NCBI RefSeq assembly: GCF_029016285.1
Contig: NZ_CP091975.1
Span: forward strand, 2,604,001 to 2,668,000
From: Vibrio sp. DW001
GTDB taxonomy: Bacteria; Pseudomonadota; Gammaproteobacteria; Enterobacterales; Vibrionaceae
Direction: 5' to 3'
DNA length: 64,000 nt
The notes beneath the pieces are model-generated. The model was given only the letters and a program-made list of their open reading frames with translations, had not been told where the DNA came from and did not search any database. The position numbers were made by a program, and so were the translations under genes. Of this stretch, positions 1-64,000 are shown one piece after another. Numbering within the stretch: the first letter of the stretch is position 1; every line of letters begins with the position of its first letter.

Positions 1-1017
1 ATTACTCATTTTTTCGATTATATTCACAATCAAATCAATTGACTCGTCCACAATAACCGACTTTGTAACACAGTCATCAATCAGCGTTATTACTTCAGAT
101 TCCATTATCGTACTTACATTGTCAGTTCCTGATGTAATGGTTTCAACAATTGCGTTAATTGTCCCTGTCGATTCTTGTGTCTTTCGTGCGAGCACCCGTA
201 CTTCGTCAGCGACAACAGCAAAACCTCGCCCGAATTCTCCTGCTCGAGCCGCCTCTATAGCCGCATTTAATGCAAGCAAGTTTGTTTGATCGGCTATTCC
301 ACTAATAATATTAATTACATCATTAATTTGTTCACTTTCATTTTTAAGATCTCGAAGAGATTCGTTACACGAAACAATAGCATTATGGGCTGAGCTTACT
401 GATTCGGTGGACGCAGTAACAAGCTCTTTTGTATTTTTAGTTGACGTTAAAGCAACCTGTGCATCAATCGATGAAAGATCTGTACTTTGCGCTACACTGA
501 CAATACTTGAGTTCATTTCATCACTTGCTGTCACAATTTGTGTTATTTGTGACTCTTGATTTATCACCATTGTATTTAGATTATCTGTTATCGTTTTAAC
601 GCCTTCCATACCATTAACTATCACCTTGTTATTATCGACAAGATCTTTTACAAGGTCATGAACCGTTACTCTAAATGTACGTAAACCCAGTGCGATTTTT
701 CCAAATTCATCATCTTTAAAGCTACCCATATTTAAGCTATTACAAACAGGTCCCTCTCGTAAGTCGAAGTTTTGTAACTGAACAATATGCTCCGCAAGGA
801 TGTCAATTTTTGGCATAGTACTTTTATACGTTATAATTATTAATACACCCGAAATACATAATGTCATTAACATAAAGATATTTAGAACCGATGTCATAAC
901 CTCATTAAGAATTCCTATCTTTCCACCTACAAAAACAAAAAGTTCAGCACATATAGTTGATATAATAAAACATAATGTCATTAACATTTTAAATTTTACA
1001 GATTGCGTTTTTTTCAT
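1..1017 (-). CDS. Methyl-accepting chemotaxis protein, 3' end outside window
   Basis: Translating the minus strand from the ATG at 1017 gives 339 residues that run off the window edge. An AGGTGG ribosome binding site precedes the ATG. Two hydrophobic segments near residues 10-30 and 40-65 flank only a very short loop, so there is almost no periplasmic sensor domain. A HAMP-like linker and the long helical signalling domain follow. The cytoplasmic hairpin tip is unmistakable: [20 protein letters not shown], followed by the conserved [13 protein letters not shown]. It should couple to CheA/CheW at the receptor array. Lack of a large sensor domain suggests it senses something in the membrane or cytoplasm; that part is inference. 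Confidence 0.93.
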
Positions 1018-1505
1018 TTCGTTTCCACCTACTATATTCATTCTGGCCAAGTTATACAGAACAACATTAAAAACAGACATTCATCTCAATCTTCGAATTA
1101 TTTTAGCTGGAATAAATACATATACAGATTAAACATCAATAGCAGATACCATCAAATATTTTATGAGATATGCGTAATTTCCACATCCAATGGGCGACAA
1201 TATATATTAATTTTTCGGTGTAGTTATTAGCATATAAAATTAAATATATTTTAAATATGCCATCTGCTGTCAATTTTTATTACGTTCTTTCTCTGCGTAT
1301 CAAATTGGTACATGCGATATAAAAAATCGCGACGTCGCGAGGATGTGACGCTAGGCGTGAAGCTTGCCGTATTGACTGAATCAACACTTAATCTTAATCA
1401 AGAAACGAAACTAAGCATTTAGGTTACTAAAAAACCAACATATAAATACGGATTCTATTGACGCATGCGTTATAATTATTTTTTACTCAGAAAACACGAC
1501 TCAAG
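1018..1505. other. Intergenic region between divergent MCP and ansA
   Basis: This is a 488-bp AT-rich stretch. The short open frames in it have no family resemblance and lack ribosome binding sites. It holds the promoters of two divergent genes and the GC-rich palindrome listed separately. Confidence 0.6.
1327..1340. promoter_or_regulatory. Perfect 14-bp palindrome TCGCGACGTCGCGA
   Basis: The palindrome is perfect and all of its dinucleotide steps are GC-rich, inside an AT-rich intergenic region about 165 bp upstream of ansA. It could be a repressor operator or a methylation/recombination site. The protein that binds it cannot be named from sequence. Confidence 0.4.
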
Positions 1506-2519
1506 ATGACTAAAAAACATATCTATATCGCCTATACAGGCGGCACAATAGGAATGCAAAAATCCGAACACGGTTATATTCCAATCGCAGGGTTTATGGA
1601 AAAGCAACTAGCTGGCATGCCTGAGTTTCATCGTGAAGAGATGCCAAATTATACTATCAACGAGTATGAACCTTTAATCGATTCCTCTGATATGTCCCCT
1701 AAGGATTGGCAGTTTATTGCGGACGACATTAAGAAAAATTACGACAAGTATGATGGTTTCGTTATTCTGCACGGTACCGATACGATGGCGTTTACGGCCT
1801 CTGCACTTTCTTTTATGTTCGAAAACCTGGCGAAACCCGTTATTGTCACGGGTTCACAGATCCCACTATCAGAACTCCGCTCTGATGGTCAGGCTAACCT
1901 ACTAAATGCTTTGCATATTGCCGCTAATTACCCAATAAATGAAGTCACGCTCTTTTTCAATAATCAGTTGATGCGCGGCAACAGAAGTACTAAAACGCAC
2001 GCCGATGGCTTTAGTGCATTCACATCACCTAACCTACCTGCCCTTCTAGAAGCGGGAATTAATATCCATGTGCGTAATGGCGTCACTGTCGATCTGAAAC
2101 CAGATGGGGACTTTAAGGTACATCAAATTACACCACAACCAATAGGTGTCATTACAATGTATCCCGGCATTTCTCATGAAGTGATCCGAAATACGCTAAG
2201 ACAACCTGTTAATGCGATGATTTTGCTCACCTTCGGTGTTGGGAATGCACCTCAAAACCCAGAGCTTTTGGCCCATTTAAGAGAAGCATCAGATAGAGGT
2301 GTCATTGTCGTCAATCTGACACAGTGTTTGGCAGGAAAGGTCAATATGGGTGGCTATGCAACGGGCTGTGCCCTTGCAGAATCAGGCGTGATTAGCGGCT
2401 TTGATATGACCCCTGAAGCGGCTTTAGCAAAACTGCATTATCTTCTTAGTCAAAATCTAAGTTATGAAGAGATAAAAAGTGAAATGCAAAAAGTACTAAG
2501 AGATGAGATGTCACTTTAA
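1506..2519 (+). CDS. ansA: L-asparaginase I, cytoplasmic
   Basis: The 337-aa product hydrolyses L-asparagine to aspartate and ammonia. The N-terminal AYTGGTIGM carries the first catalytic threonine, and LHGTDTMAFTASALSF contains the second Thr-Asp pair; VTGSQIPLSELRSDG is the usual downstream block. There is no signal peptide, which fits the cytoplasmic type I enzyme rather than periplasmic AnsB. The length equals that of E. coli AnsA. A hairpin (2573-2590) follows the gene. It heads the ansA-yeaC block typical of Vibrio. Confidence 0.96.
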   Translation: MTKKHIYIAYTGGTIGMQKSEHGYIPIAGFMEKQLAGMPEFHREEMPNYTINEYEPLIDSSDMSPKDWQFIADDIKKNYDKYDGFVILHGTDTMAFTASALSFMFENLAKPVIVTGSQIPLSELRSDGQANLLNALHIAANYPINEVTLFFNNQLMRGNRSTKTHADGFSAFTSPNLPALLEAGINIHVRNGVTVDLKPDGDFKVHQITPQPIGVITMYPGISHEVIRNTLRQPVNAMILLTFGVGNAPQNPELLAHLREASDRGVIVVNLTQCLAGKVNMGGYATGCALAESGVISGFDMTPEAALAKLHYLLSQNLSYEEIKSEMQKVLRDEMSL

Positions 2520-2572
2520 GCATCTATTTCATCATCTCCACATCTGGTTCGTCATCCCATATTTACCCGTCA

Positions 2573-2590
2573 TCCCCACGAAAGTGGGGA
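2573..2590. repeat. Short hairpin TCCCCAC-GAAA-GTGGGGA
   Basis: A 7-bp perfect stem closes a GAAA tetraloop within the longer context CGTCATCCCCACGAAAGTGG. The same CCCCAC/GTGGGG core occurs in the larger inverted repeat at 6666-6705. It looks like a dispersed REP-like unit that may also end the convergent ansA and yeaC transcripts. Confidence 0.5.
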
Positions 2591-2627
2591 CCTGAGCTAT
2601 TCACGTTTACATGAGAATAAATACTAA

Positions 2628-2909
2628 TCAATCGTTCACGTTAACCCGAACAATATCATCTTCTCCGACTGCGAAATCTTTTTTAAATTCGGCCTTTGAT
2701 TTAAATTTTATTTCACCGTCGGCCCCAACGGACATATGTTCTGGATTGGTATTGTATTTCGCTTGGTACATCATCACGGCCTGCATGCAGGAATCTCTCT
2801 GTTCCTGAGTCAACACTCCACCTTCTGGCCATTTACCCGTTTCTACTGCATACTGCAATCTTTCATACGCTTCAGGTGTTATCGCGTTTATCAACTCTTC
2901 CGTATTCAC
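2628..2909 (-). CDS. yeaC: YeaC family (DUF1315) protein
   Basis: A 93-aa soluble protein. The order ITPEAYERL, AVETGKWPEGGVLTQEQRD, CMQAVMMYQAKY matches the DUF1315/YeaC family, whose function is unknown. In enterobacteria this gene also lies near ansA/msrB/gapA, which supports the call. It converges on ansA, and only the hairpin at 2573-2590 and about 40 bp lie between them. No catalytic motif is visible. Confidence 0.88.
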   Translation of the reverse strand: MNTEELINAITPEAYERLQYAVETGKWPEGGVLTQEQRDSCMQAVMMYQAKYNTNPEHMSVGADGEIKFKSKAEFKKDFAVGEDDIVRVNVND

Positions 2910-3018
2910 AGCATTGGTTTCCTTTTCTTGACTTTATACAACACATCAAGTTAGCTACGCTTTATAGATAGTCAATCATCAATGGCTGAATAGTAGTAAT
3001 TGATCACAAGCATTAAAT

Positions 3019-3834
3019 ATGAATATACAAAAAAACATCGTATTGCTTTCTTCTTGTCTTGTTTTATTCGGCTGCTTCGAAGGCAGAATGAACACCAATA
3101 AACTGTGTGAGAACAATCCGGCGCTTCGCTGCGATCAACTCAACATGGATGATGGGCAATGTCGTGTCGCGAGAACGGATCTAATTTGGCATCGTAAAGA
3201 GGTCATGGAGTCCCCAACTGACAGCAATTTGATAAAAGAATTTCATTATGTAAAGGCGTATCATAAGTGCCTAGAACTTGCAGCACAAATTGAACCCACC
3301 AAAGTAAAAAATAGAAAAGAGAAACGCTTTAATGCTCTCCTACATACTATCGATGAAGAGAAACGGTTAATCACTGAATTATCAACACACGACACACCAG
3401 AAACGCTCTATTTCTTATGGACTCAAGGAAAAAATGGCGCCATACGTCAGTTTTTAAAGCTAGAAAAAAGTGGTCAACTTAATACCGCAGAACTACAATA
3501 CGCGTTGGCGACTTACTATATAACTCGCGATCAAGAGAAAACGGTCAAGCTACTCAATAACGCCTTGAAACTAAGCGATGAAGATAATCTTAACATAGGT
3601 ATTCTTGAGGCGTTGGCAAGCGTTAATCATGCGTTGAAAAGGCCAGAACGCGCTTATGCGTGGGTTCTGGTCAGCAAAGAGTTCGGTGTGCCGGTAGCGT
3701 CGGAAAGAGATCTCAGTGTCCTTTATAGTTTCTCTCCAGAGCAAAAAGAGCAACTCGAAACAATCGCAGATGACATAATCGATGCAATTAAGGACAACAA
3801 TTACAAAACCTCATTGATAACTAAAGTAAAATAG
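3019..3834 (+). CDS. DUF2989-type lipoprotein
   Basis: The 271-aa product begins with a lipoprotein signal: a short basic start, a hydrophobic stretch and LVLFGC at about residue 19, giving a lipidated cysteine. The remainder is soluble and mostly helical; the C-terminal half (residues 150-240) reads like TPR/Sel1-type helical pairs (YALATYYITR, LEALASVNHAL). Vibrio and Shewanella carry this DUF2989 family at the same chromosomal position. Function unknown; likely an outer-membrane or periplasmic lipoprotein. Confidence 0.8.
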   Translation: MNIQKNIVLLSSCLVLFGCFEGRMNTNKLCENNPALRCDQLNMDDGQCRVARTDLIWHRKEVMESPTDSNLIKEFHYVKAYHKCLELAAQIEPTKVKNRKEKRFNALLHTIDEEKRLITELSTHDTPETLYFLWTQGKNGAIRQFLKLEKSGQLNTAELQYALATYYITRDQEKTVKLLNNALKLSDEDNLNIGILEALASVNHALKRPERAYAWVLVSKEFGVPVASERDLSVLYSFSPEQKEQLETIADDIIDAIKDNNYKTSLITKVK

Positions 3835-3902
3835 AAAATCTTTGGCGTTCAAACGGGTTATAATTGATACAAAAATGAAATAAAAATACAAAAAACATCA
3901 AA

Positions 3903-4313
3903 TTATCCGACGTTTTTTGTATTTTTAGTGAAAGTTAACGACACCGAATTTACACAGTACCTATCTCCAGTGGTTTCTGGCCCATCAGGAAAAACATGCC
4001 CCAAATGGCTATCGCAACTCGCACAACGTATTTCGACTCGCTTCATGCCGTGGCTAATGTCTTCTAAGTAACGGATAGCAGAGCCATCGATAGCAGAATC
4101 AAAACTCGGCCAACCGCAACCAGAGTCATATTTATGATCGGAATGAAATAGCGGCTTCTTACAACAAGTGCAAAAATATTCCCCTGATTCGCGATTATGC
4201 AACAACTTTCCAGAAAACGGTGCCTCAGTCCCTTGTAGCCTACATACCTGAAACTCTTCCTCTGTCAAAGAGTTACGCCATTCTTGATCTGATTTTATCA
4301 CTTTATCTTTCAT
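3903..4313 (-). CDS. msrB: Peptide methionine-(R)-S-oxide reductase
   Basis: The 136-aa enzyme reduces the R epimer of methionine sulfoxide in oxidised proteins. Both zinc-binding CxxC pairs are present (CTCC and CASC), and the catalytic cysteine sits in [11 protein letters not shown] near the C-terminus. [11 protein letters not shown] is the family signature. I chose the ATG at 4313, after a GAGG-type ribosome site, because the open frame upstream to 4556 is basic, low-complexity and not family-like. It is divergent from gapA, as in many gamma-proteobacteria. Confidence 0.95.
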
Positions 4314-4600
4314 CTCATTCCTCTCAACTTTCTTTTCTTTTTTTATATTATTGATCGATTTTGTGATAAAAACTTGCTTATTTATTGCTTTGTAGCACAT
4401 ATTTTTCTGATTGAACCTGCGTTCATGGGGTTGCAATTCTTCTCTTCGCCCTTCATCATCGATTCTTAAGTAACAATATTTTGTAAATTGGTCGCAAAAA
4501 GTAGTCGCTCGTGAAACTAAGTTGAAAAAAGGCATTATTTTTTTGACTTTGAACAAGATAAGAACGATTATCTGTTGCAGATAATTACAGTATTCTGTAA

Positions 4601-5647
<1,047 letters not shown>

Positions 5648-5683
5648 GCATTATTAGTTTGAGGCTTTCTTTGAAAGCATAAG

Positions 5684-5711
5684 AAAAGGCGGCCATTGTG
5701 TCGCCTTTTTT
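5684..5711 (+). terminator. Rho-independent terminator after gapA
   Basis: AAAAGGCG pairs with CGCCTTTT across a 10-base loop, and a T run follows. It lies 36 bp after the gapA stop and just before yeaD, so gapA transcripts mostly stop here. Confidence 0.85.
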
Positions 5712-5740
5712 GTTTCTATAATTTAAGGAAAGTAATCTCT

Positions 5741-6622
5741 ATGGAAAAATATCTTCCCGTCATTGGTCCTCTTGCCGACCATGTGACCGTCATCGAAAAA
5801 GATGGCATCAAGATCATTCGCGTTGCTCACCCTAAAGCAACGGCAGACATCTCCTTACATGGTGGTCATGTTCTTTCGTTCAAACCAACAGGCCAAGAAG
5901 ATGTTATCTGGCTTAGTGAAGAAACTGAATTCGAGTCGACTAAAGCAATTCGTGGTGGCATTCCCGTCTGTTGGCCTTGGTTTGGCCGACTTGCTGCCCC
6001 TGCACACGGTTTTGCTCGTACAAGTTTGTGGCATCTCGTTGAACACAGAGAATCAGATGATGGGGTTATCATCTGTTTAGGCCTTGAAGAGAGCGAAGAA
6101 ACAATGGCTGTATGGCCATATACTTTCCAAGTTCGTCTATATGTTGAGGTGGCGGACGACCTTAAAGTCACGCTCGAAATCAATAATACGGATGACAAGG
6201 CATGGCAATTTTCCGGCGCACTCCACACCTACTTCAATGTCGCTGATATCCGCGACACAATAACCACTGGTATGGGATTGGAATATTCGGATAGTCTTCA
6301 GAGTGGCAAGGTATGCCAAGGTGAAGCGGAACTTCAGCTAACGGATACCGTTGACCGTGTTTATACACAGCCAGAAGAGACGATCGAAATTGCCGATCCA
6401 AACAATGACCGTATTATTGTCATTAAAAACAAAGGCGACAATTCTGCTGTTATATGGAACCCTTGGGAAACTGGCGCTAAAGCGATGGGTGATATGGCAG
6501 ACGACGGATACAACACCATGTTATGTGTTGAATCGACCTATCATGCAACAAGCATGGAAACAGGCAAAACACTTCAACCTGACGAAAGCTACCAGCTCAT
6601 CACACAAATCAGCGTCAAATAG
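5741..6622 (+). CDS. yeaD: D-hexose-6-phosphate mutarotase (YeaD-like)
   Basis: The 293-aa aldose-1-epimerase-fold protein interconverts the anomers of hexose 6-phosphates. GGHVLSFKP, the RGGIPVCWPWFGR block, HGFARTSLWHL with the catalytic His, and CVESTYHAT near the C-terminus match the YeaD family. The start is the ATG at 5741 after AAGGAAAG; the longer open frame from 5696 begins inside the gapA terminator. The position directly after gapA is conserved and suits a role supporting glycolysis. Confidence 0.92.
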   Translation: MEKYLPVIGPLADHVTVIEKDGIKIIRVAHPKATADISLHGGHVLSFKPTGQEDVIWLSEETEFESTKAIRGGIPVCWPWFGRLAAPAHGFARTSLWHLVEHRESDDGVIICLGLEESEETMAVWPYTFQVRLYVEVADDLKVTLEINNTDDKAWQFSGALHTYFNVADIRDTITTGMGLEYSDSLQSGKVCQGEAELQLTDTVDRVYTQPEETIEIADPNNDRIIVIKNKGDNSAVIWNPWETGAKAMGDMADDGYNTMLCVESTYHATSMETGKTLQPDESYQLITQISVK

Positions 6623-6665
6623 TATCCATACATTTGCCGCGTTTTGCGTAAGACGTGAATCTATA

Positions 6666-6705
6666 CTGGTATTCGATCCCCACAAAAGTGGGGGTCGAAT
6701 ACCAG
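6666..6705. repeat. Long inverted repeat downstream of yeaD
   Basis: CTGGTATTCGATCCCCAC and GTGGGGGTCGAATACCAG pair over 18 bp with one G:T-type mismatch and an AAAA loop. There is no T run. It shares the CCCCAC/GTGGGG core with the hairpin at 2573-2590 and behaves like a dispersed palindromic element or mRNA-stabilising hairpin. Confidence 0.6.
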
Positions 6706-6830
6706 GCAACCTTAATCGATGACATCAAAGTCCTTATCGAAAGCACAGCAACGAATAGATTCTCTCTATGCTCGAAATAACTCACACATAACGTTACAAT
6801 CTCAGAATATTCTCACTACTTAAGTTGCTC

Positions 6831-7649
6831 ATGCTTTATCAATGTCCACTTTGCTCTGAAAAACTAAAACAAGAACCACGCTTTTACCAATGCGCGAATA
6901 ATCATCAATTCGATATCGCTAAGGAAGGTTACGTCAATCTGATCCCTGCGAATAAAAAACGTTCAAAAAATCCGGGTGACAACACGGAAATGATGCAGGC
7001 AAGGAGGCGTTTTCTCGGCAGTGGTCATTATGCTCAGTTACAGCAGCAAGTAGCAAAAATCTGTTTAGAAAAGCTGAACAATATCGATTTTAACCTGTTA
7101 GATATCGGCTGTGGGGAAGGCTATTATACCAATGAAATCGATTATCAGCTTAGACAAGCTGGACATGAACCTGACGTGTTTGGGTTGGACATATCAAAGG
7201 TTGCGATCAGGTATGCGGCAAAAAAATATCCTCTTTGCCACTTTTCGGTCGCTTCGAGCCAGAATTTGCCATTCTTAGATCACTCTCTTAATCTAATTTT
7301 ACGCATCTATGCCCCATGTAATACTGAAGAGATGAATCGATGTGTCGCCGAGAATGGCGTCGTCGTAACTGTCACACCTGCTGCACGGCATCTATATCAA
7401 CTGCGTGCACTCATATATGATGATGTCCGCCTGCATGACGAAGCCCTCGAAACGATTGACGGCTTTACTCTCGAGCACGAAGAGCACCTAAGCTACCAAA
7501 TGAATTTAGAAGAATCTGAATCACTCGATCTGCTACAGATGACACCATTTGCATGGAAAGCGACCAACTTGGTAAGACAGCAATTGGTAAATAACCCTAT
7601 ATTTAATTGTGAGGCAGATTTCATGATAAGGGTTTATCGAAAAAAATAA
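6831..7649 (+). CDS. rlmA: 23S rRNA (guanine745-N1)-methyltransferase
   Basis: A 272-aa SAM-dependent enzyme that methylates N1 of G745 in 23S rRNA helix 35. The N-terminal zinc ribbon (CPLCSEKL ... CANNHQFD) precedes the methyltransferase domain with LLDIGCGEGYYT (SAM motif I) and FGLDISKVAIRYAAK. KEGYVNLIPANKKRSKNPGD is the family hallmark. I start at the ATG at 6831; a TTG two codons upstream is the other option. Single gene with no operon partner. Confidence 0.93.
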   Translation: MLYQCPLCSEKLKQEPRFYQCANNHQFDIAKEGYVNLIPANKKRSKNPGDNTEMMQARRRFLGSGHYAQLQQQVAKICLEKLNNIDFNLLDIGCGEGYYTNEIDYQLRQAGHEPDVFGLDISKVAIRYAAKKYPLCHFSVASSQNLPFLDHSLNLILRIYAPCNTEEMNRCVAENGVVVTVTPAARHLYQLRALIYDDVRLHDEALETIDGFTLEHEEHLSYQMNLEESESLDLLQMTPFAWKATNLVRQQLVNNPIFNCEADFMIRVYRKK

Positions 7650-7776
7650 CTCATTTCTTATTAATTGGTCTAGTTATTGCTTAAATTAACTACAAACAGA
7701 AAGCGGCAATAATAGTTAAACTTTTTGCCGCTTATGTCGATATCTAATCTATAAGAAGAAATCATTGAGGCAATCT

Positions 7777-8133
7777 ATGACGCCAGTAGGGAATACTAAC
7801 GCTTCCACGTTACAAGCGACTCAGGCTAAACAAGCCAATTCTCAACCTCAGCCGTCTGAAACGAAAGAGTCGTTCACGCCACTGAAGGTCGAAAAGAATA
7901 AAGTCACACTGTCTGATGAAGGTAAAGCCTTACTAACCGCTTTACAGCAGATCGATAAAGAAGCGAATGAAACTGAGCACGTCAAACCAACTAAAGTCGA
8001 ATCCTTTACTCACGGAGCCCTGGGCCTAGACCATCCAGAAGAAATAGAAGAAGTCGAGGACACTAGCTATACGGCAGGCCAATACCTCAAGGGCGCTATT
8101 TCGGTGGGTGCCATTATATTAGCGTTGGCATAA
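7777..8133 (+). CDS. Small conserved-type hypothetical protein
   Basis: The 118-aa product has a Ser/Thr/Gln-rich, probably disordered N-terminal half, an acidic middle (EEIEEVEDTSY) and one hydrophobic C-terminal segment (GAISVGAIILALA), suggesting a C-terminally anchored protein facing the cytoplasm. The ATG at 7777 follows TTGAGG. I do not recognise the family. The reading frame, codon use and ribosome site support it being real. Confidence 0.65.
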   Translation: MTPVGNTNASTLQATQAKQANSQPQPSETKESFTPLKVEKNKVTLSDEGKALLTALQQIDKEANETEHVKPTKVESFTHGALGLDHPEEIEEVEDTSYTAGQYLKGAISVGAIILALA

Positions 8134-8140
8134 AGACAAC

Positions 8141-8248
8141 CTATCGCTCAATTTTTATGTTACGCAATGTAGATTTTGCTTTATACATGTCTTTTGCAAC
8201 CACAAGCGCAAAAGCGAATACGACCAACATACCTATAAATTCGAACAT
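8141..8248 (-). CDS. Possible 35-aa single-span membrane peptide
   Basis: A short frame starts with ATG at 8248 after a good AGGTAAGGA ribosome site. It encodes MFEFIGMLVVFAFALVVAKD followed by a short basic tail ending in KIER. The single hydrophobic helix with a positive C-terminal flank is typical of small inner-membrane proteins. It ends just beyond the stop of the convergent gene at 7777-8133. No homologue can be named; the call rests on the ribosome site and the amphipathic layout. Confidence 0.45.
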   Translation of the reverse strand: MFEFIGMLVVFAFALVVAKDMYKAKSTLRNIKIER

Positions 8249-8513
8249 TCCTTACCTCTAACATTAAAAGTGGATCAAGATCACATTTTACAACGTAACA
8301 CACTTTAATGAAATAGGATATTTCGAAAAGATACCGTAATCGTTCATTGTTTTTTATTTTAATCAAATTGAAAGGACAGCGGTCTTATCCACTAGAATGA
8401 AATGGCGACCCTTGATTTAGTTCCAGTGAACTCGACAACAAAGCCATGCGTACATCAATGGCAATAAAAAGCCGCCTATATTTGGCGACTGATTTTGTAC
8501 CGTATTGGTTACA

Positions 8514-8954
8514 TCATTTTACGGAAATAAACACGCTAACATCAACCGTTTCGTCTTGATCAGAATGGTACAGCTCAAAACATGGCCTGTCGTCCATTTC
8601 GTCGCCCGAAGTAATCATCTTTTCAATTAGATTGTCCCAGATCTCGATAATCTGTGGAACACTTGAAGTGTTCTTGCGGGCGGTAATATACTTGCCACCT
8701 GGTAGTTGCTGTAATTGAATACTCTCAGACGCTTTAACGTTACAGGGAACCACTACACCGATATCTGCGCGGCATTCTTCAGGTGGGGTAACATCTGGAT
8801 CATCGTGGAAGATATGAACACGCTTGATATCACGAAGACCTTTGGTCGCCGCCCACTTGTGAATCTTATCTATCGCTTCTGGTATGCCTTGACCATATGG
8901 TCCTACTAATCGTACATAGGCCAGTTTGAAAGGCTCTAACACTTGAGTTTCCAT
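8514..8954 (-). CDS. GyrI-like small-molecule-binding domain protein
   Basis: The 146-aa protein reads as a stand-alone GyrI-like/SbmC (SHS2) domain: FKLAYVRLVGPYGQGIPEAIDKIHKWA at the start, DDPDVTPPEECRADIGV in the middle and PGGKYITARK near residue 85. Related proteins include DNA gyrase inhibitor SbmC and the effector domains of AraC/MerR regulators. There is no DNA-binding domain here. Ligand unknown. Single gene. Confidence 0.75.
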   Translation of the reverse strand: METQVLEPFKLAYVRLVGPYGQGIPEAIDKIHKWAATKGLRDIKRVHIFHDDPDVTPPEECRADIGVVVPCNVKASESIQLQQLPGGKYITARKNTSSVPQIIEIWDNLIEKMITSGDEMDDRPCFELYHSDQDETVDVSVFISVK

Positions 8955-9289
8955 TAGTCATTCCTCTATATCCATATTGAAAGTAGGCTTACTAATTATA
9001 CGAGCAGCGATAATCAAATACATCCATTTTTTACATTTTTATCGATTCTACCTATCTCAAGCCTACGTCAGTGTTTCCAAAACAGACATCTGACTTGGCA
9101 GTCTAATCGTTTTGATACGTAATCATCTCTCATTCCCTCAATCTTATGATGGAATGTCCAAACTCAGAGAAGATAGTTCAATCTACGTTCGAGATAGGCC
9201 GACAATAAGTGTAGTTATTAATATAATTGGCAAAGCTATCGCACCATTGTTTAATGATATTATTAATAAAGAGCGATAATACTAATTAA
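8955..9289. other. Intergenic region, nothing recognised
   Basis: This 335-bp AT-rich stretch lies between the 5' end of the GyrI-like gene and the 3' end of the GntR regulator. I found no open frame with a ribosome site, no RNA fold signature and no strong repeat. Confidence 0.5.
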
Positions 9290-9994
9290 TTATCTGTTAG
9301 CGATTAAGCTAAATTCATGTCCTTTGGTATTGAAATATAACAAACTATGTTCAAAAGGCTTCCCATCGGTAAGATAGCCAGTGGAAATTAACTTTAATAT
9401 GGCTTGATTAGGCATTAGTTTTAAATATGTTGTCAGTTCTTTATCAGGAATGATGGGCTCAAATTTTTGAATACAGTGCTCTATCTCATAGCCCTTGATA
9501 TTTTCAACGTAGTGATATTTTGACCCTTCTAAAATAGAAATACTCAGATCCTGAAATATTTTTACTGGCATCCAACTTTCTTCTAATAGAACGGGTTTGT
9601 CATCAACGTACCTCAAGCGCTTGCAATAGTATATTTGCTCCCCTTTATCCAGTTTTAATAAAGTTCGGATTTTTTCACTCGCTTCATTCAACTCAAAATT
9701 GATTACTTTAGAATGGTGATCATAAGAGATTGTACCTTCAGCAAAACTGCCCAACTTATAGATATTATTATTGGTAATCTTTTCACGGACAAAAGAACCA
9801 TAACCTTGAATTGATTCAATAAGCCCAGCATTTTCTAGAATTTTTAAAGCTTTGCGAACAGTAATTCGGCTGACACCGTGTTGCTCACAAAGCATGGCTT
9901 CTGTTGGCAACAAATCACCTTCACTGTAATCACCACGCTCAATAGCTTCAGCAATGCTTCTTTTAACTGTGTCATAAAGTGTTTTTCTAACCAT
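9290..9994 (-). CDS. GntR family regulator, HutC/UTRA type
   Basis: The 234-aa repressor has an N-terminal winged helix (residues 10-70; LPTEAMLCEQHGVSRITVRKAL) and a UTRA effector domain from about residue 85 (YCKRLRYVDDKPVLLEESWMP). It is divergent from the deacetylase/PTS operon and separated from it by 253 bp containing a matched pair of inverted boxes. UTRA regulators of this kind bind phosphorylated sugars; here the phospho-disaccharide imported by the adjacent PTS is the natural candidate. Confidence 0.88.
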   Translation of the reverse strand: MVRKTLYDTVKRSIAEAIERGDYSEGDLLPTEAMLCEQHGVSRITVRKALKILENAGLIESIQGYGSFVREKITNNNIYKLGSFAEGTISYDHHSKVINFELNEASEKIRTLLKLDKGEQIYYCKRLRYVDDKPVLLEESWMPVKIFQDLSISILEGSKYHYVENIKGYEIEHCIQKFEPIIPDKELTTYLKLMPNQAILKLISTGYLTDGKPFEHSLLYFNTKGHEFSLIANR

Positions 9995-10030
9995 TACTCT
10001 CTCAATTCAAGGTATGTATGCATAACATTA

Positions 10031-10100
10031 TATAACAACTAATGCTCAAGTCGATCTAAACAAAACAAAACATAACATAACAAGCCAATCAGTTGTTATA
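10031..10100. promoter_or_regulatory. Paired inverted boxes TATAACAACT / AGTTGTTATA
   Basis: TATAACAACT (10031-10040) is mirrored exactly by AGTTGTTATA (10091-10100) in the divergent promoter of the GntR regulator and the sugar operon. Further ATAACA units lie between them. The same ATAAC/GTTAT core recurs in the palindrome before the GH4 gene, so both are likely operators of this regulator. Confidence 0.55.
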
Positions 10101-10247
10101 GTGTGATGCTTGCCCTGAAAACCAAGGTCAATCCTGCTAAATTATTTTTCTCTTACTAAACCTACGTAAAATGATGTGCTTATATTAAAGGCAAGTCGAT
10201 ATTTAATTATAAAATAAATACAACTAGTTCATTGAAGGAATGATTTA

Positions 10248-11087
10248 ATGAAGTTAAAAGTTATTAATAATGCTGATGATTTTGGTTATTCAAATTCGGT
10301 CAATTATGGAATTATTGATGCTCATAGAGATGGCGTTTTAACATCAACCACGATCATGGCCAATATGCCAGGATTTGACCATGCGGTAAAAATAGCTAAA
10401 GAATACCCCTGCCTGGGAATCGGAGTTCACTGTACTTTAACGTGTGGACGTCCGTTACTAAATAGTCATAAAACATTGGTAAATAGTAGTGGGTATTTTC
10501 ATACATTATCGAACTACAAAAAGGACTCATTTAGAGTAGACAGTAATGAAGTTTATGCGGAATTTAAATCTCAAATTGAAATGGTAATTCTTTCTGGAAT
10601 TGAACCTACACATCTAGATTCTCATCATCACATTCATCATTACAAAGACAACATGAAGATTATAATTCAGTTGGCCAAAGAGTATAACTTACCAGTGAGA
10701 AATTCAAACACCGAAGAACTAAAGAAACAAGGTACAAAAGTTAAGTACGTGTTAGAAACGGCTAAAATAGGTAGCACAGTGTTCGAGGACAATAAAATTA
10801 AATGTAATGACGTATTGATTGGTCCATATATAAGGCGAGAGAATAAAATTAAGAATAGTAAGGATTTAGAACAGGCAATCGTAGATGAAATAATAGAATC
10901 TTTGGAAGAAAGTAAAGGTCTAAATGTGGTTGAAGTCATGTGGCATCCGGCATACATGGATAAATCAATCATGGAAAGCTCAAGCCTAAATATATCTCGA
11001 ATATATGAATTACAAGCTTTACTTAATGAAGACCTTAGAAAGTATCTATCAATTCATTGCAATTTATGTACATTTAGAGAAATTTAA
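10248..11087 (+). CDS. ChbG/YdjC-family carbohydrate deacetylase
   Basis: The 279-aa YdjC-fold metal hydrolase removes an N-acetyl group from amino-sugar disaccharides such as chitobiose(-6-P). NADDFGYS carries the catalytic and metal Asp, and HLDSHHHIHHY supplies the metal histidines; GIGVHCTLTCGRPL completes the site. A GAAGGAA ribosome site precedes the ATG. It is followed after 11 bp by the PTS gene, so the two are co-transcribed. In the E. coli chb operon ChbG acts on the phosphorylated PTS product before the GH4 enzyme; the same logic is expected here. Confidence 0.85.
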   Translation: MKLKVINNADDFGYSNSVNYGIIDAHRDGVLTSTTIMANMPGFDHAVKIAKEYPCLGIGVHCTLTCGRPLLNSHKTLVNSSGYFHTLSNYKKDSFRVDSNEVYAEFKSQIEMVILSGIEPTHLDSHHHIHHYKDNMKIIIQLAKEYNLPVRNSNTEELKKQGTKVKYVLETAKIGSTVFEDNKIKCNDVLIGPYIRRENKIKNSKDLEQAIVDEIIESLEESKGLNVVEVMWHPAYMDKSIMESSSLNISRIYELQALLNEDLRKYLSIHCNLCTFREI

Positions 11088-11098
11088 GGAACTAACGC

Positions 11099-12529
11099 AT
11101 GGCGTATACACTTAATGATTTTAAAAATCAACTTTCAAAACTTGGTAGGGCAATGCTTATCCCTATAGCAGCGCAACCTATCGCAGGTTTACTTGCCAGA
11201 TTTGGACATACTGATTTATTGGATATACAGATATTATTAATAGCCGCTAATGTCATATTTGGAAATATAGATATGCTATTTGCAATTGGCGCCGTAGTCG
11301 CATTTGCAAAAACAAAAGACAAAACCACATCTATTCTAGCGGCGATCATATCATTAATGATATTTAAGAAATCTCTTGAATATGTGAATCCAGACCTAAA
11401 TATGGGTGTTTTTGCAGGTATTATTATTGGCGTACTAACTGCGATATTATATAATCATAGCAGAGAATGGAAGACACCTAACATGTTCTCGTTTTTTACG
11501 GGTGAGAAATTTGTAGTCACACTAGGACCATTGCTAGCAGTGCCTCTGGGCATACTGTTTGCTCAATTTTGGGCACCGATTGAGCATGGACTTAATAACT
11601 TAGCTATCTTGATTACTCTATCAGGGGCGATTGGAATATTTTTATTTGGTGTCTTAAATAGACTTTTAATTCCGGTTGGCTTACATCATGTTTTAAATTC
11701 GTACATCTTCTTTGAAGTCGGCAGTTTCACGACATCTACAGGTACTGTAGTAACGGGTGAAATACCTAGGTTTCTATCTGGAGACCCCACGGCTGGCGGT
11801 ATATTAGCGATGTTTTTTGTTGTAATGATGTTTGGATTGCCTGGCGCTGCTTTAGCTATGTACCACACAGCTAAACCGACTAAAAAGAAAGAAGCAAAAG
11901 CAGCATATGGTTCGGGTGCAGTTACGTCCTTTGTCACTGGAATTACAGAACCTTTAGAATTCATGTTTATGTTCCTGGCACCTCAATTATACCTTATCCA
12001 TGCCCTTTTAACAGGTACTGCTGGCGTTATATTATATTTTTTCAATGTTAAACTTGGCATTTCGTTTGGCTTCTGCATTATTGATTATGGGTTAAACTAT
12101 AATTTGGGTACTAATAGTTGGATAATTTTACCTGTAGGCCTAGTCTATTTTCTCGTTTATTACTTTACGTTTAAGTTAGTTATAGAAAGGAGAGACTACA
12201 AAATATTTGGAAGAGAGGATGATACCGTAAACTTCGATGAGAATGTCAGTAAGGAAGAATATGAAATTAGGTTAAATCATGACAACTACCAATATATGTC
12301 CAAAAAAATAATGCAATACATTGGAGGTAAGGACAATATTGTGGATGCAGAATGCTGCGTTACTAGATTGAGATTAGAATTACATGATGGTTCTTTAGTT
12401 GACGCAGAGAGCATAAAAAAGACAGGAGCGAAAGCAGTAGTCAAAGTCAGTGACACTTCAATCCAAGTAGTTATTGGCACTGACGTAGGAAAGGTCATGA
12501 AAGAATTAAATAAATTATTAGACATGTAA
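11099..12529 (+). CDS. PTS EIIBC, glucose/glucoside superfamily
   Basis: A 476-aa fused permease. The IIC domain (residues 1-375) starts with LGRAMLIPIAAQPIAGLLARFG and includes FVTGITEPLEFMFMF, the substrate-binding signature of the glucose-superfamily IIC. The IIB domain (about 400-476) has the phosphorylatable cysteine in ECCVTRLRLEL. There is no IIA domain; phosphate presumably comes from a separate EIIA such as Crr. The closest match in style is the MalX/NagE branch. It is co-transcribed with the deacetylase; the specific sugar is inferred only. Confidence 0.88.
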   Translation: MAYTLNDFKNQLSKLGRAMLIPIAAQPIAGLLARFGHTDLLDIQILLIAANVIFGNIDMLFAIGAVVAFAKTKDKTTSILAAIISLMIFKKSLEYVNPDLNMGVFAGIIIGVLTAILYNHSREWKTPNMFSFFTGEKFVVTLGPLLAVPLGILFAQFWAPIEHGLNNLAILITLSGAIGIFLFGVLNRLLIPVGLHHVLNSYIFFEVGSFTTSTGTVVTGEIPRFLSGDPTAGGILAMFFVVMMFGLPGAALAMYHTAKPTKKKEAKAAYGSGAVTSFVTGITEPLEFMFMFLAPQLYLIHALLTGTAGVILYFFNVKLGISFGFCIIDYGLNYNLGTNSWIILPVGLVYFLVYYFTFKLVIERRDYKIFGREDDTVNFDENVSKEEYEIRLNHDNYQYMSKKIMQYIGGKDNIVDAECCVTRLRLELHDGSLVDAESIKKTGAKAVVKVSDTSIQVVIGTDVGKVMKELNKLLDM

Positions 12530-12925
12530 CTTCGCCTAAAATTAACTCACCCATACACTCACTTAATAATCTTACTACAATGGTTAAAGTAAAAATATTC
12601 ACACACCAATAATACAAGAGTAATATTTGGTTAAAGGTTAGATTTAATAATACACTATCCTGTATTTAAGTTTATTTACCACAATTTAGTACTGATAACA
12701 TTAATTCATCATCAATATACTTTAATTTCTACGGGATATTACTTTTCCATTTTTATATTTTATCCACCAATTGAATTTTTTTGATATTCTTACATTAACT
12801 AAAATCTGGTTCGACATTACATTTAATGTATGACTTCAAAAAATCAGACATAACAATCAAAATAACTGTTATGTCTGATTTCTGTCCGATATATTTTCAA
12901 ACCCTCTTACAATAAGGAGCAAATA
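12530..12925. other. Intergenic region before the GH4 gene
   Basis: A 396-bp very AT-rich stretch separates the PTS gene from the GH4 gene, so the latter has its own promoter or lies behind an attenuator. The only structure I see is the strong palindrome at 12841-12881. No gene found. Confidence 0.5.
12841..12881. promoter_or_regulatory. 14-bp inverted repeat AAATCAGACATAAC / GTTATGTCTGATTT
   Basis: The two arms (12841-12854 and 12868-12881) are perfectly complementary, with a 13-bp spacer containing another ATAAC. The repeat sits 45 bp upstream of the GH4 start. It could be an operator of the local GntR regulator, since it shares ATAAC with the boxes at 10031-10100, or a transcription terminator of the PTS operon, since TTTC follows. 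I favour the operator. Confidence 0.5.
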
Positions 12926-14251
12926 ATGAACAACTCATTCGCAATTACAATCGCCGGAGGTGGTAGTACCTATACTACTGGTATCGTGATGGGTCTACTA
13001 TCCCGTAGAGCCGATTTTCCTGTAGATAGCATTATGCTTTTTGACAATGATGGAGAACGTCAATCCAAAGTTTCTATTCTCGTTGAATTAATAGTTAAAG
13101 ACAGCGGGTGTGATATAAAAGTGAATCAAACGACAGATCCAAAAATTGCATTCACTGGCTGCGATTTTGTTTTGGCTCAGCTTCGATCTGGTGGACTAAG
13201 GATGCGTGAAGTTGACGAGAAGGTACCACTTACATTTGGTTGTGTTGGTCAAGAAACTTGTGGCATTGGCGGTTTTTCTTATGGCATGCGCTCAATCAAA
13301 GATATGATTGATATTGTTGAACAAGTTAATACGTACGCACCTCAGGCATGGATACTTAATTACAGTAACCCTGCATCTATCGTCGCAGAGGCGATTAATC
13401 GAGCTCACCCTGATGCCAAGATATTAAATATTTGTGATATGCCACTTAGTATCGAACGTTCAATTGCAGAGGCGATAAATGTTGATGTAAAAGACCTAGA
13501 ATGTGACTATTTTGGTCTTAATCATTTTGGTTGGTGGACACATATTTGGAACAAGAATACGGGCGAAGATTTACTTCCTAAGATACTTGAATTAACTCGT
13601 ACCTCTGGTATTACTCAAGACAGCAGCGAAAATTCAGATGACTCTTGGGCCGCCACATTCAAAATGCTGACAAATATAACAACTGATTTTCCAGATCTGT
13701 TGCCCAATACCTACCTTCAGTATTATTTGTACCCTGATGAAATTGTCGCTAAGTCAAACCCTGAATATACACGAGCTAATCAAGTGATGGACGGACGTGA
13801 AGCCAATGTTTTCAATGCGGCTAAGGTAGCACTTGCAGAAGGTTCCTTGAAAAATACTGACCTTAGGTTGGGCGTGCATGGTGAGTTCATCGTTGATGTT
13901 GCTCGCTCAATAGCAATGAATGAGAAAAATCGTTTTCTTATCATTGTTCAGAATAATGGCGCCATTCCGAACATGCGCTCTGATGCAATGGTTGAGATCC
14001 CATGTTATGTTGGCGCTAGAGGACCTGAACCAATTCGCTTCAAAAAAGACATCCCCACTTTCCAAAAAGGGTTAATGGAGAACCAGTGCGCAGCTGAAAA
14101 GCTACTTGTAGATGCATTCTTCGAACAATCGTACGAAAAAGCTCTGCAAGCATTTACGCTTAACCGCACTGTGCCTTCAGCAACTGTTGCCAAAAAGTTA
14201 CTTGATGCTGTAATCAAAGCTAACGGAGATCAGTTCCCTCCATTGAATTAA
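12926..14251 (+). CDS. GH4 phospho-glycosidase, CDMP type (GlvA-like)
   Basis: The 441-aa NAD+ and Mn2+-dependent hydrolase of glycoside hydrolase family 4 cleaves 6-phospho-disaccharides. IAGGGSTYTTGIVMGLL is the NAD fold start; CVGQETCGIGGFSYGMRSI and NYSNPASIVAEA are family blocks. The metal-site motif reads ICDMP, the form characteristic of 6-phospho-alpha-glucosidases (GlvA/MalA), whereas 6-phospho-beta-glucosidases (CelF/ChbF) have CN(V/I)P. The length matches GlvA exactly. AAGGAG precedes the ATG. It acts after the adjacent PTS and deacetylase. Confidence 0.9.
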   Translation: MNNSFAITIAGGGSTYTTGIVMGLLSRRADFPVDSIMLFDNDGERQSKVSILVELIVKDSGCDIKVNQTTDPKIAFTGCDFVLAQLRSGGLRMREVDEKVPLTFGCVGQETCGIGGFSYGMRSIKDMIDIVEQVNTYAPQAWILNYSNPASIVAEAINRAHPDAKILNICDMPLSIERSIAEAINVDVKDLECDYFGLNHFGWWTHIWNKNTGEDLLPKILELTRTSGITQDSSENSDDSWAATFKMLTNITTDFPDLLPNTYLQYYLYPDEIVAKSNPEYTRANQVMDGREANVFNAAKVALAEGSLKNTDLRLGVHGEFIVDVARSIAMNEKNRFLIIVQNNGAIPNMRSDAMVEIPCYVGARGPEPIRFKKDIPTFQKGLMENQCAAEKLLVDAFFEQSYEKALQAFTLNRTVPSATVAKKLLDAVIKANGDQFPPLN

Positions 14252-14399
14252 TTGACGCCCTAAAATTAGCTGTAAGTAGCCTCCAAAAGGGGCTAGACCG
14301 ACGCATTAATAACTATCATGACGTTACTGCTCTTGAATAAAGAGCGTATGGTCGTGATATATATTGATAACGCGGTTTTTTATGACCATTCGTAGATAG

Positions 14400-14787
14400 C
14401 TAACCCTTATCAGGGCTGATTTTTAGGGCGTCTCTATTCGGATGATTCTGAATGTGGTCTTCCCAATTGATCACGTCAATTTCATACACTACCTTGCCGC
14501 GTACGCTTTCCCCTGCGGCATGCATTGCTGACTTAGAGCCAGTAATAAGTGGATGCCACTTAGGTAGAGGTTTGCCTTCCGCAAGTATTCGGTAGGAGCA
14601 CGTTTCTGGTAACCAATTAAACTCAGAAATCTTATCCCTGCTTAATTTAAGGCACTCTTCTCCAGATTCAAAACGGTTTGGATAATCTTTGCAGCTACAG
14701 CTCTTACTGTTAAGCCAACTGCATGCGACGTTGGTGTAGTAAACTTGATCGGTGTCTTCATCCATCAATTTGTGTAGACAACATTTT
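14400..14787 (-). pseudogene. ycgN: 5'-truncated ycgN (UPF0260) copy
   Basis: The frame reads [17 protein letters not shown] onward to the C-terminus and is clearly a second copy of the full ycgN at 21605-22072. Homology stops at the second cysteine pair: upstream codons read LKALWI and then hit a stop, with no start codon in frame. The first 28 or so residues, including the start and the first Cys, are therefore lost. The internal ATG at 14768 would omit the KCC cysteines. It lies in opposite orientation to the intact copy. Confidence 0.85.
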
Positions 14788-14945
14788 ATCCATAAAGCTT
14801 TTAAAGAAGTAAATTGTCAATTACTGACAGCTACTAAACTCACTATTATGAATAAAAATGCAACGTATACAGTCAGAACCCTTTTAAGTTCGACTACCTA
14901 AGGGATGGACAAAGACGATGTACAGTCACTGATTAAACCATTTTT

Positions 14946-15116
14946 CTATATATATGCCTTTGGGTTAACTCGGATACATTTAACTAGCTTAAGTAAGCCT
15001 TTTGATTCGTATTGTTCAATGCATTCATTACTATCACAAAAAACAACTATTGCTTTTTTTCCATTTAGCTTTGAACTTGGATAAATAATGCCGTCTACTT
15101 TTTGCTTATCTAAAGT
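14946..15116 (-). pseudogene. C-terminal gene fragment cut by IS6, possibly RES domain
   Basis: About 57 codons (DGIIYPSSKLNGKKAIVVFC ... LVKCIRVNPKAYI) remain; upstream the frame runs straight into the IS6 terminal repeat at 15117. The DGIIYPS...VVFC pattern resembles the C-terminal part of RES-domain proteins (NAD+-degrading toxins), but the fragment is too short to be certain. It is non-functional in any case. Confidence 0.4.
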
Positions 15117-15898
15117 GGGTACTGTCAAGTTAACTAAATCGAGTCGCCGTTTCCCAGTAGCTCACCTCTTAACTAGTGGTAATATTACGCCATGCAGCAA
15201 AGGCTTCTGTTCTACGACTTTTGTAAAATTCGTCTTTGCATAAATACCTTTGTGAATTAAAAACAATATAAACCAACGAAAACATGCAGAGGAAACGCTG
15301 CGCATGTGCCCTGCTTTTGAATTTTCGCATTTGCCGCTCTCTCACTCTTGTTGGTTCGTGGGAACTTTCACACCGAGTATTGTGATACTTGCTATTGTCG
15401 TGAATTGATTCTGGAACAAGCTCCCTGTGAGCAACATTATAACTGCGAAGTTTATCTGTCACTATTTTCCAAGGGCTAACTCCTTGATTGCGAGTTAATA
15501 ACCGTTTAAAGAAACGCTTTGCCGCTTTTCCATCTCTTCTTTCTGCACAAGGATATCGATAACATCGCCATCCTGATCTACTGCTCGCCAGAGATAATAA
15601 CGCTCACCACGAATGTTGATAAACACCTCGTCCATGAACCACGTATCACCAAATCGACCGGCGTTTTTCTTCAAACGCTTGCTATAGATACGCCCGAATT
15701 TGTTGCACCAATATCGAATCGTTTCGTAACTTACTGTGATGCCTCGTTCCGTTAGAAGGTCTTCTACATCCCTAAAACTCAAGCTAAAACGATAGTACAA
15801 CCAGACGGTATGTTGGATGATATCAGGAGGAATTCGATGTCTTTTATCTATGTTCATATTGGAATACTGCCATAGCATCGATTAACTTGACAGTACCC
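15117..15898. mobile_element. IS6-family insertion sequence, 782 bp
   Basis: Terminal inverted repeats GGGTACTGTCAAGTTAA (15117-15133) and TTAACTTGACAGTACCC (15882-15898) are perfect over 17 bp and bound a frameshifted IS6-type transposase. The flanking 8-mers (TCTAAAGT and TTGTGTTT) differ, so there is no target duplication; this copy probably arose by, or took part in, recombination between IS copies. It truncates the RES-like fragment. Confidence 0.85.
15169..15878 (-). pseudogene. IS6-family transposase, frameshifted
   Basis: The 5' part (15495-15878) has the typical start IPPDIIQHTVWLYYRFSLSFRDVEDLL and the first catalytic Asp in TWFMDEVFI. The 3' part (15169-15462) supplies VTDKLRSYNVAHRELVPES and the glutamate-bearing helix. 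They are joined in a different frame: reading one frame over near 15540 restores RRDGKAAKRFFKRLLTRNQG, so a single-base indel separates them. The enzyme is inactive unless frameshifting occurs. Confidence 0.85.
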
Positions 15899-15993
15899 TT
15901 GTGTTTTTAGGTGTGCTGAATTAGAGTTGGACAAAACTTTGTCAGAAATATTACTAAATTAGGATGTAACGGATTAATTGAAGTCTGGGAAAG

Positions 15994-16040
15994 TAACGCC
16001 CGCCTTAATTGCGTAGCAAGTTGGCAGGCGCTTGTTAGGC
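15994..16040 (-). repeat. Integron attC site 1, short
   Basis: On the minus strand the site begins GCCTAACAAGCGCC and ends GGCGGGCGTTA. Outer GCCTAAC...GTTA and inner GCGCC/GGCGGGC arms are complementary, giving the attC hairpin with a short loop. It starts four bases after the stop of the cyclase-like gene, in the correct cassette orientation. Confidence 0.75.
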
Positions 16041-16043
16041 AAT

Positions 16044-16823
16044 TTATAATGTTGTGCTAAATGTCATTTGGTCATCTTTCAAGCAACAGCTTAGATTGGT
16101 AACATATTCTTTGAACCAAATTAATTTTTTAGTGACTCGCTCGTCATCTCGGTATGCAATTAGATCGCCTCCAATTTTATTTAGTAATACTTCTTTTACC
16201 ATATCAATAGAAATTTCTTCACCATCATATGAAAGCGTTCTCTCCATCTCAATATGATAGAAAATATTGAGAAAGTATTTATCGTCTAATTTATTTACTA
16301 TTCTCGCAACTCTATTGCTTGTTATGTTATTAAGCATAATAAAAGATGAATCACTCAGAATTTTCGATTCAAATTCATATTGAATTCTGCCGAGTTCATC
16401 ACCCAACATAACTTGAGGGTATATAGCTTCTTTAGATTCTATTTCATATGCCCTATCAACAGCAGGCCCAAAACAACCATCGTCATCAACAAATGCATCA
16501 CCATATGTAACACCACCTCTCACCAAATATCCTTTACTCATGATTTTAGTCAGTAGTATTGATGTATTGTAAAGCGCTACTTGAATTAATTTCCCTTCAT
16601 CTTTTCTTTGCTCGTCTATCCCTTCCTTATAGTAATAGACAATATAAGCACAGTCAGAGAAGCTAAAAAGTTTCCTTTCGTACGCTACATGAGATAGATT
16701 TTCAGAGTTTTGTCTATTCTGGCTTTCTTTGATGCTGGAGTGAAAAAGCGAATGAATTTCGTATTTTTGATCAAAATCCCTCATCTCTTTTGAACCTAAA
16801 ACATCAATAAAAATAACCACCAT
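16044..16823 (-). CDS. Class III nucleotide-cyclase-like protein in integron cassette
   Basis: The 259-aa product from the ATG at 16823 begins MVVIFIDVLGSKEM, resembling the first metal-Asp strand of class III adenylate/guanylate cyclase domains. FSFSDCAYIVYYY (about residue 53) resembles the second strand, and GYLVRGGVTYGDAFV (about 100) and GPAVDRAYEIES fit the remainder of the fold. A TTG at 16838 after AGGAAG is an alternative start; the longer open frame to 16910 runs into the upstream attC and is rejected. Activity cannot be judged; related domains make cAMP, cGMP or, in Pycsar defence, cyclic pyrimidines. Single gene of a cassette. Confidence 0.6.
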   Translation of the reverse strand: MVVIFIDVLGSKEMRDFDQKYEIHSLFHSSIKESQNRQNSENLSHVAYERKLFSFSDCAYIVYYYKEGIDEQRKDEGKLIQVALYNTSILLTKIMSKGYLVRGGVTYGDAFVDDDGCFGPAVDRAYEIESKEAIYPQVMLGDELGRIQYEFESKILSDSSFIMLNNITSNRVARIVNKLDDKYFLNIFYHIEMERTLSYDGEEISIDMVKEVLLNKIGGDLIAYRDDERVTKKLIWFKEYVTNLSCCLKDDQMTFSTTL

Positions 16824-16868
16824 TTTTTCATATTTCAAATCGATACTTCCTATATCCAATACGTTACT

Positions 16869-16994
16869 GCCTAACGCCCAATTAAGGTGTGAATAACGCG
16901 AGCACAACACTTAATTTGACCACCGTAAACACTGAACTTAACCAAAACCCAAAATGCCAAGCGTGCTGAATCACTCTTAAATTGTTTGTTAACT
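16869..16994 (-). repeat. Integron attC site 2, VCR-like
   Basis: On the minus strand this 126-bp site runs from GTTAACAAACAATTTAAGAG to CCTTAATTGGGCGTTAGGC. The outer arms are complementary and the interior (CACGCTTGGCATTTT) resembles Vibrio repeat sequences. It overlaps the stop of the HEPN gene, as is usual in tightly packed cassettes. Confidence 0.85.
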
Positions 16995-17798
16995 TTCTTT
17001 TTTACTAAACGATTTTATAGCTTGAGCTAAATTACCTGAAGGGGTGTCTTTGTAAATATTTTCAACGATAAGCCTTGTTGTTTGAGCTGCAACTAATGAA
17101 AGTGCATAGATCACTTCCTTTAGAAACTCTCGTTCAATGACTACTTTTCGCCCTAAAATGGCGTTACTATCAGCCTCTCGGATGTACTTGCGGTCAATTT
17201 TCCCATTGTTATGAGCAACAGTATTGCGTATAGCTATAGCTTTTTTAATCGTCTCAATTTCATTTTGATGATTGGACTTAAAGTAGTTACCTAACTCAAG
17301 CTTAGCCTTATCATTAACAAATACATCAAGAGGGTTACCATAAAATATCCCGCGAATCTTTTCTTCTACCAGTCGTTCAATAATTTCAGATTTATCTTCA
17401 GAATCTAAAATAAGCCTTACTATTTTTTGCGTGTTAGTATTTGATTCATCTTTGCCAGTCGCAACCAGTTTATATGGGATATCCAAGTAAACATCGTTTA
17501 TTACATCGGTAATATAATCTTCAAATGTTAAAACCGCTTCTAATAAAGTGCGTCTGTAGTTACCTTTTCTCGACAAAGAGTCCAGAGCACCGTATATGTC
17601 ATCTTTTTTTACGACTTTAGAAGTGTCATTCCAGACTCGATCGAATATAAGTTGGGGGAAGACATCGTCTTTTATCGCATCTTTAATTTTTGGTGAATAG
17701 AAATCAATGAGACAGAATGACTCCCAAGTATCACGCTGTTCTTTTTGAAAATGTTTATATCTAACATGCAACCTAGAAACAGATTGTTTTTTATTCAT
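16989..17798 (-). CDS. HEPN-domain-like protein in integron cassette
   Basis: The 269-aa protein starts at the ATG at 17798 after GGAGAACAAC; the upstream frame to 17876 crosses attC3 and is discarded. The C-terminal third is helical and contains AIAIRNTVAHNNGKI, i.e. Arg191-Asn192 to His196, matching the R-x4-6-H active site of HEPN ribonucleases. The N-terminal half (EDYITDVINDVYLDIPYKL) is helical with no named domain. HEPN proteins frequently act as RNases in toxin-antitoxin and phage defence. No separate antitoxin gene lies in the cassette. Function inferred. Confidence 0.65.
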   Translation of the reverse strand: MNKKQSVSRLHVRYKHFQKEQRDTWESFCLIDFYSPKIKDAIKDDVFPQLIFDRVWNDTSKVVKKDDIYGALDSLSRKGNYRRTLLEAVLTFEDYITDVINDVYLDIPYKLVATGKDESNTNTQKIVRLILDSEDKSEIIERLVEEKIRGIFYGNPLDVFVNDKAKLELGNYFKSNHQNEIETIKKAIAIRNTVAHNNGKIDRKYIREADSNAILGRKVVIEREFLKEVIYALSLVAAQTTRLIVENIYKDTPSGNLAQAIKSFSKKES

Positions 17799-17863
17799 GT
17801 TGTTCTCCAAATTTTGATTGAAAGCTAACATTATTAATAACAGGCCTGCTCGTTTTTCTGCTT

Positions 17864-18000
17864 GCCTAACTTTCATTCAAGCTACCATAAATAACTGAAA
17901 TATAAAGCATATAGGTCACATTTCGCATTCAGCCATAACCTCAAAAACAAACCGAACCAAAAGTGGCACGTGTTATTGTCCCTTTGAGTTGTTTGTTAGC
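17864..18000 (-). repeat. Integron attC site 3, VCR-like
   Basis: On the minus strand it starts GCTAACAAACAACTCAAAGGG and ends TTGAATGAAAGTTAGGC. The left arm is typical of Vibrio attC; the right arm is an imperfect complement (TTGAATGAAAG against TTGAGTTGTTT). It follows directly after the stop of the third cassette gene. Confidence 0.75.
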
Positions 18001-18271
18001 ACTCAAACCCAAGCTCTTGCCGCATAGTCAATATAATCTGATTTCGTGTTTTTACTAAAGAAGAACCTAAATTGGTCATTTTAATTTTGCTCGGTGTTTC
18101 AAAATAAAAATGTCCGGAAATAAATGACTCCATCGTCATAGATGTTCTGATCTCTTCCAGCATTTGAGGTTGAAGGTTCATCATCTCTTGGTAAGTACCC
18201 CCTGCCCCCTGTGTCAGGCTAGTTGTCACTGTTAAAAATTAACCAATTAGAGGGGCGGTAACAGAGGAAAT

Positions 18272-18772
18272 ATGTCTCGTTACTCGCAAGAAAGAAAAGA
18301 AGCTGTATTGAAAAAGTTATTACCCCCACACTCACGCTCTGTGGCAGAAGTAGCAAAAGAAGAAGGCATCAGTGATGCAACACTGTATTATTGGCGAAAA
18401 CAACTTCGAGGATCAGGAGCCGTTGTGCCACTTCATACCCATTCAGAGCATTGGTCTGCGCAAACTAAATTAGCCATTGTCGCAGAAACGTTTTCTCTGA
18501 CTGAAAGCGAGTTAAGCCAGTATTGCCGTGAAAAAGGGCTGTACCCAGAAGAAGTTCAACAATGGCGCAGCGAATGTATGCAAGGTTTTATGTCTTCAAA
18601 AGAGCGTGAAGCCGAAGCAAAGAAACAAGCCAAAGCCGATAAGCATGAAATCAAAGAATTAAAGAAAGAGCTTCGTTTTAAAGAAAAAGCGTTAGCGGAA
18701 ACGGCCGCGTTGTTGGTGTTAAGAAAAAAGCTGAAAGCCTTTCACGGGGAAGAGCCAGAGGACGATTTGTAG
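18272..18772 (+). CDS. IS3-family transposase OrfA
   Basis: The 166-aa protein has an N-terminal helix-turn-helix (SVAEVAKEEGISDATLYYWRKQL) that binds the IS ends, a second HTH-like segment around 75-110, and a C-terminal leucine-rich coiled coil (EIKELKKELRFKEKALAETAALL) for multimerisation. It ends in TAG; unusually, OrfB continues in the same frame directly after this amber codon. Confidence 0.9.
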   Translation: MSRYSQERKEAVLKKLLPPHSRSVAEVAKEEGISDATLYYWRKQLRGSGAVVPLHTHSEHWSAQTKLAIVAETFSLTESELSQYCREKGLYPEEVQQWRSECMQGFMSSKEREAEAKKQAKADKHEIKELKKELRFKEKALAETAALLVLRKKLKAFHGEEPEDDL

Positions 18773-19807
18773 TGGTCAACCGATAAAAGGTACACGCTCG
18801 TTGAGCTTATTCATGAAGCGCGTCAGAGTGGTAGTCGCTTAGAGAGTGCTTGCAATGAAGCAGAGATAGATTTACGAACTTACCGTCGCTGGTATCAGTA
18901 CGGTAAGGTACACGCTGATAAGCGACCAATATCGTTAAGACCTGAGCCTGTTAACAAGCTTTCGGAGAAAGAGAGACAGGCTATCGTTGATATAAGCAAT
19001 GCGGCTGACTATACCAGCCTTCCACCAAGCCAAATAGTGCCAACGCTACTGGATAAAGGTGAATATATCGCCTCTGAATCCAGCTTTTATCGCGTGCTGA
19101 AAGCAGTAGGACAACTGAATCGAAGAGGTCGCCAACGGAGCCGTAAAAAATCATCAAAACCGACAAGCTACACAGCAACAGGCCCGAACCAAGTGTTTAC
19201 GTGGGACATTACGTACTTGCCGTCAGGCGTTCGTGGACGACACTATTACCTTTATCTTATTGAAGATATCTACAGTCGGAAAATCGTTGGTTATGAAGTC
19301 TATGACCGAGAGTGTGGCGAGATGGCATCTCAACTGCTTCAGCGCACGCTGATGCGGGAGCAATGCTTTAATCAAGCGTTGGTGCTGCACTCGGATAATG
19401 GTGCGCCTATGAAATCGTTGACGTTCAAAGCTAAAATGGAAGAGTTAGGCATTACTTCTTCTTACAGTCGTCCTCGTGTGAGTGATGACAATCCGTATGT
19501 CGAATCGCTGTTCCGTACGCTTAAATATGTACCGAACTGGCCATCAAAAGGCTTCGAAAGTCTCGAGGAAAGTCGTTCTTGGGTAGAGAGTTTTGTTCTC
19601 TGGTACAACACCGAGCATAAACATAGTCGCTTAAATTATGTCACACCTTCTGAGCGGCATAGTGGCAAAGATCCGGAGATATTAAAGAAAAGAGCGAAGG
19701 TGCTGATGGCACATCGCCAAGCAAAACCAGAGCGTTGGTCAGGAAAAATACGCAACTGCGAACCAATCGGAGAGGTTCACCTGAACCCAGAGAAAGAAGC
19801 TGCTTGA
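18773..19807 (+). CDS. IS3-family transposase OrfB, rve integrase core
   Basis: The frame is open from the codon after the OrfA stop (WSTDKRYTLVELIHEARQSG) although the first ATG is at 19037, well inside the HTH_21-like region. The DDE triad is present: Asp in FTWDITYLP, Asp in LHSDNGAPM and Glu in NPYVESLFRTLKY. Starting at 19037 would lose the N-terminal DNA-binding part, so readthrough of the amber codon (or a non-ATG start) is probably needed to make full transposase. The C-terminus is complete, ending KEAA. Confidence 0.88.
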   Translation, partial: WSTDKRYTLVELIHEARQSGSRLESACNEAEIDLRTYRRWYQYGKVHADKRPISLRPEPVNKLSEKERQAIVDISNAADYTSLPPSQIVPTLLDKGEYIASESSFYRVLKAVGQLNRRGRQRSRKKSSKPTSYTATGPNQVFTWDITYLPSGVRGRHYYLYLIEDIYSRKIVGYEVYDRECGEMASQLLQRTLMREQCFNQALVLHSDNGAPMKSLTFKAKMEELGITSSYSRPRVSDDNPYVESLFRTLKYVPNWPSKGFESLEESRSWVESFVLWYNTEHKHSRLNYVTPSERHSGKDPEILKKRAKVLMAHRQAKPERWSGKIRNCEPIGEVHLNPEKEAA

Positions 19808-20239
19808 TAATTAGTCAAGTAGTGACAACTAGCTTGAAAAACGCCGGTACTTTCAAATTCATCAAGTAAAAGTGCCAACTCTTTACTACAAACAATTCTT
19901 AAACTTACGAGTTCATTTGTAGCTTTCTGAAACCCTTCATTTATGTCCTTTGTAAAGTCATTCAGTGTTTGTTGATACTCGACCATCGCCTCTGGAGAAG
20001 AATTCGATTCATAGAGCTTTTTCGATGCATTGGGAAGTGTTCCTGTCAAATACTTATCGTAATCTTTCCCAGCTAGACGAGCAGCGTCCTCTATTTTCTT
20101 AAAATAGCTTTGATACTCTTCTTTTCTCGTATCAAACAATTTCTCTTCACGCTCTCGTTTAACTTTGTACTTATGTAACAAAAACGGAAACAGCCCAGAA
20201 GATAAGAGCACCATAAATGCTGGAATAATAAACTTTGGT

Positions 20240-20876
20240 TCAATTTAATTGGTTGTAATAATCCAGTTGATCGCGAAGCTCGAGAATGAGCTGTGGGGGA
20301 ACTACTCCATCTTTATCTGCTAGCCACTGAAACAACTTTTTCATGTTCGCATGTCCACGGGGAAAGCTGATACCAAACTCCAGCAAGATGGAACCAATTC
20401 TATTCATACACGATGTTCTTTCGCAAATATACCCTGTTCTGATTCTCCTAATTACCGTACTAATTTGGGCTTGTTCGCTTTTTGGAGAAACAAATCTCAT
20501 ATTAGGTCTAATGACAGCTTCGGCGATCGCGTCAGCATCAATGAAGTCATTCTTGTGGCTTTTGACGTATGGTTTTACATACTGTGCTGGTATCAACTTA
20601 ACTTCAAGGCCATATTCTTGGCATTTTCTCGCTAGCCAATGTGCGCCACAACACGCCTCCATTGCTATGATTGTTGGTTCATACAACGAGATAAATTGAA
20701 TGGGCTTAACTCGGTTCAACTTGTGGCGGTAAATTTCACGGTCAGCATGGTCATGGCCGATTAAATGAAAAACAGACTTACCGAGATCTATACCAATAAC
20801 TTTAATAACAGACATGATGGAACCTCTAAATGTTCATCGACATTGCTAATTTTAGCTTAAGTGTGGCGCGTACCAT
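20240..20876 (-). pseudogene. IS1111-group (IS110 family) transposase remnant
   Basis: The N-terminal 191 residues of an IS110-type DEDD transposase (VIGIDLGKSVFHLIGHDHA; KNDFIDADAIAEA) remain and align throughout with the full 338-aa protein at 59098-60114. Translation stops at residue 191 where homology to the cassette gene fragment begins, so the C-terminal transposase domain is deleted. The upstream element end GGCGCGTACCAT (20865-20876) corresponds to the terminal repeat of the intact copy. Confidence 0.88.
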
Positions 20877-21008
20877 CTAATTAGCTTGTTAACCGATCCA
20901 TTGTTATAAAAGCCTCTGGACAACAAAACCTTCTTAGTGCAATCACTCAAATTTGTAGAATACGAATAAATTTTGGTATTGGAAAGTCACGAAATTAGTT
21001 GTCCAGTC

Positions 21009-21441
21009 TTACTGGTGCAGATCACTGTCACTGAAAGACATTGGCGCGACAGTCACTGAAACGTATGACACCATTAATAGTGAGAGCATTGTTCGCTTTT
21101 TCTGGAAACTAAAGAAAGAGCACTATCCACTAAAGCAGAAGGTACACCTTATCCTAGATGGAGCGGCCTATCATCGAGCTAAATTGGTGAAAGATGCAGC
21201 AAAAGTTCTCAATATTGAACTTCATTACTTACCGCCCTACAGTCGGAACCTAAATCCGATAGAACGTCTCTGGAAAGTGATGAATGAGCATGCTCGGAAC
21301 AATGTTTACTTCTCGTCGAAGAGAGAGTTTGTCTCCGCTATCAAAGAATTTTTCAATGTAACATTACCAGAAATTGCAGGCTCGCTGGTGTCCAGAATTA
21401 CGGATAATTTTCAGCTACTCAAACCTGCATCTTCAAGTTGA
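21009..21441 (+). pseudogene. IS630-family transposase, 3' remnant
   Basis: The open frame SYWCRSLSLKDIGATVTETY through VHLILDGAAYHRAK to LHYLPPYSRNLNPIERLWK is the C-terminal half of an IS630 DDE transposase: Asp in LILDGAAYHR and Glu in NPIERLWK. The N-terminal half and the element ends are missing. Not mobile. Confidence 0.85.
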
Positions 21442-21604
21442 ATGGGTATAACTGGATGCCCCCTGAACTCTCATAGATACAGGGTTAACCTAACCCTAGA
21501 TCTACGATTTCATCCTCGAAGAACTTGCACTTTGCTTGCTGCACCTATATAACGTGTGTTTTAAGTAGACATGCTTCCGAGCAGTTCAAAAAAGGTTTAT
21601 TTTC

Positions 21605-22072
21605 ATGGTTCATTTTTGGGAAAGAAAAGCACTGGCAGAGATGACTGACACAGAGTGGGAATCACTTTGCGATCAGTGTGGCAAGTGCTGTTTACACAAA
21701 CTCATGGATGAAGATACTGAAGAAGTTTATTACACCAATGTCGCATGCAGCTGGCTTAATAGTGATACATGCTCTTGCAAAGACTACGCAAACAGATTTG
21801 AATCTGGTGAAGAGTGCCTAAAGTTAAGTCGAGAGAAAATTTCAGAGTTCCACTGGCTTCCTGATACCTGCTCTTATCGATTACTTGCTGAAGGTAAGAT
21901 ACTACCTAAATGGCACCCATTGATTACGGGTGACAAATCAACAATGCATGAGGCGGGTGAGAGTGTTCGTAATCAAGTAGTTTACGAGATAGACGTTATA
22001 AATTGGGAGGACCATATTTTAAACCACCCTGATAGAGACGGTATACAAATTAGTCATGACGATGAAGAGTAG
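21605..22072 (+). CDS. ycgN: YcgN family (UPF0260) cysteine-cluster protein
   Basis: The 155-aa protein has the UPF0260/YkgJ pattern: [20 protein letters not shown] at residues 18-37, a second cysteine set in [20 protein letters not shown] and [10 protein letters not shown], and [14 protein letters not shown]. The clustered cysteines suggest metal or iron-sulfur binding; function unknown. It is full length compared with E. coli YcgN. A truncated, inverted second copy lies at 14400-14787. It converges on the helicase gene. Confidence 0.9.
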
Positions 22073-22163
22073 ATCAGCAAACTGAACTTCCAGATAACTC
22101 TTAGAAGATTTCTTGATAGAGCCAGACCAGTCGATATTTAGCATATTCATTCCAAAGTCGACT

Positions 22164-23537
22164 TCATCTTAAAAAGGCTGAAATGACACGCTGTCTAAAC
22201 GTTCCTAGCAGAAGTTGTTCTGAGTTATTTAAAGGTTGATGCACTTGAGCTTTATCAGCCATAGGATTATTCCATGTCAGATTGGGATGCTGACGGCTCT
22301 CTAGCAGTAATCCATTATTTTTACTAAAAGACTCATTGGTAACTATTTTATGTTCTACGTGCTCGGTCATTTTCGAGAACATGCACGACTCTGGAATGTC
22401 TTGCTCTATTCGTTCAGAAAATTCAATAAGACTTTTTTCGGCAAAAGTAAATAGCCATGCTTCTTCCTGAGCAGAACCACTAACGCGTAAAATACGCCCA
22501 AGTACTTGTCTGAAATAAAGTTCAGTTTTAACCGCGCTCATATGGCAACAGACCTGAAGGCGAGGTATATCAGTGCCTTCACTGATCATCCCAACACTTA
22601 CAATCCACTGTGTATCCGCTTGGCGAAAGCGATCAATCTCAGCCAAAGGCTCTTCATGACGGTAAGTAACGATTGAGACTGTTTGAGCGTACTTTTGAGA
22701 AAGTATTTTCTTGATTTCTAGAGCATGTTGAACCGAGGATGCCACAACTAATCCGCCAGCACTTGCTTTTTCCAACCGTATTTCAGCCAATTTTTTACAG
22801 CCTGACCACAATAGATATTCCATTGCCTTCTGGTTGTGAACAACACTTTGATACGATGTCTTTGTTTGTTTAATCATCTCCAGAATTGAAGAAAACGACT
22901 CCGTTGTTTCGTCACCGCTTACGGATAGGTTCTCGTTATCGATCAATACAATTTTTGGTGATCTACAAACATTATCTGCTATAGCTTGTTTTAACGTGTA
23001 TTGATAATCCACCAATAACTGACCTTCTGGATCACTATACTCTCCCATTACTATTGGTAACGAGTCAGAACGCCAAGGAGTTCCAGACATGGCAAGAGTG
23101 TATGTTGCTAGCGCTTGTATCTTAGCCAGTATTTGTTGGCCCCAAACGTTCGCATTCGCCGGCTCTTTACCTGAACAGTGGTGTATTTCATCAAAAACAA
23201 CAAAGACTCTATACTTACTTAATGTCTCCCAAAATTCATCACCTAAAAATTGCATAGATTGGTAAGTTAAAGACTGTCCAATAGAACCCAACCCACCATT
23301 AAAAGGGGATTTTAACGTTGTCGAGAATGTTCTTTTTATTCCATTAGAAACCGTTAAAGAAGGCGAAAAGCACAAAATAAGATCGACCATATCTTCGGTC
23401 AGCAATCTAGATGCAACCGATGCGGCAAGAACCGTCTTTCCTGCCCCTGGTGTTGCCTGACAAAAGAAGTGCGTTTGATTCGAATTGTACTTGTGCAAAA
23501 CCTGCTCTGAACATTCCCGTTGCCACTGCCTTAACAC
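22164..23537 (-). CDS. Superfamily 2 DEAD/DEAH-type helicase
   Basis: The 457-aa protein has a complete SF2 core: Walker A TPGAGKTVLAAS at about residue 30, DEAH-box variant VFDEIHHCS (about 113-121), motif III MSGTPWR, and in the second RecA domain SVGMISEGTDIPRLQV and motif VI RQVLGRILR. This is the restriction/DNA-repair (ResIII, RadD-like) arrangement. No nuclease or methylase domain is attached. Its start overlaps the stop of the winged-helix gene by 7 bp, so the two are translationally coupled. In a mobile island it is probably a defence or maintenance factor. Confidence 0.8.
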   Translation of the reverse strand: MLRQWQRECSEQVLHKYNSNQTHFFCQATPGAGKTVLAASVASRLLTEDMVDLILCFSPSLTVSNGIKRTFSTTLKSPFNGGLGSIGQSLTYQSMQFLGDEFWETLSKYRVFVVFDEIHHCSGKEPANANVWGQQILAKIQALATYTLAMSGTPWRSDSLPIVMGEYSDPEGQLLVDYQYTLKQAIADNVCRSPKIVLIDNENLSVSGDETTESFSSILEMIKQTKTSYQSVVHNQKAMEYLLWSGCKKLAEIRLEKASAGGLVVASSVQHALEIKKILSQKYAQTVSIVTYRHEEPLAEIDRFRQADTQWIVSVGMISEGTDIPRLQVCCHMSAVKTELYFRQVLGRILRVSGSAQEEAWLFTFAEKSLIEFSERIEQDIPESCMFSKMTEHVEHKIVTNESFSKNNGLLLESRQHPNLTWNNPMADKAQVHQPLNNSEQLLLGTFRQRVISAFLR

Positions 23538-24055
23538 GGAAGGTGTTCCTCTGAGAGTGCACTCAAAACATTTGTGAGTACGTTTACCTTGCCTAATAAC
23601 AGTGCAGATCGCATTCGCGTTTGATCAAGTAATGGGGCTAGTTTTGATTCAAGTTCAGGGAACCTGTAACCCAATGATTTATATTCGTCTATCTCACCAA
23701 GTACAATTTCTAGTTCGCCTTTGTACTGGTTACACTCTATTTCCAATACAGAATAGTCTGGAGACCGGGGAGATATTGCTTTAATACAAGCAGTCTTTGG
23801 AGTGACCTGAAGACTTTTAAACAGATCCGTTTGAAAGTAACGTTTTTTTTGCCCAGCTCCTTCAACTCGAAGCCAATTGTTCTTAACAAAGCGTAAGGTT
23901 TGGCGGTAAACCGTCTTGCGTGCTTCATCTAAATCAGAACTTGCACCTTCAATAGAGATCAATGCATCTCTAAGCTCAATAATTGTAAAGCCATTCATTC
24001 TTTTCTCTATCAATAGTTTATGCATTACGGCACTGATTTTTATAGGACGCTTCAT
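23531..24055 (-). CDS. Winged-helix-like protein coupled to helicase
   Basis: The 174-aa product has an N-terminal region (about 1-75) that reads as a winged helix: HKLLIEKRMNGFTIIELRDAL, EARKTVYRQTLRFVKNNWLRV and the wing KKRYFQT. The C-terminal half (about 105-165) is helical and coiled-coil prone (YKGELEIVLGEIDEYKSLG). No family name can be given. It is first in a two-gene operon with the helicase and divergent from an XRE regulator with shared palindromic operators. It may recruit the helicase to DNA. Confidence 0.65.
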   Translation of the reverse strand: MKRPIKISAVMHKLLIEKRMNGFTIIELRDALISIEGASSDLDEARKTVYRQTLRFVKNNWLRVEGAGQKKRYFQTDLFKSLQVTPKTACIKAISPRSPDYSVLEIECNQYKGELEIVLGEIDEYKSLGYRFPELESKLAPLLDQTRMRSALLLGKVNVLTNVLSALSEEHLPC

Positions 24056-24078
24056 TTCTTTCTTACACCACTCAAAAC

Positions 24079-24130
24079 ACTAAGGATTGCTTAGTATACA
24101 GAAATAGGTAAAACTAAGAAAATCTTAGTT
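24079..24130. promoter_or_regulatory. Two ACTAAG-n-CTTAGT palindromic operators
   Basis: ACTAAGGATTGCTTAGT (24079-24095) and AACTAAGAAAATCTTAGTT (24112-24130) share half-sites ACTAAG and CTTAGT and are centred 34 bp apart, about three helical turns. They occupy the short divergent promoter between the winged-helix/helicase operon and the XRE gene. The arrangement is that of a phage-type or restriction-modification controller switch. Confidence 0.75.
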
Positions 24131-24158
24131 ACCGAGAGCAAAATATTATGAAATATCA

Positions 24159-24494
24159 ATGTCAATCGACAACCCTACCCCACAGCGGCTCAAAGCTATT
24201 CGCAAAAAGGCAAAGATTTCCCAAAAAACACTTGGGATACGAGTTGGTATTGATGAAAGCTCAGCTAGTGCAAGAATGAATCAATATGAGAAAGGAAAAC
24301 ATACGCCTGATATTAGTACGCTAAAGAGAATAGCTGATGAGCTAGATGTACCATTAAATTATTTCTTTTGCGAAGATGACGTATCAGCTGAGCTCGCCTA
24401 TCTTATTAAAAAACTTAGACAAAAAGATCAAAAAGAGCTCGTTGAACACATAAAAACACTGCTAAACAATCAAGATCTAGACGCTGAAAATTAG
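24159..24494 (+). CDS. XRE-family transcriptional regulator
   Basis: The 111-aa protein has a Cro/CI-type helix-turn-helix at residues 10-65 (RLKAIRKKAKISQKTLGIRV; YEKGKHTPDISTLKRIADEL; VPLNYFF) and a helical tail likely for dimerisation. The start follows a weak ribosome site, suggesting low expression. It is divergent from the helicase operon and probably represses both promoters through the two palindromes. It converges on the recombinase operon with a 12-bp gap. Confidence 0.88.
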   Translation: MSIDNPTPQRLKAIRKKAKISQKTLGIRVGIDESSASARMNQYEKGKHTPDISTLKRIADELDVPLNYFFCEDDVSAELAYLIKKLRQKDQKELVEHIKTLLNNQDLDAEN

Positions 24495-24506
24495 CTTCCT
24501 GCACTA

Positions 24507-25907
24507 TTATGTCTCATCTGTCGCCCTGTCCTTCTTAAAAGAAATTGCGCATTGTCGCATCTTTAGCGCCGCTTCAGACTTAGAGATTAAACCATCCTCC
24601 ATATCAGTAATGATCTGTTCCAAAGTCCTATCGAAGATCTGAAAAGAAGGCTCGATATTTAATTTTCTAACAATCTTTTTGATTCCAGAAATATCGGAAA
24701 AAACTAAGTCTATATATGGGTCAAGAGAACTTATGTTTGTGTGCCCTGTCCACTGCTGTAATTGTTGTTTTAGCTTGTTGATATCTAATAAGCTTTTTCT
24801 AAGCTGGTCCTTCGTTTCTATTTCAACCTGTAAAAGCATTCGCTTTAATGTTGCAGTAATATAAGCATGTCGAAACAAATGTGCATGTCCCATTTCTTGA
24901 ATTCCACTTTTTATCCTCCATTCTGCTACTAGATTAGACAGTGAGTCACGACTCATCGCTTTACCGGTGTGGACATTCGCGAATAAGTAGCCATGATCTG
25001 ACGATAAAGAGCATGTAGTACTTTGTATTTTTTTTCGTATAACACGTCGACGAGTTCTAACGAGAGACATCAAATTATCGATGACTAATCTTGGTACAGG
25101 AACATAACGAATTGATTTCCGGTCTTTCCTTTTCAACGTTGTTAACCTTAGTGATGGCGCATTTTCGTTGCTACTATTGGCTTCTCGAATGTCATCTATA
25201 GTGATCAAGGAGATTTCACCAATCCTACCGCCTGTTTGCTCAAGTAATTCGTATAAACACATATCTCTTTGCCGCTTGAATGGGTCTTTATTTTCGCGAA
25301 TCACCTCAAGCATTTTTCTTGATGCTGTAACAGATATTGGCTTTCTCCGTCTAGTTCCTACTGGATTTGGAAGTGAGAAATGATGATAGTAATGGTCAGT
25401 TTTAGTTGTCCTCCCACCTTCAATTTTGATTGAATTACTCTTTTTCTCTACTTTAATCTGATAGCTATAGTCACTACCGATCAAATTTTCCTTACGATAA
25501 AAACTCTGTGCAAAAAACAAAAATGAAATACATTGTCTACCTATTTCAATTACTCTGTTAGCAGAACGAATATTGTCACCGTTTTCATCACGAGCTTGTA
25601 AATTACGAATGAACTGACAAAATCGGTCATTATTCATTGTGGTAAACTTTATTTGATTGTCAAAGACAAAACGAATCAGTAATGAAATACTATAAGCATA
25701 CTGCTTTAAAGTACCGCCACCAAATTTTAATGAACGGCCGTTTACGATTGACAGCATGTACAAGTTGGCCTCTATACATGGTGTTCTATTTGGATACTGA
25801 AGAAAGGGGATATTGCTTACATCTTTCGTTACCAACTTTTCTTCTGTAACACTATAAAAATCCCATATTTGGCAAGCCCCAAGGGTGGATACTAATTTCT
25901 TTTTCAT
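24507..25907 (-). CDS. Tyrosine recombinase (fourth gene of quartet)
   Basis: The 466-aa site-specific recombinase starts at the ATG at 25907 after AGGAAG; a TTG at 25940 would overlap the preceding gene. A SAM-like core-binding region (about 60-145) precedes the catalytic domain with all key residues: Arg228 in TGGRIGEIS, Lys in LKRKDRKS, His343 and Arg346 in HLFRHAYITAT, His389 in WTGHTN and Tyr398 in LDPYIDL. It should cleave and rejoin DNA. It is the only quartet member of ordinary integrase size and probably the main catalytic subunit of the element. Confidence 0.88.
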   Translation of the reverse strand: MKKKLVSTLGACQIWDFYSVTEEKLVTKDVSNIPFLQYPNRTPCIEANLYMLSIVNGRSLKFGGGTLKQYAYSISLLIRFVFDNQIKFTTMNNDRFCQFIRNLQARDENGDNIRSANRVIEIGRQCISFLFFAQSFYRKENLIGSDYSYQIKVEKKSNSIKIEGGRTTKTDHYYHHFSLPNPVGTRRRKPISVTASRKMLEVIRENKDPFKRQRDMCLYELLEQTGGRIGEISLITIDDIREANSSNENAPSLRLTTLKRKDRKSIRYVPVPRLVIDNLMSLVRTRRRVIRKKIQSTTCSLSSDHGYLFANVHTGKAMSRDSLSNLVAEWRIKSGIQEMGHAHLFRHAYITATLKRMLLQVEIETKDQLRKSLLDINKLKQQLQQWTGHTNISSLDPYIDLVFSDISGIKKIVRKLNIEPSFQIFDRTLEQIITDMEDGLISKSEAALKMRQCAISFKKDRATDET

Positions 25908-25932
25908 GATTAACTTCCTATAGACGTTAAAT

Positions 25933-26472
25933 TTAGCCAATAGAATTTGTTGGTAGTGTATTTCTATTAGTAAAATCCAATTGGGCCATTACTTTTTTTA
26001 TCATATGCTCTGCATCATATGAAATCTCCTTATCTACTAAGCTGTTACTGTATCTGTGCAGAGCTTCTAGTTGTGTACTTACGATCGCGGTTAACAGCAA
26101 GTTATGATTTCTTACTATTTCTAGTTCTGAAGTTAAGTCATTTTTCACTTCCTTAAGCCTCGATATGGTTTCCGCTCTGTTAGCTTTTATCTTAACGTTA
26201 TCGGTGCCTTGCGTTAGCAACATCAAAGCTTTCAGTCGACTATTATTCAACCTTGTATAACCACCAATAAGTTCATTTGCCAGACGCTTCTGGGTATTAA
26301 GGGAATATGATTGAATACCCAGAGAGTCATCTTTCCACATGGAAAATGATGATTGAGTTTTCAGTGAACAAATCAGAGTGTCGTTACTTCTAAATTCATC
26401 CGGATTAGATAATATATTTTCCAGAAGGCTTAACTCTGACTGTAAAGAGTCTATTTTAACTTCATTTCCCAT
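25933..26472 (-). CDS. Small helical protein of recombinase quartet
   Basis: The 179-aa product starts at the ATG at 26472 after GAGGAC and overlaps the preceding gene by 11 bp. It is predicted all-helical with heptad-like stretches (KIDSLQSELSLLENIL; ISRLKEVKNDLTSELEIVRNH). No catalytic motif. A small helical partner next to two large tyrosine recombinases recalls TnpC of Tn554-type transposons and the small member of gamma-mobile-trio (GMT) islands; the resemblance is of layout, not shown homology. Likely a DNA-binding or scaffolding accessory. Confidence 0.65.
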   Translation of the reverse strand: MGNEVKIDSLQSELSLLENILSNPDEFRSNDTLICSLKTQSSFSMWKDDSLGIQSYSLNTQKRLANELIGGYTRLNNSRLKALMLLTQGTDNVKIKANRAETISRLKEVKNDLTSELEIVRNHNLLLTAIVSTQLEALHRYSNSLVDKEISYDAEHMIKKVMAQLDFTNRNTLPTNSIG

Positions 26473-28843
26473 CACAAAAGTCCTCAAATACTTTCAAAAC
26501 AATCCTATAATCTTCATACTTTCCTAATTCGTCTTCTACAGTGAAAAATTCAAAATCTAAACTAATTGCCCCGTCCTTCAATAGATTTGAAATCAGTTCC
26601 TCTTCTTGTTTTGAATTATCAAAATCTTTGAACTCTGGACTTGTTGTATAATCCTCATTATCATATCGATTTGTAGCTTCACTCAAAGTTGCTATTTCTA
26701 GTGAATCTGTGTTGTATCTTAACTTTAAAACACTTCGTAATTTGTCAATCACTTCTATATCGCCATCTTTATATGACTCTCTAATATAATGAGCTTTAAT
26801 ACCATTCAGAACTCCACCCGTTGTTTTTTCAGTTATATAATTATATACATGTCTAATATCAGTATGACCCAACATATGACGTAGTGTTTCCAAACCACCA
26901 TTGTTTTTACTCCAGAAAAACACCATTGCAAAAAAACGTCTTAACTGGTGCGTACGAATATAGTATCTATATACCTGACCATCATCTTGAGTAATTATTT
27001 CTGTTTGGAAGTAATCACAGAAGTAATCTAGATATGAATTAATACCACATTGGTTTTTAGATGTAAAAAACGCCTTCATTGAAGTTGGGTTTACAGACAC
27101 TAAAAAATTATTAGTTTTATATTTTACGCCACATAACTCTAACAATCTCATTGCAAACGTTTTGTAGTTGTAAATTAATTTCGCCAAACTTCTCGGTATC
27201 GGTCTCGATAGAGAATCCTTTACTCTACCTTTTTTGGTATTAGTGCTAACACCTGATTTCTGATTTTGAAAATTTAAATAGTATTCAACATCTATATTTT
27301 CACTTAAATTGGGATTTGAGTCAGGGCTTAGACATGATTTTAAGTCCAAGTCTATGATCTCTGTTACTCTCCTTGCCATAAGAGCTCCAACCAACAAAAT
27401 CATAGAGCCAATCGAAACCCTGTATAAATCGATAAAACTATGATTATTCCTAATCGCGCTAAAATAGTTATTTCCAAGCGCTCGCTGTGTATCACCTGTA
27501 ATACTAAATTCTTTTACACCAAGGATCTTTACATCATCAAAAATATAGTCGGTCACAGCCCCCCTTCTATAAGCGAGCGTATTTCGATCATTTACACTTA
27601 CTTTTGTTGGCAAATTAAATATAACATTGTACATCGAATTAAATATACCATCAGAATTCTTCAAGGAGAAAGAAAATGCATCACCAATAGCTTTAAATAC
27701 AGTATTTACTGGTAATGTATTAAATCTACCTGCCGGTTTTGAATTGACTAATTCACGAATAATATTTAATTCTATCTTAGATAGTTCCTCAACCCGTACA
27801 TCATGATTATCAATTTTCAATTCTACACTAAACAAAAACCTCAAAGAATATAATAGATTATTTATCGCTCCAGAACCTCGAAATTCACTTTCAACTCTAA
27901 CATCTACAGCTTCAAACTCTTTTGTACTACAATCATCCGATTCATATAATAATAACTCTGGTGGGCTTATATACTTTGCATTGTTATATATACAATAGTT
28001 TGACTTCATATTCTCCAAGTCTGGATACTGCTTAAAAGTGTAGTTGTAATTATAATGTTTTCTTCCTTGGCCATAATAACCATTATTAAATAGCCAACAA
28101 CGGGATTTCCTTATGTCTAGTTCCGTCATATGTAGGCATTTATCGGTTGAGCAAATTGGCGGAAATCGTTTTTCAAATACATTCAAATCAGCCTCACTAA
28201 CACTTAAAGCCGATTCCTTTAGAAGACTGCTAACATCCGAATAGAAATTATAACGACTACCAATATACTTCCCCATTCCATAATCAACTAAAACAGCCTT
28301 GCAGAAATCTTCATTTACAGATGACATATGACGCTCACAAAGATTCAAGCTTTTCTGGTGATAGAGTATTGAGTCAATCCAGCTAGCTATAGCGCGGACA
28401 TATATATATAATGTTCCGCCAGAATATTGCTTTCCACCTGTGTACATTGAATTGAAAGGAACTAATAACCACCACTTAAAAATATCCAATAACTTGCTAT
28501 GCTTTGGACTCGTTAACATTTGGCCATCATACATTATAACATTAAAATCTAAAGTTAACTTATTTACCCCTTTTTCTTGAAATCGAATATCCCATTTATC
28601 ACTACTAATATCGCTATCATTAGAAAAGTATTGCGATAAACACACATCATTATAAGATTTAACAACCGGGGTCAAAATTTTTTGCTGTAACTTTACTAGT
28701 AACTCGGTACTTAAACTCCCACTTTTGGAAACCCCCCTAAATCTAGATAATTCATCGTCAGTCATACTATAGATTGTCAACTTCTCATCCAAAATTGAAC
28801 TAATAAGTTCATTTTCATTATTACCATTGATTTGCTCAGTCAT
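26462..28843 (-). CDS. Large tyrosine recombinase (second gene of quartet)
   Basis: The 793-aa protein starts at the ATG at 28843, inside the stop region of the 1000-aa gene (8-bp overlap). The first 380 residues have no recognisable family. The C-terminal catalytic domain has Arg in ALMARRVTEIIDLDL, the box-II core RTHQLRRFFAMVFFW (about residue 630), LRHMLGHTDIRHVYNYI with the distal His and the candidate nucleophilic Tyr. A charged tail of about 120 residues follows. Probably active. It may act with the 466-aa recombinase on asymmetric ends. Confidence 0.8.
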   Translation of the reverse strand: MTEQINGNNENELISSILDEKLTIYSMTDDELSRFRGVSKSGSLSTELLVKLQQKILTPVVKSYNDVCLSQYFSNDSDISSDKWDIRFQEKGVNKLTLDFNVIMYDGQMLTSPKHSKLLDIFKWWLLVPFNSMYTGGKQYSGGTLYIYVRAIASWIDSILYHQKSLNLCERHMSSVNEDFCKAVLVDYGMGKYIGSRYNFYSDVSSLLKESALSVSEADLNVFEKRFPPICSTDKCLHMTELDIRKSRCWLFNNGYYGQGRKHYNYNYTFKQYPDLENMKSNYCIYNNAKYISPPELLLYESDDCSTKEFEAVDVRVESEFRGSGAINNLLYSLRFLFSVELKIDNHDVRVEELSKIELNIIRELVNSKPAGRFNTLPVNTVFKAIGDAFSFSLKNSDGIFNSMYNVIFNLPTKVSVNDRNTLAYRRGAVTDYIFDDVKILGVKEFSITGDTQRALGNNYFSAIRNNHSFIDLYRVSIGSMILLVGALMARRVTEIIDLDLKSCLSPDSNPNLSENIDVEYYLNFQNQKSGVSTNTKKGRVKDSLSRPIPRSLAKLIYNYKTFAMRLLELCGVKYKTNNFLVSVNPTSMKAFFTSKNQCGINSYLDYFCDYFQTEIITQDDGQVYRYYIRTHQLRRFFAMVFFWSKNNGGLETLRHMLGHTDIRHVYNYITEKTTGGVLNGIKAHYIRESYKDGDIEVIDKLRSVLKLRYNTDSLEIATLSEATNRYDNEDYTTSPEFKDFDNSKQEEELISNLLKDGAISLDFEFFTVEDELGKYEDYRIVLKVFEDFCDGK

Positions 28844-31838
28844 TAATATCACCCTTTAACATTACCAATTCTTCTATTAATAGTCGTTTTGGCAACGGGT
28901 TGTTTTTAGCCAATTCATAGTAGTCTTTTATATCTCTTGAAATACTCGACGACGCTAAAGAAATAGAGCACAATATAAATTTTGCTAATTCATACCAGTT
29001 CATAGCTTTTTCTGTTAAGGCCTTTTCCTTAGGTAATTCATCTCCAACGCTAAGGATCAAGATTAAAACCTGTAAGATAGCGACATTAAGTGTAAATGTT
29101 ACCAAATCAGATTTATTGCAATCAATATTTTCACTACTTCCATTATCTAGCAAGTTAATCGGAAAATCACCAAATCCATGGTTATTTAAAAACTCTTCAA
29201 TATTCAACTTATCCACATCAATCGCTTGATATAAAAGATCTGACTCTTTCATACATTCAAAAATAATTGAGTTTTGAAATTGCCTTATCCACCTATTCAT
29301 AAAGTATTCCTGCAACTCCTTCGGCAAATACGAGTCTATTAGAACTGGCCTATACTCCTTATGACCTAGCGCTTCTGCCATTGCTTTTAGACTTCTGGTT
29401 TTTAGATACACTGAAACAGCTACCGTGCTTCTAATCCTTCGTAATGTAACGTTCCTACTAATACTTTTAGCAATATCTTCTGAATATTGGTCAATACCAT
29501 CAATTTCTTGCGGAGCGTTATAGATACCTCTTAGACTCTCCGCTGTTTTGCACTCATACATACCAGGGTTTGCGTATAGTCTTTTTACTCTTCTAGGTTC
29601 AATTACTACTGTTTCTACACTCAATAACATATATCTTGCTTGAAGGTCGCCTTTTTCTTCTAAGTAATTTCGACACAACTTAGTAATACGAAGAAGTACT
29701 TCTACAACATATTTACTTCTTTCATTTAATTGTATCGTTTGTTCAGACAAATCCGCTCCACGACGGTTCTTATATGAAGAGATAAACCAATCACCATCAC
29801 TTTCGAAAAAACCAACATTTCTACCTTTAACATCTCTATACTCCCAATTTTCAAGCCAAGAAGGTGTAATAATTGGGTGTTCAGCCACTAACAGCGCCAG
29901 GAAGGGGTATAGAACCTTGGTCGTTGGTAATACCAAAAATTTGGTTAGTTTTTCAGATTGGTTCAAACACCCTAAAAATGCAGGGTAATCTCCATTTCGC
30001 TTACCTTTTTGATTAAATGTATAGTGAAAAAAAGTTGCTAATAAGTTTTCTGGTGCTGAAAATCCAATTTCAAATTTAGGCTCAACATGAACATGTTTAA
30101 CAGCACCATTTTTCCTCATAATTTCAAAGTTTTTGTATCGACGCTGAGTATCATTTATTTTCTCCAATAGTTTGTTGCTTTCATTTCTGTTCAAAATATT
30201 ACTATCTTTAATTTCAACAATGTATTTGGTAGGAATTTTCTTGGGCTTACCAATGGGGTAACTACAATATAAAACCATATATATCGAATCAGGATTGTTT
30301 TTACCTTGCAGCCAACCCCTAGATATTGCTGTAATATTAAATATACCTTCTACAGCCTGCTTAGTGACTTTATTTAGAATAACATCCTTATTGATCGAGC
30401 TTATTATATACTTACCATCTTTCTCTAGGAATATCTCTGACTCACTATTTAGATATCTCCACTCACTTAACCAAAGTGGTGTAATTTCTGGGTGCTCGAG
30501 CATCAGAATAGTTATAAAAGGAGCTAGAGTTTCTAATAAAGGGGTACAAATTAAGCCAGCAAGATCACCAGCTTTACCTTTCCATCTTAAAAAATTCAAA
30601 TATTCACTAGGCTTACATGGTGAATCATAAGAATAATATGAAAATGTCGCACATGTATTTTCAGGATACGAAGGTCCTAAATTCACTACAGGTTGAGTAC
30701 ATTCATGTTTAATTATGCCTTGGGATGAAAGTTTCTCACAATTGCTGTACTGACTGTCAACTTCTTGAATAGCTATTTTTGATGATTCAGCTACATGCGC
30801 TAAATCTCTTGAGACGCACTTCAGCAACTGAGCCATCGCTTCATCATCAGATATATGTAGTGGTAGGTTTGTTATCAGTGTTTCACTTATGCCAATATCA
30901 TGCTTAATTGGTAGTCTATGTGCTTTTTTTCTACGTGTTTTAATAATGTTTGAAGAAAACTTTGGGGTGAACCACGGTACAGCTGGCATAGGGAACATAC
31001 CGGAATCGATAAAGACCAACTTAAAATACGTCTCAGCTAATGACCAGTTTGAGTGAAAACTCTCTATACTTAGGTCATTGTTAATGGCATCAATTAAAAT
31101 AGAGTTATATACTAGCTGTACTGTATAATATTGATTTCTTGCTGACAACGCATTATATACATCATCTAAACTTGAATATCGCTCTATAATTACATCCCAA
31201 AACTTTAATATATAAACTCTAGTTGATCTCCAAGAAGCACTATTTTTGGAACCAGCTACTTTACTCCAAGATTCATATACTTTTGATGTAAATGGGCCTC
31301 CATAAGAATAAAATATTGCGCTCAAATCTAGACTAACTCTTCCTCCATCTTGCCCTACAATGATATAACCCTTGTAAACACGTAGTTTATCCTTGTTTAG
31401 GGATAATGACCTATATGTTTCTATTGATGAGATTGAGTATTGATCATCTAAGCTCGTGGTAAACTTTACTTGCTCAAAATTGACATTACTTTGCTTGGCC
31501 CAACATTCAAATAAAGTTGATGCTTTGTTACACAGTTCCCTAATTCTTGCATTTGAATTTTGGTCTTCACAAATAATCATTCCAGTTAGCGATTTGAATA
31601 GTTTAGCTAACCCTTTTTCAGTATTAAGTTCATGTAATAACGACGCACCAACTACAGAGTTGGGAGATAGATCTAAGCAATCAACTAACAACGCAAGATA
31701 TGTTTGAATTGGACCTATTTCATACTTATTATTGCCAGCAATATGGCATTTTTTTGCACATGATAAGATTTCTGCCTTTAGGCTTTCATCTATCACCGAT
31801 GTGATAAACTTGTTTTCTTTTAGTTCTCTTGTTTTCAT
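28836..31838 (-). CDS. 1000-aa divergent recombinase-like protein with internal repeat
   Basis: First gene of the quartet operon. Residues 795-840 carry a degenerate tyrosine-recombinase core: NVTLRRIRSTVAVSVY (the usual His before LRR is absent), AEALGHKEYR and DSYLPKEL with a possible Tyr837. The first catalytic Arg block is not visible, so the protein may be structural. Residues 377-535 and 581-751 are an internal duplication: PENTCATFSYYSY against PENLLATFFHYTF, and LEHPEITPLWLSEWRY against AEHPIITPSWLENWEY. Residues 911-930 are hydrophobic. No close family can be named; part of the mobile element's recombination machinery. Confidence 0.7.
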   Translation of the reverse strand: MKTRELKENKFITSVIDESLKAEILSCAKKCHIAGNNKYEIGPIQTYLALLVDCLDLSPNSVVGASLLHELNTEKGLAKLFKSLTGMIICEDQNSNARIRELCNKASTLFECWAKQSNVNFEQVKFTTSLDDQYSISSIETYRSLSLNKDKLRVYKGYIIVGQDGGRVSLDLSAIFYSYGGPFTSKVYESWSKVAGSKNSASWRSTRVYILKFWDVIIERYSSLDDVYNALSARNQYYTVQLVYNSILIDAINNDLSIESFHSNWSLAETYFKLVFIDSGMFPMPAVPWFTPKFSSNIIKTRRKKAHRLPIKHDIGISETLITNLPLHISDDEAMAQLLKCVSRDLAHVAESSKIAIQEVDSQYSNCEKLSSQGIIKHECTQPVVNLGPSYPENTCATFSYYSYDSPCKPSEYLNFLRWKGKAGDLAGLICTPLLETLAPFITILMLEHPEITPLWLSEWRYLNSESEIFLEKDGKYIISSINKDVILNKVTKQAVEGIFNITAISRGWLQGKNNPDSIYMVLYCSYPIGKPKKIPTKYIVEIKDSNILNRNESNKLLEKINDTQRRYKNFEIMRKNGAVKHVHVEPKFEIGFSAPENLLATFFHYTFNQKGKRNGDYPAFLGCLNQSEKLTKFLVLPTTKVLYPFLALLVAEHPIITPSWLENWEYRDVKGRNVGFFESDGDWFISSYKNRRGADLSEQTIQLNERSKYVVEVLLRITKLCRNYLEEKGDLQARYMLLSVETVVIEPRRVKRLYANPGMYECKTAESLRGIYNAPQEIDGIDQYSEDIAKSISRNVTLRRIRSTVAVSVYLKTRSLKAMAEALGHKEYRPVLIDSYLPKELQEYFMNRWIRQFQNSIIFECMKESDLLYQAIDVDKLNIEEFLNNHGFGDFPINLLDNGSSENIDCNKSDLVTFTLNVAILQVLILILSVGDELPKEKALTEKAMNWYELAKFILCSISLASSSISRDIKDYYELAKNNPLPKRLLIEELVMLKGDIND

Positions 31839-31900
31839 TACTACTGAACCTTCATATCTTCAGGTTATTCATAATGACAAACTAGAGTAATATCAGCCTT

Positions 31901-31924
31901 ATTGTCAAGCCATTATTTGACAAT
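31901..31924. promoter_or_regulatory. Inverted repeat ATTGTCAA n8 TTGACAAT
   Basis: A perfect 8-bp dyad 63-86 bp upstream of the quartet operon. A further TTGACAAA copy lies near 31974 and ATGACAAA near 31875. The repeated TGACAA core suggests either a repressor operator or recombinase arm-binding sites at the element end. Confidence 0.45.
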
Positions 31925-32440
31925 TAATAACTATATAACAACAACTTACAACTTAAATACATAACGTTTTGACAAATTTTCATTAAGGGATAATGTCATT
32001 ATCAATTCTAATAGCTACCGTTGAGTTCTATTGTTTTGGATAGTTCGTCGTTGATGACTAAGCCAAAAAACGAATCTCTTACGTTGACAACAAAATAAAA
32101 GGTAGCGAATGGAGAATGTATATATAAACTGATGATGAGGCCTTTCCAGCTAGCTCTACCTCATAATTTTCGCGACCTAGCAATGTATGTATTCAAATTA
32201 TCAGTGGATTACTCATCATTATGAAGTGGCTGTAAAGTCTAAGTCGCGAAGTGTGCATGAAGATTTGAAAACCCCGGCGATATACAATAAGCCTTCTTCT
32301 TTATCAGCAATATGTATGTGTCGGCGGACAATAGAGTTTGATCGATAATGGTTTAACCTAGCCTAAGAATTGAGCTGTCGCGTAGTAATGTTTGATCTTT
32401 ATTGCTACTTATGATCAAGGTTACCCATCATTCGAGAACA

Positions 32441-32469
32441 ATATAGATTGATCACATATAGATTGATCA
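32441..32469. repeat. Tandem 15-bp repeat ATATAGATTGATCA(C)
   Basis: ATATAGATTGATCA occurs at 32441-32454 and again at 32456-32469, in direct orientation. Two-copy tandem repeats next to an island end may be att-related or simple expansion. TTGATCA cores recur nearby (32339, 32477). Confidence 0.45.
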
Positions 32470-32743
32470 ATTTCAAACACGTTTTTGGACAACTCTGTGT
32501 TATATGACTTGCTAAATTAGCACTCAAAGGATTAATTAAAGTAATACAAAGTTAAGAATTAGAACGCTAATTACATTCACCCACCGCGCTATCGTGTTTG
32601 ATCTTGGGTATCCTATAAACATCAAACAACACCTCAGATAAAGTTGCGACGCTGGAGTTTTTGTTTTGATAAATGTTTCGAAAAGAGAGTCAGGATTGAG
32701 TCTGTCATCGTGTCGATTAAAAGCTTTTTGGTTTTTCATTTTT

Positions 32744-32761
32744 GTTATATTATAACATAAC
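32744..32761. promoter_or_regulatory. Zur box upstream of DUF1007-NicO operon
   Basis: GTTATATTATAACATAAC is a near-perfect 18-bp palindrome (one mismatch) matching the gamma-proteobacterial Zur consensus core (GTTATA-n-TATAAC). It lies 60 bp before the first gene. Predicted to be bound by Zur-Zn under zinc sufficiency. Confidence 0.8.
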
Positions 32762-32820
32762 AATCGATAATCAATCGCATTAAGAGGCACACCATTATCC
32801 TGTTAAGACAGAGCGTCTAT

Positions 32821-33540
32821 TTGTTTAGACGAATAAATAGATCTATTACAGATACCTTAAACTTGATTTTTAACTGTAGTTTTTCTCCACTTCAGCTTTG
32901 CCGGTTTAGCTCGCTTTGCGTATTAGCAAGCTTATTTACACCTTCGACCCAGGCTCACCCGCACTCCTGGGTTACTATGAAGACTCACATCGAAGGTACG
33001 GATAGTATTATCACGGGCTTTAGAATGGAGTGGTCGTTTGATGCCATGACATCGGCTTATATGCTTGATGGAGAAGATACTTCTTCCAAAAACGAGCAAG
33101 AAACCCTACATAATGTTGCGGTTTCAGTATTAAAAAACATGCTCTACGAACACTACTTCACCTATTTTTATGATGGTGATACACCAATCAGATACAAGGT
33201 TGCTCAAAACGAAAAACTAACACGTGACAGAGCAAAATTAGTGCTTAGCTTCGAACTGCCTTTATCTAAACCGAAACCAATTACCAAAGATACATTGCGT
33301 CTGCTGATTTTCGAGCCGAGCTATTATGTGGATATGACTTGGAATTCGATAAATGATGTTGTCCTATCAGAGGACCTTGCTCGTGATTGTCAGATAGCGC
33401 TCATTGAACCAACTCCAACGTTAGAACAGATGACTTACGCCATGTCTTTGCCAGCAAAAGCTGACCCAGATAATGCGTTGGGACAACTCTTTACTCAAAC
33501 GGTACAGATTCATTGCACGAATATAGCCGCCGACAAATAA
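32821..33540 (+). CDS. DUF1007 periplasmic protein, Zur-controlled
   Basis: The frame encodes 239 residues with a signal-like region (SLCVLASLFTPSTQA) followed by HPHSWVTMKTHIEG, the DUF1007 start. No ATG precedes the mature part; a TTG at 32821 is taken, and another TTG near 32863 is possible. The mature N-terminus with His-Pro-His and acidic patches could bind a metal. DUF1007 genes are habitually paired with NicO-type transporters, as here (20-bp gap). With the Zur box it probably helps zinc (or nickel/cobalt) movement across the inner membrane. Confidence 0.75.
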   Translation: MFRRINRSITDTLNLIFNCSFSPLQLCRFSSLCVLASLFTPSTQAHPHSWVTMKTHIEGTDSIITGFRMEWSFDAMTSAYMLDGEDTSSKNEQETLHNVAVSVLKNMLYEHYFTYFYDGDTPIRYKVAQNEKLTRDRAKLVLSFELPLSKPKPITKDTLRLLIFEPSYYVDMTWNSINDVVLSEDLARDCQIALIEPTPTLEQMTYAMSLPAKADPDNALGQLFTQTVQIHCTNIAADK

Positions 33541-33560
33541 CGCTTCGTTAACGAAAACGG

Positions 33561-34667
33561 ATGACCATGAAATTGAACTCGATGCAAAATAAAACGAGCA
33601 ACACCAAGCCTTATAAACGAAACAGGTATGTAGCCATAATTGTCTCACTCGTTTTGATCGTTAGCCTATATCAGCTATGGATAGTTTGGCCGATGTTGGT
33701 TATCAAGAGTATATCGTGGCAACGAGAGGTAAATGCTCTACTAGCCGATCTATTATACGACGCAAAAACAAATCCACTTATCGCTGGTGCGTACTTAGCT
33801 GGAGTCAGTTTTTTATATGGCATGCTCCATTCATTAGGTCCTGGGCACGGAAAAGTGATAGTGACAACGTATTTAGCGACACATCCGACGAAGGTGAAGT
33901 CCAGCTTAATATTGACCGTAGTTTCGGCCATGTGTCAGGCCTTAGTAGCAGTTGTATTGGTAAGCGTTCTACTATGGTGTTTTAGCGCTTCAATGCAAAC
34001 AGTTAATCTCAAAGCCACGTTCTTTGTATCTCTGAGCTTTGCCTTGGTAGCGGTGCTTGGTGGGTTAATATGTTGGAAGGCTGTAAAACAACTTTATCGT
34101 TCAATTTCCCCCACAAGACTAAAGGTTACCACTCTCATGCAGGTAAATGCACAAGAAGACGATAGAGTTTTCTCGTTAAAATCTCCCTTTCATCACTCTT
34201 CAAACCTAAATCCCGGAATTAACGCTAACGCGGTCGAAAGTCACCATATACATCATGATGAATGTGGTTGCGGTCATAAGCATGTCGTTGACGCTGAAGC
34301 GATTAATCGTGCCTCTACCTGGAAAGAATATATTGGCATTGTAGCCACTATCGGAATAAGGCCCTGCACTGGCGCTATCATGGTACTTTTATTTGCTAAT
34401 ATGGTCGATTTATATTGGATGGGCGTAATTAGCGCAGTAGTGATGGCAGCAGGGACAGCGCTGACAACGTCGATCATTGCAATAATGACTCTCGCTGGAA
34501 AACACCTAATAAAACGTTATCTGGTAACAGAGAAAAGTAGCCGCCAAGCAAGTTGGAAACTGGCAGGCTACTCTCTTCAACTTTTTGCTGGTTTATTGCT
34601 AATCGTATTCGGTCTGTTATTTATGGGCAGCCAAGATTTTGGTATTTCCCCAATGTTTTCGGTATAA
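33561..34667 (+). CDS. NicO-family metal transporter (RcnA-like)
   Basis: The 368-aa membrane protein has about seven hydrophobic segments. FLYGMLHSLGPGHGKVIVTTYLATH holds the NiCoT/NicO H-x4-D/GHGK signature, and GIRPCTGAIMVLLFANM is the second conserved block. Between them a His-rich cytoplasmic/periplasmic loop (SHHIHHDECGCGHKHV) likely binds metal. The family mostly exports Ni/Co; location in a Zur operon with DUF1007 points to zinc homeostasis, possibly import. The ATG at 33567 is an equally good start. Confidence 0.82.
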   Translation: MTMKLNSMQNKTSNTKPYKRNRYVAIIVSLVLIVSLYQLWIVWPMLVIKSISWQREVNALLADLLYDAKTNPLIAGAYLAGVSFLYGMLHSLGPGHGKVIVTTYLATHPTKVKSSLILTVVSAMCQALVAVVLVSVLLWCFSASMQTVNLKATFFVSLSFALVAVLGGLICWKAVKQLYRSISPTRLKVTTLMQVNAQEDDRVFSLKSPFHHSSNLNPGINANAVESHHIHHDECGCGHKHVVDAEAINRASTWKEYIGIVATIGIRPCTGAIMVLLFANMVDLYWMGVISAVVMAAGTALTTSIIAIMTLAGKHLIKRYLVTEKSSRQASWKLAGYSLQLFAGLLLIVFGLLFMGSQDFGISPMFSV

Positions 34668-34687
34668 AGTTCAAAATAAGAAAATAT

Positions 34688-34721
34688 AAGTTAAGAACCC
34701 GTTTAAAAGGGTTCTTAACTT
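34688..34721. terminator. Bidirectional terminator between convergent operons
   Basis: AAGTTAAGAACCC and GGGTTCTTAACTT form a perfect 13-bp stem with an 8-base loop. The right arm overlaps the final codons of the COG0523 gene. It separates the NicO transcript from the convergent znuCB operon. Confidence 0.75.
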
Positions 34722-35503
34722 ACTAAACACTCAAGTAATTTGTGCTCTATTACTGAATTGATAGAGTCTGAAATTATTTCGATACGACTCTCTACACAAT
34801 CATCTAATTTTACTTCTGTTAAGCCATCTTCAGTTAGGTTGAATCCAAACACCCCATCAGGCGTAATAAATACGGCCTTTATGCGCTCTACTTTTAGCTC
34901 TATGAGAAAATGATGTAGACGTTGACGATCAAAATGTTTATCTGGCGCGAAGCGCCAACCAATACTTTCAAACCCTTCTTCGTTATTTGTTGCCCTAACG
35001 ATGCCGCTTTCTGGCATAGGTAATTCGGAAGCAAGTGGTTTTCTTCTATGATGGTGATGATGTGGACGCTGCTTAGCGTTTGTTTCGCCCTCTAGTTCCG
35101 CGATATTGATCGTACCATGCTTCGCGAATATCAACTTGGCATTAAGAGCGCCTATTCCATCTACGTATTCTTCTAACCTTGACTTATCAGCATCTACATA
35201 GAGATCAAGCTTATTGCCAACAACTGTATCGGCTATTGCAATTTGCATTGGTAACCCTGCTGCACAACACATGCAACCACCCGGAACTTCTCGGATAAAC
35301 ACATGTTTCGGCTCATTGTTGTGACCCTGTAATAAGCTGCCATCAACACCGATTTCACCAAACTCATTAACCAACACGGCCCAACGTTCGTTAGCAGGTT
35401 TGCTCTCCAGCAGTTTAAGAATAGCGGTAGTTTTCCCCACTCCAAGAAAACCGGTAATGATATTGGTCGGTACCGCCAATATAGGTACGCTATCAAAGCT
35501 CAT
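34715..35503 (-). CDS. COG0523 GTPase, apparently internally deleted
   Basis: The 262-aa protein starts like a CobW/ZigA-type zinc metallochaperone: Walker A GFLGVGKTT (18-26), NEFGEIGVDGSLL and the metal site GGCMCCAAG (76-83). It then jumps from GLPMQIAIADTVV directly to NKLDL (97-101). Normal members have about 70-90 residues between CxCC and the NKxD motif, including the EPxG and switch II strands; these are absent. A His-rich stretch (PHHHHHRRK) and the C-terminal CobW_C domain remain. It ends the Zur operon. It may be a non-functional or altered chaperone. Confidence 0.75.
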   Translation of the reverse strand: MSFDSVPILAVPTNIITGFLGVGKTTAILKLLESKPANERWAVLVNEFGEIGVDGSLLQGHNNEPKHVFIREVPGGCMCCAAGLPMQIAIADTVVGNKLDLYVDADKSRLEEYVDGIGALNAKLIFAKHGTINIAELEGETNAKQRPHHHHHRRKPLASELPMPESGIVRATNNEEGFESIGWRFAPDKHFDRQRLHHFLIELKVERIKAVFITPDGVFGFNLTEDGLTEVKLDDCVESRIEIISDSINSVIEHKLLECLVS

Positions 35504-36053
35504 TCGAAATTCTCCGATAACCTTCTACTAGCGTATGGTTTGCCGAAACCACCGACTCAGAAAAAGCCGAGTATTCCGGTGGTACTTTGGATATGCTTTG
35601 CAAATCAAATTTGTCGCTAATGTTCGTCATAGGGGGAACATGAAAATATTCTGGCAAATCGAGTCCATCTACCACGCAGTTGTGCCGAATTACACAGCCT
35701 TTGCCGATAAAGGCATTAAACACAACAGAATTGAAGCCAATGAACACATCATCGCTTACTTCACATGGGCCGTGAATAATAGAACGGTGGGCAATGGATG
35801 AACGCTCTCCAATTGTCACTGCGGCACCCGCTTTGGAATGGATAACCACACCATCTTGAATGTTGGTATCGCGCTTAATTAAGATGGTTTCCATTTCGCC
35901 TTGTTCGTTTACTTCATCGGCTCGAATTACCGCATATGGCCCAATAAAGACGTTGTCTTCAATCGTCACCTTCCCGCAAATAATAGCGGTTGGGTCAATG
36001 AAGGCGTTTTCCGACACCTCAGGCATATGCCCGATTGGGTTTTTTCTTAACAT
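35493..36053 (-). CDS. Gamma-class carbonic anhydrase-like hexapeptide protein
   Basis: The 186-aa protein is a left-handed beta-helix: repeated hexapeptides IDPTAIICGKVTIEDNVFIG, IGERSSIAHRSIIHG, SDDVFIGFNSVVFNAFIGKG. Metal-ligand type histidines are seen in VVIHSKAG, SIAHRSIIHG and VIRHNCV. I start at the ATG at 36053 rather than 36086, which overlaps zur. Zur-regulated paralogues of this family are thought to replace or back up zinc enzymes during starvation. It overlaps the COG0523 gene by 11 bp. Confidence 0.82.
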   Translation of the reverse strand: MLRKNPIGHMPEVSENAFIDPTAIICGKVTIEDNVFIGPYAVIRADEVNEQGEMETILIKRDTNIQDGVVIHSKAGAAVTIGERSSIAHRSIIHGPCEVSDDVFIGFNSVVFNAFIGKGCVIRHNCVVDGLDLPEYFHVPPMTNISDKFDLQSISKVPPEYSAFSESVVSANHTLVEGYRRISNEL

Positions 36054-36066
36054 TTTTATTTTCTCG

Positions 36067-36519
36067 TTATTTAGCACAGTCATCACACACGCAACTTATT
36101 TCGAGTTGAGGTTTAGTCATGGTGAAGCCTTCTTGTCTCGCGTGCGATTGCAGTTCGGTTACGACAGTTGAACCTGTTGTTAACTCACTAATTCTTCCGC
36201 ACTCTGAACAGATCAAAAATTGAGCGATACCGTGCTCGTGTTCGCAAAGGATATGTGAACAAGCAATGTACTTATTCGAAACATTGATCTTATGAGCTAG
36301 ATGCTCTGTCTCAAGAAAATCCAAGATGCGATACACCGACATTGCTTTAATGTTTTGACCAAAATGCTCCTTACAATAGTCAGCAAGTTCATAAGCAGAA
36401 AGTTCCTTATTAGATTGGACCAACGCACGCAAAACCAGTTTGCGTTTTTCTGTTAGTAGTTTCCCGTGAGCCTTACAGCTTTTCTCGGCATGTTGTATAA
36501 CAGCTTCGTTATCTCGCAT
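36067..36519 (-). CDS. zur: Zinc uptake regulator Zur (Fur family)
   Basis: The 150-aa repressor has the Fur-type winged helix (LTEKRKLVLRALVQ, MSVYRILDFLETEHLAHKI) and a zinc-binding C-terminal domain (CSHILCEHEHGIAQFLICSECGRI ... CVCDDC). Two paired cysteine sites fit the structural zinc of Zur. An ATG at 36540 would add seven residues; I chose 36519, which follows CGGGAAT. Its gene lies inside the operon it is expected to control, giving feedback, with boxes at 32744 and 38985. Confidence 0.92.
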   Translation of the reverse strand: MRDNEAVIQHAEKSCKAHGKLLTEKRKLVLRALVQSNKELSAYELADYCKEHFGQNIKAMSVYRILDFLETEHLAHKINVSNKYIACSHILCEHEHGIAQFLICSECGRISELTTGSTVVTELQSHARQEGFTMTKPQLEISCVCDDCAK

Positions 36520-36553
36520 ATAGATTCCCGCTCTTCGCATAAAATGAGTATTG

Positions 36554-37222
36554 CTACATCATGTCCAAGGTTAATAACAACCTTCTCTCACATGAGGCTA
36601 ATGCTGGTGAGCGATGAACCAAACCGGCTTTTTCATTGCCTTCCCAACCACTACCTTTGAGCAACGCGACATCACCATTGTTCATCTGCTCTATCATCAA
36701 CTCGTTCTTATACAGACCGGACAATTTATCCAACTGACCTAAGCTGCCAGATCCCAGTTTGCTCCGGTCAATATAGTCATTCTTCAACCATTGTGTCGCG
36801 GAACCAACATAGGTTGTGACCAAACGACATGGTAGCCTATCGACATGAAACTTAGGGCACATTGGCTTATCTAACGTTGTTAACCGTAATCCGGCTTCTT
36901 TTAGGTCAAACAGACAACAAAACATATCCACTATCAACGCGATATCTTCAGCTAGCCCTTCTGCACAAGCGTGTCCGACTAACTTCTTTTGTATGTAATC
37001 AAAACAACTTTGCGGTGTAACGCCCTGTACCAAAGCTAATTGAATATCCTCGTTTAGCAATTGCTGAATGCTCTTCTCAAGTTCATTCGACAGTGAGCGC
37101 TGCCATATGGCAATGTTATGATCTGGTTGATATATGCTTGCTAAAACACCTAGTTGGTCGCCTATCGGCAACAAACTTGTGATATCCGAGCGAACGGGTT
37201 CAACAGCGGCCTGAAGATTCAT
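36554..37222 (-). CDS. DUF1826 protein in zinc operon
   Basis: The 222-aa protein carries the DUF1826 signature CPKFHVDRLPCRLVTTYVGS near residue 120 and LLKGSGWEGNEKAGLVHRSP near 185. CPxFHxDR resembles metal-ligand patterns. Function unknown. It lies between znuB and zur in the same direction with a 13-bp gap to zur; DUF1826 genes are recurrently found with Zur-regulated genes. Probably cytoplasmic. Confidence 0.8.
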   Translation of the reverse strand: MNLQAAVEPVRSDITSLLPIGDQLGVLASIYQPDHNIAIWQRSLSNELEKSIQQLLNEDIQLALVQGVTPQSCFDYIQKKLVGHACAEGLAEDIALIVDMFCCLFDLKEAGLRLTTLDKPMCPKFHVDRLPCRLVTTYVGSATQWLKNDYIDRSKLGSGSLGQLDKLSGLYKNELMIEQMNNGDVALLKGSGWEGNEKAGLVHRSPALASCERRLLLTLDMM

Positions 37223-37347
37223 ACATCAACCTCGCTAGTCGCAAAGGGATACAGCAATGAATGCGGTAGCGATTTATCATCGATGATGATTTTTCTCGTT
37301 TCGCGATACTTTGTATTTGTTCATCATCGACTCCTTATTGATTTCAC

Positions 37348-38193
37348 TCATATATCTTCTTGGGTTCTATTCATCTCAGACCGCCCTTGCCTCGCAGTCC
37401 GTGCTTTGCCAATTACTCTCCAGACCAAGCTTGAGAGCACGAAAAAAACAGTAGCAATACACACCATCGTAGGGCCGGTTGGTGTATCGAATACAAATGA
37501 CGTACGCAGTCCAATCACACTCGAACTGCATCCTATCAAGGCTGCAAATACCGCCATCATTTCAGGTGTATGGCTAAATGGTCGAGCAGTAGCGGCAGGA
37601 ATAATCAACATCGCCACAATCAACAATACTCCCACGACCTTAATCGCTACAGCCACCACAACAGCAAGCGCAATGGTCAGGATCAGTTGTTCACGTTTTG
37701 GCGAGTAACCGCTGGCCATCGCCAAATCTGGATTGAGCGTAGATAATAAAAGACCAGCCCATCGCTGACTTATCAGTCCAATTACCAGCAAGGTGCCGCC
37801 CCAAATCATCAGTAAGTCCATTTTACTCACCGCCAAAATATCACCAAATAGATACGCCATTAGATCCAAACGAACACCAGATAGAAATGATACGGCGACA
37901 AGCCCAATCGCCAGTGCAGAGTGCGCCAACACTCCAAGCAAGGTGTCCATCGCATACCCTCTCCCGCTAAGCGTAGAAACCGTGATGGCCATTAACAAAG
38001 CTATAAACAATACGCTAGGGAATATGGGAAGCGAAAAAGCGAGTGACAGGGCGACACCCAACATAGAGGCATGAGCCGTCGCGTCACCGAAATAGGCCAT
38101 TCTCCGCCATACGATAAAGCAGCCCAATGGCGCGGCCGCCAATGTCACACCTAAACCAGCTAAGGCTGCTCGCAAAAGAAAATCATCCAACAT
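37348..38193 (-). CDS. znuB: Zinc ABC transporter permease
   Basis: The 281-aa ABC-3 family permease has about eight hydrophobic helices. MLDDFLLRAALAGLGVTLAAAPLGCFIVWRRMAYFGDATAHASMLGVALS and LLVAMLIIPAATARPF are typical of ZnuB/MntB. Its start overlaps the znuC stop by 11 bp. Together with ZnuA and ZnuC it imports Zn2+ across the inner membrane. A 125-bp gap follows before the DUF1826 gene. Confidence 0.94.
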   Translation of the reverse strand: MLDDFLLRAALAGLGVTLAAAPLGCFIVWRRMAYFGDATAHASMLGVALSLAFSLPIFPSVLFIALLMAITVSTLSGRGYAMDTLLGVLAHSALAIGLVAVSFLSGVRLDLMAYLFGDILAVSKMDLLMIWGGTLLVIGLISQRWAGLLLSTLNPDLAMASGYSPKREQLILTIALAVVVAVAIKVVGVLLIVAMLIIPAATARPFSHTPEMMAVFAALIGCSSSVIGLRTSFVFDTPTGPTMVCIATVFFVLSSLVWRVIGKARTARQGRSEMNRTQEDI

Positions 38194-38914
38194 TTAGAGG
38201 TCTCCTTTGGCGATAGCTAGACGAAGGTTGATGCTGATACACCCCCAAAATATTGTCATCGTCCAGGCCAAAGAGCGCTTTGTACTCAGGCGATGCGCTC
38301 ACTTTAGCTGGAGCACCTTCACAACAAACATAACCATTCAAACAGATCACTCTATCTGTTCGCCGCATCACCACATGCAAATCATGACTTACCATGATGA
38401 CCGTACATCCAGTCTCTTTTCGAATATCATCAATTTGTCGGTAAAAATCTACCGCGCCACGCTGATCTAAACCTTGAGTAGCCTCATCGAGCAACAATAA
38501 TGAGGGTTCTTCCAATAACGCTCGGGCTAATAATACTCGTTGAAGTTGGCCTCCAGACATAGACATCACTTGCTGCTTAATCAGACCTGCCACACCAGCC
38601 TTTTCCAGAGCATTGTCAATGGAAGCTTTGGGGTGCCTTACTGGAAGCGTTAAGAATCGATGGACTGTCATTGGCAGTGTCTCATCAATATGCAAGCGTT
38701 GGGGAACATAGCCAATCTTTAGGTCATGAGCACGTTCAATATTGCCATGGGCTGGGGAAACGGCACCAATCAAGGTTCGCAATAACGTCGATTTTCCCGA
38801 ACCATTCGGACCAACGATAGTGACTATCTCACCTTTGCTGACAGACATATTAATGTTGTCCAGTACAAGGTGCCCACCAAACTTGACCGATAACGCCTGT
38901 GATGAAATTAGCAT
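38183..38914 (-). CDS. znuC: Zinc ABC transporter ATPase
   Basis: The 243-aa ATPase has Walker A GPNGSGKST, signature MSGGQLQRVLLARALLEEP and Walker B LLLLDEATQGLD, followed by the switch His in VSHDLH. GYVPQRLHIDETLPMTV is the Q-loop block of ZnuC. It is divergent from znuA with a Zur box in between and starts the znuC-znuB-DUF1826-zur-CA-COG0523 operon. Confidence 0.95.
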   Translation of the reverse strand: MLISSQALSVKFGGHLVLDNINMSVSKGEIVTIVGPNGSGKSTLLRTLIGAVSPAHGNIERAHDLKIGYVPQRLHIDETLPMTVHRFLTLPVRHPKASIDNALEKAGVAGLIKQQVMSMSGGQLQRVLLARALLEEPSLLLLDEATQGLDQRGAVDFYRQIDDIRKETGCTVIMVSHDLHVVMRRTDRVICLNGYVCCEGAPAKVSASPEYKALFGLDDDNILGVYQHQPSSSYRQRRPLNVG

Positions 38915-38984
38915 TTACCTATTCTCTATTGTGTTGACAGATTGGCTAAGTTTTTAAAAAAAACAAATGCCACATTCACTAAAT

Positions 38985-39002
38985 GTTATGTTATAACATA
39001 AC
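38985..39002. promoter_or_regulatory. Zur box between znuC and znuA
   Basis: GTTATGTTATAACATAAC is a perfect 18-bp palindrome, extended by AAAT on the left and ATAA on the right. It is 61 bp from the znuA start and 71 bp from the znuC start, so one site can control both operons. Confidence 0.9.
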
Positions 39003-39062
39003 ATAAATAGTTACCACTCATGATATTTTTGATATCGATAAGAACCTCATTAGGAGAAAATC

Positions 39063-40040
39063 ATGCTCAAGAAAGCCTTATTAGGCACTTTTATTAGCTT
39101 AGCCACATCCTCATTGGCTCACGCTCAAGTTCCTAAAGTAGCGGTTGATATCGCTCCCCTGCACTCGCTCGTTACACAGGTTATGGGTGAGGTAGGAAAA
39201 CCTGAGTTACTGATTCGTCCAGAAGCTTCGCCACACGAGTACGCGTTACGTCCTTCTGAAGCCAAAGCGCTGTCTGAAGCAGATATCGTTTTTTGGATTG
39301 GAGAAGGCTTAACCCCGTGGCTTGAAAAGCCACTAACTAGTCTAGCGGGTTCTGCAATTCAGATTGAAATGACGGAATCAAAAGACACAACGCTTTATGA
39401 CTTCCGAGAGGGGGCAACATTTGAGGGCCATGAAGAGCATAAAGAGCATGGTGACAAACATGACCACGACCATGAACAGCATCATGAAGAAGAAAGCGAT
39501 GAAGCAGAGCATCACCATCACCATGAAGGCCATGACCCGCATGCATGGTTAGATCCTAAGAATGCAGCCGTCTGGGTAAACACCATTTTAGAGGCCTTGG
39601 TTGACGCCGACCCTGAGCACGCACAAGCCTATCAAGATAACGCAAAAGCGACGATTGCTCGTTTAAGTCAACTGACTACCGATATAGAGAAACAGGCTAA
39701 CGACCTGAAAGGTATCAAGTTCATCGTTTTTCATGATGCCTACCAATATTTTGAACAGCGCTTTAATCTAACCGCAACTGGAGCGATTTCGTTATCTGAC
39801 GCATCGGATCCAAGTCCAGCTAGAGTCAAAGAGATTCGTCAAACGGTGAAAGATCTGGGTGTTAGCTGCGTATTCACAGAACCACAGTACAATCCAAAGT
39901 TGGTCAACACGGTTTTCGAAGGTTCAACGGTTACCACTATTGGGACGATGGATCCAATCGGTGCCGATATTGCTATCGGATCAGATCAATACACCTCGCT
40001 GTTGATCGCCATGATTAACAGCCTTAAGCAGTGCCAATAA
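39063..40040 (+). CDS. znuA: Zinc-binding periplasmic protein
   Basis: The 325-aa cluster A-I substrate-binding protein has a signal peptide cleaved after HAQ (about residue 23). IAPLHSLVTQVMG and ASPHEYALRPS contain the first His ligand; HDPHAWLDPKNA gives the second, and VFHDAYQYFEQRF the third. A His/Asp/Glu-rich loop at residues 120-160 (HKEHGDKHDHDHEQHHEEES) is the ZnuA zinc-sensing loop. RBS AGGAG. Delivers zinc to ZnuBC. Confidence 0.96.
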   Translation: MLKKALLGTFISLATSSLAHAQVPKVAVDIAPLHSLVTQVMGEVGKPELLIRPEASPHEYALRPSEAKALSEADIVFWIGEGLTPWLEKPLTSLAGSAIQIEMTESKDTTLYDFREGATFEGHEEHKEHGDKHDHDHEQHHEEESDEAEHHHHHEGHDPHAWLDPKNAAVWVNTILEALVDADPEHAQAYQDNAKATIARLSQLTTDIEKQANDLKGIKFIVFHDAYQYFEQRFNLTATGAISLSDASDPSPARVKEIRQTVKDLGVSCVFTEPQYNPKLVNTVFEGSTVTTIGTMDPIGADIAIGSDQYTSLLIAMINSLKQCQ

Positions 40041-40059
40041 TAATACTAAATTAAACAGT

Positions 40060-40090
40060 CCTTTCTGCGCATTCAATTAGCGCAGAAAGG
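40060..40090 (+). terminator. Hairpin after znuA
   Basis: CCTTTCTGCGC and GCGCAGAAAGG pair perfectly over 11 bp with a 9-base loop, 20 bp after the znuA stop. Only a weak T-rich tail (CTTCTATATT) follows, but the stem is strong. Confidence 0.75.
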
Positions 40091-40455
40091 CTTCTATATT
40101 CATTCCCTAATATTTTCACTTGTCTACACTGTAGTAGAACACTGTTTTTGGTCACCTTATTAGAGCGATTGTCCAACTATAGTTCCAGTTTTATGGAATT
40201 ACTAAAAGTAGGTCAAATTGAGAACGATGAAATGTGTTAAGTAAAAATACTAACGCACAAAGGGGTAAAACTTTCTTAGCCGTACTTCTCACACAACTCG
40301 TTTCTGGACAGAACTTTTCATCTACACTCTGTGTTTACCTGATTTACTTTATGCCGAATTTTTAGCAAAGCATACAATGCACTACCAACCTTTGAAGCAC
40401 TAAGTACCCCAAAACTTTCCAGCTTAATTTTTGGTCTATAAACTCCATCAGAATC
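40091..40455. other. Intergenic region, nothing recognised
   Basis: About 365 bp between the znuA terminator and the 3' end of the DUF364 gene. No open frame with a ribosome site and no strong repeat were seen. Confidence 0.5.
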
Positions 40456-41202
40456 TCACAAAATTAAGTGTCTGCTTACAGCTATATTATCCAGCATAAT
40501 CATGGTGCCTGATTCAAGAATAAACGTTTCTGCGGCATCAGCATCAATGATAACGGCACCACTAAGTTCGGTTAGTCCGAAGTTAAATAGTAGTGGACAC
40601 AATGGTGTACTCGGTCCGACCAATATGCGACTGGAAACCATGGCGCTTTGCTCTAGAATGGATGGGAGGCTTCCGTTCATTAGAGTTTGAGCAGTGATCG
40701 CTAATTGTTTGGCTTCGGCGTAGGCTTGTGGTGCATCTTCAACAGAGGTATCTCCCGGTTTTGGTTCTCTTTCTATAATTCGCGATAGTGGCAGGCGTTT
40801 TTGTGCCCCTCTGAAACCACCAACAATCACAACATTTTCTCCCGGAGCCTCTATCGCAGAAAGCCCACCCATTTCAGTTACAAATTTCTCTGCTTCTGGA
40901 AAAAGTTCCTTTCTGTTCCACCAAGCATTGACGGCCGCGAGTCCTAAAGATCGCATCAAGGAATCAGGAGAACACAGGTATCCGGCAAGTTCACCTAACG
41001 TTTTGCCAGAAAAACCCTCTGAAGGCCGAATAGTTCGAGCACCTTCAGTACCTCTGTCTGGACTTCTTGCCACGCCGCATAGATCACCAGCTCTTACCAT
41101 CGTCCAGTTCAATCCTATAATAACTTTATCGACAAGAGTGTCGCTGTTGACACTGCCTGCCAGTACCTGTTCCATTGTTATGTTCAGTTCGTTCTCGCTC
41201 AT
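40456..41202 (-). CDS. DUF4213/DUF364 (putative heavy-metal chelation) protein
   Basis: The 248-aa protein starts at the ATG at 41202 after AGGAGA. The N-terminal DUF4213-like part has NWTMVRAGDLCGVARSPDRG; the C-terminal Rossmann-like DUF364 part has VVIVGGFRGAQKRLP, ILEQSAMVSSRILVGPSTPL and DADAAETFILESGTMIM. The family was named for presumed heavy-metal chelation and occurs with metal transport genes. It is divergent from the TonB receptor; the shared 192-bp promoter holds an FNR box and a Fur box. Confidence 0.8.
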   Translation of the reverse strand: MSENELNITMEQVLAGSVNSDTLVDKVIIGLNWTMVRAGDLCGVARSPDRGTEGARTIRPSEGFSGKTLGELAGYLCSPDSLMRSLGLAAVNAWWNRKELFPEAEKFVTEMGGLSAIEAPGENVVIVGGFRGAQKRLPLSRIIEREPKPGDTSVEDAPQAYAEAKQLAITAQTLMNGSLPSILEQSAMVSSRILVGPSTPLCPLLFNFGLTELSGAVIIDADAAETFILESGTMIMLDNIAVSRHLIL

Positions 41203-41264
41203 GTGCTCTCCTGACATTTTTTAGTAGCTTCTTCTATTAGATATTCATATGCCAAATGACACAC

Positions 41265-41278
41265 TTGATTATTATCAA
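41265..41278. promoter_or_regulatory. FNR/Crp-type box TTGATTATTATCAA
   Basis: The sequence matches the FNR consensus TTGAT-n4-ATCAA perfectly and is extended by C and G to a 16-bp palindrome. It lies between the divergent DUF364 and TonB receptor genes. A near copy precedes the local Crp/Fnr gene (48575-48588), so either global Fnr or this local regulator probably binds. Confidence 0.75.
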
Positions 41279-41304
41279 GGGTGTCAGTAGTGAACCTAGA
41301 TTAG

Positions 41305-41323
41305 AATGAGAATTGTTATCATT
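41305..41323. promoter_or_regulatory. Fur box upstream of TonB receptor
   Basis: AATGAGAATTGTTATCATT resembles the 19-bp Fur consensus (GATAATGATAATCATTATC family) with half-sites ATGAGAAT and GTTATCAT. It lies about 70 bp upstream of the receptor ATG, suggesting iron repression. Confidence 0.65.
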
Positions 41324-41394
41324 TGATTTGAGCAGTGGTATGTCACAAACCAGATGATGGATTTCCTCACAAATGAGTAGTTAAAGGGACAAAA

Positions 41395-43395
41395 ATGGGA
41401 AACATAAACTGGTATACCCACTCCATTAGAAGAGCGTCAAGGAGTAAAGTATCGTTGGCGATATCCTGTGCGTTACTGCTAACAACAAATGTCGCACAAG
41501 CAGAAGATTTTATTCCCCAACTTAAGGCACATGGCAAGCCTTCTCCGTTTGCGGTTATGCCACTGTACGACCTGAATCAGCCGGGAGGAGAGATGCCTTA
41601 TGTTCAGCCTCAGGCCGAACCAACACAAGGTGCAATTGATACTGTCGTCAACTCAAGCTCAAGAACAGCGCTTGTAGGCACTTCGTATAACAGTGCTACT
41701 GGTGGACATGAAACCTTTGCTGATGTACGAAAGAAAGGCACCAAGTTTTATGGTCGCGCTATCATTGTGGATGAATCCGCGAGTGAATATGACGGTGAGT
41801 CTGGTGAAGAAATACGTTTTGGCTACGACAGGCAGGCTGGCCAAATTGTATTGGGTACAACCCCTAGAAGCAGTACTGATGTAAAGCTAGTTTATATTAG
41901 GGATATTATTGAAGATAACAAGAACCCCATAGCGACAGGCGTTGGATACTACGGTGGCGCACTGAAGGTTGCGGGCGGCTATGGTGTTGATCCCATCGAC
42001 ACGGATCGTCAGGTTGCAAAACTGATGTGGGATGAGAACGTAAATGGTTCTATTGTTCAGGATTTTCACCTTGAGTTCTCTTCTATCTCCTTAGACAGAA
42101 CAGCCGATAACTATAGCCTTAGAGACACGCCTGTAGCGCAACAGCAAAAAGCAAAAGTAGACCGCACAGTTAATGGTTTTAAAGCTGATTCCGACTTAAT
42201 GGTCCTTGGCTCAAAAGTTAACCTTGCGCTTGATTATTCCGATATCAGCCACGATGCAAAAAGATATGGTGGTCCAAATACGGCAGGTCTTGATTATGTG
42301 AGTGCATACCACTATCCGGGTGTAGAGATGGATGAGTGGCTACTTTCTGCGGTTTCCGAGTTCGATGTAGCGACAGCACAAACAGTAACGTTTGGTGTTA
42401 ACTACAAATATGTAGACGCAACAGCGACCAACGCGACGCGTGCTACTAACACCCCTGGTGCCGGCAATATGAGTGCGCTTCAGCTTTATCAGACATACTA
42501 CGGTGATGTCGATTTGGATCAGAGTGAAGGCAACTTTAGCGCCAAGCTTCAGTGGGATTATGATAATGCTTCAGGCCTGACAGGCTATGCCTCAGTAGCA
42601 AACTTCTTCCGTTCTCCGGATACTCAGGAGCGGTACTTTGCTGTTACTTCATTTGCTGGTGTACAGGATCAACCTGTGGGTACCAGTGCTCGCGCGGTAG
42701 GTAACCCGGATATTGAGTGGGAACAGCACAGAAGAATTGAAGCGGGTATAGGTAAGTCGAGTGAAAACTGGGTGAATTATGGTAGAACCCGTGGTCATGG
42801 TATGGCATGGGATATAGATGCTACAGTTTATTACGATGATATCAATGACTTTATTACTCGTGACCGTGCACGAGCGCAAGCAGGGATCTCAGTAAGCGAT
42901 TATGCGCGAATCTGGCGTAACGTTGATGCAACGATGTCTGCAATTGAAATCGATGCTAAAGCCAATCTGACTAGAAAATTTGCTACTCGCCTAGTGTTGA
43001 ACTTTACAGACGGTGAAAACACGACGGACGATCGCGATCTTTACTATGTTTCTCCATTCGAAGGTAATCTTTTCTTCGACTACTCCGATTACCTAAGCAC
43101 AGGTGGTACCTGGAACGTAGGTACTCAAATTCGTTATGTAGCAGAGCAAAACAGCGTTGATGCCGACCCAACAACGGGCAGTGGTTATGACGGTGGTGAA
43201 GCAGATTCATTTACTACAGTAGGCTTATATGCATCGGCGCAGTTTAAAGACCGATACGGCATTAAAGTAGGTGTCGATAACCTGACTAACGAATCTTACA
43301 CCGACAGCATGGCGAAGTTCTCGCTCGAAGGTAATCGAGTTCTTGTAGAAGCACCGGAGCGTAGCTTCTATGTCGCCATTGCTGCAAACTTTTAA
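41395..43395 (+). CDS. TonB-dependent receptor-type barrel, plug not recognisable
   Basis: The 666-aa protein has a signal peptide ending NVAQA (about residue 36) and ends with the outer-membrane C-terminal phenylalanine (SFYVAIAANF). From about residue 115 to the end the alternating beta-strand pattern of a 22-strand barrel is clear, with SDFTTVGLYASAQF-like and GVDNLTNESYTD blocks typical of TonB receptors. It resembles copper receptors of the OprC/NosA kind. The expected plug (TonB box, then R-G-x-G motifs) is not visible in residues 40-115. Likely imports a metal chelate for the downstream ABC system. Confidence 0.8.
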   Translation: MGNINWYTHSIRRASRSKVSLAISCALLLTTNVAQAEDFIPQLKAHGKPSPFAVMPLYDLNQPGGEMPYVQPQAEPTQGAIDTVVNSSSRTALVGTSYNSATGGHETFADVRKKGTKFYGRAIIVDESASEYDGESGEEIRFGYDRQAGQIVLGTTPRSSTDVKLVYIRDIIEDNKNPIATGVGYYGGALKVAGGYGVDPIDTDRQVAKLMWDENVNGSIVQDFHLEFSSISLDRTADNYSLRDTPVAQQQKAKVDRTVNGFKADSDLMVLGSKVNLALDYSDISHDAKRYGGPNTAGLDYVSAYHYPGVEMDEWLLSAVSEFDVATAQTVTFGVNYKYVDATATNATRATNTPGAGNMSALQLYQTYYGDVDLDQSEGNFSAKLQWDYDNASGLTGYASVANFFRSPDTQERYFAVTSFAGVQDQPVGTSARAVGNPDIEWEQHRRIEAGIGKSSENWVNYGRTRGHGMAWDIDATVYYDDINDFITRDRARAQAGISVSDYARIWRNVDATMSAIEIDAKANLTRKFATRLVLNFTDGENTTDDRDLYYVSPFEGNLFFDYSDYLSTGGTWNVGTQIRYVAEQNSVDADPTTGSGYDGGEADSFTTVGLYASAQFKDRYGIKVGVDNLTNESYTDSMAKFSLEGNRVLVEAPERSFYVAIAANF

Positions 43396-43408
43396 GGAGA
43401 ACAAAAGA

Positions 43409-44416
43409 ATGAGTACTACAAGAAGAGAATTTCTTCGTAATTGCGGATTTGTTGGTGCAACGGTAGCAGGTAGCAGCCTGATTCCGGGGATGGCGTTTGC
43501 GAATGGGAATAAAAAACGTAATCAACTAACTATGTATGGCCCACCTGTTGGCCCTTCAGTAACACTGGCGCATGCAGCTGAAACGGGAGCAATCCCAAGT
43601 CTGGTTGAAAACCTGAGCTTTGAAACCTACCGCAACCCGGACGTTCTTAGAACGAACTTTGTCGCTGGTCGCTGGGAGTTAGCTGGTACGCCAAGTTATG
43701 TAGCAGCAAACCTGCATAATAAGGGCTTGAAAGTTCGTCTGATGAACATGATGACCTGGGGACTTTTGTATGTAATTTCAGCAGATGAAAACGTAAAAAC
43801 AATAGAAGATCTAAAAGGTCAGGATATTGTTATGCCATTTAAAGCCGATATGCCTGACCTGGTGTTCCAGCATGTTGCCGCTAAAAAGGGTATGGCTGTC
43901 GACAAGGATTATCGCCTGAACTATGTAAGTAGTCCGTTTGAAGGTTTGCAGTTATTGCTATCCGGACGCGCGAAACATGCGGTATTGCCTGAGCCAGCTG
44001 CTACAGCAGCGTTGCTGAAAGGTCTGAAGTCTGCGAAGAAAATGACGCGAGTCATCGACCTTCAGAGCGTATGGGGAGAAGTGACGGGCGGACCTGCGCG
44101 TATTCCACAGGCAGGTATGATGGTTTCTGATTCGCTTCTGGATGAGATGCCAGATCTGCCAGACAGACTAAACGCAGCTCTTACTCGCTCAACTAACTGG
44201 GTGGTAAATAACCCAACCAGTGCTGGACGGTTGGGTGAAGCCTATATGGCTCTGAAAGCACCTGTGATTGAACGTTCGATACCGTTTTGTAATTTTGGTC
44301 TGTCCAAAGCAAAAGATATTCAGAGCGAAATTGAGAGCTTCTACTCGATACTTGCGGAGACTAACCCGGCAATTATTGGTGGTCAGCTACCACCTGATGA
44401 ATTCTATCTGGGTTAG
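43409..44416 (+). CDS. Tat-exported NitT/TauT-type substrate-binding protein
   Basis: The 335-aa protein starts at the ATG at 43409 after AAGGAG, giving a twin-arginine signal TTRREFLRNCGFVGATVAGS. The mature part is a NMT1/SsuA-like type II binding protein: NQLTMYGPPVGPSVTLAHAAE, FEGLQLLLSGRAKHAVLPEPAATAALL. Ligand unknown; the Tat signal suggests it folds in the cytoplasm, possibly with a cofactor or metal. First of four coupled genes (SBP, permease, ATPase, NnrS). Confidence 0.85.
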   Translation: MSTTRREFLRNCGFVGATVAGSSLIPGMAFANGNKKRNQLTMYGPPVGPSVTLAHAAETGAIPSLVENLSFETYRNPDVLRTNFVAGRWELAGTPSYVAANLHNKGLKVRLMNMMTWGLLYVISADENVKTIEDLKGQDIVMPFKADMPDLVFQHVAAKKGMAVDKDYRLNYVSSPFEGLQLLLSGRAKHAVLPEPAATAALLKGLKSAKKMTRVIDLQSVWGEVTGGPARIPQAGMMVSDSLLDEMPDLPDRLNAALTRSTNWVVNNPTSAGRLGEAYMALKAPVIERSIPFCNFGLSKAKDIQSEIESFYSILAETNPAIIGGQLPPDEFYLG

Positions 44417-44438
44417 CACCTACCATCCTTTATCATTA

Positions 44439-44469
44439 TCCCGGAAATTGCCTGAGCAATTGTCCGGGA
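44439..44469 (+). terminator. Intercistronic hairpin after SBP gene
   Basis: TCCCGG-A-AATTGC-CTGA-GCAATT-GT-CCGGGA folds into a strong stem between the SBP and permease genes with no T run. It may stabilise the SBP message so that the binding protein is made in excess over the permease. Confidence 0.55.
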
Positions 44470-44508
44470 CCTTCTGATAGGCAATAGATAATAAGGTACA
44501 TAAAATAG

Positions 44509-45279
44509 ATGGACTGGCTTAAACGTGTTTGCCACTATCTTTGGAGCGGATTTGGTGCTCTGGCCAGCATACTGGTCTTTTTTGCGTTCTGGGACTACGG
44601 AAATCACGTGTACGGTGATTTTATTCTCCCGTCACCACAAGATTCTCTGACGAAGCTGTTCCAGTTATTTCAGCATGGCGCTGCCGCAGAGTTTCTTTGG
44701 ATAACCACCTACCGGGCATTGGTTGGTTTTGGGTTCGCGATTATTGTCGGTAGTCTACTGGGCACGCTTGCCGGGTTATCTGTGACGCTTTCAATGGCGG
44801 TGCGGCCTTTGGTGACGATTTTGATCGGAGTCCCGCCTATTGCATGGATTGTGTTAGCGTTACTTTGGTTTGGTGCTGATGATAGCACACCGATTTTTAC
44901 TATCGCAGTAACTGCTCTCCCAATTACCTTTGCTGCCGGTGTGCAGGGAGCAAGGACGCTTGAAACGAATTTAACTGAAATGGCAAAGAGCTTTGGTGCA
45001 TCAAGATGGATAACTTTTTACGACGTCCATCTTCCACACATTCTCTCTTATTTGTTTCCTTCCTGGGTCACTGCTCTTGGTACGTCCTGGAAAGTCGTGG
45101 TTATGGCTGAGCTATTATCCAGCAACAGTGGAGTTGGCGCAGGACTTGCTGCAGCGCGGGTAAATATCGATACCCCGGCCACAATGGCTTGGATCGTGGC
45201 CATTGTCACTGTACTCCTAATTGCAGAGTACGCTGTATTTGAACCGTTTAAGCGTCGGGTGGAGAAGTGGCGTGAATAA
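44509..45279 (+). CDS. NitT/TauT-type ABC permease
   Basis: The 256-aa inner-membrane protein has six hydrophobic segments in the SsuC/TauC pattern. The EAA loop that contacts the ATPase is LETNLTEMAKSFGASRWITFYDVHLP (about residue 155). GVPPIAWIVLALLWFGADDSTPIF is the family block. Its stop codon overlaps the GTG start of the ATPase gene, so the two are translationally coupled. Confidence 0.9.
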   Translation: MDWLKRVCHYLWSGFGALASILVFFAFWDYGNHVYGDFILPSPQDSLTKLFQLFQHGAAAEFLWITTYRALVGFGFAIIVGSLLGTLAGLSVTLSMAVRPLVTILIGVPPIAWIVLALLWFGADDSTPIFTIAVTALPITFAAGVQGARTLETNLTEMAKSFGASRWITFYDVHLPHILSYLFPSWVTALGTSWKVVVMAELLSSNSGVGAGLAAARVNIDTPATMAWIVAIVTVLLIAEYAVFEPFKRRVEKWRE

Positions 45280-46024
45280 TAAAAAGAATTTATCAATCTG
45301 TAATCTATGCCACTCGTTCGATAACGAATTGGTACTGGATAATATCAATATCAACCTTGAACAGGGTCAAGTGATGGCAATCGTTGGACGTTCAGGCTGT
45401 GGTAAATCGACTCTGCTCAATCTTGTTGCCGACCTATTAGAAGCTGACGAGGGATCAATAACTAACGGTTTTTCCACCACAGCAATACTGTTTCAGGATA
45501 CCAGGCTTTTACCCTGGAAAAATACCAGAGACAATATTAGCTGGGGAATGAAGGCTAAGCGAGTCGATAAAAACATCCGAAATGAGATAGCAGCGGATTT
45601 AGCGTTAGAAGTAGGCTTAGTAGAAGAGGACTTAGACAAGTATCCTCACGAGCTCAGTGGAGGAATGAGGCAAAGAGTAGCAATGGCACGTTCTTTTGCG
45701 GTTAAACCCGAACTATTGCTGTTAGATGAGCCCTTCAGCGCGCTAGATATCGGCTTAAAAGAGGATCTCTATTCTTTGCTAATTTCTGAGATCGAACAGA
45801 GTGGACTGACTGTGCTGTTTATTACTCACGACCTAATGGAAGCGGTAAAGCTGGCAGACCAGATAGTGGTTTTAAGTGATAATCCGGGGCGGCAGGTCTA
45901 CAACTATCAGTGCGAGGTTCCTCGTCAAAACAGAGGGCAGGACTACCTTTACACGACCGCTATGAACCTGGTGAAAATCGATGTTGTTAAGCAAGCATTC
46001 CAGACAGGGGGAAACAATGAGTAA
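45272..46024 (+). CDS. NitT/TauT-type ABC ATPase
   Basis: The 250-aa ATPase starts at the GTG at 45272, overlapping the permease stop; the longer frame to 45221 lies entirely inside the permease gene. Walker A is GRSGCGKST, signature LSGGMRQRVAMARSFAVKP, Walker B LLLLDEPFSALD and H-loop ITHDLMEAVKLAD. LFQDTRLLPWKNTRDNISWG is the Q-loop block of the SsuB/TauB type. It energises uptake with the adjacent permease. Confidence 0.92.
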   Translation: MNNKKNLSICNLCHSFDNELVLDNININLEQGQVMAIVGRSGCGKSTLLNLVADLLEADEGSITNGFSTTAILFQDTRLLPWKNTRDNISWGMKAKRVDKNIRNEIAADLALEVGLVEEDLDKYPHELSGGMRQRVAMARSFAVKPELLLLDEPFSALDIGLKEDLYSLLISEIEQSGLTVLFITHDLMEAVKLADQIVVLSDNPGRQVYNYQCEVPRQNRGQDYLYTTAMNLVKIDVVKQAFQTGGNNE

Positions 46025-47210
46025 GTACGCCTCCATTTTAGATTTCGATGCACCTTTGTACGCCTGTGGTTTTCGACCTTTCTATTTGCTGACAGCTCTG
46101 TATTCCATTGCACTGGTTTTTCATTGGGTTTTATTCTCACAGGTTCAATCTACGGTCCTCTCTGAGGCTGAGATGATCTGGTATTCGCATGAATTGGTGT
46201 TCGGTATAGGATCAAGTGCCATTGCTGGGTTTTTATTAACGGCATTTCCTGCATGGACTAATACACCTCGAGTTTCAGGCCAACAACTGATGCTGGTAGT
46301 GACATGCTGGGCACTTAGCCGGATATTTGCCTGGGGAAATGGTTATATTGGTCTGACTCCAATGGCACTGGCAAATATCGCCTTTGTTGCTCTGCTTTTA
46401 TGGCACCTTTTTCGACCTGTTGTTGATAAAAAGCAACGACGACATCGAATCTTTTACTATCAGTTATGGCTTTATTTCACAGCGATGTTGGTCGTTTATT
46501 ATCTCTGGATCTCAGGAAACTCTGGACTCACGTTGCAATGGCTTCAAACAAGTGGTGGCATATATATTATTATGCTGATGACCGTTTTAAGCCGGATGTC
46601 TATGGTTGTTGTCAATCATGCACTTGAACGATTTGCGGTCACCAATAAGAGGCATTTGGCGAAACCTCCAAGGCGGGACTTTTCTATTGGCATCATACTC
46701 ATTTACCTTGCGATAGATTTGTGGTTGCCAAGTAGCTCCATATCTGGTTGGTTAGCTCTGGCATGCGCAGCATCGGTTCTTAACATCCTCAACGATTGGC
46801 ACCTACCCAAGGCCTGGCGAGATATTTATTATCAGTCTGCGTACTCGTTCTATCTGTTCATCGCAGCTGGATTTGTTGCTATAGGTTGGGAGAACATATG
46901 GGGAACATCCTATGAGCTTCCGGCGCACATGTTGTTTTCTGCTGCTGCAGGGATTGCAGTCATGTTAGCCATGCTGGTTGTGGGGCAGAAGCATACTGGA
47001 TACCCTCTTGACTATCTTATCGCGATTAGGTTGATGCTTATTCTGATGCCCGCTGTTGCGGTACTTCAATTCGGAATGATGATAGGAGCATTTTCTCAAC
47101 AGGTTAGCCAACCTCTAACCGCTACCTTTGTTGCAATAAGTTTTTCGCTCTATATGAAGGTGTTTATAGGTAAACACATCAATGTCAGAGTGAATAGTAA
47201 AAAGGGTTAG
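46017..47210 (+). CDS. nnrS: NnrS family haem-copper membrane protein
   Basis: The 397-aa protein starts at the ATG at 46017, overlapping the ATPase stop by 8 bp. Twelve hydrophobic segments are visible. The family markers FDAPLYACGFRPFYLLTALYS, WYSHELVFGIGSSAIAGFLLTAFPAWTN and MLMTVLSRMSMVVVNHALERF carry the metal-binding His residues. NnrS proteins protect against nitric oxide/nitrosative stress and contain haem and copper. Coupling to an ABC importer is unusual and hints that the imported ligand is linked to metal or NO metabolism. Terminator at 47224-47254. Confidence 0.88.
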   Translation: MSKYASILDFDAPLYACGFRPFYLLTALYSIALVFHWVLFSQVQSTVLSEAEMIWYSHELVFGIGSSAIAGFLLTAFPAWTNTPRVSGQQLMLVVTCWALSRIFAWGNGYIGLTPMALANIAFVALLLWHLFRPVVDKKQRRHRIFYYQLWLYFTAMLVVYYLWISGNSGLTLQWLQTSGGIYIIMLMTVLSRMSMVVVNHALERFAVTNKRHLAKPPRRDFSIGIILIYLAIDLWLPSSSISGWLALACAASVLNILNDWHLPKAWRDIYYQSAYSFYLFIAAGFVAIGWENIWGTSYELPAHMLFSAAAGIAVMLAMLVVGQKHTGYPLDYLIAIRLMLILMPAVAVLQFGMMIGAFSQQVSQPLTATFVAISFSLYMKVFIGKHINVRVNSKKG

Positions 47211-47223
47211 ATAGTACGAAAAG

Positions 47224-47254
47224 AAAAATCGGACGAGAGTTCATCCGATTTTTT
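47224..47254 (+). terminator. Terminator after nnrS
   Basis: AAAAATCGGA pairs with TCCGATTTTT across a 10-base loop, followed by T residues. It is symmetrical enough to serve the convergent cupin gene too. Confidence 0.85.
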
Positions 47255-47267
47255 ATCCCTGAGGAGG

Positions 47268-47591
47268 TTATTTAGGATCTCTCAGAAGGTAAAGCATAAG
47301 CTTCAATGGTGTTTTAGCGACAATACTGTGTGGCAGGTGTGCATCCATATGTACCCATGCCCCAGCTTTCATCTCTTTTGCTTCATCTTCTAAGGTGAAA
47401 ACACACTCACCTTCAATAATTTGAGCAACCGCTGGTACCGCTGCCGTATGCTTCGTCATTTCTTCACCATCGGCAAAACCAAAAATGACAGCTCTTAGCT
47501 TATCGCTTTTATAAATAGGGCGACTAGTAATACCTACCTTTGGAGTCTCTACCGTATCAGCCAAATCTTCGTAATATGAATATTCAAACAT
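47268..47591 (-). CDS. Small cupin-domain protein
   Basis: The 107-aa single-domain cupin has the beta-barrel core GEEMTKHTAAVPAVAQIIEGE and AGAWVHMDAHLPHSIVA, with likely metal ligands H and H/H. Substrate unknown. It is 2 bp downstream of the methyltransferase gene and shares its operon. AACATT precedes the ATG with AAGGAAC. Confidence 0.8.
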   Translation of the reverse strand: MFEYSYYEDLADTVETPKVGITSRPIYKSDKLRAVIFGFADGEEMTKHTAAVPAVAQIIEGECVFTLEDEAKEMKAGAWVHMDAHLPHSIVAKTPLKLMLYLLRDPK

Positions 47592-47593
47592 GT

Positions 47594-48400
47594 TTAATGT
47601 TCCTTTTTCTTTGCTACCAGCGTAATGGCAGCGAGATTTTCTTTGTGTTTTCTAAATACTTTTCGCATGCCTATTACTCTGCTTCTTGCTTGTGGTTTAG
47701 TAAGCAGGTTCTTGGCTATTTTCAGGAAACCAAAGATTCCCTCATCATCGATCATTCGCTTTGGTTCAAGTAGGTGCATAGGCGCGACCGCTTCTGATTC
47801 TATTTCAAAACCATTGTCGATCATAAGTTGCTTCCATTCAGATGGTGTCAGTGGCTTAGCTGGATGCTGAATGGTTTCAGACACTTCTTTCTGGATAGAA
47901 CGTTTCTTATCATTATCGATACTGTCTGGTGAGATGCAGAGTTCGTGAATACCATAGCGGCCACCTTGTTCCAGAATTCGGGCTGCTTCCGCAATTATTT
48001 CGCTCTTTCTGGCATCGGACTGCATGGTCAGCATTGCCTCACCATATACAACGGTCGCTACCTTGCTATTAAGACCTGTATCCTGCGCATTTCCTACTTT
48101 ACATGTCTGCTCATTGCCGTTGAGGTAAGAGCGTACTATTTCAGCTGCTTGCTCATCTTGCTCAATCGCTATATAGCTTCCTGGTGTTTGTTCAAGGCAT
48201 ATCCGGGCCGTATAACCCATACCGGGTGCAAACTCCACCACCTTGTCATAAGGCGTAATTTTTAAACCCTGTAGCATTTTCAGGGTCAGTTCCTTGCCTC
48301 CGGGACGTAGTACTTTTTTACCTAACTGGGCCAGAACCCAATGGCCGGGAGTTTTTGAGACTTTTCGGTTTTCATTTGGCATTGCCAACTTTTCTGACAT
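47594..48400 (-). CDS. SAM-dependent methyltransferase (UbiE/ type 11 like)
   Basis: The 268-aa enzyme starts at the ATG at 48400 after AGGAG; the open frame to 48466 is Cys-rich and not family-like. Motif I is VVEFAPGMGYTARICLEQ, with the acidic end of strand 2 in YIAIEQDEQ and motif IV region VATVVYGEAMLTMQ. Substrate unknown. Paired with the cupin, divergent from the Crp/Fnr gene. It could modify a metallophore or a respiratory cofactor; this is inference from context only. Confidence 0.82.
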   Translation of the reverse strand: MSEKLAMPNENRKVSKTPGHWVLAQLGKKVLRPGGKELTLKMLQGLKITPYDKVVEFAPGMGYTARICLEQTPGSYIAIEQDEQAAEIVRSYLNGNEQTCKVGNAQDTGLNSKVATVVYGEAMLTMQSDARKSEIIAEAARILEQGGRYGIHELCISPDSIDNDKKRSIQKEVSETIQHPAKPLTPSEWKQLMIDNGFEIESEAVAPMHLLEPKRMIDDEGIFGFLKIAKNLLTKPQARSRVIGMRKVFRKHKENLAAITLVAKKKEH

Positions 48401-48526
48401 ATCGACTCCTAGGCCGTAAGCATTATAGGGACAACTAAACAGACAACAGCTACAAGAGTTATCCATCTAAAAACCGAGCTGATGTTTTCCATAACAGATC
48501 CTTACGTTGGTAGTTGTGTTAATATT

Positions 48527-48545
48527 GATAATGATTATTATTTGC
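48527..48545. promoter_or_regulatory. Fur box upstream of Crp/Fnr and methyltransferase genes
   Basis: GATAATGATTATTATTTGC matches the Fur consensus closely (GATAATGAT then AT-rich inverted half). It is located 58 bp before the Crp/Fnr GTG start and 127 bp from the methyltransferase start. Confidence 0.7.
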
Positions 48546-48574
48546 ATTCTATATCTATAAACGAAAAGCTCAGC

Positions 48575-48588
48575 TTGATTATTGTCAA
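48575..48588. promoter_or_regulatory. FNR-type box TTGATTATTGTCAA
   Basis: Differs by one base from the perfect FNR box at 41265-41278 and shares its spacer TATT. It lies immediately before the ribosome site of the Crp/Fnr gene, a position suited to autorepression. Confidence 0.65.
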
Positions 48589-48603
48589 GGTAAGGATTTA
48601 ACA

Positions 48604-49284
48604 GTGTCGAATTCCATTCTTTCTCTGCTTAATGAAGAACAGAAAAAACAGCTATGTGAAGCTCGTAAATCTCTTAAGTATGGTGTAGGTCATCAGTTGT
48701 TTAATCAGGGAGACAGCGCAGACTATATGTATCTGGTGGGTAAAGGTAAGGTATCATTGTATCGGTTAATGCCAAACGGTGATGAGAAGCTGTTTAAAGT
48801 GTTCCTTGCTGGAGAACTTATTGCTGAAATGGCTATGTTTATGAGCCCAAGGAAGTACCCGATGAGTGCGAGAGTTGAGCAAGATACCGAGCTATCCGCC
48901 TATGGATATCAGGATGTTTTAAATATGTTTTCCAGTTCACCGGAGCTATCTGTAAAGGTGATGACATTTATGAGCAACAAGATATGTCATCTTATGAACA
49001 CACTGAATATTCTTACTCAAGTTAATGCTAACCAAAGGTTGGTGATGAGGCTAGCAGAGATTTACCGTGCTCAAATAGTGAAAGAGGATACCGTCGCCCT
49101 TCCTGTCACAAAAAGATTGTTGGCAACTCAGCTAGGAATGACACCTGAAACCCTATCCAGAGCCATTAAAAAGCTCAAAACCGATGGGCACATTATAGAG
49201 TCCAGCAATCATATTACCCTTGTAGATATTACTGCATTGTGTCACTCAGTTGACTTAACACCTGAGATTTTTGAGCGCTCCTAA
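48604..49284 (+). CDS. Crp/Fnr-family transcriptional regulator
   Basis: The 226-aa regulator begins at a GTG. The cyclic-nucleotide-type barrel (residues 20-120; FNQGDSADYMYLVGKGKVSLY) is joined by a long helix to a C-terminal HTH (ALPVTKRLLATQLGMTPETLSRAIKKL). The N-terminal cysteine cluster of FNR is absent, so it does not bind an FNR-type Fe-S cluster; haem-based NO sensing (DNR-like) or another ligand is possible. The nearby FNR-type boxes and nnrS fit an NO or low-oxygen response. Confidence 0.85.
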   Translation: MSNSILSLLNEEQKKQLCEARKSLKYGVGHQLFNQGDSADYMYLVGKGKVSLYRLMPNGDEKLFKVFLAGELIAEMAMFMSPRKYPMSARVEQDTELSAYGYQDVLNMFSSSPELSVKVMTFMSNKICHLMNTLNILTQVNANQRLVMRLAEIYRAQIVKEDTVALPVTKRLLATQLGMTPETLSRAIKKLKTDGHIIESSNHITLVDITALCHSVDLTPEIFERS

Positions 49285-50042
49285 AATCGTAGAAAGTCAG
49301 CTTAACCCATACGTTTCCTATTGCCTCAGTGCCATTGGACCGAAAATATGAACTCAGAAATATTCGTTTTTCATTCAGACTCTTTATTATTAAATAATGA
49401 TGTACATGAATTTATCGAATTTTAAAAGCCATTTTTGCACAAAAATGTCCAGAAACGTGCGCGCCTCGGTTTTGGCCTGACATTAGAAAATTAGGTCAAA
49501 CTACGATTTAGAAAAGCAAGAAACTGAAAGCTCATACATAATGGGGCAGAAGTAAGCTTGCCACATACGGTTCTTAGCTTTAAACTAACTTTGAGAGCCT
49601 CGGGTATCCCTGCTTTTTCTTGGAGTTGCTATTTACTGTCTGGCCAGAAGTAATTGTATCGAATTGAACTTGGCTTAATTGCAAAGCAGACCACCGAGGA
49701 CATACGATAAGTCTAGGTGCTTTCCCTCCCATATACTTTGGTGATAAAACACCCGACGCTGCACACAGAATGTGTTCCCTCTTCGATTTGAATGACAAAC
49801 CTTCTGTAGCTGTTTACAAAGCCATAGGCATTGCCTGTGGCTTTGTCGTATCTGGGACTAAAAAAACTGGTGCAGCAGGCTTACACACAAATTAATCTAT
49901 TGATAGTTTCTTATACTCTAAACACGTTTAGGGGCATTTTCAATTTAGAAAGTGCGAACTGTAACGTTTCTGGACAACAACGAGTTTCGATATTTCAAAT
50001 ATCAGCAATGCATCAATCACAGGTATGGCAAAGTCACTTAAC
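49285..50042. other. Non-coding junk region with a hairpin
   Basis: About 760 bp without a credible gene. A strong hairpin ACAAAGCCATAGGC/GCCTGTGGCTTTGT lies at 49816-49846. The short minus frame at 49580-49798 and plus frames near 49831 lack ribosome sites and family resemblance. Confidence 0.5.
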
Positions 50043-50190
50043 TCAATGTCTAGTAATCATGGTGCGGATCAATTTAAGCCTCGCATAGAAACCGCTTCGT
50101 TCAATACCAAGTGTTTGGCACATCAAGCGGACGAGATACCGACTGAGTCTATTTTTTATGAACGTGTATTTTCCTTTGACTCGCTTGCGG
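50043..50190 (-). pseudogene. IS3-family OrfB N-terminal fragment
   Basis: The minus-strand frame reads KRVKGKYTFIKNRLSRYLVR then LMCQTLGIERSGFYARLK, the start of an IS3-type OrfB (compare KYxFIxxxxxxFxVxxMCxxLxVxRSGFYxW). It stops after about 45 codons, with an OrfA tail in the adjacent frame. The remainder of the element is lost, and an IS6-type end abuts it. Confidence 0.65.
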
Positions 50191-50224
50191 AAAGTCTCCT
50201 ATTTTAGGTACAGCCATAGCATTA

Positions 50225-50241
50225 GTTAACTTGACAGTACC
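50225..50241. repeat. Solo IS6-type end, left of sugar cluster
   Basis: GTTAACTTGACAGTACC repeats the terminal sequence of the IS6 element (15882-15897), and the preceding GCCATAGCAT is also shared, about 30 bp in total. No transposase gene is attached. Confidence 0.75.
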
Positions 50242-50624
50242 AAATTTTCAGTAAATGACGTGCTCCTTTCCAACTTTCTTATGGGAAAATTTTCTTTCAA
50301 TAAAGCACTTTACTATTTAAATACAGCTAGTTACAAGCGCCACTGGGTGAATTCCATATAAGATAGGACTTGATTTTCATTTAAGGTTGCAATTTAGCTT
50401 ATAGGTTGTTAATTATTTGTATTGAAGCGAGCCCAATCACATTATGTCCTCGCCTCTACTCTAGTAATCCTTTCTGACGATTAAGAAAAATATGATGCTA
50501 ACTGCTTTTCATCCTTATTTTCTATACACATTTGAGAACTACATCACAATCGTTTCTAACTATACTAACTTCACAAAAAACGACTGTAGCATGAAGTACA
50601 TCATATACCTATTGAGAAACCAAC
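50242..50624. other. Promoter region of sugar cluster
   Basis: A 383-bp AT-rich stretch before the isomerase gene. It should contain the operon promoter and RpiR operator, but I could not identify a specific palindrome. Confidence 0.45.
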
Positions 50625-51605
50625 ATGACAGAATTACGATTTGCGACAAGGCTTAACTCTTTTGGATCTGCACCACATCGATATTGGCCCGAACAAGCAT
50701 CCAAGCCTACAGTTGCACAAATGATAGAGCGTGCAGGCACAGTAAAAGGATTAACACACCTTGACCTCAATTACCCACAGCACATTACAAGCGATATAGA
50801 AACAACGAAACAACAAATTGAATCAGCTGGACTCCAAGTTAATGGAATACAGATGCGTTGGGATGATCCTAGGTTTAAAATTGGTGCTTTTACTAACCCC
50901 GATCCTACGATTCGTAGAGATGCTATTGAGCTGACAAAAAAAGGCATAGATGCGGGCCGAGAGTTTGGTACAGACCTAATGACGCTTTGGATGGGACAAG
51001 ATGGGTTTGACTACTGTTTCCAAGCTGATTATAAGAAAATTTGGGAAGACGCGGTAAGTGCACTAAAAGAAGTAGCAGAATACGCGCCAGACTTTAAGAT
51101 CAGTATTGAATACAAGCCAAATGAGCCTCGTTCATTTGCTATTTATCCTAATGTAACCACTTGCCTATTAGCGGTCGAAGAAGCTGGCTGCCCTAATTTG
51201 GGAATCACATTAGATTTCGCACATGTATTATACGCAAACGAGATACCTGCATATGCTGCGGCTATGGTTGCACGTCGCTCAAACCTTTATGGTTTGGATC
51301 TCAACGATGGCTGGGGCAAACGTGATGATGGGCTAATGGTTGCTTCGGTAAACTCCCGAGCCACACTTGAATTTCTATTACAGATGAAACGTGATGGATA
51401 CCAAGGCGCGTATTACTTCGATACCTTCCCTGACGCAAGCGGCCTAGACCCTGTTCGTGAGGCAGAGTTAAACATCAAAACCGTAAAACGTCTTTTAAAT
51501 ATCTGTGAAGACCTAGAAAAGTCTAAAGAGCTTCAGGATGCGATTTCTCAACAAGATGCAGTTACTGCTCAGTACATTGTTGACGACATCATGTATTCAA
51601 AATAA
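50625..51605 (+). CDS. Sugar isomerase/epimerase, xylose isomerase-like TIM barrel
   Basis: The 326-aa protein has the AP_endonuc_2/xylose-isomerase-like fold. Putative metal ligands are seen in DFKISIEYKPNEPR (Glu), LGITLDFAHVLYANE (Asp, His), LYGLDLNDGWGKRDDG (Asp) and YYFDTFPDASG. First gene of a six-gene sugar catabolic unit. With a PfkB kinase downstream, the likely pathway is uptake, isomerisation, phosphorylation. The sugar cannot be assigned from sequence alone. Confidence 0.82.
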   Translation: MTELRFATRLNSFGSAPHRYWPEQASKPTVAQMIERAGTVKGLTHLDLNYPQHITSDIETTKQQIESAGLQVNGIQMRWDDPRFKIGAFTNPDPTIRRDAIELTKKGIDAGREFGTDLMTLWMGQDGFDYCFQADYKKIWEDAVSALKEVAEYAPDFKISIEYKPNEPRSFAIYPNVTTCLLAVEEAGCPNLGITLDFAHVLYANEIPAYAAAMVARRSNLYGLDLNDGWGKRDDGLMVASVNSRATLEFLLQMKRDGYQGAYYFDTFPDASGLDPVREAELNIKTVKRLLNICEDLEKSKELQDAISQQDAVTAQYIVDDIMYSK

Positions 51606-51635
51606 TAAAAAACTATACCCTACAAGGAAATAATA

Positions 51636-52673
51636 ATGACAACACGAATAGCAACTCTCGTCGCTGGATTGTTAGTCTCTACGACGACCTTCGCAAACTT
51701 GGCCCCTCTTAACTCAGATACTGAAGCTGATCGTATGGATTGGTCGGAACTTCAATCGACCTTTGGAGAGATTCCCACTTTTGACAAAGATATCAAAATT
51801 GGTGGTGTGTCAAAAACCCTGACAAATGAATATTGGCGTTCGCTGGGCAAAGGTTACCAAAATTTCGCTCAGCAACACGATGTAACCGTTGTTTACCAAG
51901 CTGCTGCCAATGAAGACGACCAACTAGGTCAACTTTCTATTGCTGAAACGCTAATAACTCAAGGGTTTGACGGGTTATTGGTTTCACCACAAACGGATGC
52001 CAATTTAGAGCCTGCCGCGATGGTGGCTAAACGTAAAGGGGTTGTAGTAGTTAACGTCAATGATGCGGTAATGCCAACCGCAACTAATTATGTAGGTAAC
52101 GTCCAAAAAGACAATGGTGTTCGTGTCGCGCAGTGGTTTATCGATAATCACAAAGACGGTGGCAAAGTGGCCGTTATTGAAGGTCAAGCTGGCGTTTTTG
52201 CCGCTGGTCAACGTACACAAGGCTTCTCAGAAACAATTAAAGGCAATGGCAAGTTTGATCTTGTAGCAAGTGTGCCGGCGAACTGGAGTCGTGAGAAAGC
52301 TTATAATGCCTGCTCAACCATTTTACAACAACACCCTGATTTAATTGGTTTTTATAATAATAACGACGGAATGGCCTTGGGGTGTGTAGAAGCAGTCCGT
52401 GCGCAAGATAAATCAGACCAAGTATCTGTATTTGGTACCGATGGTATTTCTGATGCGTATGACTCGATTCGACGTGGTGAGCTAACTGGTACGGTTGATA
52501 GTTTCCCTGTATTGACTGGAGAAGTCGCCATGGAGGTATCTCTTCGCTTATTGGGTCAACAAGATTTACCACGTGTAGTTTCTACTCCTCAAGCACTAAT
52601 TACCGCAGACAACGTTGAAAAATACTCAATTGATGACACTGCAAAGTTACGCAAGCTATTGCTAGCCCAATAA
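51636..52673 (+). CDS. Ribose-type sugar ABC substrate-binding protein
   Basis: The 345-aa periplasmic protein has a signal peptide ending TTFA (about residue 20). The Peripla_BP_4 fold is shown by IGGVSKTLTNEYWRSLGKGYQNFA, GFDGLLVSPQTDANLEPA, GGKVAVIEGQAGVFAAGQRTQGF and IGFYNNNDGMALGCVEA. AAGGAA precedes the ATG. It feeds the ATPase/permease pair downstream. Confidence 0.92.
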   Translation: MTTRIATLVAGLLVSTTTFANLAPLNSDTEADRMDWSELQSTFGEIPTFDKDIKIGGVSKTLTNEYWRSLGKGYQNFAQQHDVTVVYQAAANEDDQLGQLSIAETLITQGFDGLLVSPQTDANLEPAAMVAKRKGVVVVNVNDAVMPTATNYVGNVQKDNGVRVAQWFIDNHKDGGKVAVIEGQAGVFAAGQRTQGFSETIKGNGKFDLVASVPANWSREKAYNACSTILQQHPDLIGFYNNNDGMALGCVEAVRAQDKSDQVSVFGTDGISDAYDSIRRGELTGTVDSFPVLTGEVAMEVSLRLLGQQDLPRVVSTPQALITADNVEKYSIDDTAKLRKLLLAQ

Positions 52674-52688
52674 AAATGAGGTAGTTCC

Positions 52689-54185
52689 ATGGAACGGTTG
52701 TGTATGACTGGAGTCACTAAAGTTTATGGGAAAATTGCAGCTATTGAAGATGTTAATTTTTCTGTACTTTCTGGTGAAGTTCACGCTTTAATCGGTGAAA
52801 ACGGTGCGGGTAAATCAACTTTATTAAATGTTCTGTCAGGTGTGCGAGATGCGACCGCCGGAACAGTAAAAGTGGATGGCAAACTCATTGAAATGGAGTC
52901 GCCATTATCTGCTCGTAAAGCTGGTATTGCGATGATTCACCAAGAATTGCAACTCGTTCCTGAACTCACTGTAGTTCAGAATATGTTTCTAGGTCGTGAC
53001 ATCACTAAAAGTAAGGGACTATTTGTAGATAAGGAAGCTCAAGTCAAAAGGGCAACGAAAATTTTGGCTCAATTAGATGATAGCATTGACCCAAATATCC
53101 AAATCAAAGAGCTACGAGTTGCTCAGCAGCAAATAGTTGAAATTGCACGAGCTCTTCTGGACGATGCCAAAGTATTAGCAATGGATGAGCCTACCTCTAG
53201 TTTAACACCAACAGAGTTTGAACGGTTAGCAGAAATCATTGCGGACTTAAAAGCTACTGGTGTTGGCTTAATCTATGTTTCCCATAAAATGGATGAAGTT
53301 TTTCAAGTGTGCGACAGAGCAACAATCCTTCGTGATGGGAAGCAAGTAGGTGTTGTAAACATTAGGGATGAAACACCTAAAACAATTGTGACTAAAATGA
53401 TTGGGAGAGAAATTGAAATAGAAGCTCACCAAACATTTATGATCGACAAGGAGGTGCTTCGTTTAGAAGAACTAGGACGTTCCGGGGCGGTATCACCAGT
53501 TAGCTTACGTGTAAATGCAGGTGAGGTATTAGGTATTGCAGGACTTGTTGGAGCGGGTCGAACCGAACTTCTTAAACTCATTGCTGGAATTGACACAAAG
53601 ACTTCGGGGAATGTTTTCGTTGATGGGCAGTGTATTGATAATCACTCCATTCAAGGTGCAATCAAAGCGGGCATCGGGTTGGTTCCAGAAGATAGAAAGA
53701 AAGAAGGTATCATCAAAGAGCAATCTATCAAGATGAATGTAGCTCTACCCACGATGGAACAATTTTCCAGCAATGGGATTATTAAACAGTCGGCTATGAC
53801 CGATGATGTTTTCAAGGTTATGTCTGAGCTTAATCTGCGGCCGTTAGATATCGAAAAGCACATTGGTGATTTGTCTGGAGGCAATCAGCAAAAAGCAATT
53901 ATAGGTCGTTGGGTCACTGCTGATTGCAAAGTGATTCTATTTGATGAGCCAACACGTGGAATCGATGTTGGCGCTAAATCTGAAATCTATAACCTTATCC
54001 AAAAACTATCACAACAAGGCAAAGCCATTATCGTTGTTTCATCAGAAATGCCAGAAATAATCAGAGTGTCAGATAGAGTCATTGTGATGCGAGAAAGTCA
54101 AGTCGCTCGTGAACTCTTGGGAAAAGATATTACTGAAGAAAACATTGCCCAAGCTGCAATCAATGATAACCACCAACAGCATTAA
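52689..54185 (+). CDS. Ribose-type sugar ABC ATPase (two NBDs)
   Basis: The 498-aa RbsA-type protein contains two nucleotide-binding domains. The first has Walker A GENGAGKSTLL, signature-like LRVAQQQIVEIARALL and DEPTSSLTPTE; the second has GLVGAGRTELL (degenerate Walker A, as usual), LSGGNQQKAIIGRWV and FDEPTRGIDVGAKSEIY. Length is normal for RbsA/MglA. 15-bp gap from the SBP gene. Confidence 0.94.
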   Translation: MERLCMTGVTKVYGKIAAIEDVNFSVLSGEVHALIGENGAGKSTLLNVLSGVRDATAGTVKVDGKLIEMESPLSARKAGIAMIHQELQLVPELTVVQNMFLGRDITKSKGLFVDKEAQVKRATKILAQLDDSIDPNIQIKELRVAQQQIVEIARALLDDAKVLAMDEPTSSLTPTEFERLAEIIADLKATGVGLIYVSHKMDEVFQVCDRATILRDGKQVGVVNIRDETPKTIVTKMIGREIEIEAHQTFMIDKEVLRLEELGRSGAVSPVSLRVNAGEVLGIAGLVGAGRTELLKLIAGIDTKTSGNVFVDGQCIDNHSIQGAIKAGIGLVPEDRKKEGIIKEQSIKMNVALPTMEQFSSNGIIKQSAMTDDVFKVMSELNLRPLDIEKHIGDLSGGNQQKAIIGRWVTADCKVILFDEPTRGIDVGAKSEIYNLIQKLSQQGKAIIVVSSEMPEIIRVSDRVIVMRESQVARELLGKDITEENIAQAAINDNHQQH

Positions 54186-54204
54186 TTAATAGGGAAGTTG
54201 AACA

Positions 54205-55182
54205 ATGAGCACTCTTGAAAATAAAATGCCTTCTAAGGGCACTATCAGCATGCCAAAGTTTAAGTTTAATCTTAGAGATGCAGGGACGGTGATCGGACTA
54301 TTAATAATAGTAATAGTCTTTTCGGTATTGTCTCCGGTATTTTTTACGATGCCTAATATCATGAACATTCTGCAACAATCATCACTCAACGCTTTGATAG
54401 CACTGGGTATGACATTAGTGATTATTTCAGGGGGCATCGACCTGTCCGTTGGCCCGACTGCTGCGTTGTCGGCAGTGTTGGGAGCTACGTTGATGATTTC
54501 TGGTGTACCGTTACCTATAGCTATTATAGGTACTTTGTGTGTTGGTGCATTTTGTGGGTTTTTTAGCGGTTTTTTAGTGGCATATGCGGGGCTCCAAGCC
54601 TTCATCGTGACATTGGGTGGCCTGTCTCTTTTCAGAGCAATCGCGTTATTGTTTACTGGTGGCAATCCGGTATTTGGCATTCCACTTGAGTTTCGTATGT
54701 TTATTAATAACGATTTATTAGGGATTCCCGTTCCTGTAGTGATCGTGGCTATCATCGCATTCTTCTTATGGGTAGTTATGAACAAAACGCCTCTAGGTGT
54801 CTACATTCTTGCTATTGGTGGTAATGAAGAAGCCGCACGTGTAGCAGGTGTTCCCGTTAAAAAAACTAAAGTTGTCGTGTTTATGATTTCCGGTACTCTC
54901 GCCGCGCTCTCTTCTCTTATTTTGGTTGGACGATTAGCTGCTGCTGAGCCAACTATGGGGCAGTTGTGGGAACTTGATGCAATTGCTGCAGCGGCTATTG
55001 GTGGCGCTTCGTTAATGGGAGGCAAAGGTTCAATTGTTGGAACCATTATTGGTGCAATTATTTTAGGGTCTCTACGTAACGGGCTCACATTAATGAATGT
55101 TCAGGCTTTCTGGCAACTCGGAGCAACAGGTATCATTATCATCTTCGCTATGCTAGTCGATCGAGTTACTCGCGGTAAATAA
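54205..55182 (+). CDS. Ribose-type sugar ABC permease
   Basis: The 325-aa RbsC-like permease has about nine hydrophobic helices. ALGMTLVIISGGIDLSVGP, GGNEEAARVAGVPV (the ATPase-contact loop) and AIAAAAIGGASLMGGKGSIVGTIIGA are the family hallmarks. A single permease gene serves the importer, probably as a homodimer. Confidence 0.93.
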   Translation: MSTLENKMPSKGTISMPKFKFNLRDAGTVIGLLIIVIVFSVLSPVFFTMPNIMNILQQSSLNALIALGMTLVIISGGIDLSVGPTAALSAVLGATLMISGVPLPIAIIGTLCVGAFCGFFSGFLVAYAGLQAFIVTLGGLSLFRAIALLFTGGNPVFGIPLEFRMFINNDLLGIPVPVVIVAIIAFFLWVVMNKTPLGVYILAIGGNEEAARVAGVPVKKTKVVVFMISGTLAALSSLILVGRLAAAEPTMGQLWELDAIAAAAIGGASLMGGKGSIVGTIIGAIILGSLRNGLTLMNVQAFWQLGATGIIIIFAMLVDRVTRGK

Positions 55183-55192
55183 GGTGGTACCA

Positions 55193-56047
55193 ATGCAAGA
55201 TGTTAATGCGATAGGGGCGCAAATACGGAGCAGACTATCTAAGTTGACTCCATTAGAAAGAAAAGTCGCCACTGCCATTATGGTTGATGAAACATTCGAC
55301 CAAACAACACCATTAAAGAAAGTGGCTTTAGTCAATGGTGTTTCTGAAGCCATGATAGTAAAAATAACCAAGAAATTAGAATTTACAGGTTTTAGGAATT
55401 TCAGAGAAAACGTAGCTAGGTATAAACAGCTTGAGATTGCAAACCTACATTCTGAAATCCATGCAGATGATTCTACGGTTGAAGTGCTAGAAAAGGTGTT
55501 TCGTACAAGTATCCAGGCTATTGAAGAAACAAGCAGTGTCTTAGATGTTAATGCATTAAGTCGAGCGGCAAAAGTTTTGTTCAGTGCAAATTTCATTTGT
55601 ATCTATGGTGTTGGTGGGTCAAGTTCGGTCGCTAATGACCTTTCGCACAAATTATTAAAAATAGGTATAAAATCGACGGTTTATGACGACTCACATATGA
55701 TGCTTATGTCCGCAGTTATCATCTCTGAAGATGATGCCGTAGTCGCAATAAGCCATTCGGGTAGCACTAAAACGGTAATTGATCCTAGTACACTTGCCAA
55801 AAAGAACGGGGCCAAAGTAATTTCTTTGACTAACTACCCTCAATCCCCGTTAGTGGATACCTCAGACATCGTTTTGCAATCAACCTCACAAGGCTCACAT
55901 CTACTTGGTGAGAATGCAGCAGCAAGAATCGCGCAACTCAACATTATTGATGCACTCTTTGTGGCAATAGCTCGAGAGGATATTGAAACTGCAGAACAAA
56001 ATTATAATAAAACACAACAAGCGGTATCACACTTAAGGATGATTTAA
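55193..56047 (+). CDS. RpiR-family regulator with SIS domain
   Basis: The 284-aa regulator starts at the ATG at 55193 after AAGGTGG. N-terminal HTH_6 (SRLSKLTPLERKVATAIM; LKKVALVNGVSEAMIVKITKKL) is followed by a phosphosugar-binding SIS domain (IYGVGGSSSVANDLSHKLLKIG; VVAISHSGSTKTVID). It probably senses the phosphorylated product of the adjacent kinase and controls this operon. Confidence 0.9.
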   Translation: MQDVNAIGAQIRSRLSKLTPLERKVATAIMVDETFDQTTPLKKVALVNGVSEAMIVKITKKLEFTGFRNFRENVARYKQLEIANLHSEIHADDSTVEVLEKVFRTSIQAIEETSSVLDVNALSRAAKVLFSANFICIYGVGGSSSVANDLSHKLLKIGIKSTVYDDSHMMLMSAVIISEDDAVVAISHSGSTKTVIDPSTLAKKNGAKVISLTNYPQSPLVDTSDIVLQSTSQGSHLLGENAAARIAQLNIIDALFVAIAREDIETAEQNYNKTQQAVSHLRMI

Positions 56048-56049
56048 TT

Positions 56050-56910
56050 ATGGGTATACTTGTACCTGGAAGTTTGCATTACGACATCATGATTGATGTG
56101 CCTCATCAACCAGAAAAAGGTGAAACGGTTCTTGGTAGCCGAACGTCATTTAAGTTTGGTGGCAAAGGTGGAAATCAAGCTATTTCTTGTGCTAAACAAG
56201 GACAGAAAGTTCGTTTTGTTGGAGCGATAGGCGACGATGCAAACGGATCATACCTAGTATCTGTACTCAAAGATACTGGAGTCGACGTTTCTCATATACA
56301 AAAACTACCCGGTTTAACCAGTGGTATGAGTGTTGCTATGACTGACAAAACGGGTGATTATGCAGCGGTCGTTTCTTCTAATACAAATCAACTAATACCA
56401 CTCGAATTATTCGATGATGAGTCTGTTTGGGCTGATATTAGTATGGTTGTACTTCAAAACGAGATCAACCCTCAAGCGAATGAAAAAGTAGGTAAAAGTG
56501 CAAAAAAACGAGGCATAAAAGTGTGTATGAATGCGGCTCCAATTACTGATGCGTATAGCCCTGTTTTCGACCATGTTGACTTAATGGTTGTCAATGCAGT
56601 AGAAGCAAGAGACATCTGCGGTATATCTGTCAACGATTTAGATTCCGCAAAAGAGGCGGCTATCGCTCTAACTAAACGGTTTAGCGAAGTAGTAGTAACC
56701 GCTGGTGGAGATGGTGTAGCCTATGCCAATGTTAAAGGAACCAATGGTTGTATTCAGGGGAAACGGATCAACCTTGTCAGTACTCACGGTGCTGGCGATT
56801 GTTTTATGGGAGCACTGTGTGCTCAACTAAACTCCGGTAAACCTCTAGAACAGGCTTGTTCTTATGCGAATGACATCGCTGCGATACACGTTTCAACACC
56901 GTCTAGTTAA
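56050..56910 (+). CDS. PfkB-family sugar kinase (ribokinase-like)
   Basis: The 286-aa kinase starts 2 bp after the RpiR stop. PfkB motif 1 is FKFGGKGGNQAISCAKQG and motif 2 is LVSTHGAGDCFMGALCAQL, with the catalytic Asp in GAGD. EINPQANEKV and MNAAPITD fit the ribokinase branch. It phosphorylates the sugar from the ABC importer/isomerase; the exact sugar is unknown. Confidence 0.9.
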   Translation: MGILVPGSLHYDIMIDVPHQPEKGETVLGSRTSFKFGGKGGNQAISCAKQGQKVRFVGAIGDDANGSYLVSVLKDTGVDVSHIQKLPGLTSGMSVAMTDKTGDYAAVVSSNTNQLIPLELFDDESVWADISMVVLQNEINPQANEKVGKSAKKRGIKVCMNAAPITDAYSPVFDHVDLMVVNAVEARDICGISVNDLDSAKEAAIALTKRFSEVVVTAGGDGVAYANVKGTNGCIQGKRINLVSTHGAGDCFMGALCAQLNSGKPLEQACSYANDIAAIHVSTPSS

Positions 56911-56950
56911 GAAAAAGAAGCAGAAATGTTGTCACTCACGATATTTCTTG

Positions 56951-56967
56951 GTTAACTTGACAGTACC
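56951..56967. repeat. Solo IS6-type end, right of sugar cluster
   Basis: GTTAACTTGACAGTACC is identical over 17 bp to 50225-50241 and to the IS6 terminal repeat, in the same direction. It lies 41 bp after the kinase stop. Confidence 0.7.
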
Positions 56968-57020
56968 GTTTATACGTTTAGTTCGGTTGTCATGTCGGAG
57001 CCTATCTGATTTTTTGGCCA

Positions 57021-57083
57021 TAGGTCGAATTTAAGTCTGCCAGTAATAAGGTGCAAATTATTGCCACTAACGAATTCGACCTA
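57021..57083. repeat. 11-bp inverted repeat TAGGTCGAATT / AATTCGACCTA
   Basis: Arms at 57021-57031 and 57073-57083 are perfectly complementary with a 41-bp spacer. It may be an IS-end remnant; the surrounding 57-57.3 kb holds no gene. Confidence 0.45.
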
Positions 57084-57300
57084 AGTGATAGCTTGGTTAA
57101 AACCGCACCTCAACGAATCCGTTCTGACAGATATACAGTAAATGTCGCCCAGTTAATAAAGTTGAGTCACAAAGTTTATTGTTCCAAAACACCGCAGTGC
57201 CAACAGTGATCGTGCTGGCACGTCTTTGGACAAAAGCGTGTCAGTATTTTTGATAATTTAGCAATTCATGAATGATTTAGGTATGGAAAAGTTGATTAAG

Positions 57301-57492
57301 TCACCGTCTAGTTTTGTTGGTGCAGATTAACCCACGACTACGCTTGCCGTGATATTCGTTGCATCTCCGAGAATCTATAGCCGAATCATCACCCCAGAAT
57401 GTAACTGAACCGTGGTGCGCCAATGCCTTGCTGTGCGGCTTCCAGTTTGTGATTTTGTTCTTCGACTTGCTAATTTCTGACACCTGAAACAT
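57301..57492 (-). pseudogene. IS5-family transposase N-terminal remnant
   Basis: The frame contains NWKPHSKALAHHGSVTFWGD and a downstream CNEYHGKRSRG, which resembles the N-terminus of IS5-group transposases (NWxxYNxALxxRGSLTFW ... YHGKRGRG). The rest of the transposase is missing. Confidence 0.65.
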
Positions 57493-57638
57493 CTGTGATA
57501 AATGCTCTGATCACTGAATAACAAAAGAGTTCACTGATTTAACTGAATCAAGCTAATTTATTGATGTAAAAGCATTTATAGAGGTAAAGGCGCTATTATG
57601 GTAAATTCTGATTAGAAAAGTTACTTGAAGCCCCTAAC

Positions 57639-58850
57639 ATGAAAAAAAACTTATTGCTTATAACTTTGTTTTCTTCACTAGCCTTAGCCAATGTTGAAGA
57701 AAACAAAGCCGTATTAACACCAAATCAATTATCCGTTGCAATATCACCACTAGAAAGCCAATTGACGGACTTATCAAATGAATTTGATTCACTAGCCAAA
57801 AAAAACGACTTACTTGAACAAGAGATTACTTCAGCTTTGTTACATGCTTCATCGGAGATATCCAAAACACACCAAAGTAATAAAGCATTCTCAGATGAAT
57901 TAAAGGAACAACAAGAAGAACTTTCTTCGCTTGAACATCGTGACGTTGATCTTTCTTTAAGTATGCAAAGAGACGTTTATCCAATATGGGTAAACTTTTT
58001 TGCAGTATTTATCAGTATCGTAGGGTCTATTGGAATCTCAGTATGGGTTACAAGAGAGGTTCTAACTAAGACTCTTCAGAATGAAAGTAAAACCCAAGTT
58101 GATGCATTGAAAGCCAACTTGGAACAACAAATAGAGTTACACAAGCACACAAATAAGACGAATAGTGACCAGCATAGAGAACAAATCGCATCTCAACTAG
58201 CTCAACATTTAGAACAGCTAAAAACTCAATCTAAACTAGCGTTAGGTGAACACAAAGAACACCATAAATTAACTATTGATGGCTTTAGGCAACAGTGGAT
58301 AAATGACTTTCGAGACAATGTAACTGAGTATGTCAAAGTAATTTTGACGTTATGCCATTTTCATTCTACTGAAAAACCGTTCTTCGATGCTTACAAAGAA
58401 CTAAAAAAAGCACAAACTTTACTTTCCAATTATAATCAGGAATACAATCGAAAAGTCTATGAGTCAGATTCTTTAGTAGAACGTGCGCGGCTAATTAATA
58501 TAAAGAAACAAGATGATGAATATGTTTCTCTGATTCATAGACGTATTGACGCTGTGGATAGCTTTGAACTATATAAAAACCATTTCATGCAATACAACAC
58601 TTTGAAGGGTGAATGTTTAACTATTCAGACAAAACTTTCTCTCATGCTCAAGCCTACTATTTCTTCTTCTGAACCAGATTATAAGGTTAGAAAACTTATA
58701 GATGAGATTTATCAGCTTACGTCTAAGCGAGAGGAACGTCGAATTATGGATAGCGATGTAAGGATAATTGAAAATCTAATCGACCATTTAAAATACCACA
58801 CAAAAGTAATGCTCAAAACTGAGTGGGATCGTATACAGCGCAAAAAGTAA
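57639..58850 (+). CDS. Membrane-anchored coiled-coil protein
   Basis: The 403-aa product begins with a signal-peptide-like MKKNLLLITLFSSLALANVE. Residues 36-105 form a coiled coil, a single clear membrane span lies at 115-137 (WVNFFAVFISIVGSIGISVW), and 145-205 is a second coiled coil rich in His/Gln. The cytoplasmic part starts with FRQQWINDFRDNVTEYV (about 212-228), a R-x-x-WI-x-x-xR motif found in many small membrane proteins of accessory regions. No family name. Flanked by IS remnants, so probably accessory. Confidence 0.7.
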   Translation: MKKNLLLITLFSSLALANVEENKAVLTPNQLSVAISPLESQLTDLSNEFDSLAKKNDLLEQEITSALLHASSEISKTHQSNKAFSDELKEQQEELSSLEHRDVDLSLSMQRDVYPIWVNFFAVFISIVGSIGISVWVTREVLTKTLQNESKTQVDALKANLEQQIELHKHTNKTNSDQHREQIASQLAQHLEQLKTQSKLALGEHKEHHKLTIDGFRQQWINDFRDNVTEYVKVILTLCHFHSTEKPFFDAYKELKKAQTLLSNYNQEYNRKVYESDSLVERARLINIKKQDDEYVSLIHRRIDAVDSFELYKNHFMQYNTLKGECLTIQTKLSLMLKPTISSSEPDYKVRKLIDEIYQLTSKREERRIMDSDVRIIENLIDHLKYHTKVMLKTEWDRIQRKK

Positions 58851-59036
58851 CCATCTAAGTAAATACATAACAGTGGCATTTTCAATTAGTGAAAGGGAAG
58901 CTTGAAAAAGCAACTTGTCACTGTTTAACATCGTTAACGCATATGTGACTAAATCTTCAAAGTTCACATTATAAAATGTATAACAAACAGCATCAGCAAA
59001 CGTAAATTGCGTAATATCTCTAAATTGTTTAATGAG

Positions 59037-60339
59037 ATGGTACGTCCCTCCCTTCAGCTAAACTTGAACTGGTTTAGTCTTTAAAGGAAAGTGCCACATG
59101 AATAACTCACACATTATCGGAATCGACCTAGGTAAGAACTCTTTTCATTTAGTTGGTCATGACCAAGCTGGACATCAATTATTTAAGAAAAAGCTTACTC
59201 GCCAGAAATTACTAGAGTTCTTATCTTTCCATGAGCCTGTAATTATAGCCATGGAGTCGTGTGGCGGGTCTCATTGGCTAGCTAGAAAGTGCGCTGAACT
59301 TGGTCATACAGCCAAGCTAATCCCTCCACAATATGTAAAGCCATACGTTAAAACCAATAAAAATGATTTCATCGATGCTGATGCTATCGCAGAGGCAGCT
59401 TCACGGCCAACAATGAGGTTTTCTTCAGCAAAAACCGAATCAGCTCAAGTGGTATCTACCATTCGGAAAATTCGCAGCGGATATATTAGAGAGCGCACCG
59501 CTTGTATGAACCGAATAGGATCTATCCTTCTTGAGTTCGGGATAAGTTTGCCAAAAGGGCACGCTAGTATGAAAGGTTTATTCCAGTGGTTGGTAGATAA
59601 GAATCAACACCTTCCTCCTCTAATCATCTTTGAATTGAGTGAGCTACATGAACACTATCAGAACCTCAATGAACGTATAGACTCACAAGCAGACAAGGTC
59701 GAGAGAATTCTCGCTGACAATGAGCAAGTAAAACAATTACAGACTGTTCCTGGTATTGGCCCAGTTATCGCTAGCGCTTGTATATCAACTGTCGGTAATC
59801 CAAATGACTTCAAAAACGGGCGAAATTTCGCTGCATGGATCGGGCTTGTTCCTGTTCAATATTCTACGGGTGGCAAGTCAACGCTACTTGGGATATCAAA
59901 ACGAGGAAATAAAGAACTGAGAACGCTATTTATCCATGCCGCAAGGTCAATTTTATGGAGAGATAAGTCGGTCGAAAAATATTTTGGTTCATGGCTTATT
60001 GAGCTTAAGAAACGAAAACCTTTTAACGTGGCCGTGGTAGCACTAGCCAACAAGATAGCCCGTATAGCGTGGGCAATTTTAGTCCATAAAAAATCTTTTG
60101 AAATAAGAACATAATCAGAATTTGCAATGAGAATTAAAGATGACACAACGGTTAGACCACCAGACTGAAGACCTGTTGCCCCAAACAGCAACTTAAAATG
60201 CTTTTCGTTTTGTGAGGACAGTCTGGCGCACACCTCATCATAGAGCTGAGACTAATGACAGTCTCTAATAGACTCTGAATATATTAGCGCAAATCAGCTC
60301 GTTATTTTTAACTCTACTTGCAATAACGGGACGTACCAT
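59037..60339. mobile_element. Complete IS1111-group element (IS110 family), about 1.3 kb
   Basis: Perfect 12-bp inverted repeats ATGGTACGTCCC (59037-59048) and GGGACGTACCAT (60328-60339) bound a single intact DEDD transposase gene. IS110 proper lacks inverted repeats, whereas the IS1111 group has them, so this assignment is firm. A remnant of a related copy is at 20240-20876. Confidence 0.85.
59098..60114 (+). CDS. IS1111-group transposase
   Basis: The 338-aa transposase has the N-terminal RuvC-like DEDD domain (IGIDLGKNSFHLVGHDQAG; Glu in IIAMESCGGSHWLA; KNDFIDADAIAEA) and the C-terminal Transposase_20 domain (VPGIGPVIASACISTVG; FAAWIGLVPVQYSTGGKSTLLGISKRG) with the catalytic serine region. 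Full length, no frameshift, AAGGAAAG ribosome site: likely active. Confidence 0.95.
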   Translation: MNNSHIIGIDLGKNSFHLVGHDQAGHQLFKKKLTRQKLLEFLSFHEPVIIAMESCGGSHWLARKCAELGHTAKLIPPQYVKPYVKTNKNDFIDADAIAEAASRPTMRFSSAKTESAQVVSTIRKIRSGYIRERTACMNRIGSILLEFGISLPKGHASMKGLFQWLVDKNQHLPPLIIFELSELHEHYQNLNERIDSQADKVERILADNEQVKQLQTVPGIGPVIASACISTVGNPNDFKNGRNFAAWIGLVPVQYSTGGKSTLLGISKRGNKELRTLFIHAARSILWRDKSVEKYFGSWLIELKKRKPFNVAVVALANKIARIAWAILVHKKSFEIRT

Positions 60340-60697
60340 ATATTGGGGCAGAAATGAGTCAGCGACGATCTCAAAGACTCGAAAATGGACAAAATCGAGT
60401 CTGTGACTTTGGTAAATCACCACTTAGCGGATAATCTTAGATATTGCAAATCCTCTTATCGATTAGCTAAAGTAACTCATCCATTCCAGTTCGATAACAG
60501 GTTGATATTGTCTCTTGATAGCATGAGAGGCATTACCAGAAATACAGATAAAATGTCTTGTAGAAACATCGGTTATACCGGCCGACTGACACACGTTCTA
60601 ACAGCATTGGTGGTGTATTTTGACCTTTCGAAAAAATTACCACCAAGCCTGCTATTGGACTTAAACCTACTGTTTCAGAACCAAAAATCAACGAATA
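60340..60697. other. Region of unclear origin between IS1111 and the 704-aa gene
   Basis: About 360 bp. A plus-strand frame from 60385 (KIESVTLVNHHLADNLRYCK) runs to 60840 but overlaps the tail of the 704-aa gene on the other strand, has no ribosome site and no family. Probably a remnant of an older element. Confidence 0.4.
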
Positions 60698-62812
60698 TCA
60701 GTCGGAAACATGATAGTCGCGTCCTAGTATTAGCTCCACTAAGTTGTCAACACTCACATCCTGTACTGGCACCTCCAGTTTATCTTGACGATCTAAGATA
60801 TAGTCAGGAACTGGCTTCGGAGTGGGGATTACCTCCCTAGGAAGCTGCGAAAGCATGTTCTCACTCTTTGCCTTTAGGTTCTCATATCCCAAGTGATCTG
60901 CTAACTTGATGAGTTCTTCTAGCATTGCTTCGTGCATCATCCATACGAACGCACGTTTATGTTTCTGGCGAATGAGATTGAAATTCTCCTCTGTTCCTAC
61001 CTTTTCTGGGTCTATTTCTGCTTTATACGCATCAGGATCTTCCAGCACGATCCGTTGCCGGTATATCACAAGCATTCTGCTATAGTCTCTCACTACTGCG
61101 GTTAGGTCTTCTTCACTGGGTGGAGATTTCTCTGTTAGCCTTTCTGGGTTCAAGCGTACCGGCATGAAGAACTGGAAATCGATACCAGATAGAAACAACA
61201 TAGTGTCAGCTACCATGGCGTGTAGTTCGGCTGTAGGAAAACCTCCGCGTGCAATAGCCAGTCTTTCATCCTTGGATAGAGTAACTAAGTAGTTTTCCCC
61301 TAAGTTCAAAGACAAGTACTCGTAGAGGTGTTCCGGTTTCAGTTCGATATCTACTTCAGGAAACCCGATAAGACTACGCCCTAGCTTGTTGTTTTCTTTT
61401 ACGAACGGAGTAAGATCAAACTCACTATATAGTGCTGCACGACATGATGAACTCGCCAATGCAGTAAAGAAGTCACGACGTGAGTTCTCATCTGGATGCT
61501 CTAGAGCTGCCTCTAAAAACTCACCAAGAACCCTCTTGAACTGTAACGTACAGAGTCCGCCAGTGTGCACTACTGCCATGTTAATGAAACGAACCATGGC
61601 ATCAATAGCTCTCCTAGTGCCATTTTCTATATCACTATGAGTCAACACTTGAATACACTCAGCTATATTCTCAAACAATTGAGCGGCATTAAATAACTCA
61701 TCATCCTGACATACTTGATCGAAGAGACTGGTGTATACACTACACTGCACCCCATAAGGGTCTTTACTACATATATAGTCTCGTAAATAATTCTCTATGC
61801 GCTGCAGCTCTTCATAAGACATCGAAGGAGCTATCTCCATCATTTCTTTCTCACGCATATCACGCCAATTATCAATGGTAACAAAAGAATCACGACGCGG
61901 TCTGTGTAGGATAAAGGTTGGAGTGATATCGAGTAACGCATCCACGCTGGGGTATTCTTCTTGAAAGATATGGCCCCAAGGATTTGAGAATTTTTCGTGA
62001 AAAACTGTTGAACCAGAAATATTGAAGCTTATTGAGTTTGAATGTGAGTATGGTTTACCATTATTTCCAGTGAAAGGTTGTTCCCAAGCAGGAAAAGCTG
62101 ATTGAATTTGGTTTCCTCTGAGTTGTATTCGCAACTTTATAGTCTTTAGAGGGGCATTCACCAAAGCGTACCCATAAAGTACTCCAGCTCCTTGTTCTGA
62201 TGTTGGGTAATTAGAATCATCGTTATCAATATTATCAAAGGCTTCGGTGAGGATCTTGATAATATCATCTTCTGTGTATCCTACAGGGTATAGCGTCTTC
62301 CAAAGGTACCCTGATTTATAATAGTTGTCAGGTTGCATAGTTATTCTAGCTGCGCTACCCGTAAATAACTGTCGGGGAATTTTTAAAGTAATAACTCCGT
62401 TCTGAAGTTCTCGAGCGAAGAACCAATCGTCATGCCTATCAACATCGTATTCAAGAAGGTGCGCGATGTTTGTATGGTGCGATAGTAAGTTCTCCCAACC
62501 GTCCAAGGTGTGAAGTCCACCAGAGAGAACTACTTCGGTCGTTCTAACACCTTGTGAACTTACCGGTCTAATTGCAGTATCACCGGAAAAAATATGTTTG
62601 AGAGCAGACTCAGTTAACTCATACTCTCCTTTCTTCCCGAAGCGAATAGGGTACACCTTTGACATTGTCACTCTCTCACCTATCTTAAATAGTTCTTTTT
62701 TTGAACGTAAGAGCTCTCGCAGTTGCTTACGTATTTTTTTCATCCTGATCTTAGAACCAACTCGCCCCATTAGCATCACCTTCACGTATATTCCTACGTC
62801 AAAGATACACAT
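60698..62812 (-). CDS. 704-aa protein with EndoU-like N-terminal region
   Basis: The start is uncertain: outermost codon 62812, with ATGs at 62776, 62743 and 62665 (MSKVYPI, the first residue of the conserved-looking part). Residues 50-245 resemble bacterial EndoU nucleases in order and spacing: LKHIFSGDT (71-79), SGGLHT (97-102), GVITLKIPRQLF (139-150), KSGYLWKTLYPVGYTEDDII (166-185) and GNQIQSAFPAW (233-243). The remaining 450 residues are helical and unrecognised. No signal peptide or toxin-delivery domain. It lies next to a group II intron in an accessory region. Could be an RNA-cleaving defence or toxin protein; inference only. Confidence 0.55.
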   Translation of the reverse strand: MCIFDVGIYVKVMLMGRVGSKIRMKKIRKQLRELLRSKKELFKIGERVTMSKVYPIRFGKKGEYELTESALKHIFSGDTAIRPVSSQGVRTTEVVLSGGLHTLDGWENLLSHHTNIAHLLEYDVDRHDDWFFARELQNGVITLKIPRQLFTGSAARITMQPDNYYKSGYLWKTLYPVGYTEDDIIKILTEAFDNIDNDDSNYPTSEQGAGVLYGYALVNAPLKTIKLRIQLRGNQIQSAFPAWEQPFTGNNGKPYSHSNSISFNISGSTVFHEKFSNPWGHIFQEEYPSVDALLDITPTFILHRPRRDSFVTIDNWRDMREKEMMEIAPSMSYEELQRIENYLRDYICSKDPYGVQCSVYTSLFDQVCQDDELFNAAQLFENIAECIQVLTHSDIENGTRRAIDAMVRFINMAVVHTGGLCTLQFKRVLGEFLEAALEHPDENSRRDFFTALASSSCRAALYSEFDLTPFVKENNKLGRSLIGFPEVDIELKPEHLYEYLSLNLGENYLVTLSKDERLAIARGGFPTAELHAMVADTMLFLSGIDFQFFMPVRLNPERLTEKSPPSEEDLTAVVRDYSRMLVIYRQRIVLEDPDAYKAEIDPEKVGTEENFNLIRQKHKRAFVWMMHEAMLEELIKLADHLGYENLKAKSENMLSQLPREVIPTPKPVPDYILDRQDKLEVPVQDVSVDNLVELILGRDYHVSD

Positions 62813-62989
62813 TTAAAACTCTAATGTAGAGACCTGACAGGGAAAAATCCCAAGGCGATATAGCAGATCTTGCGTGTTACAACGCACTATTTTTTATATT
62901 AAAACTTGCTGATTCTCTATAACGTCTTCAGATGCGTAACAAACTTTTGTCGGGTGGACGACACTTGTTACCAAGTGCCGTCTCCCTAA

Positions 62990-63023
62990 GAACCCAGCGT
63001 GCAACTTTCACTGCACTAGGCTC
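62990..63023 (-). ncRNA. Group II intron domain V hairpin
   Basis: The RNA reads GAGCCUAGUGCAGUGAAAGUUGCACGCUGGGUUC in two halves: GAGCCUAGUGCAGU and UGCACGCUGGGUUC pair around a GAAA tetraloop. The AGC triad and 34-nt length are those of the catalytic domain V. Confidence 0.85.
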
Positions 63024-63059
63024 AAGCCTCCACAAAGGCATCAAATGATACCCAGCAAC

Positions 63060-64000
63060 TTATAACGCAGTCGGGACAGGCTCTTTCCAAGAGTTACGCG
63101 CTAGCCTTTTAGACTTTCTCTTTGCCAAGTACTCTTGGTATTGAGGGGCAAATGGTGTCGCTGCACTTCGGATTTTCACATGCCTTTCTATCGGCACTTT
63201 GGCTATTTGGAAGAGATCGAACTGGCAATCCATATCCATGATCTTCTGCCAACCGTGAAACTGCCATTGGCCTTTACGGTTGATGAAGTAATTTTAGGGC
63301 GATCCAACTTTTAGACTTTGTTGGATGACGCCTTTTAGCCCAGTGCCATAACGTATGGAATAGCTTGTGACCGACATATCCGAATACCTGTTTAGCCACG
63401 CAATGTCGATAATAGTTCGACCCCCCCTGAGTTTCGGATTTATCAGTTTGATAAGATCATTCACTGGAAGGGTTACGTGCTTTTTGATGAGTTCACGCAG
63501 ATTACTTAAGAACATCAACGTATTGGATTTACTCGGCTTAATGAGCAGTTTCCCTTTGTATTTTCTGTGGTTGAACCCAAGAAAGTTAAAGCCATCGTTG
63601 ATGTGGGTGATATGCGTTTTCTCTTCGGATAGTGTCAAGCCTCTTTCTGCTAAGAAGTCAGCAATCAACGGTTTGATATCGTTCTCTAGCACTTCCTTTG
63701 AAGCGCAAGTGACGACGAAATCGTCGGCATATCCAATAAAGTTAGCTCTTGCTCCTTTTTTGAGAGCGGTAGACTTAATTTGCTGTTCGAGACCAGAGAG
63801 CGTCATTAACATCAAGGTTGGGGATATAATCCCACCTTGAGGCGTGCCTTCATCAGTGTCGTAAAACAGCCCTTTGTCTACAAAACCAGACTTCAACCAT
63901 TGTTCCAACATACGTTTATCGATAGCAACATTGTCCATGAGCCATTGATGTCCGATTTTGTCGAAACAGGCTTTTATATCCCCTTCAAGAACCCATTGCG
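63060..64000 (-). pseudogene. ltrA: Group II intron maturase/reverse transcriptase, frameshifted; partial
   Basis: The RT part (63294 to beyond 64000) is intact, with GDIKACFDKIGHQWLMDN, EGTPQGGIISPTLMLM and the catalytic FIGYADDFVV. At a run of seven C (63421-63427) the frame changes: the +1 frame reads SNYYRHCVAKQVFGYVG and LWHWAKRRHPTKSKSWI, the maturase X domain. A second shift near 63285-63300 is needed to reach NYFINRKGQWQFHGWQKIMD and the C-terminus ending EPVPTAL at 63060. Two frameshifts make the protein inactive unless sequence errors are present. Confidence 0.88.

Follow-up and report, generated by a model that had tools for sequence, protein, structure and literature searches.

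We found that four closely spaced genes in the window, a 64,000-nt stretch of the Vibrio sp. DW001 genome, probably form a recombination module for a transposon-like genomic island, an integrative element with site-specific insertion, and belong to the kind of set that combines three proteins with a tyrosine recombinase (YR) fold and one small helical protein; we put the probability of this reading at roughly 0.83. Direct support comes from the conservation of the quartet in other bacteria, from its catalytic residues, from the fold of the first protein in a structure model, and from the insertion points and one empty site observed among relatives. The genes, here called A to D, lie on the minus strand, span 24507-31838 and have open frames throughout:

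28836..31838, minus strand: gene A, 1000 aa, predicted degenerate YR, GinC/Tfp-like in type
26462..28843, minus strand: gene B, 793 aa, predicted large YR with a complete R-K-HxxR-H-Y set, TnpB-like
25933..26472, minus strand: gene C, 179 aa from the ATG, predicted all-helical, occupying the place of GinD/Srap/TnpC
24507..25907, minus strand: gene D, 466 aa from the ATG, predicted YR with a complete catalytic set, TnpA/GinA-like

Gene organization and conservation of the quartet

Counted from the first ATG of each frame (at 31838, 28843, 26472 and 25907 for A, B, C and D, respectively), the products have the lengths listed above, and an alternative GTG start at 28852 would extend B to 796 aa. 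The overlap is 8 bp between A and B and 11 bp between B and C, and a 25-bp gap separates C from D; from this spacing we call the quartet a putative operon. The gene count, lengths, strand and junctions reported in a first-pass annotation of this DNA all agreed with the ORF coordinates.

Among the best 80 of 115 relatives (named genomes), 74 loci carried A-B-C-D in the same order on one strand, and the median junction gaps were -11, -4 and -4 bp in the 67 loci where each gene was a single ORF, the set to which our length, gap and repeat statistics refer. The recurrence of the same four genes in the same order, together with the tight gaps, argues that the arrangement is not due to chance, and the quartet is a conserved module. 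The first-pass annotation had counted rare co-occurrence of these genes elsewhere as evidence against its own reading, and the shared order in these loci answers that concern. Several of the 80 loci are near-identical (L113 and L143 are one example, the Stutzerimonas group another), and some of the 80 genomes also belong to other relative samples, including the 147-relative search. Since A is short (140-441 aa) in five of the 67 loci (L075, L080, L103, L120 and L148), about 62 full-length A proteins entered the repeat test; L144, with an 874-aa A, was excluded from these statistics because it had two D matches, and the contigs of L110 and L129, which have no A, start inside B. Relatives of the quartet are uncommon: A matches occurred in 10 of 147 relatives outside the window's own genome, and the A and B profiles had no match in the other 368 genomes of the class samples (369 including the window's own).

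Catalytic residues, folds and the duplication in A

Alignments of family members above a length limit, which were also the basis of the hhalign profiles, predict that B and D are complete YRs and that A is a catalytically degenerate one. In B, R495, K532, H635xxR638, H663 and Y672 were each identical in all 78 aligned members, and its match to Pfam Phage_integrase fell under the cut-off (E 0.012). D matched the same model with an E of 4.4e-9, and its R239, K270, H354xxR357 and Y409 were present in 78 of 78 aligned members, with H400 in 76. In the 73-member alignment of A, K690, R803 and Y837 were kept in every sequence and H826 in 68, and we found neither a conserved first Arg nor a conserved His in the HxxR motif. 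The three YR cores proposed earlier thus hold for B and D in complete form and for A as a fold that is degenerate; the earlier view that only the 466-aa protein clearly carries the full set was mistaken, as the 793-aa B has it too. Profile searches against PDB sequences returned nothing at E <= 0.1 for B and one chance match for A (E 0.83). C had no family match in the Pfam or NCBIfam scans, and an AlphaFold2 model of its 184-residue form had a mean pLDDT of 89.5 and a 50-residue helix at positions 100-149.

The 1000-aa A is a singleton, the usual first gene of the quartet encoding roughly 780 aa, and its extra length comes from an internal duplication, residues 382-539 being a diverged copy of 586-755. 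This duplication was absent from all 67 relatives tested (about 62 of them with a full-length A). It was modelled with low confidence, the active-site Lys segment is gapped in its first copy, and the 1000-aa A could be a decaying copy. The suggestion that the 1000-aa protein is an added subunit, taken as something particular to this locus, was not supported, since a form of about 780 aa is a standard first gene of a quartet that is widespread and the extra length is a duplication.

Insertion sites in relatives

Fixed insertion points were observed in two genes. Ten of the 80 loci sit at an exact point in comM, within its Walker B codons, and six sit at codon 14 of umuD, part of the SOS mutagenesis pathway; no target was assigned for the remaining 64. 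One true empty site was found among the relatives. For umuD, the junction string itself is present in L131, L132, L134, L135, L141, L034 and L181, and the assignment of L133 and L136 comes from a protein alignment that starts at codon 14. A similar end core outside comM was recognized by eye in L079, L081 and L130.

The left comM junctions of six relatives carried six different six-base stretches, as an SE-like footprint would predict; one of these, ATGCCA, resembles comM itself, and ATGCC was present at three right comM junctions. The tabulated six-mers cover six of the eleven comM loci, which are those ten and G010, with five betaproteobacterial loci left out, and among the comM loci no pair of donor and empty site was found behind them. 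The window copy is not one of the comM insertions; a comM-type frame of 513 aa lies elsewhere in its genome. A role for comM in aiding natural transformation has been reported (PMC10293859), and its Walker B codons are already hit by Tn6022 and Tsy, so that a further family at this position would indicate that elements have converged on it.

The window's own copy and its neighbors

Beyond the quartet, four features of the window bear on its own copy:

31839..31995, minus strand: candidate element end upstream of A (near 31992, resembling the end core of relatives), weak and unproven
24159-24494, plus strand: HTH regulator of the adjoining accessory module (Pfam/NCBIfam)
23531-24055, minus strand: 174-aa protein of the same module
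22164-23537, minus strand: RadD-like helicase of the same module, 457 aa (Pfam/NCBIfam)

The candidate end scored 7.4 with an end matrix that included the window site; with that site left out, the best place was 31924, at a score that 22 of 2000 mononucleotide shuffles reached. No convincing end pair emerged for the window copy from the flanks of ten relatives, end-core scans or a right-end search, no empty site was found for it, and the right comM end sequence does not occur in the window. A 36-bp repeat at 32456-32491 was considered as an element end and is doubtful, as its copies lie near genes that presumably belong to an IS21-like family. Insertion-sequence pieces are present to the left of the quartet. 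The accessory module (22164..24494) also stands beside a gamma-mobile-trio (GMT) locus, an SE and other quartets, and is probably cargo; PADLOC gave only weak or partial matches for ten neighbors.

Proposed mechanism and alternative explanations

Given that the same gene order recurs in many bacteria and that some relatives sit at fixed points in comM and umuD, the quartet most likely drives the movement of a genomic island. We infer that B and D, as catalytically complete YRs, would bind both the target and the ends of the element and carry out strand exchange, and that A, with its YR fold but without the first Arg and the HxxR His, may be an architectural or target-binding subunit. C would assist in the manner reported or proposed for TnpC, Srap and GinD. 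The element would circularize and then insert into a conserved coding sequence at a fixed point; about six bases at one of the junctions would be foreign to the new host, and the window copy may have entered by the same route. Whether that copy is now a degenerate, immobile remnant of a once-moving quartet is a separate matter, compatible with the reading above, and we give it somewhat less than an even chance: the unique, low-confidence duplication in A with its gapped first copy, the insertion-sequence pieces on the left and the missing right end all point toward decay, whereas the four open frames, their close spacing and the retention of the family's conserved catalytic residues point away from it.

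Two further alternatives would assign the quartet to a published four-gene family, and profile comparison bears on both. Going by hhalign, only D appears clearly similar in sequence to the GInt and Tn554 machineries, matching Tn554-type TnpA (P 98.4, E 7.8e-15) and GinA (P 96.8). Against SE IntA, D reached P 49 when the profile was small and P 27.6 when it was larger; B was weakly similar to TnpB (P 35.6) and gave P 3.3-3.4 with IntB, and A was weakly similar to TnpA (P 11.4 over 43 columns). A had no match to GinC (117-member profile) or Tfp (110-member profile), and C had none to a single GinD or to Srap, but since the method misses even B against D (P 2.8), these absences are no proof of separate origin. 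We picked the reference genes for SE, GInt and Tn554 by order, place and papers rather than by gene names; one Staphylococcus record does name tnpA, tnpB and tnpC, and the reference GInt lies at ssb of E. coli.

GInts are islands with cargo whose four coupled genes, ginABCD, form a family described as very divergent (Bardaji et al., 2017; PMC5385486), and the quartet could be a divergent member with shuffled genes. The component types agree (three YR-like proteins, one of them without the first Arg, and a small helical protein), as does the similarity of D to GinA. We consider this unlikely, because the order described there, YR-YR-degenerate-small, differs from the degenerate-YR-small-YR order of 74 of 80 quartet loci, and because the GInt targets described are ssb or an ABC-transporter gene, not comM and umuD; the missing matches of A and C to GinC and GinD add weak evidence in the same direction. 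SEs, strand-biased circularizing integrative elements with four genes (PMC10214605), share with the quartet the same gene types, similar end cores and hosts that include Vibrio and Pseudomonas, and the six bases that differ between relatives at one junction are reminiscent of the footprint described there for SEs. Their order is given as intA-tfp-intB-srap, which on a circle reads tfp-intB-srap-intA and equals A-B-C-D, as if the first gene had moved to the end. The match of D to IntA would fit such an origin, but Tfp and Srap are not detectably like A and C, and the value for B with IntB is very low, so that we give this explanation only a slim chance.

Comparison with known systems

Returning to the quartet as a module in its own right, its likeness to Tn554 lies in a clearly TnpA-like D, a weakly TnpB-like B and a small third protein, which bears out the first-pass annotation in relating the set in kind to that transposon. 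Tn554 differs in having three genes (tnpA-tnpB-tnpC) in another order, with smaller proteins (the Staphylococcus reference has 370, 687 and 121 aa) and no counterpart of A, the fourth gene present in 74 of 80 quartet loci. The Tsy transposon (YRec-HTH-TnsF) is described as targeting the comM Walker B codons (PMC10293859), as do 10 of 80 quartet relatives, and likewise has a small protein and two YRs, which are active in Tsy and predicted to be complete in B and D. Tsy has no counterpart of A, and its TnsF carries N-terminal zinc fingers; a pattern test for CxxC...CxxC/H gave no match among 73 A, 78 B, 79 C and 78 D members.

GMT loci share with the quartet a multi-gene YR island machinery in Vibrio, and in one of them (L045) the same HTH-helicase module follows. 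The gene after GmtY, which by its position is presumably GmtZ, encodes 862-1425 aa in the five GMT loci observed. At E <= 1, the NCBIfam scan listed no GMT model for A, B, C or D, and we therefore rejected the quartet as a GMT and, with it, the kinship to GMT proposed in the first-pass annotation. The GmtY model (NF040693) exceeded its cut-off in 7 of 100 relatives, and its one match in the window's genome, at a place outside the matches listed, was below the cut-off (E 9.7e-4). RIT elements were also rejected, as their three recombinases of 315-410 aa (PMC10214605, Table 1) do not fit the 1000, 793 and 466 aa seen here.

No described family with the A-B-C-D order was found in our literature searches, although the supplementary lists for GInt and SE, and the study of Tn6571/Tn6488-type elements (IncpRBL16 plasmids) by Jiang et al. 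(2020), may hold such loci. The gene order differs from those of GInt and SE as described, whereas four-component machineries themselves are already known (PMC5385486, PMC10214605); the earlier proposal of a quartet version of a multi-recombinase machinery stands as a conserved quartet, but four-gene sets had been published before it. We see about an even chance that the quartet represents a third, separately organized lineage of four-component YR transposons beside GInt and SE, one that homes to comM (Walker B) or umuD codons and carries about six bases from home to home, leaving a readable trail of its origin, and whose copy in the window has added a duplicated half-catalytic domain to the non-catalytic subunit. 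If so, GInt, SE and the quartet would be three comparable arrangements of the same four part types, and their comparison could show how strand exchange benefits from a helical helper and from a recombinase subunit that is degenerate.

A conserved gene quartet

The feature on which the analysis centers is the following:

24507-31838, minus strand: gene quartet A-B-C-D, open reading frames counted from the first ATGs

Counted in this way, the products measure 1000 aa (A, a degenerate tyrosine recombinase, YR), 793 aa (B, a catalytically complete YR), 179 aa (C, a small helical protein) and 466 aa (D, a second catalytically complete YR), with A and B overlapping by 8 bp, B and C overlapping by 11 bp, and C and D spaced by 25 bp. 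The genome spans 5.46 Mb in two contigs, and the window is part of the larger one; A is single-copy in this genome.

Matches to A were found in 11 of 148 genomes, the window's own included. Ten fetched loci of relatives (L047–L055 and L057) carried the four genes as A-B-C-D, D being split in one of them, while both A and B were split in L056. We then scanned genome contigs with an alignment of B, which yielded 115 relatives, the best 80 of which were kept (some being genomes already with a match to A). Hosts among these best 80 of 115 included Vibrio, Photobacterium, Moritella, Pseudoalteromonas, Pseudomonas, Stutzerimonas, Acinetobacter, Serratia, Hafnia, Methylophilus, Paucimonas, and others. 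The first-pass annotation's idea of a four-gene unit was borne out by these loci, as 74 of the 80 displayed a complete A-B-C-D on one strand and in the same order; the remaining six loci are cut off where their contig stops. The quartet is also present on plasmids of Providencia, Pseudomonas and Acinetobacter, with some copies degraded. The quartet is thus widespread yet uncommon, since class-wide samples totaling 369 genomes gave a match to A or B in the window's own genome only. The Stutzerimonas copies have a 2.1-kb repeat, one unit lying upstream of A and the other, at 77% identity, directly after D (L115, 5471-7548 and 14647-16733).

The unusual length of A

Residues 382–539 of A are a repeat of residues 586–755 (31% identity, E 1e-22). 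Opposite the active-site lysine segment of the second copy the first is gapped, and residues 381–550 were modeled with low confidence (pLDDT under 50). This internal repeat was present in 0 of 67 relatives tested (five with a cut A), where A had a median length of 778 aa and a maximum of 808 aa, statistics that leave out one further locus with an 874-aa A. Searching 5.8 billion clustered proteins with A returned only the window's own sequence, by a method that needs shared five-residue words, scored 7999 candidates and misses distant relatives. Because of these results, the extension of A is, as far as seen, confined to the window's copy, while subunit A itself is found elsewhere. Of the earlier description of the 1000-aa protein as an added or extended subunit, "extended" held, and "added" was not supported, given the shorter A in quartets elsewhere.

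Insertion points and junctions in relatives

A target gene was assigned in 16 of the best 80 of 115 loci. In 10, from Vibrio, Photobacterium and betaproteobacteria, comM was interrupted at residues 303–307, directly after LFLDE (299–303); in the other six, umuD alignments started at codon 14, with the exact junction string present in four. Both comM halves flank the element in L083 (~9.2 kb), L102 (~13.7 kb), and genomes G013 (16.7 kb, on the contig also of L082) and G010 (20.4 kb). The umuD elements included:

L034 3095-11308 and L181 4194-12408: small element combining the quartet and a class A beta-lactamase gene, in umuD of two different kinds of Providencia plasmid

In Providencia plasmid pPROV073-3, the 8.2-kb element in umuD comprises the beta-lactamase gene and the quartet, and in a second, different plasmid (IncT) this element is found again, at the equivalent place in umuD. 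Plasmid pZ13CR2106-NDM has flanks as in pPROV073-3 without the element, and is the single true empty site among the loci examined. Neiella, Colwellia, Thalassolituus and Acinetobacter also have quartets near-identical to that of the L034/L181 element.

At six left comM junctions, the Walker B codons GATGA(A/G) were followed by six-mers that all differed (ACTTTT, ACGTTC, ATGCCA, AGGCAT, ATTTCC and ATCATT), and in five of the six an end core like AATCC(C/T)AAT came after the six-mer. Three right comM junctions read CGATATTAGGAAA then ATGCC, in agreement with uninterrupted comM in two other Vibrio genomes; the six-mer ATGCCA could be comM's own bases. Among umuD elements, the left-end five bases were AGCGC in all five loci where the left end was located. 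The Providencia hosts' umuD differs from AGCGC at this position; in three marine hosts, however, the umuD sequence just past the right end of the element is AGCGC. The comM six-mers and umuD AGCGC would both fit a candidate short spacer carried along by the element. A short spacer travelling with the element is described in PMC10214605 for SE (intA-tfp-intB-srap) and Tn554-related elements.

Surroundings of the window's copy

Two further features flank the quartet in the window:

22164-24494: HTH regulator, 174-aa protein and RadD-like helicase (HTH-helicase module)
32821-39063: DUF1007-NicO-CobW cluster, gene order rearranged relative to relatives

This copy lies outside comM, since at another place in the genome comM forms an uninterrupted 513-aa frame. 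Between A and the DUF1007-NicO-CobW cluster on its right is ~1 kb that has no long ORF; to the left of D are the HTH gene, the 174-aa gene and the helicase, followed by insertion-sequence pieces. End-core scans and a right-end search established no pair of ends for the window copy. A 36-bp stretch at 32456-32491 recurs at 94% identity elsewhere in the chromosome (G000:C1:2674236), and there are similar stretches in ten relatives, with some copies near what we take to be IS21-like genes. By eye, a string resembling it also follows D in several Vibrio quartets. Window positions 14410-14786 and 21683-22059 form an inverted repeat at 74% identity, and its right-hand copy is inside a gene with a CxxCxxCC domain.

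The HTH-helicase module had full-length DNA matches in at least 11 other same-genus genomes (61 searched). It was located 1.1 kb after a gamma-mobile-trio (GMT) locus in L045, near an SE in L170, and after a quartet in L051, with the HTH gene also present in L054, and is probably one cargo common to different islands. In L177 (G007 contig 2), a umuD match starting at codon 14 (8490-9188) adjoins this module; no quartet, GMT, SE or Tn554 protein was recognised, among those tested, in the 20-kb stretch, and the match may represent the distal end of a different element.

Comparison with known systems

The proposed link to GMT was not upheld: membership was excluded by model, an NCBIfam scan of the four proteins having turned up none for GMT at E ≤ 1. 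For reference, we used a GInt (ginABCD), identified where the E. coli ssb gene ends, and an SE on pAQU1, both with gene orders unlike A-B-C-D. Profiles of the four quartet families were scored against GInt, SE, Tn554 and GMT proteins. The D profile matched TnpA (P 98.4) and GinA (P 96.8), and SE IntA weakly (P 27.6), while that of B matched TnpB weakly (P 35.6). Among the proteins tried, the best match to A was TnpA, at only P 11.4 over 43 columns, and C gave nothing above P 1.4; such missing matches are weak evidence, since the same method scores even B against D at P 2.8. The comM target is common to Tsy and some of the quartet's relatives, but Tsy TnsF has zinc fingers (PMC10293859), whereas the quartet proteins are without a zinc-finger pattern. 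The quartet is most likely a conserved module that serves recombination in integrative elements, one that would work like GInt, SE and Tn554 (tnpA-tnpB-tnpC).
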